DNA of 27,533 nucleotides from Lentzea aerocolonigenes. Lineage in GTDB: Bacteria; Actinomycetota; Actinomycetes; Mycobacteriales; Pseudonocardiaceae. Positions within the stretch are counted from its first letter, which is position 1; every line of letters begins with the position of its first letter. Positions 1 to 27,533 of the stretch are shown here, piece by piece. Made by a program: the position numbers and the translations under genes. A model generated the notes under the pieces. That model saw only the letters and a list, made by a program, of their open reading frames with translations, did no database searches and was not told the DNA's origin. Location: contig NZ_JYJG01000350.1 in assembly GCF_000955955.1 (NCBI RefSeq), positions 1 to 27,533 on the forward strand, written 5' to 3'.

Positions 1-15
1 GGGGGCAGCGCCCCC
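1..15 (-). terminator. possible terminator hairpin at the window edge
   Basis: GGGGGC-AGC-GCCCCC is a perfect 6-bp stem with a 3-base loop, about 140 bases downstream of the flavoprotein stop. The bases that would follow it on the minus strand lie outside the window, so a U-tract cannot be judged. The rest of the 16-155 stretch is A/C-rich on the plus strand and contains an 11-base direct repeat (GGGGAACGGCA at 55-65 and 98-108). I see no gene there. Confidence 0.3.
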
Positions 16-155
16 AAAGGGAAGCACGCAACCGCAAGGTCATCGCACGCAACTGGGGAACGGCACGGACAAGAAACAGGCGCCCGCCAACGAACCAGGG
101 GAACGGCAACGGCAACCAACGCGCGCGCCGTCAGGCGCCCCCACCAAAGCCAGCC

Positions 156-2738
156 TCACCCCAACGCCAACCGAGCATAAGCCCGAACATCAGCATCAGA
201 ATCATCAAGCGCCCTCTTCAACCCCAACACCACCTCACCCTCCCCAGACCACCGCCCCAACGCCCGAACAGCAGCCTTCCGAACATCAAGATTCCGATCC
301 TCCAACAACCCGACCACCAACGCGGCGGAGTCGAGCGCCCAAGCCACCCCGACCCGAACCTCCCAAGCCGCATCCCCCATCAACTCAACAGCCCGCTCGT
401 GCAACCCACCCGGCCACCCACAACGGCCCGCCGACTCCAAAGCCGCAGCCCGCACGAACAAATCCGAATCCCGCGACAACTCGACCAGCACACCGACATC
501 CGAGATCCCCCGAGCAACCTGAACCCGAACCTCCCGAGACGAATCCCCAGCGGCAGCGGCCAACCTCTCATCAGCGCGAAGCGCCACCAGCCCCCGAACA
601 GCCGCCAATCGCACCTCAACGTCAGGGTCCGACAGCCCGGCCTCATAAACCGAGACCGTCCCGAGCTTCAACGCCCACAACACTTCCAACGCCACAGCCC
701 GAGCAGGCGACTCTTCCAACGCCACTCGCAACTCCTCCGAAGGAGGCACAACCTCAACCAACTCAAGCAACCCAGCCGCGGCAGCATCCCGCACACCGGA
801 GTCAGCCATGGCTCGCACCAACGCGAACTCGAACCCAGCCGGCACAACCTCGGTCAGCACCGAAACAGCCGCCCGCCGCACGGTCACATCGGCATCGACC
901 AGGTAGGGCTCCAACACCTCCAACGAAGGCTGCGACTCCACCAGCCCAAGCACCTGGAGCACCCGCTCGGACTCCACAACCCGTTCGTCGGCAACGGAAT
1001 CCGCAACAGCCGACGCAACGGAAGCGGCCCGCACCCCCAGGTACTCGACGGAACCGGCCCGGTGCGGCACCCCGTCCACGTCCACCAGGTACTCGGCCAC
1101 CGGCCGCTTCACGAACTCCATCTCCCCATCAGCGTTCTTCCGCAGATTCAGGTGATGGAACCACCGGTCGTCGTCACGCTCGGGCAGATCGACCCGGGAG
1201 TGGTACAGCCCCCACCGAGACTCGTCCCTCATCAACGAGGACGCCGCGGCCATCTCCGCACAGTCCCGGATGAACGAAACCTCCACGCACCGCATCAACT
1301 CATGCGCGGACCGAGCCCCCATGGCGGCGATCTCCGCGGTCATCCGGTCGAACGCCTCCAACGCCAACGACAACTTGGTCGCGGTCTTGGGCGGAGCCAC
1401 GTAGTCGTTGACGAACCGGCGAAGCTTGTACTCGACCTGCGGCTGCGGCGGCCCGTCAGGTTGCCGCATGTGCCGGTAGATCAGCTCATGTGCCTCGGCC
1501 ACGGCGGCAGCGGGCAACTCAGCGAGCGGGGCGAGGTGAGCCGAAGCGTGCGCTCCGGCCAGATCCCCGAACACGAACGCCCCGATCATGTAGTTGTGCG
1601 GCACACAGGCAAGATCTCCAGCCGCGTACAACCCGGGAACGGTCGTGAGACCGTTCTCATCCACCCAAACCCCGGAAGCCGAGTGGCCACCGCACAACCC
1701 GATCTCCGAGATGTGCATCTCGATGTCGTGCGTCCGGTAGTCCCGGCCCCGTCCACTGTGGAACGTCCCGCGCGATGGCCTCTCCGTTGAATGGAGAATC
1801 CCTTCCAACGCCGAGATCGACTCCTCGGGAAGGTGTGTCGTCTTCAGGTAGATCGGCCCGCGAGCGGAAGCGATCTCCGCGGCCACCTCGGCCATCATCT
1901 GCCCTGACCAGTAGTCGCAGTCGACGAACCGCTCCCCCAGGGCGTTCACCTGGTAGGCCCCGAAGGGATTGCCCACGTACGCGCAGGCAGGCCCGTTGTA
2001 GTCCTTGATCAGCGGATTGATCTGGAAGCACTCGATCCCGGACAGCTCGGCCCCGGCGTGGTAGGCCATCGAGTACCCGTCGCCGGCATTGGTCGGGTTC
2101 TCGTAGGTCCCGTACAGATAGCCGGAAGCAGGCAACCCGAGGCGGCCAGAAGCCCCAGTGGCCAGCACCACGGCCCCGGCCGACACGGTCACGAACTCGC
2201 CGGTCCGGGTGTTGAACCCGGCAGCCCCGACCGCACGCCCCTCCGACACGAGCACCCGAACCGGCATCACCCGGTTCTCGATGCGCAAGCGTTCGCGCAA
2301 CCGCCGCTCCCGCATCACCCGGTACAGGACCTTCTTGACGTCCTTCCCCTCGGGCATCGGCAGCACGTACGACCCGGACCGGTGCACCTGCCGGACGTTG
2401 TAGTCGCCGAACGAGTCCTTCTCGAACTTCACGCCGTACCGCTCAAGCCGTTGCACCATCTCGAAACCGCGCGTAGCGGTCTGCATGATCGTGCGCTGGT
2501 TGACGATCCCGTCGTTGGCGCGCGTGATCTCGGCGACGTAGTCCTCAGGCCGGGCTTTCCCAGGAATGACAGCGTTGTTGACGCCGTCCATCCCCATCGC
2601 GAGAGCACCGGAATGCCGGACGTGAGCCTTCTCCAGCAACAGAACCGAGCGACCGGCCTCGGCCGCGGTGATCGCGGCCATCGACCCGGCCGTGCCGCCG
2701 CCGATCACCAGCACGTCGCAGGACAACTCAACAGTCAT
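156..2738 (-). CDS. AprA/fumarate reductase-like FAD flavoprotein fused to a C-terminal HEAT-repeat domain
   Basis: This 860-residue protein is probably a cytoplasmic FAD-dependent oxidoreductase. The N-terminal dinucleotide-binding motif GGGTAG is at 13-18. The segment RHSGALAMG (41-49) resembles the SGAVAQG region of adenylylsulfate reductase alpha subunits more than the covalent-FAD motif of succinate dehydrogenase. A second FAD-contact region, LYAAGD, starts near 370. The flavoprotein part ends near 555. From about 585 to 860 there are seven or eight HEAT-type units of the form D-x4-VRxxA (for example near 616, 704, 755, 788, 815 and 848). The ATG at 2738 overlaps the stop of the ATPase gene by four bases (ATGA), so the longer upstream reading frame is not the start. 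The adjacent ferredoxin gene is the likely electron partner. The reaction and substrate are unknown. A sulfur compound is a guess from the AprA resemblance and the SsuABC-like importer. Confidence 0.85.
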   Translation of the reverse strand: MTVELSCDVLVIGGGTAGSMAAITAAEAGRSVLLLEKAHVRHSGALAMGMDGVNNAVIPGKARPEDYVAEITRANDGIVNQRTIMQTATRGFEMVQRLERYGVKFEKDSFGDYNVRQVHRSGSYVLPMPEGKDVKKVLYRVMRERRLRERLRIENRVMPVRVLVSEGRAVGAAGFNTRTGEFVTVSAGAVVLATGASGRLGLPASGYLYGTYENPTNAGDGYSMAYHAGAELSGIECFQINPLIKDYNGPACAYVGNPFGAYQVNALGERFVDCDYWSGQMMAEVAAEIASARGPIYLKTTHLPEESISALEGILHSTERPSRGTFHSGRGRDYRTHDIEMHISEIGLCGGHSASGVWVDENGLTTVPGLYAAGDLACVPHNYMIGAFVFGDLAGAHASAHLAPLAELPAAAVAEAHELIYRHMRQPDGPPQPQVEYKLRRFVNDYVAPPKTATKLSLALEAFDRMTAEIAAMGARSAHELMRCVEVSFIRDCAEMAAASSLMRDESRWGLYHSRVDLPERDDDRWFHHLNLRKNADGEMEFVKRPVAEYLVDVDGVPHRAGSVEYLGVRAASVASAVADSVADERVVESERVLQVLGLVESQPSLEVLEPYLVDADVTVRRAAVSVLTEVVPAGFEFALVRAMADSGVRDAAAAGLLELVEVVPPSEELRVALEESPARAVALEVLWALKLGTVSVYEAGLSDPDVEVRLAAVRGLVALRADERLAAAAGDSSREVRVQVARGISDVGVLVELSRDSDLFVRAAALESAGRCGWPGGLHERAVELMGDAAWEVRVGVAWALDSAALVVGLLEDRNLDVRKAAVRALGRWSGEGEVVLGLKRALDDSDADVRAYARLALG

Positions 2739-3391
2739 GCCTTCACCGCCGCGAGAATCGCGTCGCGCTCGCGTTCGACCTCGCCCGCGCCCAGGACGAC
2801 CACCCGGTCGCCCAGCAGCACGGCCTCGTCGACGTCGTGCGTGACGAACAGAGTCGTGGTGCCGGCCAGCACCTCGGTCACCAGTTCCTGCATCGACGAG
2901 CGCGTCTGGGCGTCCAGCGCGCCGAACGGCTCGTCCATCAGCACCACGGACGGTTGCTGCGCCAACGTCCGCGCCAGCTGCACCCGTTGCCGCATGCCGC
3001 CCGAGAGCTCGCGCGGCAGGTAGCCCTCGAACCCGGCCAACCCGACGCGTTCCAGCCACTCCAAGGCCCGGGAACGGCGAAGCGCGCGTGGAACTCCTTG
3101 CAACGCAAGCGGAAGCTCGACGTTGCGCAACGCCGTCCGCCACGGCAGCAGGCCGTCGTCCTGGAACACCAGAGCCCGGTCCCGCGACGGCCCGCGCACC
3201 GCAACGCCATCAACGGAAATCGAGCCGGCAAAGGGAATCAGGCCGGCGACCGCACGCAGCAGGGTGGACTTGCCGCAGCCGGAAGGCCCGGCCACCACCA
3301 CGAACTCGCCGGAAGCGACGGACAACGAGAACTCGGACAGGACGGCGGACCGGCCGTAGCCGACGGTCAGCGAACGCACGCTCAGGCTCAT
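2735..3391 (-). CDS. ABC transporter ATPase, nitrate/sulfonate/taurine (SsuB/TauB) family
   Basis: This 218-residue nucleotide-binding subunit powers import with the permease and lipoprotein encoded just upstream. Walker A is GPSGCGKST at 35-43, the Q-loop glutamine is Q77, the signature LSGGM is at 129-133, Walker B VVLMDEP is at 149-155 and the switch histidine is H185. The FGALDAQTR stretch after Walker B is typical of SsuB/TauB proteins. Its ATG overlaps the permease stop by four bases and its own stop overlaps the flavoprotein start by four, so translation is probably coupled. The family assignment is firm. The transported compound is inferred only. Confidence 0.93.
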   Translation of the reverse strand: MSLSVRSLTVGYGRSAVLSEFSLSVASGEFVVVAGPSGCGKSTLLRAVAGLIPFAGSISVDGVAVRGPSRDRALVFQDDGLLPWRTALRNVELPLALQGVPRALRRSRALEWLERVGLAGFEGYLPRELSGGMRQRVQLARTLAQQPSVVLMDEPFGALDAQTRSSMQELVTEVLAGTTTLFVTHDVDEAVLLGDRVVVLGAGEVERERDAILAAVKA

Positions 3392-4152
3392 CTCAGGGCC
3401 TCCCGGGGAAGCCACCGCGTCACGCGGCGGCCCAGCAGTTCGACAGCGGCGGACGTCAGGTAGCCGAGCAGGCCGATCGTGACCATGCCGACGATCACGC
3501 CGGGGTAGTCGACGACCGTGTAGGCCTGCCAGGTGCGGTAACCGACGCCGAACTGGCCGGAGATCATCTCGGCCGAGATCACGCAGATCCACGCCACGCC
3601 CATGCCGACGGACAGGCCGCCGAAGACACCGGGCAACGTGCCGGGCAGCACCACGCGGAACAGCACCTGCCAACGCGACGCGCCCATGGTGCGGACCGCG
3701 TCTTCCCAGATCGTCGGCAGCGCGCGCACCGCATGCCGCGTCGACACCAGGATCGGGAAGAACGCCGCGATGAACGTGATGAACACGATCCCCTGCTCGT
3801 CGGTCGGGAACAGCAGGATCGCGATCGGCACCAGCGCGATCGCCGGGATCGGCCGGACCACCTCCAGCGGCGGCCGCAACAGGTCTCCCAGCAGCGGTGA
3901 CCGCGCGATCAGCACCCCGAAGGCGATGCCCAGCACCGCGGCCAGCAGGAAGCCGGTCATGATGCGCGCCAGGCTGTTGCCCAGGTCGTGGTAGTACTCC
4001 GGGCCGCCGACCTGCGCCGCGAACCGCTCCGCCACCTCGACGACGGTCGGCAGCTGGTCGAACCGCAGCCACATCCGCACATCCGATGCCGTCAGCACCT
4101 GCCACAGCAGCAACACGACTGCCACGGACCCGATCCTCAGCGCCCAGCGCAT
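3388..4152 (-). CDS. ABC transporter permease, SsuC/TauC-like
   Basis: This 254-residue integral membrane protein has an N-terminal hydrophobic helix (about 6-22) and several further helices. The cytoplasmic EAA loop is recognisable as DAVRTMGASRWQVLFRVVLP at 151-170, where it docks on the ATPase. Length and layout fit the BPD_transp_1 family subgroup that imports sulfonates, nitrate or bicarbonate. The start is the ATG at 4152, which shares one base with the stop of the binding-protein gene (TGATG). A longer open frame upstream runs inside that gene and is rejected. It forms one importer with its two neighbours. Confidence 0.92.
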   Translation of the reverse strand: MRWALRIGSVAVVLLLWQVLTASDVRMWLRFDQLPTVVEVAERFAAQVGGPEYYHDLGNSLARIMTGFLLAAVLGIAFGVLIARSPLLGDLLRPPLEVVRPIPAIALVPIAILLFPTDEQGIVFITFIAAFFPILVSTRHAVRALPTIWEDAVRTMGASRWQVLFRVVLPGTLPGVFGGLSVGMGVAWICVISAEMISGQFGVGYRTWQAYTVVDYPGVIVGMVTIGLLGYLTSAAVELLGRRVTRWLPREALR

Positions 4153-5459
4153 CACTTGCCCGCCGAGGAAAGCGCCTGCTGGAACGTCAGCACCTGGCCA
4201 CGCTTCGACGCGGCCGCCTCGGTCGTGAACGGCAGCAGCTCGGCACCCGACTGCACCCAGAACGCGTGGTCGGCGAACCACCGCGTGCCCGTTTCGGCGT
4301 CCGGCACATATCCGACGCGCAGCTTTTTGCCGCTCGCGTTGACCAGCTTCAGCAACGCGGTCGGCGACGCCACGGCCTCAGGAGCGCCGCCCTCGAACCA
4401 CGCCTCGCTCGCGACCTTCGGGTCCCCACCGAGCGTTGCCGGGTTCGTGAGGTCATCTGTCGACTCCACGACGTCCTTCAACGGCTTGTCGTCGATGAAC
4501 TTGTCCACGTCGAGCTCGTCGATGTTGCCGATCGACTTGAGGAACGGCACGTCCTCCTTCAAAGCCTTGCGCAGCACCGACTTCAGCGAGAGGTCGAACG
4601 TCGCGATCCCGTTCGGCCCGTTGTAGAGGTAGACGACCTCGACCGGCAGTGAAGTGGCCTTCGAAACAACCTCCGCGGCTTCGAGCGGCTTGGCGTGCAG
4701 GAACTTCGTCGCGTCGAGCTGCGCCCGCAGGAACTCGCGCAACACCTCAGGCTGTTGCTGTGCAAAGGGATTCCGCACCACGGTCCCGTGCAACGTCGGC
4801 AGGTTCAGCGCGGCCCCGTCGTACAGCAGCTTCGCCTGCCCCGCGAACACCAGCTGTCCGGGCCACGCCACGAACTGCGCGAGCGCGGCCACGTTGCCCG
4901 ACTGCAGCGCCGAAGCACCCACGGAAGGCTGCTGGTTCTCGATGGTCACCTCGGTGTCACCCAGGGCTCGCACCAGCGTCCCGTGCCCGGCCGACCCGAC
5001 GCTCGCGGACACCTTCTGCCCAGCGAGATCAGCGAGGGTCCTGGCCGACGAGCTGGGCGGCACCACGACCGAGTTCAGCCCGCCGCGGGCGTTGTACCCG
5101 GTCACCGCGACCATCCGGGTCCCCTGGTCGCCCTGCTTCTGCGTGCGCGAGCCGTTGATCAGCAGCGGGTAGTCGCCCATCGAGCCGATGTCGATCTTCC
5201 CCGCGATCATCTGCGCGGTGATCGGCGCGCCGGTGTCGTAGTCCTGCCAGGTCACCTTGTACGTCCTGCCGGTCTTCTTGCCGAGCTCGGTCAGCCGTTG
5301 CTCGAAGAAACCCTTGTCCTTCAACAACGTGCCCGCGGTGACCGTGTTGATGGTCTTCGACTGGTAGCCGATGACGACCGGGACCTCGGCACCGGAAGCC
5401 GCCTCGCCCGTCCCGCACGCGGCGAGCAGAAGAACTGATGCGAAGAACAGCCGCTTCAC
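4152..5459 (-). CDS. ABC transporter substrate-binding lipoprotein, SsuA/NMT1-like
   Basis: This 435-residue extracytoplasmic solute receptor captures the substrate for the adjacent permease. A GTG start at 5459 is chosen because AAGGAAG lies five to ten bases upstream and because it gives a compact lipoprotein signal: basic KR, a hydrophobic stretch, then the lipobox LAAC with Cys15 as the lipidated residue. The mature part has the features of the NMT1/SsuA fold (a YQSKTINT segment near the N-terminus, IDIGSMGDYPLL in the middle). At 435 residues it is longer than many SsuA proteins (about 320), with extra C-terminal sequence of unknown role. Substrate class: sulfonate, nitrate-like or a thiamine-precursor-like molecule. 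It cannot be narrowed from sequence. Confidence 0.88.
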   Translation of the reverse strand: MKRLFFASVLLLAACGTGEAASGAEVPVVIGYQSKTINTVTAGTLLKDKGFFEQRLTELGKKTGRTYKVTWQDYDTGAPITAQMIAGKIDIGSMGDYPLLINGSRTQKQGDQGTRMVAVTGYNARGGLNSVVVPPSSSARTLADLAGQKVSASVGSAGHGTLVRALGDTEVTIENQQPSVGASALQSGNVAALAQFVAWPGQLVFAGQAKLLYDGAALNLPTLHGTVVRNPFAQQQPEVLREFLRAQLDATKFLHAKPLEAAEVVSKATSLPVEVVYLYNGPNGIATFDLSLKSVLRKALKEDVPFLKSIGNIDELDVDKFIDDKPLKDVVESTDDLTNPATLGGDPKVASEAWFEGGAPEAVASPTALLKLVNASGKKLRVGYVPDAETGTRWFADHAFWVQSGAELLPFTTEAAASKRGQVLTFQQALSSAGK

Positions 5460-5470
5460 GAATCTTCCTT

Positions 5471-5698
5471 TCACCGCAGGAGGTAAGGCATGTTGATGGT
5501 CACGGCACCCGTTGGGCAGCGAGCGGCACAAGGCCCGCAGTACCAGCACTCGTCGACGTGCATGTACGCCTTGCCGGAATCGGGATTGATGGCCAGCGAG
5601 TCGAGCGGGCACATGTCAACGCACAGCCGACAGCCTTCGATGCACTTGGATTCGTTGATCGTCACCGGTACGTCGGCACGGTTGTTGACCAGAGCCAT
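5471..5698 (-). CDS. small two-[4Fe-4S] ferredoxin, probable partner of the flavoprotein
   Basis: This 75-residue protein binds two iron-sulfur clusters. The first cysteine set is C19, C23, C26, C30 (spacing 3-2-3, slightly unusual because the first gap is normally two). The second is C51, C54, C57, C61, followed by PTGA as in classical bacterial ferredoxins. Adenylylsulfate reductase beta subunits also combine two such clusters but are about twice as long, so this is a minimal version at most. A GGAG motif lies about nine bases before the ATG. It sits between the regulator and the importer genes, 11 bases before the lipoprotein start. I infer that it shuttles electrons to or from the flavoprotein. 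Confidence 0.9.
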   Translation of the reverse strand: MALVNNRADVPVTINESKCIEGCRLCVDMCPLDSLAINPDSGKAYMHVDECWYCGPCAARCPTGAVTINMPYLLR

Positions 5699-5735
5699 GA
5701 CTCAACTCCAGGAATGTGGTGGAAGATATGGGGTT

Positions 5736-6482
5736 TTAGCGACAGATTTCGGCGCGCATGGTCAAGCGATCGCCACGCATGCGAATGAACTCCAGATCGA
5801 CTGGCCGGCCGGAAGCGAAATGACTGAGTCGTTCCACGACCATCAGCGCCGCCCCGCGCGGCACTTCGAGCACGGTCGCGGAGTGCAGATCGGCGTTGAC
5901 GGCTTCCAGCGCCACCGAGGCCGTCCCGAGCCGCTGTCCGGACGTCTGCTCGATCAACGAGAAGATGTCGCGGTTGACGAGATCCTCGTCCAGCAGCGGC
6001 TCGCCGACGTCCAAAGCCAGATATGTGAGATCCAGCGACAACGGCAGCCCGTTCAACCGCCGCAACCGCTCGACGTAGACGACGGATGAGTCAGCGGGAA
6101 GCTGAAGCCGTTGCGCGACCACCGAAGGCGCCCGGATCACGGTCGCCGCCCGCACGTCGTTGGTGATCTGCCCGTGCTCGTGCAGGGTTTCCGCGAGTCC
6201 CATCAGCTGGTTCAGCCCGTGCTCGACCTTGTCCGCCACGACCACGGTGCCGACGCCCGGCACGCGGTCGATGAGGCCTTCCTCGCGCAGCAGTTCCAGC
6301 GCCTCGCGAATGCTGTTGCGGGACACCGAGAACTCGGCGGCGAGAAAGCGTTCATCGGGCAGCACGCCGTCGGGAAACGCACGGCGCACCACCTGCTGGC
6401 GGATTACGTCGGCGGCCTGTCGCGCCCGGTCGGCGCGCAACCGCCGCTCGGATCGCGGGCTGCTGCTCATGGCCCACAGCAT
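5736..6482 (-). CDS. GntR-family (HutC/UTRA) transcriptional regulator
   Basis: This 248-residue DNA-binding protein is the first gene of the flavoprotein/importer operon and so probably its own and the operon's regulator. The winged helix spans about 20-86, with the recognition region FSVSRNSIREALELLREEGL and the wing RVPGVGTVV. The C-terminal half fits the UTRA ligand-binding domain of the HutC subfamily (LRRLNGLPLSLDLTYL, DLEFIRMRGDRL). Start codons at 6482 and 6470 are both possible and neither has a clear ribosome-binding site. The gene ends 37 bases before the ferredoxin gene. A tandem 11-base repeat upstream may be its operator. The ligand is unknown but is expected to relate to the imported substrate. 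Confidence 0.9.
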   Translation of the reverse strand: MLWAMSSSPRSERRLRADRARQAADVIRQQVVRRAFPDGVLPDERFLAAEFSVSRNSIREALELLREEGLIDRVPGVGTVVVADKVEHGLNQLMGLAETLHEHGQITNDVRAATVIRAPSVVAQRLQLPADSSVVYVERLRRLNGLPLSLDLTYLALDVGEPLLDEDLVNRDIFSLIEQTSGQRLGTASVALEAVNADLHSATVLEVPRGAALMVVERLSHFASGRPVDLEFIRMRGDRLTMRAEICR

Positions 6483-6499
6483 GGACGGCGCGCGACGAT

Positions 6500-6521
6500 C
6501 AGTTTGTTACCAGCGTGTTAC
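6500..6521. promoter_or_regulatory. tandem 11-base direct repeat upstream of the GntR gene
   Basis: CAGTTTGTTAC is followed immediately by CAGCGTGTTAC (nine of eleven bases identical). This places two copies on the same helix face, 18-39 bases before the GntR start. It is the most conspicuous pattern in the 91-base gap between the GntR gene and the znuB-like gene. It could be the operator of this regulator, although HutC proteins more often bind inverted repeats. Confidence 0.35.
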
Positions 6522-6573
6522 GCCACCTGGTCAGCGCATTAAGCAGGGAAAAGACGTCAGCTACGCCAGTCCA

Positions 6574-7389
6574 TCATGTGGAACGGCGCTGAACAGCCCC
6601 AATACCTCGGCATACGAGGTATATCACGAAGCTCACCGCCGTGACGAGAGCGGAAACCGGAAGCCCTGGTTGCAGCGACAGAAGAATGCCTCCGACGGCC
6701 GCCACTTCCGCGAAAACAACGGAAAGGACGGTCGCGCGAAGAGGCGACGCGGTGAGGCGCATCGCGGCGGCAGCGGGCGTGATCATCAACGCCAGCACCA
6801 GCAGCGCGCCGACGACCTGCACGCTCAATGCGGTCGCGACACCGACCAGCACCGCGAACACGATCGACAGCCCGCGCACCGGAACCCCGCGCGAGATCGC
6901 CACGTCCGGGTCGACCGAGGAGAAGAACAACGGCCGGTAGATGAACGCCAGCACGACCAGCACCGCGATCGACGAGATCACCAGCAGCTGCAGGTCCGTC
7001 GAGTCGACGCCGACGATCTGCCCGGTCAGCAGGCCGAACTTGTTCTTCGACCGTCCCTTGTAGAGGGACAGCATGAGAATGCCCATGCCGAGCCCGAACG
7101 CCAGGATCGCGCCGATCACCGAGTCGCGGTCGCTCTCCCGCCGCGACAGCACGCCGAGCAGCACCGCGGCGATGATCGACCCGGCCAGCGCGCCGTACCC
7201 GACGCTGATGCCGAGCAGCAACGCCGCCGCACCACCGGTGAACGCGAGCTCGGAAGTGCCGTGCACCGCGAACGCCATCTTGCGGGTCACCACGAGCGGA
7301 CCCAGCACCCCGGCCACGAGCCCCAGCACGGCAGCCGCGATCAACGCGGTCTGCACGAAGTCCAGTTCGAGCAGGTCGAGAAAGCTCAC
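6574..7389 (-). CDS. znuB: zinc/manganese ABC transporter permease (ZnuB family)
   Basis: This 271-residue multi-helix membrane protein of the ABC-3 family forms the metal channel. It has the family's succession of hydrophobic segments with few charges, and conserved stretches such as AFAVHGTSELAFTGGAAALLLG near the N-terminus and VVGALLVLALMITPAAAA in the C-terminal half. The start is the GTG at 7389, which overlaps the ATPase stop by four bases (GTGA). A longer frame upstream lies inside the ATPase gene. It is the last gene of the three-gene metal importer operon, and the GntR operon begins 91 bases downstream. Zinc versus manganese cannot be settled from this subunit. Confidence 0.92.
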   Translation of the reverse strand: MSFLDLLELDFVQTALIAAAVLGLVAGVLGPLVVTRKMAFAVHGTSELAFTGGAAALLLGISVGYGALAGSIIAAVLLGVLSRRESDRDSVIGAILAFGLGMGILMLSLYKGRSKNKFGLLTGQIVGVDSTDLQLLVISSIAVLVVLAFIYRPLFFSSVDPDVAISRGVPVRGLSIVFAVLVGVATALSVQVVGALLVLALMITPAAAAMRLTASPLRATVLSVVFAEVAAVGGILLSLQPGLPVSALVTAVSFVIYLVCRGIGAVQRRST

Positions 7390-8177
7390 GACGCGGCCTC
7401 CGCGGTGAGGTGGTGCGTCTGCTCCTCGCACGCGCCCGCGCCGACCACCAGGATCTGGTCACGCACCCGCACGACCTCGACCGGCGTCCGGTACAGCTCG
7501 GACAGCGTCGCCGAGTTCATCACCTCGTCCGGCTTGCCGACGCGGAAGCGCCCGCCGACCAAGTACAGGACCCGGTCCACCAACGGCAGCACCGGGTTCA
7601 GCTCGTGCGTCACGAACAGAACAGCGGTGTCGGCCTCACGCCGGCGCTTGTCGATCAGCTCGGAGACCACTCGCTGGTTCGCGAGGTCCAACGACAGCAA
7701 CGGCTCGTCGCACAGCATCACGCGTGGGTCGCCCACGAGCGCCTGCGCGACCCGCAACCGTTGCTGCTCGCCGCCGGACAACAGGCCCAACGGCGCGTCG
7801 GCGTACCTGCTCGCCCCCACAGCGGCGATGGCCTCGTCGACGCGAACCCGGCGCTCACGGCGGTTGCGCACGCCGAGGCCCCACCGGTAGCCGTCGAGGC
7901 CGAGACCGACGAGGTCGCGGCCCCTCAACGTCATGGACTGCTCGAGCGCTCGCTGCTGCGGGATGTACCCGATGGCGTGGTTGCCGCCCGCGACCTCGAC
8001 CGAACCCGACGACAGTTGCTGCAACCCCAGCAGCACCCTCATCAGGCTGGTCTTGCCGGACCCGTTCGGCCCGAGGACCGCGAGGAACTCACCGGGCTCG
8101 ACGTCGAGGTCGAGCCCGTCCCACAGCACCCTGTCCCCGTAGGACAGGCGTGCCCCGCGCAGCGAGATCGCGGTCAT
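7386..8177 (-). CDS. znuC: zinc/manganese ABC transporter ATPase (ZnuC family)
   Basis: This 263-residue nucleotide-binding subunit carries Walker A GPNGSGKTS at 36-44, a Q-loop YIPQQ near 71-75, signature LSGGEQ at 133-138, Walker B VMLCDEP at 153-159 and switch H191. The motif combination and the neighbouring ABC-3 permease and TroA-type lipoprotein identify a metal importer. Both ends overlap their neighbours by four bases, so the three genes are probably translated together. Confidence 0.93.
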   Translation of the reverse strand: MTAISLRGARLSYGDRVLWDGLDLDVEPGEFLAVLGPNGSGKTSLMRVLLGLQQLSSGSVEVAGGNHAIGYIPQQRALEQSMTLRGRDLVGLGLDGYRWGLGVRNRRERRVRVDEAIAAVGASRYADAPLGLLSGGEQQRLRVAQALVGDPRVMLCDEPLLSLDLANQRVVSELIDKRRREADTAVLFVTHELNPVLPLVDRVLYLVGGRFRVGKPDEVMNSATLSELYRTPVEVVRVRDQILVVGAGACEEQTHHLTAEAAS

Positions 8178-9043
8178 GCCTTGAGCGCCTGTGAAAGCGC
8201 GTCCACCTGCTTGCTCATCCAGTCAAGGTAGCTGGTCACGCCCTCGGGCAACGTCTCGGTGACCGCGACGACCGGGATGCCCGCCGACTTGGCCTTCTCG
8301 ACGATGCCCTTGGTGACCTGGTTCTCGGTCTGCGTGTTGTCGACCAGCACGTTGATCTGCTTGCCCTCGACCAGCTGGTTCGTCTCGGCGAGCGCGGCGG
8401 CCGGCACGTCCGACTCCTCCTCGATCGCCTTGCTGAACGCCTCGGGCGTGACGTCCTGGGCGCCGGTCTCGTCGAGCAGGTAGTGGGCGATCGGCTCGGT
8501 GGCGACGGCCTTGCGCCCCTTGCCGACGCCGTCGACCTTCTTCCCCAGCTCCTCGAGCTTCGCGCTGAAGTCGGCGGTGTTGCTCTCGAACTGCGTCTTC
8601 TTGTCCGGCGCGATCGCACCCAGCTCGTTGGCGGCCGCCTCGGCCACCGCGCGCACGGTGTGCAGGTCGTACCAGACGTGCTCGTTCTCGTCCTGCTCGT
8701 GCTCGCGCAGCGGGAACGCCTCGATCTTCTTCTGACCCTCCGTGGTGATCAGCTTGGGGAAGAAGTCGTCGTAGCCGCCGCCGTTGAACACGACCAGCTT
8801 GGCGTCCTTGATCAGCGCGGCGTCCGCGGGCTTGCTCTCGTACGAGTGCGGGTCGGCGCTCGGGTCGTCCAGCAACGCCTTGACCTCGACGGCGTCGCCA
8901 CCGACGGCCTTGATGACGCTGCCCCACACGTTCGTGGAGGTGACGACCTGGATCTTGCCGCTGTCTCCGGACGGCGTGGTCGTGCCGCAGGCGGCCAGGC
9001 TCACGACGGCCAGACCGCCGATCAGAGCGTTGCGGAGAGTCAT
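8174..9043 (-). CDS. znuA: zinc/manganese-binding lipoprotein (ZnuA/TroA family)
   Basis: This 289-residue solute receptor belongs to the cluster A-I metal-binding family. A lipoprotein signal ends in LAAC with Cys19. The first metal-ligand region is DPHSYE (His66), followed by EHVWYDL (His122). A conserved TEPIAHYLL segment and DNTQTE complete the family pattern. The loop that is long and histidine-rich in many ZnuA proteins is short and acidic here (EHEQDENEH). A GTG directly before the ATG could also start translation. The GAGGGA site fits either codon, seven to eight bases before the ATG. The gene heads the operon. Confidence 0.92.
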   Translation of the reverse strand: MTLRNALIGGLAVVSLAACGTTTPSGDSGKIQVVTSTNVWGSVIKAVGGDAVEVKALLDDPSADPHSYESKPADAALIKDAKLVVFNGGGYDDFFPKLITTEGQKKIEAFPLREHEQDENEHVWYDLHTVRAVAEAAANELGAIAPDKKTQFESNTADFSAKLEELGKKVDGVGKGRKAVATEPIAHYLLDETGAQDVTPEAFSKAIEEESDVPAAALAETNQLVEGKQINVLVDNTQTENQVTKGIVEKAKSAGIPVVAVTETLPEGVTSYLDWMSKQVDALSQALKA

Positions 9044-9066
9044 CACGCCGTCCCTCGATCAGGTAA

Positions 9067-9081
9067 TGGAAACCGTTGTCG
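9067..9081. promoter_or_regulatory. candidate Zur box upstream of znuA
   Basis: TGGAAACCGTTGTCG lies 24 bases before the znuA start in an A/T-richer patch. It matches 10 of 15 positions of the TGAAAACGATTTTCA-type zinc-uptake-repressor site that I recall for actinobacteria, and it is an imperfect inverted repeat centred on 9074. The assignment rests on this partial match and on the operon's function. Confidence 0.35.
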
Positions 9082-9098
9082 AGTTCAGTTTAGAGCAC

Positions 9099-9129
9099 GA
9101 AAAAGCCCCCGACGGTCACGCCGGGGGCT
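9099..9129 (-). terminator. rho-independent terminator after the sugar ATPase gene
   Basis: On the minus strand AGCCCCCG (complement of 9122-9129) pairs with CGGGGGCT (complement of 9104-9111) around a 10-base loop, followed by a run of five T. It lies 13 bases beyond the end of the multi-sugar ATPase gene and separates it from the znuABC promoter. Confidence 0.85.
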
Positions 9130-9141
9130 CAGTCGTGTGAC

Positions 9142-10236
9142 TCACGCCTCCAGGCGCTCGCCCGACTCGGGGTGGAACAGGTGGATCTCGCTGTGGTCGC
9201 GCACGGCGACCTTGACGTGCTGGCCCAGGGTCGGCGGCGTGCGGCCGTCGACGCGGACGACGAAGCGCTGCGAGCCCTCGCCGATCTTCACGGCACCGTG
9301 CACGAGCGCGTCGGCGCCGAGCTCCTCGACCAGCTCGACGGTCATGTCCATGCCCTCGTCGCCCGACGGCACGATGCCGAGCGCCTCGGGCCGGATGCCG
9401 AAGGTGACCTCGTCCAGACCACCGGCGGCGTCGAGCGCGGCACGGGACAGCGGCACGACGATGCCGTCGAGCTTCGCGCCCTCCGCCGAGATCGGCACGG
9501 TCTTGAGGTTCATGGCCGGCGAACCGATGAAGCCGGCGACGAACGCGTTGGCCGGGCGGTCGTACAGCGCGCGAGGCGTGTCGCACTGCTGCAGCAGGCC
9601 GTCCTTGAGCACGGCGACCCGGTGGCCCATCGTCATGGCCTCGACCTGGTCGTGCGTGACGTAGATCGTGGTGGTGCCGAGACGCTGCTGGAGAGCGGCG
9701 ATGTTCGCACGCGTCTCGACGCGCAGCTTGGCGTCCAGGTTGGACAGCGGCTCGTCCATGAGGAACACGGACGGCTCGCGCACGATGGCGCGACCCATCG
9801 CGACACGCTGACGCTGACCACCGGACAGCGCCTTCGGCTTGCGCTCCAGGTACTTCTGCAGGTCGAGCATCTTGGCGGCCTCTTCGACCTTCGCCTTGAT
9901 CTCGGTCTTGCTGACGCCGCGCAGCTTGAGCGCGAAGCCCATGTTCTCGGCGACCGTCATGTGCGGGTACAGCGCGTACGACTGGAACACCATCGCGATG
10001 TCCCGGCCCTTCGGCGGCACGTTGGTGACGTCCTTGCCACCGATGTGGATGGCGCCCTCGTCGACGTCCTCCAGGCCCGCGAGCATGCGCAGCGCCGTCG
10101 ACTTACCGGAACCGGACGGGCCGACCAGCACCAGGAACTCGCCGTCGCTCACCTCGAGGGAGAGCTCGTCGACCGCGCGGACCGGCGGGTTGCCGGAGAA
10201 GACCCGCGAAGCCTTGACGTAGGACACCTCAGCCAT
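9142..10236 (-). CDS. msiK: multi-sugar import ATPase (MsiK/MsmK/UgpC family)
   Basis: This 364-residue ATPase energises carbohydrate ABC importers and may serve several permeases, as MsiK does in Streptomyces. Walker A GPSGSGKST is at 39-47, Q-loop Q85, LSGGQ at 137-141, Walker B FLMDEP at 158-163, switch H195. The C-terminal regulatory TOBE/MalK-type domain follows from about 240 (TFGIRPEALGI). The ATG at 10236 is preferred over a GTG nine bases upstream because an AAAGG lies eight bases before it. It is downstream of malEFG but separated by 114 bases with three palindromic operators, so it has its own regulated promoter. It is terminated by the hairpin at 9099-9129. Confidence 0.92.
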   Translation of the reverse strand: MAEVSYVKASRVFSGNPPVRAVDELSLEVSDGEFLVLVGPSGSGKSTALRMLAGLEDVDEGAIHIGGKDVTNVPPKGRDIAMVFQSYALYPHMTVAENMGFALKLRGVSKTEIKAKVEEAAKMLDLQKYLERKPKALSGGQRQRVAMGRAIVREPSVFLMDEPLSNLDAKLRVETRANIAALQQRLGTTTIYVTHDQVEAMTMGHRVAVLKDGLLQQCDTPRALYDRPANAFVAGFIGSPAMNLKTVPISAEGAKLDGIVVPLSRAALDAAGGLDEVTFGIRPEALGIVPSGDEGMDMTVELVEELGADALVHGAVKIGEGSQRFVVRVDGRTPPTLGQHVKVAVRDHSEIHLFHPESGERLEA

Positions 10237-10278
10237 GTGACGCACCTTTCACCGCTTGTCTTGACGCGACGTTAGGCA

Positions 10279-10294
10279 TTGCAAGCGCTTACGG
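10279..10294. promoter_or_regulatory. LacI-type operator O1 (imperfect) before msiK
   Basis: TTGCAAGCGCTTACGG holds the core AAGCGCTT with a central CG, centred at 10286.5. It is a degenerate copy of the two perfect sites further upstream of the gene and is the copy nearest to msiK. Confidence 0.6.
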
Positions 10295-10300
10295 GAACAG

Positions 10301-10316
10301 ACGTAAGCGCTTACGT
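10301..10316. promoter_or_regulatory. LacI-type operator O2 (perfect palindrome) before msiK
   Basis: ACGTAAGCGCTTACGT is a perfect 16-base palindrome with a central CG, as expected for LacI/GalR-family operators and similar to an ideal Bacillus catabolite-responsive element. Its centre is 22 bases from O1 and 30 bases from O3, about two and three helical turns. Confidence 0.8.
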
Positions 10317-10330
10317 TTCCCGTTCGGACA

Positions 10331-10346
10331 ACGTAAGCGCTTACGT
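10331..10346. promoter_or_regulatory. LacI-type operator O3 (perfect palindrome) before msiK
   Basis: This is an exact second copy of ACGTAAGCGCTTACGT, ending four bases before the stop codon of malG. The identical sequence and 30-base phasing with O2 argue for cooperative binding by one regulator. The sequence differs from the CTTGCAA-type sites at malE, so a second regulator is likely. Confidence 0.8.
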
Positions 10347-10350
10347 CGTC

Positions 10351-11244
10351 TCAGCCCTTCACGGCACCGGACGACAGCCCGGTCACCAGGAACCGCTGCA
10401 CCAGGTAGAACACGATCACCGCGGGAATCGCGACCAGAATGGACGCGGCCGCGAGGTGCCCCCACTCGGTGCGGTTCTGCTGCACGAACACCTGCAGCCC
10501 GACCGCGAGTGTCTTCGAGTCGTCCGCGGCCGACAGGAAGGCCGACGCGAACGCCACCTCGCCCCACGCCGTCAGGAACGCGTAGAACGACGTCACCGCG
10601 AGCCCGGGCTTGGCCAGCGGCATGACCAGCCGCCAGAACACCCCGAACGGCGACAACCCGTCGACGCGACCGGCCTCGTCGATGTCCGTCGGGATCGTGT
10701 CGAAGTAGCCCTTGAGCATGTACGTGCAGAACGGCACCGCAGTCGTGCAGTACACGAGCACGAGACCGAGCGAAGTTCCTTGCAGCCCAAGAGCGATCAG
10801 GATGTTGTACAGCGGCACGATCAGCACCGCGAACGGGAACATCTGCACGACGAGGAACGACATCATCAGCGATCGCTTGCCGGGGAACCGGAAGCGCGAC
10901 GCCGCGTAGCCCGTCGTCGCCGAGAGGAACACCGCGATGACCGTCGTCAGCAACGCGATCAGCACCGAGTTGCCGAACCAGGTGAGGAACGCGCCCTTCT
11001 CCCCGCCGAGAATCCGCGAGTAGTTGTCCAAAGAGGACTCGTTGAACAACTTCGGCGAAGTCTCCACCGCGCGGGCATCAGGCTTGAAAGACGTGACGAG
11101 CACCCAGAAAACCGGGAACACCGCGATCAACGACGCGATGATCAGCCCGGCGTGCAGGCCCACAGACGCGGCGAGAGAACGGTCGCTGCGCTTGAGGCGT
11201 CGTTCCGGTTTGACCATCTGCAACGAAGAAGCGTCGAGCGTCAT
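10351..11244 (-). CDS. malG: maltose-type sugar ABC permease (MalG family)
   Basis: This 297-residue inner-membrane permease is one half of the heterodimeric sugar channel. It has an N-terminal helix at about 30-51 and the cytoplasmic EAA-type loop DEAGRVDG at 189-196 that contacts the ATPase. The C-terminus GLSSGAVKG is typical of MalG/ThuG proteins. The ATG at 11244 shares one base with the malF stop and has GAGG seven bases upstream. GTG codons three and six bases earlier are alternatives. The substrate is probably an alpha-glucoside such as maltose or trehalose, judged from family and regulator only. Confidence 0.92.
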   Translation of the reverse strand: MTLDASSLQMVKPERRLKRSDRSLAASVGLHAGLIIASLIAVFPVFWVLVTSFKPDARAVETSPKLFNESSLDNYSRILGGEKGAFLTWFGNSVLIALLTTVIAVFLSATTGYAASRFRFPGKRSLMMSFLVVQMFPFAVLIVPLYNILIALGLQGTSLGLVLVYCTTAVPFCTYMLKGYFDTIPTDIDEAGRVDGLSPFGVFWRLVMPLAKPGLAVTSFYAFLTAWGEVAFASAFLSAADDSKTLAVGLQVFVQQNRTEWGHLAAASILVAIPAVIVFYLVQRFLVTGLSSGAVKG

Positions 11245-12161
11245 CACCACACCTCGCCTTGCTTGCGCAGCGCACGGCGGTAGACCGTGGCGAAGACCAA
11301 CAACACGGAGAGGATGAGCACGCCGTAGGTCGATGCGACCGCGTAGTCACGTGAGGCGCCGGAGAAGAAGCGCTCGAACGCGTACGTGACGAGGATGCGC
11401 GTGTTCGGGTTCGGGCCGGCGATCAGGTAGATCACCGGGAACATGTTGAACGTCCAGATGATGCCCAGCAGGATCACCGTCGACGACACCGAGCGCAGGC
11501 CCGGCAGCGTCACGTTGCGGAAGCGCTGCCACGGCGTCGCGCCGTCCATCTCCGCGGCTTCGTAGAGATCGCCGGGGATCGACTGCAGGCCACCGAGAAG
11601 CGCCACCATCATGAACGGCACACCGAGCCAGACGTTGACGACGATCACGGCGAACAGAGCCCAGTCGGACTGGCCCAGCCACACCGGGTCGGGCAGGCCG
11701 ACCGCGCGCAGCAGCTGGTTGATGATGCCGTACTGCGCGTTGAACATGTACTTCCAGGCGAACGCGCTGATGAACGCGGGCACGGCCCACGGCAGGATCA
11801 GCAGGACGCGGTAGAGCGTGCGGCCCCTGACCTCGCGGTTCAGCAGCAGCGCCAGACCCAGGCCGATCACGTAGTGCAGGAACACGCAGGCGAACGTCCA
11901 GATCAAGGTCCGGACCAGCGTGCCCCAGAACGCGCCGTACGACGTGTCGCCGGACAGCACGTTGAGGTAGTTCTTGAAGCCCACGCCCGAGTAGGTGGCC
12001 GGCCGGTCGAGCACCGGGTTGGCGATGTTGGCCTCGTTGATGTTGGTGAAGGTGAAGAACACGCCCTGGGCGAGCGGGTAGAGCACCAACACCGCGATGA
12101 CCACCACGACCGGCAGGACCATCGCGTACGCGTACCAGTGCCGTTCCAAGAACCGGCGCAC
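11244..12161 (-). CDS. malF: maltose-type sugar ABC permease (MalF family)
   Basis: This 305-residue membrane protein pairs with MalG. The first helix is at about 12-33. A periplasmic segment (about 40-78) follows, far shorter than the large P2 loop of enteric MalF and typical of Gram-positive homologues. The EAA loop EAAEMDGATPWQRFRNVTLP is at 201-220. It starts with GTG at 12161, preceded by a strong GGAGGGGAGAG site, and is separated from malE by 60 bases that hold a stable hairpin. Confidence 0.93.
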   Translation of the reverse strand: MRRFLERHWYAYAMVLPVVVVIAVLVLYPLAQGVFFTFTNINEANIANPVLDRPATYSGVGFKNYLNVLSGDTSYGAFWGTLVRTLIWTFACVFLHYVIGLGLALLLNREVRGRTLYRVLLILPWAVPAFISAFAWKYMFNAQYGIINQLLRAVGLPDPVWLGQSDWALFAVIVVNVWLGVPFMMVALLGGLQSIPGDLYEAAEMDGATPWQRFRNVTLPGLRSVSSTVILLGIIWTFNMFPVIYLIAGPNPNTRILVTYAFERFFSGASRDYAVASTYGVLILSVLLVFATVYRRALRKQGEVW

Positions 12162-12184
12162 CGAATCTCTCCCCTCCGACTAAT

Positions 12185-12212
12185 GGGCGGCCGTGGCGAG
12201 CCACGGCCACCC
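12185..12212. other. intercistronic hairpin between malE and malF
   Basis: GGCCGTGG-CGAG-CCACGGCC (12189-12208) is a perfect 8-bp stem with a four-base loop, extendable to 11 pairs across one mismatch (GGG at 12185-12187 with CCC at 12210-12212). There is no T-run, so full termination is unlikely. Such hairpins behind binding-protein genes can protect the upstream mRNA and raise the receptor:permease ratio. That role is inferred here. Confidence 0.7.
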
Positions 12213-12221
12213 GGTCAGCAA

Positions 12222-13478
12222 TCAGCCGATGGAGTACTCGGGAACGACGGTGTCCTTGTAGGCCTTGGCGACCTCGTCGAGCGCCGCCTTGGCCTCCTTC
12301 TTGCCGGAGAGGACGTCGGCGTAGGCGATCTTCAGCGGGTCGAACAGCTGGCCGCCCTCGGGGATCCACGGACGGGCGTGCGCGGCCTTGGCGACCGGCT
12401 CGAACGCGGACACGACGGCGTTGGCCTTCACGTCGGCGTTGCTGTACGCGGACTTGCGGGTCGGCAGCAGGCCGAGCTCCTTCGCGACCTGGGCCTGCGA
12501 CTCGACCGAGCTCATGCACTGGATGAACTTGATCGAGGACTGCTTGGCCTTGGTGCCCTGGCGGATCACGTAGTCGTGGCCACCGACCGGCGCGCTGCCC
12601 TTGCCCGCGCTGTCACCGGGAACCGGCGCGATGCCGAGGTTGGAGGCGTCGGTGAACGCCGTGCCCTTGAGGTAGTCGGCGACGGCCCACGGACCGTTGA
12701 TGACCATCGCGGCGTCACCGGACGAGAACGCGGCCTGCATGTTCGCGTAGGAGTTCGTCGGGTCGAGCGCGGTGGAGGCGGCCTTTGCGTCGAGCAGGCC
12801 CTTGGCGGTCTGCAGCGCCTTCACGTTGTCCGCGGAGTTGACCACGATCTTCTTCGCCGAGGCGTCGACCAGGTCGCCGCCCGCGCCGTAGATGAACGGC
12901 AGCGCGTAGTACGCGTCGTTGTTGAGGAAGAACGACTTCTCGCCACCCAGCTTGGCAGCGGCGGCCTTGACCTCGTCCCACGTCTTCGGCGGCTCGACAC
13001 CGGCGTCGGCGAGCTTCTTCTTGTTGTAGAGCAGGGCGAGCGAGTCGGTGACCTGCGGGACGCCCCACGACTTGCCCTCGTACTTGGTGGAGCCCAGCGG
13101 GACCTCGAGGAAGTCGCCGGTGTCCTTGGCGAGGTCGGTGTCGCTCAGGTCGTTGATCAGGCCGTTCTTGGCGAGCTGCGGCACCCAGGCGACCTCGGAG
13201 CGGAACACGTCCGGGCCCTGACCGCCCTGCGCGGCGGTCTTGTAGTTGTTCAGCGCCTGGTCGAACGCGACGGTCTCGGTCTTGACCTTGTAACCGCCCT
13301 TCGAGGCGCAGTCGTTCGCGATCTTGGTGAACACGGGGCTCTCGTTGGGGCCACTGGTGTCCCAGAAGGTCACTTCGCCCGAGTCGGATCCGCTGCTGCT
13401 CGATCCACCGCCTCCGCAGGCGGTGAGCACGAGGGCGACACCCGTCGCCATGGCGGTCACGAGGGTTGTCCGTCGCAT
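12222..13478 (-). CDS. malE: sugar-binding lipoprotein of the maltose/alpha-glucoside transporter (MalE family)
   Basis: This 418-residue extracytoplasmic receptor heads the malEFG operon. The signal MRRTTLVTAMATG... ends in the lipobox LTAC with Cys21, followed by a Gly/Ser-rich tether. Typical family-1 solute-binding features follow: EVTFWDTSG at the mature N-terminus, a GPDVFRSEVAWVPQL segment, and WAVADYLKG. The ATG at 13478 is the only start giving a proper signal peptide. GGAGGG lies about 13 bases upstream, a long spacing. Upstream frame extension is rejected. It is divergent from a LacI-family gene with operators in between, so it is probably repressed in the absence of substrate. Confidence 0.93.
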   Translation of the reverse strand: MRRTTLVTAMATGVALVLTACGGGGSSSSGSDSGEVTFWDTSGPNESPVFTKIANDCASKGGYKVKTETVAFDQALNNYKTAAQGGQGPDVFRSEVAWVPQLAKNGLINDLSDTDLAKDTGDFLEVPLGSTKYEGKSWGVPQVTDSLALLYNKKKLADAGVEPPKTWDEVKAAAAKLGGEKSFFLNNDAYYALPFIYGAGGDLVDASAKKIVVNSADNVKALQTAKGLLDAKAASTALDPTNSYANMQAAFSSGDAAMVINGPWAVADYLKGTAFTDASNLGIAPVPGDSAGKGSAPVGGHDYVIRQGTKAKQSSIKFIQCMSSVESQAQVAKELGLLPTRKSAYSNADVKANAVVSAFEPVAKAAHARPWIPEGGQLFDPLKIAYADVLSGKKEAKAALDEVAKAYKDTVVPEYSIG

Positions 13479-13530
13479 CGTTGCTGCCGTTCCCTCCAGC
13501 TGGGCCCCATCTCCCAGTGAGATGAGGGGT

Positions 13531-13548
13531 CTTGCAAGGTTTTGCGAG
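13531..13548. promoter_or_regulatory. MalR-type operator near malE
   Basis: CTTGCAA-GGTT-TTGCGAG is an inverted repeat with one mismatch and a four-base centre, 53 bases before the malE start. It resembles the CTTGCA-type motifs of actinobacterial maltose regulators as I recall them. A weak malE promoter (TTGACC complement at 13586-13591 and TAGTGA complement at 13565-13570, 15-base spacer) would place this operator just downstream of the start point. Confidence 0.6.
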
Positions 13549-13625
13549 AATGTTGCGGGCGATTTCACTACCAGAACCATGGTCAGGTCAAGACGTCGAC
13601 CGTAACCAAGCCGTAACGGCACTGT

Positions 13626-13671
13626 CTCGCAAACACGCATTGCAAATTTTTTCTGAGCGCGGCAAGCTTGC
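13626..13671. promoter_or_regulatory. further operator half-sites before the LacI-family gene
   Basis: CTCGCAA (13626-13632) and TTGCAAA (13640-13646) repeat the half-sites of the malE operator at wider spacing. GCAAGCTTGC (13662-13671) is a perfect 10-base palindrome 30 bases before the regulator's start. Together these suggest autoregulation of the LacI-family gene. The exact sites need footprinting. Confidence 0.45.
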
Positions 13672-13700
13672 GCCGAACCTGATGTGAGCTGGGAGGCAAC

Positions 13701-14738
13701 GTGTCCGGACTGTCCGAGATCGCCAGGGCAGCCGGGGTGTCCATCTCCACCGTCAGCCGTGTTCTCAACAGGCGCGCAGGTGTGAACGAGGAGACTCGGC
13801 AGCGCGTGCTGTCGGTGCTCGCGGAGATGCCGTACACCCCGCGCGGACTCGGTGCGTTGCAGCGCACCGGCGTGATCGGCCTGCTGGTGCCGGAGCTCTC
13901 GAACCCGGTCTTCCCCGCGTTCGCCGAAGCACTGGAGACCAGGGCCGCCCGCCTCGGCTACTCGTCGCTGCTGTGCAACACCCGCAGCGGCGCCCCGATG
14001 GGCGAGGAGGAGTACGTCCGGATGCTCCTGGCCCGCGGGGTCGAGGGCATGGTGTTCGTGTCACCGGAGATCACCAACGTCGAGGTGCCGCTCGGTCAGG
14101 CGCCCCGGCCGAGCTACTACGCGAAGCTCGTCGCGGACGGCGTCCACATGGTCTTCCTGAACGGTGCCACGCCCGCGCTGGACGTGCCGGACGTGACGGT
14201 GGACGAGCAGCTCGCGGGCTACATGGCCACCAAACACCTGATCAACCTCGGCCACGAGCGGATCGGGTTCGTCTCGGGCCCTGCGCGGTCGTTGCCTTCG
14301 AGGTTGAAGCGCGCCGGGTGGGCCGCTGCTCTTGAGGAGAACCATCTGCCCGCGGGCTCGGAGTACGTCGCGCACGGGCCGTTCAGCGCGGAGGGCGGTG
14401 GTGTCGCGGTGCGGCAGCTGATCGACACGGTGAAGCCGACCGCGGTGATCTGCTCCTCCGACCACATGGCGCTCGGCGTCATGCGCGAAGCACACCAACG
14501 AGGGATTTCGGTACCGGACGAGCTCTCTGTCGTCGGGTTTGACGACATTCCTTTGGCCGCCTATTCATCGCCCGCTCTGACGACGCTCGCCCAGCCGATC
14601 GAGGAGATGGCGGCGGCCGCGATCGACGAGCTCGTACTGCGCCTGGATCCGGATCGCCGCAGGCAGGGCACCGACAACTACACCCGCGTCTTCCGGCCGC
14701 GGCTCGTCGTGAGGGAATCGTCTGCGCCTCCGAAGTGA
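13701..14738 (+). CDS. LacI/GalR-family regulator divergent from malEFG (MalR-like)
   Basis: This 345-residue sugar-responsive repressor has an N-terminal helix-turn-helix at about 3-23 (LSEIARAAGVSISTVSRVLN) and a hinge near 50-57. The periplasmic-binding-protein-like effector domain runs from about 58 (GVIGLLVPEL, VVGFDDIPLA). The GTG at 13701 has GGGAGG at 13691-13696. Divergence from malE across a region with repeated CTTGCAA/TTGCGAG half-sites makes it the prime candidate for maltose-type control. The effector is not known. Confidence 0.92.
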   Translation: MSGLSEIARAAGVSISTVSRVLNRRAGVNEETRQRVLSVLAEMPYTPRGLGALQRTGVIGLLVPELSNPVFPAFAEALETRAARLGYSSLLCNTRSGAPMGEEEYVRMLLARGVEGMVFVSPEITNVEVPLGQAPRPSYYAKLVADGVHMVFLNGATPALDVPDVTVDEQLAGYMATKHLINLGHERIGFVSGPARSLPSRLKRAGWAAALEENHLPAGSEYVAHGPFSAEGGGVAVRQLIDTVKPTAVICSSDHMALGVMREAHQRGISVPDELSVVGFDDIPLAAYSSPALTTLAQPIEEMAAAAIDELVLRLDPDRRRQGTDNYTRVFRPRLVVRESSAPPK

Positions 14739-14756
14739 GACGCCCAATAGGTGATA

Positions 14757-14770
14757 TTGGTCTGGACCAA
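14757..14770. promoter_or_regulatory. DasR-type dre site
   Basis: TTGGTCTGGACCAA is a perfect inverted repeat (TTGGTC-TG-GACCAA). Its core TGGTCTGGACCA differs at one position from the TGGTCTAGACCA core of DasR-responsive elements, the operators of the N-acetylglucosamine regulator of actinobacteria. It lies 18 bases after the first LacI-family gene and about 100 bases before the second. Confidence 0.6.
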
Positions 14771-14837
14771 ATTCTGAACAAGGCAGATGGGTCAACCAGC
14801 GCGGATGCGTCATTTGAGGGACACAGGTCACCCTCGC

Positions 14838-14872
14838 TTCACGAATTGGTTCTGAACCGTTACGGTCCTTTC
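14838..14872 (+). promoter_or_regulatory. probable leaderless promoter with overlapping palindromes before the second LacI-family gene
   Basis: TTCACG (14838-14843), a 17-base spacer, TACGGT (14861-14866) and six bases to the ATG at 14873 fit a promoter whose transcript begins at the start codon. No ribosome-binding site is present. Two overlapping perfect inverted repeats, GGTTCTGAACC (14848-14858) and ACCGTTACGGT (14856-14866), cover the spacer and -10 element and could be an autoregulatory operator. Confidence 0.5.
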
Positions 14873-15976
14873 ATGGCGCGGTCGATGCATGTGCGACGTC
14901 CGGCAACGTTGGCCTCTCTGGCCGCTGAGCTGGGCGTTTCCCGGACAACGGTGTCCAACGCCTACAACCGTCCCGACCAGCTCTCCCCGGAGCTGAGGCG
15001 GCGGGTGTTGGACACGGCCCGAAGGCTGGGTTATCCCGGCCCGGATCCTGTGGCGCGCTCGTTGCGCACGCGCAAGGCGGGTGCGGTGGGCCTGTTGCTC
15101 ACCGAGAACCTCTCGTACGCGTTCCGCGACCCTGCCGCGATCGGGTTCCTCGAGGGCCTCGCGCTGGCGTGCGAGGACGCGGGAACCGGTCTGCTGCTGG
15201 TCCCGGCGAACCCTGAGCGCGAGGACGTCGCGTCCGTTCACCGCGCGGGTGTCGACGGCTTCGTCGTCTACTCGGTGCCGGACGACGACCCGCACCTCGC
15301 CGCGGTGCTGGAGCGACCTGTTCCCACGGTCGTCTGCGACCAGCCCGACCTCGGCACGGTCGACCGGGTCGGCATCGACGACCGCGGCGCGATGTACGAA
15401 CTCGCGAAGCACCTGATCTCGTTGGGCCACCGTCGTATCGGCGTCGTGTGCATGCGCCTCGCGCGCGACCGCAACGACGGCTTCGTGACCCCGGACCGCC
15501 AGCACGCCGCGCACTTCCACGTGCAGCGCAACCGCCTGTCCGGCCTGGCCGAGGCGTTCAGCGAGGCAGGCGTCGACTGGTCGCAGGTGCCCGTGGTCGA
15601 GCGCTTCGACCACAACATGGCTTCCGGCGCGTCCGGTGCCGCGCAGGTGCTGGACCGCGACCCGCAGGTCACCGCGTTGATCTGCACCTCGGACGTGCTG
15701 GCGCTCGGTGCGCTGACCGAGGCCGCAAGGCGTGGTCTGCGCGTGCCGCACGACATCACGGTCACCGGGTTCGACGGCATCCGCGCCGGCGAGGAGGCCG
15801 GGCTCACCACGGTTCGTCAGCCGGTGCTGGAGAAGGGCCGGGCGGCGGGCAAGCTGCTGCTCGACGCGAGCGAGCGGTCGCGGCCGCGGTCGGTCAACCT
15901 CGCGACGGAGCTGATCATCGGCAAGACGTCCGCCGCTCCTCGCGGTGGTGCCGAGGAGCGTTGGTTCGGGCCGTGA
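14873..15976 (+). CDS. second LacI/GalR-family transcriptional regulator
   Basis: This 367-residue repressor has a helix-turn-helix at about 12-31 (LASLAAELGVSRTTVSNAYN), a canonical hinge PVARSLR at 59-65 whose Leu fits intercalation at a central CG, and an effector-binding domain from about 70 (AVGLLLTENL, TVTGFDGIRAGEEAGL). The ATG at 14873 is preferred. An upstream in-frame ATG at 14735 would overlap the previous gene and add 46 residues of non-family sequence. The recognition helix differs from that of the first regulator, so the two should read different operators. The CG-centred palindromes at msiK are one candidate target. The preceding dre-like site suggests control by aminosugar status. 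Confidence 0.9.
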   Translation: MARSMHVRRPATLASLAAELGVSRTTVSNAYNRPDQLSPELRRRVLDTARRLGYPGPDPVARSLRTRKAGAVGLLLTENLSYAFRDPAAIGFLEGLALACEDAGTGLLLVPANPEREDVASVHRAGVDGFVVYSVPDDDPHLAAVLERPVPTVVCDQPDLGTVDRVGIDDRGAMYELAKHLISLGHRRIGVVCMRLARDRNDGFVTPDRQHAAHFHVQRNRLSGLAEAFSEAGVDWSQVPVVERFDHNMASGASGAAQVLDRDPQVTALICTSDVLALGALTEAARRGLRVPHDITVTGFDGIRAGEEAGLTTVRQPVLEKGRAAGKLLLDASERSRPRSVNLATELIIGKTSAAPRGGAEERWFGP

Positions 15977-15979
15977 GCC

Positions 15980-16651
15980 TTACCACTCCAGTCTGAACAC
16001 CACGGGTGAACTGGCCTTGCCGGCCAGCTTCGCCACCAGCAGATAGTCGCCGGGCCCAAGCCGGGTGTGCTCGCCGCACCCCGGCTTCGAGGTGGAACCC
16101 GCCCACTTGGTGCCGTAGTTGAAGACTTCCTTCGGCTGCATGACCCGCACCTCGGAGCCCGCGGTCGCCAGGCAGTGGTTGCTCGACCACAACAACGTCG
16201 CGCCGTCCGCGCTCATCACGGTGAGCTCGCGGTGCTGGCGGCCGATGTCCTTGATGCACGGCGCCTGGCCGTTGTTGACCACGTCCATCGACAGTTCCGG
16301 CTGGTCACCGATGGTGTAGAAGGGCTTGTTCGCCTTCGCCACGACCGCGATCGCGTCGTCCGCGCACGGCTGCGGCGGTCCGGGCGGCGGGGGTGGTGGC
16401 GTGGTCTGCGTCGGCGAGGGCGGCGGCGTGGTCGAGGAAGACGAGGCGACCGGCGACTCGGACATCGTCGGCGGCGGGTTCGAGGACGACGCCGCTGCCG
16501 CGTTGGTCGGTTTGGCCGTTTCCTCCTCGTTCGAGCCGAAAAGTCCGACGATCCAGATCACGAGCAGCAGTGTGACCAGCGCGGCCCCGATCGCGGCGAT
16601 GCGGCGGCGCCAGTACACCGTGGACGGCAGCGGACCTGTGGGCTCGATCAC
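15980..16651 (-). CDS. Pro-rich single-pass membrane protein with a four-cysteine extracellular domain
   Basis: This 223-residue protein has a short basic cytoplasmic N-terminus (YWRRR), one membrane helix at about 18-38, and a Ser/Thr/Pro-rich linker at 45-95 that includes a run of prolines. An extracellular domain of about 125 residues follows, with cysteines at 96, 132, 160 and 192 that could form two disulfides. I do not recognise a named domain. A Pro-rich membrane protein also lies near mutY in mycobacteria (Rv3587c), from memory. The GTG at 16651 is chosen because the membrane helix then sits near the N-terminus and TACGTT lies six bases before it, suggesting a leaderless transcript. 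The longer frame would run through the divergent promoter region. The gene converges on the LacI-family gene with three bases between stops. Confidence 0.75.
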   Translation of the reverse strand: MIEPTGPLPSTVYWRRRIAAIGAALVTLLLVIWIVGLFGSNEEETAKPTNAAAASSSNPPPTMSESPVASSSSTTPPPSPTQTTPPPPPPGPPQPCADDAIAVVAKANKPFYTIGDQPELSMDVVNNGQAPCIKDIGRQHRELTVMSADGATLLWSSNHCLATAGSEVRVMQPKEVFNYGTKWAGSTSKPGCGEHTRLGPGDYLLVAKLAGKASSPVVFRLEW

Positions 16652-16805
16652 GGCCCGAACGTAGCTCGACCAGGTGGAATCGAGCGGGAGGCGAGCATCG
16701 CTCGATCGGTTGAACGTGACATTGACCGGAAACCCCTTGTGAACGGGCGCTAACTCCGGTTCCAATCGGGGGCGCGAGGTCCGCCGGTAGGCCATGGAGG
16801 GTGTC

Positions 16806-17318
16806 ATGACCGCGATCGACGAACTGCTCAAGCGGAACTACGAGCTCGGGAACGTGGTTCCCGGAGATCGTTCGTCCGCCAAGCCGTCCCTGCAGGTGGC
16901 AATCCTCACCTGCATGGATTCGCGCATCCGGGTGTTCGAGATCTTCGGGTTGAAGCAGGGTGAGGCGCACGTGCTGCGCAACGCCGGGGGTGTCGTCACC
17001 GACGACGCGATCCGGTCTTTGGCGTTGAGCCAGCGCAAGCTGGGCACGCGTGAGGTGCTGCTGGTGCACCACACGAACTGCGGCCTCGAGATGGTGACCG
17101 AGGACGACTTCAAGGACGAGCTGGAGGCCGAGACCGGTCTGCGGCCGACCTGGGCCGTCGAGGCGTTCAAGGTGGTCGAGCAGAGCGTGCGCGGTTCGAT
17201 GGCCCGCCTGCGCCGCAGCGCGTTCATCCCGCACACGGACAAGATCCGCGGGTTCGTCTACGACGTGCACACGGGCGAGCTGCGCGAGGTCGACGCGGTG
17301 GGCACTCAGGCCGCGTGA
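16806..17318 (+). CDS. small beta-class carbonic anhydrase
   Basis: This 170-residue cytosolic zinc enzyme interconverts CO2 and bicarbonate. The zinc ligands are C36 (in CMDSR, with the D38/R40 dyad), H89 and C92 (HTNC). The stretch EAHVLRNAGGVVTDDAIRSLALSQ is characteristic of the family. Its length and sequence resemble mycobacterial Rv1284 rather than Rv3588c, although Rv3588c is the one next to mutY in Mycobacterium (from memory). GGAGGG four bases before the ATG at 16806 decides this start over an ATG 12 bases earlier. mutY begins 24 bases downstream. Confidence 0.93.
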   Translation: MTAIDELLKRNYELGNVVPGDRSSAKPSLQVAILTCMDSRIRVFEIFGLKQGEAHVLRNAGGVVTDDAIRSLALSQRKLGTREVLLVHHTNCGLEMVTEDDFKDELEAETGLRPTWAVEAFKVVEQSVRGSMARLRRSAFIPHTDKIRGFVYDVHTGELREVDAVGTQAA

Positions 17319-17322
17319 TCCC

Positions 17323-17341
17323 GTGCGCCACAATGGCGCAC
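17323..17341. other. perfect inverted repeat directly before mutY
   Basis: GTGCGCCA-CAA-TGGCGCAC is an 8-bp perfect stem with a three-base loop that ends one base before the mutY ATG and fills most of the 24-base gap after the carbonic anhydrase gene. It lacks a T-run. It may be an operator, or an RNA hairpin that masks the mutY start. Confidence 0.7.
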
Positions 17342-17342
17342 G

Positions 17343-18212
17343 ATGAATCACGAGTTGTTGCTTGGCTGGTGGGACACCGCCGCGCGCGACCTGCCGTGGC
17401 GGCGTCCCGACTGCACCGCTTGGGGCGTGCTGGTCAGCGAGATCATGCTGCAGCAGACGCCGGTTTCCCGCGTCGAACCGATCTGGCACGAATGGCTGGC
17501 GCGCTGGCCCGTGCCGTCGGCGATGGCTGCCGCGTCGCAGGGTGAAGTGCTGCGGATGTGGGGCAAGCTCGGCTATCCGCGGCGCGCTCTGCGGTTGCAC
17601 GAGGCTGCCACGGCCATTGCGCGCGATCACGGCGATGTCGTGCCGTCGGACGTGGAGACGCTGGAGTCGTTGCCGGGCATCGGCAGCTACACGGCCCGTG
17701 CGGTGGCCACGTTCGCGTACGGGCAGAAGTGCGCTGTCGTCGACACGAATGTCCGGCGGGTTGTTGCGCGCGCGGTGCACGGTGCCGGTGATGCCGGTCC
17801 GCCGTCGACCAAGCGCGATCTCCGTGACGTGGAAGCGATCCTTCCCGAGGTGCAGGAAGACGCTGCGGTGTTCTCGGCGGCGTTGATGGAGCTCGGCGCG
17901 TTGATCTGCACGGCCAAGAACCAGAAGTGCGCCGACTGCCCGTTGTTCGACGTGTGTGCGTGGCAGCTCGCCGGCCGTCCTGCTTATGCGGGGCCGGAGA
18001 AGAAGGTGCAGAAGTTCGCCGGCACCGATCGTCAGGTGCGGGGAAAGCTGCTCGACGTGCTGCGGGACGCCCCCGGTCCGGTGCCCAAGGCGCAGCTCGA
18101 CATCGTCTGGAACGACATCACGCAACGAGAGAAGTGCCTGGTCTCGCTGCTCGACGACGGTTTGGTCGAGCAGACGCGGGACGGCCTGTTCGCTTTGCCC
18201 GGGGAGCACTGA
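17343..18212 (+). CDS. mutY: adenine DNA glycosylase MutY
   Basis: This 289-residue base-excision repair enzyme removes adenine mispaired with 8-oxoguanine. The catalytic Glu33 is in SEIMLQQT, the helix-hairpin-helix LPGIGSYTA is at 110-118, and the catalytic Asp134 is in VVDTNVRR. The [4Fe-4S] cluster cysteines are C189, C196, C199 and C205 (spacing 6-2-5). The C-terminal MutT-like 8-oxoG recognition domain of E. coli MutY is reduced to about 60 residues, as in actinobacterial homologues. No ribosome-binding site is visible, only the inverted repeat just upstream. The stop overlaps the next start by one base (TGATG). Confidence 0.95.
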   Translation: MNHELLLGWWDTAARDLPWRRPDCTAWGVLVSEIMLQQTPVSRVEPIWHEWLARWPVPSAMAAASQGEVLRMWGKLGYPRRALRLHEAATAIARDHGDVVPSDVETLESLPGIGSYTARAVATFAYGQKCAVVDTNVRRVVARAVHGAGDAGPPSTKRDLRDVEAILPEVQEDAAVFSAALMELGALICTAKNQKCADCPLFDVCAWQLAGRPAYAGPEKKVQKFAGTDRQVRGKLLDVLRDAPGPVPKAQLDIVWNDITQREKCLVSLLDDGLVEQTRDGLFALPGEH

Positions 18213-18721
18213 TGCACGCGCTCGTGGCGTTCTTCGACGACGAGGCGGACAAGAAGGTCCGCGACCTGCAGCGGCGCATCGGCGCCGAGCACGACCACCC
18301 GCCGCACCTCACCTACGCCGTGGCCACCACCATCGGCCCCAAGGTGCGCAAGGAGCTGCGCGAGGACCTGGAACGGCTGTGGATGCCGGACCTCTACCTG
18401 CACTCGCTCAGCACATTCTCGACGGTCGACAACGTGCTGATGCTCGCCGCCGTGGTCGACGCCGAGCTGCTGGCCGTGCACTCGGCCATTCACGATGTGC
18501 TGGCGAGCAACGTGAAGAACCCGAGCGCGTACTACCTGCCGGGCAACTGGGTGCCGCACTGCACGCTCGTCCACGGCGTTGACGACGACGCGGTGAAGGC
18601 CGCGTTCGCGAAGGTGTTCCCGGTCGAGCCGATCCGCGCGAAGGTCCGCGAGGTGTCGATCGTCGACACTCAGACCGGCGAGATCGACGTGCTCAAGAAG
18701 GCCTCCACAGCACCGCGGTAG
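18212..18721 (+). CDS. 2'-5' RNA ligase-like 2H phosphoesterase
   Basis: This 169-residue protein of the 2H superfamily has two catalytic HxT motifs, HLT at 32-34 and HCTL at 116-119. Such enzymes act on 2',3'-cyclic phosphates or 2'-5' linkages in RNA or nucleotides. The substrate here is unknown. The ATG shares one base with the mutY stop, so the two are cotranscribed. Its last 52 bases overlap the 3' end of the convergent hydrolase gene. Confidence 0.88.
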   Translation: MHALVAFFDDEADKKVRDLQRRIGAEHDHPPHLTYAVATTIGPKVRKELREDLERLWMPDLYLHSLSTFSTVDNVLMLAAVVDAELLAVHSAIHDVLASNVKNPSAYYLPGNWVPHCTLVHGVDDDAVKAAFAKVFPVEPIRAKVREVSIVDTQTGEIDVLKKASTAPR

Positions 18722-19416
18722 ACCCACGGCGCGGTCGCGTGCACGACATGGCCGGCCTCGGGGACGTGAAGGTACTGGCCATCGGACCTGCGCGCGGCCT
18801 CTGCCATCTGGTTGGGCAGCTGGCCGCCCTGACCTGCCTCGATGACCAGTGACGGGCACCGGACCCGGTCGATTTCGTCCCAGTACGCCCGCGTGCCCCA
18901 GTGGCCGGCGATCTCGTAGAGGTCGTCCATCTCGGCTATCAGGTGCCAGCCGTCCTCGCGTTCCTCGAAGTACTCCGCGAACACCTGCGCGCCGAAGTAC
19001 GACGTGACGTGTGCGAGCGACTGGAACGGCACCGGCCACGCGTCGAAGAGCCACTTCCACTCGTCGACCGTTCTGCCCCGGTTGTCCGGAGCGAAGTCCT
19101 CGACCACAATCGCGCGCACCAGGTCAGGACGGGTCGCCGCGAGACACCACGCGTGCAGCCCGCCCATGGAGTGCCCGATCACGACAGCGGGCCCGAGGCC
19201 GAGGTCCTCGATGGCGGCAGCGGCGTCGGCGACGAAGTCCTCGGTGCGGAACGGTCCCCGCTGCGGGTTGCGGCCGTGCCCGCGTTGGTCGATGCCGACG
19301 ACACGGCCGAACGGCTTGAGCCACTGCGCGACGGGCCACCACGCGGTGGCCCTGCTCATCAGGCCGTGCAGGAGCAGCACGCCTTGACCCGCTCCGCCGA
19401 ACTCCACGACCGACAC
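18670..19416 (-). CDS. alpha/beta-fold hydrolase
   Basis: This 248-residue hydrolase has an oxyanion-hole LLLHGLM (14-20), a nucleophile elbow GHSMGG with Ser83 and the catalytic His223 in PEAGHVVH. The usual acid position after strand six reads VIEAGQGGQ rather than the common G-x-x-D, so the third member of the triad may be elsewhere (an Asp near 118-125 is a candidate). A homologous hydrolase gene (Rv3591c) sits between mutY and mhuD in M. tuberculosis, from memory. The GTG start at 19416 is 15 bases from the divergent metallopeptidase ATG and has no ribosome-binding site. Substrate unknown. Confidence 0.87.
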   Translation of the reverse strand: MSVVEFGGAGQGVLLLHGLMSRATAWWPVAQWLKPFGRVVGIDQRGHGRNPQRGPFRTEDFVADAAAAIEDLGLGPAVVIGHSMGGLHAWCLAATRPDLVRAIVVEDFAPDNRGRTVDEWKWLFDAWPVPFQSLAHVTSYFGAQVFAEYFEEREDGWHLIAEMDDLYEIAGHWGTRAYWDEIDRVRCPSLVIEAGQGGQLPNQMAEAARRSDGQYLHVPEAGHVVHATAPWVYRGAVEAFLSTSISPV

Positions 19417-19431
19417 AGGGATGATTAACGC

Positions 19432-20886
19432 ATGAAGGCCCGCCCGTACCTGATCGCCCTGGTGTTGATCGTGCTCGTCGCCGGTCTGCTCGTCGTGTTC
19501 CGCACGCCGGGCAACGACCCCGCGCAGCAGCAGCGGCAGGAGACGTCACCGCAGGCAGCCGTGGAGGCCGGCGCGGGTATGGGCGACGCGTACTACCCGA
19601 CGGACGGCAACAGCGGCTACGACGTGACGCTCTACGACGTGGCGATCACGTACGACCCGTCGTCGAAGCAGCTGCAGGGCGTGGCGAAGGTCAACGCGAA
19701 CGCCACGGACGACCTCAGCAGGTTCAACCTCGACCTGGAGGGTCTGAAGGTCAGCGACGTGAAGGTCGGCGGGCAGCCGGCGAAGTTCGCGCAGGAGGGC
19801 GACCACGAGCTGGTGATCACGCCCGCTGCTCCGCTGGCGAAGGGCAAGCCGTTCACCGCGGTCGTCACCTACGGCGGTGAGCCCAAGACCGTCGAGGACG
19901 CCTCGCTGGGCCGCAGCGGCTGGCAGATCTCGTCGACCGGTGGCGCGTTCGCCGCGGGTGAGCCGCACTCCGCGACGTCGTGGTTCCCGGCCAACGACCA
20001 CCCGCGCGACAAGGCGGCGTTCAAGCTCGCGGCGCGCGTGCCGGACGGCTGGACGGCGATCTCGAACGGTCTTGAAGGCCCGGTGACGCGCGACGGCGGC
20101 TGGACGACGTTCAACTGGTCGGAGGAGACGCCGCTCGCGACCTACCTGGCCACGGTGGCGATCGACAAGTTCGAGATCGTGCGTTCGAAGCTCCCGAGCG
20201 GCGCACCGGTCCTGGACGCCTACGCACCCGGCACCGCGGCGGAGAAGAAGCCGATCCAGGCGCGGCTGCCCGAGATCCTGGGCTATCTGGAGACCAAGTT
20301 CGGCCCGTACCCGCAGCGAGCGGCCGGCAGCATCTGGGTGGCGGACAAGATCGGGTTCTCGCTGGAGACCCAGACGCGGCCGACCTACGCGTCGTGGGCG
20401 GATCTGGAGACCGTGGTGCACGAGAACGCGCACCAGTGGTTCGGCGACTCGGTGACGATCTCGAACTGGGCGGACATCTGCCTGAACGAGTGCCTGGCGT
20501 CCTACTCGCAGTGGCTGTGGCTGGAGAAGGACGGTACGAACCTCGACGAGCGCTACCGCGGCCGGGTCGAAGAACTGCGGGGGCGCACGTCGTTCTGGGC
20601 GCCGAAGCTCTACGACATGGGCAAGGGCAACGAGTTCCGAGGTGTCTACGACAAGGGCATCATGGCGATGCACGCGCTGCGCAAGCAGGTCGGGGACGAC
20701 GTGTTCTTCAAGGCGCTGCAGTCGTGGACGGCCGGCCATCGGAACGGGAACGCGTCCTGGCCGGAGTTCGAGAACCACTTCAAGCAGGCTTCGGGTCAGA
20801 ACCTGGACGGGTTCTTCCAGGCGTGGTTCCGCGGATCGGGCATTCCGGAAGATCAGTACCTGCTGCCTGTCGGGGTGCGCCGCTAA
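19432..20886 (+). CDS. membrane-anchored M1-family zinc metallopeptidase
   Basis: This 484-residue aminopeptidase-like protein has an N-terminal signal anchor (about 6-23) and a short Gln-rich linker. The family's beta-sandwich domain follows from about 60, with the catalytic domain from about 280. Zinc is bound by H330 and H334 (HENAH) and E353 (LNEC), with E331 as general base. The exopeptidase motif usually written GAMEN reads GFSLE (308-312), so aminopeptidase activity is uncertain. It lacks the large C-terminal domain of PepN, as do other short actinobacterial M1 proteins. The active site should face outside the membrane. The ATG lies 15 bases from the divergent hydrolase start. Confidence 0.9.
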   Translation: MKARPYLIALVLIVLVAGLLVVFRTPGNDPAQQQRQETSPQAAVEAGAGMGDAYYPTDGNSGYDVTLYDVAITYDPSSKQLQGVAKVNANATDDLSRFNLDLEGLKVSDVKVGGQPAKFAQEGDHELVITPAAPLAKGKPFTAVVTYGGEPKTVEDASLGRSGWQISSTGGAFAAGEPHSATSWFPANDHPRDKAAFKLAARVPDGWTAISNGLEGPVTRDGGWTTFNWSEETPLATYLATVAIDKFEIVRSKLPSGAPVLDAYAPGTAAEKKPIQARLPEILGYLETKFGPYPQRAAGSIWVADKIGFSLETQTRPTYASWADLETVVHENAHQWFGDSVTISNWADICLNECLASYSQWLWLEKDGTNLDERYRGRVEELRGRTSFWAPKLYDMGKGNEFRGVYDKGIMAMHALRKQVGDDVFFKALQSWTAGHRNGNASWPEFENHFKQASGQNLDGFFQAWFRGSGIPEDQYLLPVGVRR

Positions 20887-20896
20887 TGTGGTTCTC
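20884..20896 (+). promoter_or_regulatory. probable -10 element of a leaderless mhuD transcript, overlapping the upstream stop codon
   Basis: TAATGT at 20884-20889 is a good actinobacterial -10 hexamer, and its TAA is the stop codon of the metallopeptidase gene. Seven bases then lead to the mhuD ATG, and no ribosome-binding site exists. A -35 element is not clear. Confidence 0.45.
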
Positions 20897-21208
20897 ATGG
20901 CAGTCGTGAAGATCAACGCGATCAAGGTCCCCGAGGGCGCAGGCCCCGAGCTCGAGAAGCGCTTCGCCGCCCGCCTCGGCGCGGTCGACGACCAGCCCGG
21001 CTTCCTCGGGTTCGAGCTCCTGCGCCCCGTCGCGGGCGAGGACCGCTACTTCGTCGTGACGCACTGGGAGACCGACGAGGACTTCGTGGCGTGGCGTGAC
21101 GGTCAGGCCGGTGCGGCCGCGCACTCGGGTGAGCGCGCGAAGCCGGTGTCGACCGGTGCCGACCTGCTGGAGTTCGAGGTCGTGCTCGGGAGCAAGCCCA
21201 AGCAGTGA
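20897..21208 (+). CDS. mhuD: MhuD-type heme-degrading monooxygenase
   Basis: This 103-residue ABM-fold protein closely resembles mycobacterial MhuD (VVKINAI at the N-terminus, RYFVVTHWE in the middle, LLEFEVVL at the C-terminus). The key residues are present: Asn7, Trp66 and the heme-ligand His at 76 (75 in M. tuberculosis, shifted by one inserted residue). MhuD opens heme to mycobilin and iron without releasing CO, for iron recovery from heme. The gene follows the metallopeptidase by ten bases and overlaps the sirtuin gene by four (GTGA). Confidence 0.92.
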   Translation: MAVVKINAIKVPEGAGPELEKRFAARLGAVDDQPGFLGFELLRPVAGEDRYFVVTHWETDEDFVAWRDGQAGAAAHSGERAKPVSTGADLLEFEVVLGSKPKQ

Positions 21209-22002
21209 TCGACCAGGCTTATGAGCAGGCCGCCGAGCTGATCGCCGGCGCGGACGCGTTGCTCGTCTGCGCCGGTGCCGGCATCGGGGTCGACTCCGGG
21301 CTGCCGGACTTCCGCGGCACCGAGGGCTTCTGGCGGGCTTATCCGCCCTACGAGCGGCTCGGGCTGAAGTTCGAGGAGATCGCCGATCCGGTGCACTTCG
21401 CCGACGATCCCGAGCTGGCGTGGGGTTTCTACGGCCACCGGTTGCACCTCTACCGCTCGACCGTGCCGCACGAGGGGTTCGAGATCCTGCGCTCGTGGGG
21501 TGCGCGCGTCTTCACGTCCAATGTGGACGGTCAGTTCCAGCGGGCGGGGTTCACGGACGTCGCCGAGGTTCACGGCTCGATCCACCACGTGCAGTGCGTG
21601 GAACCGTGCACCGACGAGATCTGGGAGTGCTCGTTCGACGTCTCCGTTGATCCTGTTTCGATGCGTGCGGTGGGCCCGCTGCCGTCGTGTCCCTCGTGCG
21701 GTGGTCTGGCCAGGCCCAACATCCTGATGTTCGGCGACTGGGGCTGGGTGCCGCACCGCAGCCAGGCGCAGCTCGACTCGTTGACGTCGTGGCGGCGTTC
21801 GGTGCAGAACCTGGTCGTGATCGAGATCGGCGCCGGAACCGCGGTGCCGACCGTGCGGCGGCAGGCAGAGCTCGCGTCGGCTTCCACCGGTTCGTTGATC
21901 CGGATCAACGTCCGCGAGCCTGAGGTCCGTCACGGCCGCGGTGTGTCGTTGCCGGTCGGGGCTCTGGAAGCGCTCAGAACCTTGGCACGACGAACTGCGT
22001 GA
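21205..22002 (+). CDS. Sir2-family NAD-dependent deacylase (sirtuin)
   Basis: This 265-residue protein has the sirtuin NAD-binding motif GAGIGVDSGLPDFRG at 24-38. The usual TQNID motif reads TSNVD (104-108). The catalytic His123 is in VHGS, and a zinc site is formed by C131, C135, C162 and C165 (first pair spaced by three, second by two). These departures place it outside the best-studied bacterial CobB type, so deacetylase activity is likely but not certain. Other acyl or ADP-ribosyl chemistry is possible. It starts with GTG overlapping the mhuD stop, and its last 29 bases overlap the convergent phosphatase-family gene. Confidence 0.88.
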   Translation: MIDQAYEQAAELIAGADALLVCAGAGIGVDSGLPDFRGTEGFWRAYPPYERLGLKFEEIADPVHFADDPELAWGFYGHRLHLYRSTVPHEGFEILRSWGARVFTSNVDGQFQRAGFTDVAEVHGSIHHVQCVEPCTDEIWECSFDVSVDPVSMRAVGPLPSCPSCGGLARPNILMFGDWGWVPHRSQAQLDSLTSWRRSVQNLVVIEIGAGTAVPTVRRQAELASASTGSLIRINVREPEVRHGRGVSLPVGALEALRTLARRTA

Positions 22003-23023
22003 CGACGGCCCGGTGGTCGCTGCCGGGCACGTCGAACACGTCCAGCGTGTCGACCGGGCAACGCGGGTCCACCAGCACGTGGTCGATGGTGACCGGTGGC
22101 GGCCAGAAGCCGCTGTTGCTCGGCCAGGTGTGGATCAGCCCCTTGCCGACCTGGTCCGCGGCGTCCACGTAGCCCTTGTTGAGCAGCCGCGTCATGCCGA
22201 CGTGGTCGAGCGTGGCGTTGAAGTCGCCCGCGAGCACCCTGATCGCGCCGGTGGAGTCCGGGCTGGGCAGGCCGGCGAGCTCCCGTTGCCACGCCTCCGG
22301 CCCCTCGGTCACGACCGGCGGCAACGGGTGCACCGAGACGACCTCGATGTCCTTGCCCGGCAGATCCACCAACGCCCCGGCCTGCTGCAACGTCCCTGGC
22401 GGCGTGAGTTCCTTGCGCGTGAGCGGGTACTTCGACGCGATGCCGCTGCCGGACCCGCCCGGTTCAGCGAGGAAGACCCGGCTGGGCAGCACCTGGTCGA
22501 GCCCGGCCCGTTCGAGATCGCGGACCATCTCCGGCGACAGCTCCTGCATGGTCAGGATGTCGACGTTGCGAGCCTTGACCTCACGCACGATCGCCTCGGC
22601 GTCCGCCATGCCGACGAGCAGGTTCGCGGTCATCACCCGGACCTGCTGCCCCACCCCGTTCGGCCGCGAGTCCGGAAATGCCCGCGGCGCCACGTTCGCC
22701 ACCAGCACAATCGCCACAAAGGTCATCGTCAGCCCGATGACCCACCTCTTGCGTGCGAGCGCGAACAGCCCGATCAGCAACCCCGCGACCGTGATGTACG
22801 GAATGAGCGAGGTCGCGGCGATCATGTACCGCGTGCCGTCGATGCCGAGCAGCCTGACCAGCGCCGCCGTGACGAACGCCATCGCGCACACGAACAGCAA
22901 GAACGTGGCGAAACCACTTCTGCGCGGCTTCACCTCGGTGGTGACCACGCCGTGCAGTGTCGCCGAGTGCTCGTCAGTCTCCGGTGTGGTCCCCACGAAA
23001 GAAGGACGGCTGGCCGCGGCCAT
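21974..23023 (-). CDS. membrane-anchored endonuclease/exonuclease/phosphatase-family protein
   Basis: This 349-residue protein has three N-terminal membrane helices (about 39-57, 67-90, 95-112) and then an EEP domain of about 220 residues. Metal-site and catalytic signatures are N134 (TANL), E161 (QEL), H232 (VHPL), D267/N269 (GDFN), D314/H315 and D336/H337 (GSDHR). With this topology the catalytic domain probably lies outside the membrane, and the substrate could be a nucleic acid, nucleotide or phospholipid. The ATG at 23023 has GGGAGG six bases upstream. It is divergent from the DUF6928-like gene with 45 bases between starts. Confidence 0.88.
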   Translation of the reverse strand: MAAASRPSFVGTTPETDEHSATLHGVVTTEVKPRRSGFATFLLFVCAMAFVTAALVRLLGIDGTRYMIAATSLIPYITVAGLLIGLFALARKRWVIGLTMTFVAIVLVANVAPRAFPDSRPNGVGQQVRVMTANLLVGMADAEAIVREVKARNVDILTMQELSPEMVRDLERAGLDQVLPSRVFLAEPGGSGSGIASKYPLTRKELTPPGTLQQAGALVDLPGKDIEVVSVHPLPPVVTEGPEAWQRELAGLPSPDSTGAIRVLAGDFNATLDHVGMTRLLNKGYVDAADQVGKGLIHTWPSNSGFWPPPVTIDHVLVDPRCPVDTLDVFDVPGSDHRAVVTQFVVPRF

Positions 23024-23068
23024 CCGTTGCCTCCCGGAATTGTCAGACCCCTCCGCCATCCTGATGTC

Positions 23069-23701
23069 ATGGGTGCCAAAGACTGGATGCTGATGTACGC
23101 GTCCGACGACGTCGGCAAGGTCCTGCGCGCGGCGCCGGAGATCGACCGCGAGGCCACTGCCGCCCTGGTCGCGCGGCTCTACCCGGCGCACGAGATCCGC
23201 CCGATCGCCGACGGGTCGCTGGACTACGCCAACCCGCCGGAGGGCGAGGTCTACGCCGCCGTCCTCCCCGGCCTCTCGATCGTCTGCACCTGGGACGCCG
23301 CCGGCGACGCCCCGACCGAACTGGATCCGCGCTTCGTCCGCGAAGCCGCCGGCCGCACCCTGTACCTGCACGCCATGCACAGCGTCGTCGACTTCTTCGC
23401 CTACGCGATCTGGACGCCCGACGGCTCCGTCCGCCGCGCGTTCAGCCTCTCCCCCGACAGCGGCGTGATCGAGGACGTCGGCACACCGCTGCCGTTCGAG
23501 GAGAAGTACCTGGCGGGCGATCGTGAGTTCCTCGAATCGCTCGACGAGGACGACGAGTACCCGTTCCGCTTCCACCCGCTCGACCTCGCCGAGGCTGCGC
23601 TGCGGGCGTTGTTCGGCTTCAACTACGAGGGGCTCTACCAGGACGACGACCCGGACCTCGCGGCCACCGTGCTGGCGGGCTACGCCGTCACGCCGCGCTG
23701 A
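23069..23701 (+). CDS. DUF6928-like protein of unknown function
   Basis: This 210-residue soluble protein begins MGAKDWMLMYA, which I recall as the hallmark of the actinobacterial DUF6928 family. It is acidic, with a C-terminal segment FRFHPLDLAEAALRALFGFNYEG. No catalytic motif, signal or membrane helix is visible. The ATG at 23069 is the natural family start. The longer frame through the antisense gene is rejected. No ribosome-binding site is clear. It converges on the following minus-strand gene with one base between stop codons. Function unknown. Confidence 0.8.
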   Translation: MGAKDWMLMYASDDVGKVLRAAPEIDREATAALVARLYPAHEIRPIADGSLDYANPPEGEVYAAVLPGLSIVCTWDAAGDAPTELDPRFVREAAGRTLYLHAMHSVVDFFAYAIWTPDGSVRRAFSLSPDSGVIEDVGTPLPFEEKYLAGDREFLESLDEDDEYPFRFHPLDLAEAALRALFGFNYEGLYQDDDPDLAATVLAGYAVTPR

Positions 23702-23702
23702 C

Positions 23703-24560
23703 TCAGAGCGCTGCGGCAGGGTGCCTCGGCCGCGCGCCGGGCATCCTGTCGAGCAGCCCGCAGATCGTGTCGACCACGACCATCACCTGGTCCGGCTCGA
23801 TGTGGTCGATCATGACGAGGTAGACGAACCCCGCCTCGAAGGTCAGCCGCATCTTGCTCGCGAACACCGGCAGGTCGCCCTCCCTGTCGATCAGCCAGTG
23901 CAGCGCGTCGAAGTTGAGCTCCCTGCTCGCGGCCGCGGGGTCGGTGCTGCAGGCGAAGAACTCCCCGTCCATCGGAGGCGCCAGCGGCACCTGGTGCCAC
24001 CCGCCGTGATCGCTCTGTGCGGTCGACGGCGGTCTGGCCACCCATCCCTCCCGTTGTTCCTCGATCCGCTGGGGCGAGAGCGGGTTTCCCGTGGAGGTGT
24101 GCTTGTACGGACGAATGATTCGCATCGGCGCCATGCGTGCGGTGGCCACCTCGATGCGGTGTTCCTGAACCCATTTCACGCCATAACCGGAGGGGTTCGA
24201 CACGCGCACCGATGCCTCGGTCACCCGGACGTGCCAGTGGCCCCGCTGAACGTCCATCGCGAGGTCGAACTGCGGTTTCGACCGCCGGAGCAACGTCGCG
24301 AAAAGACCTTCGACGTGTTCGACGACGGGACCGCGAACTCCTGCCGACCAGGCGGTGGTCTCACCCCCTGGCCCGATCACCCGGCCGCCGATGCTGTTCG
24401 CCAGCGGAGTCAGCGCGGCGACCTGCTCCGCCCTGGTCCTCCGATGAGCGCGGAAGTGCAACCAGCGCCGCACCACGAGGAAGAGGACGGCGAGAGCGAC
24501 CCACACCAGGAAGAACGGCGTGAGGACGTACTCGTTCCAGATCTTCAGGAGGATGTCCAT
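23703..24560 (-). CDS. membrane-anchored hypothetical protein, last gene of the YbaB/WXG operon
   Basis: This 285-residue protein has a single membrane helix at about 14-31 followed by RRWLHFRAHRR, so the bulk is probably cytoplasmic. The soluble part (about 45-285) has a central basic and tryptophan-containing region and ends with Pro/Ala-rich residues. I do not recognise a domain. It begins two bases after the stop of the WXG-type gene, so the two are cotranscribed. A role in handling the upstream secreted protein (for instance chaperone, immunity or membrane partner) is possible but unsupported by motifs. Confidence 0.75.
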   Translation of the reverse strand: MDILLKIWNEYVLTPFFLVWVALAVLFLVVRRWLHFRAHRRTRAEQVAALTPLANSIGGRVIGPGGETTAWSAGVRGPVVEHVEGLFATLLRRSKPQFDLAMDVQRGHWHVRVTEASVRVSNPSGYGVKWVQEHRIEVATARMAPMRIIRPYKHTSTGNPLSPQRIEEQREGWVARPPSTAQSDHGGWHQVPLAPPMDGEFFACSTDPAAASRELNFDALHWLIDREGDLPVFASKMRLTFEAGFVYLVMIDHIEPDQVMVVVDTICGLLDRMPGARPRHPAAAL

Positions 24561-24562
24561 GA

Positions 24563-25690
24563 TCAGATGTCCAGAAACCCTTCGATGCGCTGCTTCGAGT
24601 GATCAGTTCCGGTTTCGCGGGACGCGGTGGCCTGCTCTCGCAGTGACTGGTTCCTGGCACCCTTTTCGTGGACGCCGTTGACCTGGGCGAGCGCCTCGTT
24701 GCCAACGGCGTCGAGCATCGACTTCCCGAAGCCCTGGTGCACCCGCTCACCGACGATGCCGTCGTGACTGTTCATCCTGGTGACCGGGTTGCTCTTGAAC
24801 ATTTCCCACTTGTTCTTGCCCACGAGCGCGTCGGTCGCCTGCTGACTGGTGACCTTCTTGTCCGCCATGGCCTTCTTGAAGCCGGTGCCGAGGCTCTTGG
24901 CCTTGCTCGCCAGCCTGCGCAGGAAGTCCATGATCCTGGTCAGCAGCTGACGCAGTTTCGCGACGATGCGCGACACCCGGCTCGCCGTGGAAGCGATCCG
25001 GACGCCGGTCGCGGCACCTGCCGCAGCCGTTGACGCGCCACAACTCGGCACCGCTGCGGCCAGCGCGGGAATCCAGATCATGATCAGCCAGGTGATCAGC
25101 TCGGACAGGATCGCCTTGATCACGTCCTCGATGACCTGCATGACCATCGACGACATCATCAGCAACTCGGCCAGCTCACCTGCCTGGCCCGCGACACCGT
25201 CGATGCCCTGAGCGAACTCGCCCAGCTTCGTGGCGGCAGCCTCCGACGCGCTGCCACCCCAGGTCGTGACCGTGCTCTGCAGGTCCTCGGTGAAGCGCGT
25301 GCTCAGGTCCGAGATGCCTTGGGCGATCGCGCCGAAGTTCTCGCCCGCCTGCTGCAGCGCCGGACCGTCGCCACTGACGAAATGAATCGCGTCCTCGAGC
25401 GGCTGCACGACGCTGATCAGGAAGTTCAGGCCCTGCCCGACCAACCAGCCGATCGGGTCCGTCACCATTCCCTGACCGAACTCGGTGACCGAGGTGACCA
25501 GCGCGCTGCCTTCCGAGGTCAGCCCGGCGACACCACCGGTGTCACCGGTCTTGCCCGCGGCTTCCTTCGCCTTGACGAAGTTGCCCCAGATCGGGGCGTT
25601 CTCCTCGGCTTTCTGCCCGAGCGTCTTCTCACCGACGGTGATCTTGACCTGCTGGTCGCCGGAGCCGGCCGTGTACTCCTCTTCAGCCAT
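24563..25690 (-). CDS. WXG100-superfamily-like 375-residue protein, candidate type VII secretion substrate
   Basis: The protein is helix-rich, with a WGG turn at 144-146 (TTWGGSASEAAATKL) flanked by long amphipathic helices, as in WXG100/PPE-type hairpins. A hydrophobic segment at about 197-213 is followed by an Ala-rich stretch and a basic helical region (240-280). The C-terminal 100 residues (NKWEMFKSNPVTRMNSHDG onward) look like a separate polar module with no recognised toxin motif. It begins seven bases after the EspC-like gene. Context and the WGG turn suggest export by an ESX-type system, but no ESX machinery lies in the window. Confidence 0.72.
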   Translation of the reverse strand: MAEEEYTAGSGDQQVKITVGEKTLGQKAEENAPIWGNFVKAKEAAGKTGDTGGVAGLTSEGSALVTSVTEFGQGMVTDPIGWLVGQGLNFLISVVQPLEDAIHFVSGDGPALQQAGENFGAIAQGISDLSTRFTEDLQSTVTTWGGSASEAAATKLGEFAQGIDGVAGQAGELAELLMMSSMVMQVIEDVIKAILSELITWLIMIWIPALAAAVPSCGASTAAAGAATGVRIASTASRVSRIVAKLRQLLTRIMDFLRRLASKAKSLGTGFKKAMADKKVTSQQATDALVGKNKWEMFKSNPVTRMNSHDGIVGERVHQGFGKSMLDAVGNEALAQVNGVHEKGARNQSLREQATASRETGTDHSKQRIEGFLDI

Positions 25691-25697
25691 GGCGCCC

Positions 25698-26012
25698 CTA
25701 CCCCCTCTCGACCTTGATGCCGTCGAGGATCTTCTTCAGGGCCTCTTCCTGGTCCGCGTAGCCCTTGGCGGTGTCGCGGAACTTCTCCACTCCGGAGTCG
25801 AGCCCTTCCGTCATTGCGGTGAGGGTGTCTTCGAGGTCTTTCAACAGCTCCGTGTACTGCTGCTTCACGAAGATGCCGACGACGCCCCACGACTTGTCGC
25901 CGACGTCCGACTTGTCCACGAGCCCGGAGACCTCACCGGCGAAGGCGCGATGGCCGTAGAGCTTGTCGGCGTACTCGCGCAGCTCCTCCGGGTCGACGCT
26001 GAACCCGCTCAT
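25698..26012 (-). CDS. EspC-like small type VII secretion-associated protein
   Basis: This 104-residue acidic helical protein has an N-terminus SVDPEELREYADKL that resembles EspC/DUF2580 proteins. A WG turn at 42-43 separates two helices (about 6-34 and 48-98). It has no signal peptide or membrane segment. Its ATG overlaps the YbaB-like stop by four bases. It is the likely small partner of the 375-residue protein encoded next. The family call is from pattern recognition and moderately sure. Confidence 0.75.
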   Translation of the reverse strand: MSGFSVDPEELREYADKLYGHRAFAGEVSGLVDKSDVGDKSWGVVGIFVKQQYTELLKDLEDTLTAMTEGLDSGVEKFRDTAKGYADQEEALKKILDGIKVERG

Positions 26013-26674
26013 CGGCCGCCGTCCTCGTCATCGAAGAGGTTCAGGAACTTCCCGTCCTGTTTGGACGGAGCGGCGGGCGGCTGGGGCGACCTGTCGTTCC
26101 ACGCGTTGCCGCGCATGATGTTCTGGTCGGCGAAGTCGTCGTGCGGCTCCGGTGCGGGCCTGCGCGGCGGTGCGGGCGGGCGCACCGGACCGACTTGGGG
26201 CACGGGCGGGGGCATCGGCGGGCGCTGCGGTGCCGGTGCCGGAGCGGGCGGCTGGGGTGCGGCGTCTTCCGTCCTGACGGCCCGGAGCTCCTCTTTGGAC
26301 ATTCCGAAGAGCTGCGACTGGGTTTCCAGGACCTGGTCGGAGAGCTTCATGTCGTCACCGATCGCGCCCTCGACGATGCCCGCTTGGCGGCGGGCGGCCT
26401 CGGCGACGGCCTGGCGCAGGGTCGACATCAGCTCGGCGGCCAGGGCGTGCGGCGGTCTGCGCATGGCGAGGTCGGTCAGCCGGATGTCCTTGATGCTGCC
26501 GGACGGGCCCGCGACGACTGTCACGGCACGGTCGGCCGAGGTGGCCACCGCTTCCAACTCGGTCAGCTGCTGCTGCATCTCGCCGACACCGGCGAACTGC
26601 TGGTCAACCCGCTGCATCTGAGACTGGAACCGCTCGAACTGAGCGACCAGCTGCTCGAACGCCGCCGACGGCAC
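26009..26674 (-). CDS. YbaB/EbfC-like protein with a Pro-rich tail
   Basis: This 221-residue protein has an N-terminal domain of about 105 residues with the YbaB layout: a long helix (FEQLVAQFERFQSQMQRVDQQF), beta strands (RAVTVVAGPSGSIKDIRL) and a C-terminal helix (LMSTLRQAVAEAARRQ). A Pro/Ala-rich low-complexity segment (about 140-175) and an acidic C-terminus follow. YbaB proteins bind DNA as dimers. Variants next to WXG genes in Pseudonocardiales may have another role. The GTG at 26674 is chosen because GGAGG lies five bases upstream. A longer frame from 26704 has no such site. It is the first gene of the operon. Confidence 0.82.
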   Translation of the reverse strand: MPSAAFEQLVAQFERFQSQMQRVDQQFAGVGEMQQQLTELEAVATSADRAVTVVAGPSGSIKDIRLTDLAMRRPPHALAAELMSTLRQAVAEAARRQAGIVEGAIGDDMKLSDQVLETQSQLFGMSKEELRAVRTEDAAPQPPAPAPAPQRPPMPPPVPQVGPVRPPAPPRRPAPEPHDDFADQNIMRGNAWNDRSPQPPAAPSKQDGKFLNLFDDEDGGR

Positions 26675-26864
26675 AAGAACCTCCTGATGGGCCAACGCCC
26701 GCACAAGATCATGTGGGCGGCCGTCATCGTGCCAGGAGCAGACGAAGGTTCGCGGCGAAACGGACTAATCGGCAGGATTCCTCGGCTCCACACCCCGAGC
26801 TCTCCGTGTGGACGACCCCGACCGAGCAACTCGCCGTGGGCACCGGCCGTTGAACAGGAGAGAC
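26675..26864. promoter_or_regulatory. intergenic region upstream of the YbaB/WXG operon
   Basis: This 190-base stretch must hold the promoter of the four-gene minus-strand operon. I see no convincing -35/-10 pair, operator or small gene in it. Confidence 0.3.
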
Positions 26865-26902
26865 GAGAACGGCCCCCAAGCCGAAGCCTGGGGGCCGTTC
26901 TC
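26865..26902 (-). terminator. terminator hairpin after clpC
   Basis: GAGAACGGCCCCCA (26865-26878) and TGGGGGCCGTTCTC (26889-26902) form a perfect 14-bp stem with a 10-base loop, 13 bases beyond the clpC stop. The following T content is low, so efficiency may rest on the very stable stem. Confidence 0.8.
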
Positions 26903-26915
26903 ACGTGCTGCTAGC

Positions 26916-27533
26916 TCACTCGGTCTCGGTGACCGGGGCGTCCTGCACCTCGCTGGCGGCCGGGGCTGCCAGGTCGACCGGCGGGGCGTCCGGCACGCGG
27001 TTCGGCTTGGCCTCGCCGCGGAAGACGAACTTCGCCTTGTCGTGGTCGTCGGACACGCCGTCCCAGCCCTCGACGTCGGTGATGATGATCTGGCCCGGCT
27101 GGATCTCGCCGAACAGGATCTTCTCCGACAGGGTGTCCTCGATCTCGCGCTGGATCGTCCTGCGCAGCGGGCGGGCGCCCAGCACCGGGTCGAAGCCGCG
27201 CTTGGCCAGCAGGGACTTGGCCCTGTCGGTCAGCTCGAGGGCCATGTCCTTGTTCTTCAACTGCGTCTCGACGCGGGCGATCATCAGGTCCACCATCTTG
27301 ATGATCTCGTCCTGAGTCAGCTGGTGGAAGACGATGATGTCGTCGATGCGGTTGAGGAACTCGGGGCGGAAGTGCTTCTTCAGCTCGTCGTTGACCTTGT
27401 TCTTCATGCGCTCGTAGTTGGACGCGGTGTCCTGACCCGAGGTGAAGCCGAGGCCGACTGCCTTGCTGATGTCGGACGTACCCAGGTTCGACGTGAAGAT
27501 GATGACGGTGTTCTTGAAGTCCACCGTCCGGCC
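26916..27533 (-). CDS. clpC: ATP-dependent Clp protease ATPase subunit ClpC (3' part)
   Basis: The gene runs off the right edge. The 205 visible residues are the end of the second AAA+ module and the C-terminus. Visible landmarks are VIIFTSNLG (sensor 1 region), HFRPEFLNRID (arginine-finger region), GARPLRRTIQREIED (sensor 2) and an acidic, Ala/Pro-rich tail ending in VTETE. ClpC unfolds substrates for ClpP and is usually essential in actinobacteria. The reading frame continues upstream without a stop to base 27533, so the GTG at 27524 is not the start. Confidence 0.95.
   Translation of the reverse strand, partial: GRTVDFKNTVIIFTSNLGTSDISKAVGLGFTSGQDTASNYERMKNKVNDELKKHFRPEFLNRIDDIIVFHQLTQDEIIKMVDLMIARVETQLKNKDMALELTDRAKSLLAKRGFDPVLGARPLRRTIQREIEDTLSEKILFGEIQPGQIIITDVEGWDGVSDDHDKAKFVFRGEAKPNRVPDAPPVDLAAPAASEVQDAPVTETE

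Follow-up and report, generated by a model that had tools for sequence, protein, structure and literature searches.

Known aerobic desulfonation is brought about mainly by the oxygenases SsuD and TauD, and the asfRABC system for aryl sulfonates in Pseudomonas putida S-313 comprises a reductase/ferredoxin, a substrate-binding protein (SBP) and an ABC transporter (both in excerpts of PMC4267179). In Cupriavidus metallidurans, AsfA and AsfB correspond to Rmet_4334/5 (excerpt of PMC2864759). A plasmid cargo of Acidithiobacillus caldus, labelled 'ferredoxin/APS reductase/GntR' and 'NirT/TauT sulfonate transporter', has been predicted to serve organosulfonate uptake and assimilation (partial text of PMC12375680). 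To judge from the legend in that paper, these operons apparently hold the family and genes described here (pTcM1 locus), with HEAT as a separate protein whereas it is fused in our locus. The literature excerpts covered contained no experimental function, expression or growth data for the PRK13800/PRK08275 family, and those on Gordonia, Rhodococcus and Acinetobacter named no such flavoprotein.

The window, a stretch of 27,533 nucleotides from Lentzea aerocolonigenes (NZ_JYJG01000350.1), carries six ORFs on the minus strand at 156-6470, in the order gntR, ferredoxin, lipoprotein SBP, permease, ATPase and flavoprotein-HEAT:

6515..6530, minus strand: conserved directional motif CCAGGTGGCGTAACAC, 5' of gntR (PWM)
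5736..6470, minus strand: gntR, regulator with GntR-HTH and UTRA domains; an alternative upstream ATG start extends it to 6482 (PF00392, PF07702)
5471..5698, minus strand: ferredoxin of 75 aa, two-cluster [4Fe-4S] (PF12838)
4152..5459, minus strand: SBP, lipoprotein of SsuA/TauA type (SsuA_fam score, PDB sequence matches, Foldseek)
4155..4412, minus strand: NosL-like C-terminal domain of the SBP, residues ~350-435 (PF05573 in orthologues, alignment, pLDDT)
3388..4152, minus strand: ABC permease of NrtB/TauC/SsuC type (PF00528)
2735..3391, minus strand: ABC ATPase of TauB/SsuB/NrtCD type (TauB model)
156..2738, minus strand: flavoprotein-HEAT fusion, PRK13800, 860 aa (NF010374)
1062..2738, minus strand: FAD/catalytic part of the flavoprotein, residues 1-559, AprA/PAPSR-like (PRK08275, 8a8o_A, tree)
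159..968, minus strand: HEAT-repeat part of the flavoprotein, residues 591-860 (PF02985, PF13646, 19 helices)

Like asfRABC, the module combines a reductase, a ferredoxin and an SBP/ABC transporter of the kind used for sulfonate sulfur, but its regulator is GntR instead of LysR. With the PAPS reductase of Methanothermococcus thermolithotrophicus (MtPAPSR, 8a8o) and AprAB it shares sequence, the Apr-type FAD segment, a C-terminal E[ST]RW..Y..R.D.P and the pairing of an FAD subunit with a two-cluster ferredoxin subunit; it differs in its shorter ferredoxin (75 aa against 104 in MtPAPSR and 150-166 in AprB), its additional HEAT domain and its own importer. SsuABC/TauABC resemble the importer in SBP sequence, fold and sulfonate-site Gln/Gly, and the ATPase is closest to TauB, although SBP, permease and ATPase remain below the curated cut-offs and the SBP bears the NosL-like domain.

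Gene order and distribution

The gaps between gntR and the ferredoxin gene (37 bases) and between the latter and the SBP gene (11 bases) are followed by overlaps of 1, 4 and 4 bases, in agreement with the sequence-only reading, which had described six co-directional genes with the last four overlapping by 1-4 bases. All six genes recur, identically ordered, in 75 of 80 named actinobacterial loci, a conservation far beyond chance; four of the exceptions run into the sequence start, and for the remaining one (L018) gntR could be located outside the examined stretch. A protein search returned at least 6312 matches with E<=1e-30; the 120 highest-ranking ones were 64-100% identical. The set is widespread and already labelled in databases, and the suggestion that it was possibly undescribed is not supported, given the NCBI models PRK13800/PRK08275, these numbers and the printed prediction in PMC12375680.

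No convincing conserved flanking genes were seen in the actinobacterial loci, where neighbour counts are lower bounds because the ORF prediction included antisense ORFs and overlooked some operon genes (it recovered the ferredoxin in 37 and the ATPase in 30 loci). Sulfite/sulfate exporters lay near 5 of 16 non-actinobacterial loci, three of the five being cyanobacterial and the Acinetobacter one about 6.6 kb from the module, and at the other 11 there was none. A control stretch of a Leptolyngbya plasmid carried a sulfate importer, so that this plasmid may attract sulfur genes independently of the module.

Flavoprotein, HEAT part and ferredoxin

The flavoprotein passed the curated cut-offs of PRK13800 (NF010374; 1437.9 bits over 3-859, cut-off 1196) and PRK08275 (NF006131; 853.6 bits, cut-off 587), both named 'fumarate reductase/succinate dehydrogenase flavoprotein subunit'. 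It is a member of this family, which occurs in fused (PRK13800) and unfused (PRK08275) forms; we saw nothing that sets the window protein apart from it, but the database name is at odds with the active site. It stayed below the cut-offs of the AprA model TIGR02061 (133 bits, cut-off 641.75), of PRK06854 (268.6, cut-off 557) and of the SdhA/FrdA models TIGR01812 (134.4, cut-off 567.3), TIGR01816 (101.6, cut-off 727.35) and TIGR01176 (95.8, cut-off 932.7), as did the ferredoxin with the AprB model TIGR02060 (30.5 bits, cut-off 135.65). Sequence comparison gave 199.8 bits with 8a8o_A and 107.7 with AprA, the nearest solved relative being MtPAPSR alpha, and the tree placed the flavoprotein beside AprA/PAPS reductase (tree and column counts exclude four badly extracted rows, G_L109, G_L112, G_L004 and G_L137). 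Sequence comparison, tree position and the Apr-type FAD segment support an AprA-like placement; the profile searches proposed earlier gave no membership in the AprA, AprB or SdhA groups. The top fold match of the predicted structure (mean pLDDT 62, catalytic part unreliable) was also 8a8o, which lends some weak backing to the AprA/PAPSR kinship.

In the alignment, the FAD segment RHS-GALAMG matches the RS-GA of AprA/PAPSR; three SDH/FrdA-type rows have two additional residues here (H-T/H-S) that it does not share, so it was rightly read as AprA-style rather than covalent-FAD. The segments R-D-[IV]-V-[AS]-R, N-R-L-G and R-S-H-[TS] of those rows were absent from the flavoprotein; these Arg segments and the covalent-FAD His motif we take to be the SdhA/FrdA hallmarks. 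As to Arg265, Trp234 and Asn74 (Af numbering), presumably active-site residues of AprA and PAPS reductase alpha, all 32 flavoprotein rows had Leu, Tyr and the conserved Asn, respectively; the Gln145 position was replaced in 32/32, that of R260 was also changed, and a conserved His was kept. Because of the R265 and W234 replacements, the known sulfite/APS chemistry is not simply transferable to this protein. The 224 near-invariant columns among these rows, which span three phyla, suggest a substrate site of its own.

HEAT repeats were matched by Pfam PF02985/PF13646, and the predicted structure of residues 591-859 (pLDDT mostly >85) showed 19 helices in about nine pairs, rather than the seven or eight repeats counted before. 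Two stand-alone HEAT proteins matched PRK13800 positions 609-896 at 87 bits, and in 16/16 non-actinobacterial loci HEAT had its own gene, close to those for this flavoprotein (PRK08275) and the ferredoxin. At the sequence level, the fused and separate forms constitute a Rosetta-stone link, with HEAT as a detachable partner, and since HEAT is a separate, adjoining protein in all 16, the earlier idea that it docks a partner is strengthened.

The ferredoxin (PF12838, 43.9 bits) has the cluster motifs C-x3-C-x2-C-x3-CP and C-x2-C-x2-C-x3-CP, as expected of the minimal two-cluster protein of 75 residues recognized previously. The 8-Cys pattern with C-x3-C occurred in 76 of 77 actinobacterial rows (window included; the exception is a fragment), and non-actinobacterial ferredoxins had C-x3-C (4/16) or C-x5-C (12/16). 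The window ferredoxin, ending in ...NMPYLLR, and all 16 non-actinobacterial ones share a C-terminal [IM]P[YF]L[LVI][RK].

Importer and regulator

The SBP has a GTG start and a LAAC lipobox and scored 121.6 bits with SsuA_fam (cut-off 163.5) and 61.4 with TauA (cut-off 304.25). All four PDB sequence matches and Foldseek ranks 1-8 were SsuA/TauA, and sulfonate binders are its closest solved relatives in both sequence and fold, in line with the SsuABC-like importer of the sequence-only reading. The sulfonate site has four contacts, Gln, two Gly and Ser/Thr (PMC6906117, PMC3839906). Gln was present in 77/77 actinobacterial and 14/14 plasmid rows (the latter include one actinobacterium, Tsukamurella) and the first Gly in 79/79 and 14/14; the second Gly was kept in 78/78 actinobacterial rows and was Ala in 10/14 plasmid rows, and the Ser/Thr position was Ala in 78/78 actinobacterial rows and Thr (9/14) or Ala (5/14) in plasmid rows. 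PF05573 (NosL, cut-off 24) scored 25.2, 23.9 and 21.2 bits with the Rhizobium, Mycobacterium and Aquabacterium orthologues and did not match the window SBP or a fourth orthologue. In the window SBP, residues 351-430 of the NosL-like domain were predicted with pLDDT >90, and the Cys pair of many orthologous domains is absent.

The permease (PF00528, 85.1 bits) scored below cut-off with its best model, the nitrate NrtB TIGR01183 (138.7 bits), and with TauC (116.1) and SsuC (107.3); the best match of the ATPase was TauB (214.9 bits, cut-off 357).

The predicted GntR regulator proved to be of the GntR-UTRA type (PF00392, 54.6 bits; PF07702, 105.7 bits) and is the first gene of the conserved order. 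The PWM of CCAGGTGGCGTAACAC exceeded 10 bits in 69/76 gntR upstream regions against 1/76 shuffled ones, the former count being inflated since these regions also served to train the PWM. Genome-wide, GGTGGCGYAAY was not enriched (36 against 48 in the control) and the best extra site (L184) faced no evident sulfur gene, so that a regulon defined by this motif was rejected. The motif had no Rfam match, and neither it, the genome-wide scan nor Rfam identified a sulfur-regulator site.

Proposed function and alternatives

Going by homology, the six-gene set common to soil actinobacteria probably imports a sulfonate-like compound and strips off its sulfur. The SsuA/TauA-type lipoprotein with its permease and ATPase would bring a sulfonate-type anion into the cell; the FAD enzyme of the AprA/PAPS-reductase branch, held by its own HEAT solenoid as a possible docking platform, would receive electrons from the 2[4Fe-4S] ferredoxin in the cytoplasm and cleave a carbon-sulfur (or other S-linked) bond; the sulfite set free would enter normal assimilation, and GntR-UTRA would sense a ligand of the pathway. 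SBP homology and fold, the kept Gln and first Gly, and the exporters near 5/16 loci support a probable sulfur role, in line with the sequence-only reading. That the module is self-contained and releases sulfite by a ferredoxin-linked flavin reaction we regard as about evenly balanced. Counting against the sulfonate reading are the scores of SBP, permease and ATPase, each below the cut-off of its best NCBIfam model, two of four SBP contacts only partly kept, the altered AprA residues, the 11/16 loci lacking an exporter and the lack of an identified sulfur-regulator site.

The flavoprotein and ferredoxin might instead be an Asf-like electron-transfer pair for an unlinked FMN-dependent, SsuD-like monooxygenase, the actual desulfonating enzyme, a scheme put forward for asfRABC and aryl sulfonates in P. 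putida S-313. This is rather unlikely, even though the asf parts list is similar (excerpts of PMC4267179), SsuD-like genes occur elsewhere in the genome (best 442 bits, cut-off 518) and LLM/FMN monooxygenases lie near 3/16 non-actinobacterial copies: no monooxygenase family was consistently linked to the actinobacterial loci (lower-bound counts), and the near-invariant columns suggest that the flavoprotein has its own substrate site. The candidate AsfA, a 550-aa open frame at ~929 kb of an unannotated C. metallidurans record (L128), adjoins a two-cluster ferredoxin frame of 130 aa with standard C-x2-C spacing (3.7-kb stretch compared); it scored 56.2 bits with PRK08275 (cut-off 587), and the tree set it apart from AprA and PRK08275, although its very long branch makes this position uncertain. 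Membership of the module in asf found no clear support, this AsfA being a candidate only and not grouping with the window flavoprotein.

We also consider it improbable that an importer of the wider NrtA/CmpA/ThiY fold group serves a non-sulfur ligand, with the flavoprotein oxidising or reducing, for example, a carbon skeleton or N-heterocycle. The permease score with NrtB, the GntR score with PhnF (95 bits, below cut-off), the NMT1/THI5-like Pfam match of the SBP and its VIA-align values (CmpA/NrtA 25.7, close behind sulfonate binders at 26.2) point that way, but the SBP is closest to sulfonate binders by sequence and fold, and exporters adjoin 5/16 loci. An assimilatory APS or PAPS reductase, suggested by the kinship with MtPAPSR alpha and by its beta chain among the ferredoxin matches, is very improbable and was rejected on the model scores and the altered R265, W234, R260 and Q145 positions; moreover, an internally made nucleotide would need no importer. 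Scarcely credible is a fumarate reductase/succinate dehydrogenase, for which the NF010374/NF006131 name alone speaks and which was rejected on the far lower SDH/FrdA scores and missing segments.

Returning to the sulfonate-scavenging reading, it is conceivable, if on balance doubtful, that the family is a new class of enzymes. Such an enzyme, either a flavin reductase that is aerobic and ferredoxin-dependent or a flavoenzyme of the elimination type, would on its own cleave sulfonates to sulfite and would derive from the APS-reductase line by replacement of substrate arginines; HEAT would be its obligate third component, and the whole a plasmid-portable module distributed among actinobacteria, proteobacteria and cyanobacteria. 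If the sulfonate reading is true, a widely shared importer together with an APS-reductase-like flavoenzyme would give access to soil sulfonate sulfur by a second route, and many 'fumarate reductase' labels would be corrected; the small size of the gene set makes its function directly testable.

The six-gene operon and its actinobacterial relatives

The sequence-only reading had described six co-directional genes, the last four overlapping by 1-4 bases, and this is borne out in detail by the coordinates, which give gaps of 37 and 11 bases followed by overlaps of 1, 4 and 4. The next operon (6574-9046), on the same strand, looks like one for a ZnuABC-type metal importer.

Genes of the two operons (SBP, substrate-binding protein)
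6470 (or 6482) down to 156, minus strand: six-gene operon (translations and domain matches)
Gene 1, minus strand: gntR-UTRA (domain matches)
Gene 2, minus strand: two-cluster ferredoxin, 75 aa (domain matches)
Gene 3, minus strand: lipoprotein SBP (domain matches)
Gene 4, minus strand: ABC permease (domain matches)
Gene 5, minus strand: ABC ATPase (domain matches)
Gene 6, minus strand, ending at 156: flavoprotein-HEAT fusion, 860 aa (domain matches)
8174-9046, same strand: ZnuABC-type SBP (PF01297 match)
7386-8177, same strand: ZnuABC-type ATPase (translation only)
6574-7431, same strand: ZnuABC-type permease (translation only)

A protein of Lentzea sp. NPDC006480 shares 93% identity with the flavoprotein (protein search, best 120 matches listed), and at a Lentzea nigeriaca locus all nine genes compared are 82-98% identical to those of the window; the window thus comes from a Lentzea-like actinobacterium. 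A scan of named species genomes gave at least 588 relatives, and the best 80 loci, all actinobacterial by name, were kept. In every one of them the flavoprotein match passes residue 845, that is, into the HEAT part, and 75 carry all six genes in identical order on a single strand. Four of the five exceptions abut the start of their sequence; in the fifth (L018) the stretch examined has just part of the ferredoxin, cut off by its edge, and gntR, absent there, may lie further out. The cut-off of PRK13800, the model of the fused protein, was passed in 8 of 296 sampled genomes of the phylum, the window's own included, and a protein search returned at least 6312 proteins at E <= 1e-30 among at least 7997 candidates. 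One genome of the same order holds a broken relative of PRK13800 (G288:C1:763727-764981) that matches only residues 25-194 and 641-893 and has one internal TGA.

Other features were noted in and around the operon. A directional, non-palindromic motif, CCAGGTGGCGYAAYAC, lies upstream of gntR at 6515-6530 (minus strand) and was found in 69 of 76 such regions versus 1 of 76 shuffled ones, the PWM having been trained on the same regions; CAGGTCAG also occurs in 26 of the 76, and a search for a regulon of the motif found none. The SBP bears a NosL-like C-terminal domain (4155-4412); 44 of 95 aligned rows (including two reference fragments) have a Cys pair that both Lentzea copies lack. Among the 80 loci, the ZnuABC-type SBP and permease adjoin the six-gene operon only in L. 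nigeriaca. Genes for a sugar-type ABC importer (MalK-like ATPase, permease, SBP) and two LacI-type regulators occupy 9142-15976; for the second regulator the domain search reported no LacI DNA-binding match.

Placement and active site of the flavoprotein

The flavoprotein scored 1438 bits with PRK13800 and 854 with PRK08275 (the unfused form), followed by AprA-like PRK06854 (269), TfrA (145), SDH/FrdA (134) and AprA TIGR02061 (133). The nearest solved sequence was the PAPS reductase alpha subunit of Methanothermococcus thermolithotrophicus (8a8o_A, 199 bits; AprA 106, SDH 80). After leaving out four badly extracted rows, we built a 44-row tree in which the 32 PRK13800/PRK08275 rows (the window, 16 of the 80 actinobacterial loci and 15 of 16 plasmid loci) formed one group (100/99) adjoining the AprA/PAPSR group (100/99). 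Because the tree has long branches, of which the tool warned, and is midpoint-rooted, a sister relationship of the two groups is likely rather than proven. The fused actinobacterial rows formed a single clade (100/100), and therefore the fusion needs only one event. In the same tree a PAPSR-like alpha from an Ilyobacter polytropus plasmid (L125 5393-10724; PRK06854, 843.6 bits) clusters with the methanogen PAPS reductase (100/100); its gene and a ferredoxin gene adjoin cysC, cysD and a GTP-binding protein gene.

Since 224 columns are identical in at least 31 of the 32 rows, over three phyla, a single function throughout is probable. Asn74, Arg265, Trp234 and Arg260 (Af AprA numbering) and His346 of the methanogen enzyme are positions that we take to have active-site roles in AprA/PAPSR. 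Asn74 and the His equivalent are retained in all 32 rows, whereas Arg265 is replaced by Leu, Trp234 by Tyr and Gln145 by Val in all of them, and Arg260 by Phe (25) or Tyr (7). PMC10322725 describes a Gln145 clash and a loop for the 3'-phosphate. Compared with three SDH/FrdA-type rows, the window protein lacks both arginine segments and, as the sequence-only reading had it, the covalent-FAD motif of fumarate reductases. The four replaced positions disfavour an APS/PAPS reductase and the missing motif and segments a fumarate reductase, so that the protein is probably neither, despite its database name. Should flavin-sulfur chemistry persist, the enzyme would, to judge from the missing Arg265, hold its substrate anion in another way.

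Copies outside the actinobacteria

A plasmid-record search matched 126 records, of which 60 were listed. From close matches we took 16 non-actinobacterial neighbourhoods, chosen for gene tables covering the match and not at random: four cyanobacteria (three genera) and 12 proteobacteria (Acidithiobacillus, Cupriavidus, Methylocystis, Mesorhizobium, Acinetobacter, Aquabacterium, two Paraburkholderia, Methylobacterium, Bradyrhizobium, Rhizobium and Sinorhizobium). Their flavoproteins are 55.1-61.6% identical to the window protein over residues 2-555. All 16 lack the fused HEAT part, and all have a ferredoxin of 75-81 aa and a standalone HEAT-repeat protein in the same stretch; the plasmid copy of the actinobacterium Tsukamurella is fused. 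Both standalone proteins scanned match PRK13800 model positions 609-896 (87 bits). Being fused in actinobacteria and a separate neighbouring gene in all 16 other loci, HEAT would, by a classical fusion link, function together with the flavoprotein. The ferredoxin tail [IM]P[YF]L[LVI][RK], shared by the window and all 16 loci, is a plausible docking tail, and the DUF971/GBBH-like or Mrp/NBP35 genes of 12 loci would fit a need for iron-sulfur assembly. SBP, permease and ATPase are all annotated in 14 loci, the set being incomplete in the Nostoc and Mesorhizobium gene tables; in the Acidithiobacillus copy a transposase lies between them. The Nostoc edaphicum copy (L116 8989-18420) is a long cluster in which genes for two HAD hydrolases, a methyltransferase and GNAT and VOC proteins separate the flavoprotein gene from those for ferredoxin and HEAT, with Mrp, GNAT and an amidase beyond these.

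Exporters of TauE/SafE, TSUP or YeiH type occur in five of the 16 neighbourhoods (eight features; Acinetobacter, Aquabacterium, Leptolyngbya and two Pseudanabaena) and in none of the other 11, versus none among 192 features in control stretches of the same five replicons. As a sulfur link these counts are only suggestive, since three of the five loci are cyanobacterial, the Acinetobacter exporter lies ~6.6 kb from the flavoprotein gene, annotation in the gene tables has gaps and a sulfate importer is encoded elsewhere on the Leptolyngbya plasmid (in its control stretch); they do not amount to a statistic of independent events.

Proposed function

In the open-licence literature searched we found no experimental function for the PRK13800/PRK08275 family. 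The closest characterised sulfonate system is asfRABC (reductase/ferredoxin, SBP, ABC transporter, LysR; PMC4267179, PMC9694294). For Acidithiobacillus caldus plasmids, PMC12375680 reports a 'NirT/TauT sulfonate transporter' alongside a 'ferredoxin/APS reductase/GntR' module and predicts that two operons serve organosulfonate assimilation; we read these as the pTcM1 genes compared here.

One alternative is an Asf-like arrangement in which flavoprotein and ferredoxin supply electrons to an unlinked monooxygenase; another is that the importer takes a non-sulfur ligand. We favour import of a sulfonate-type anion by the SBP, permease and ATPase, and release of sulfite through a flavin reaction coupled to the ferredoxin, in a complex that HEAT would hold together. 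In such a pathway electrons may pass from ferredoxin to FAD or in the opposite direction, the latter being an oxidation that turns sulfite into a leaving group with the ferredoxin as acceptor.
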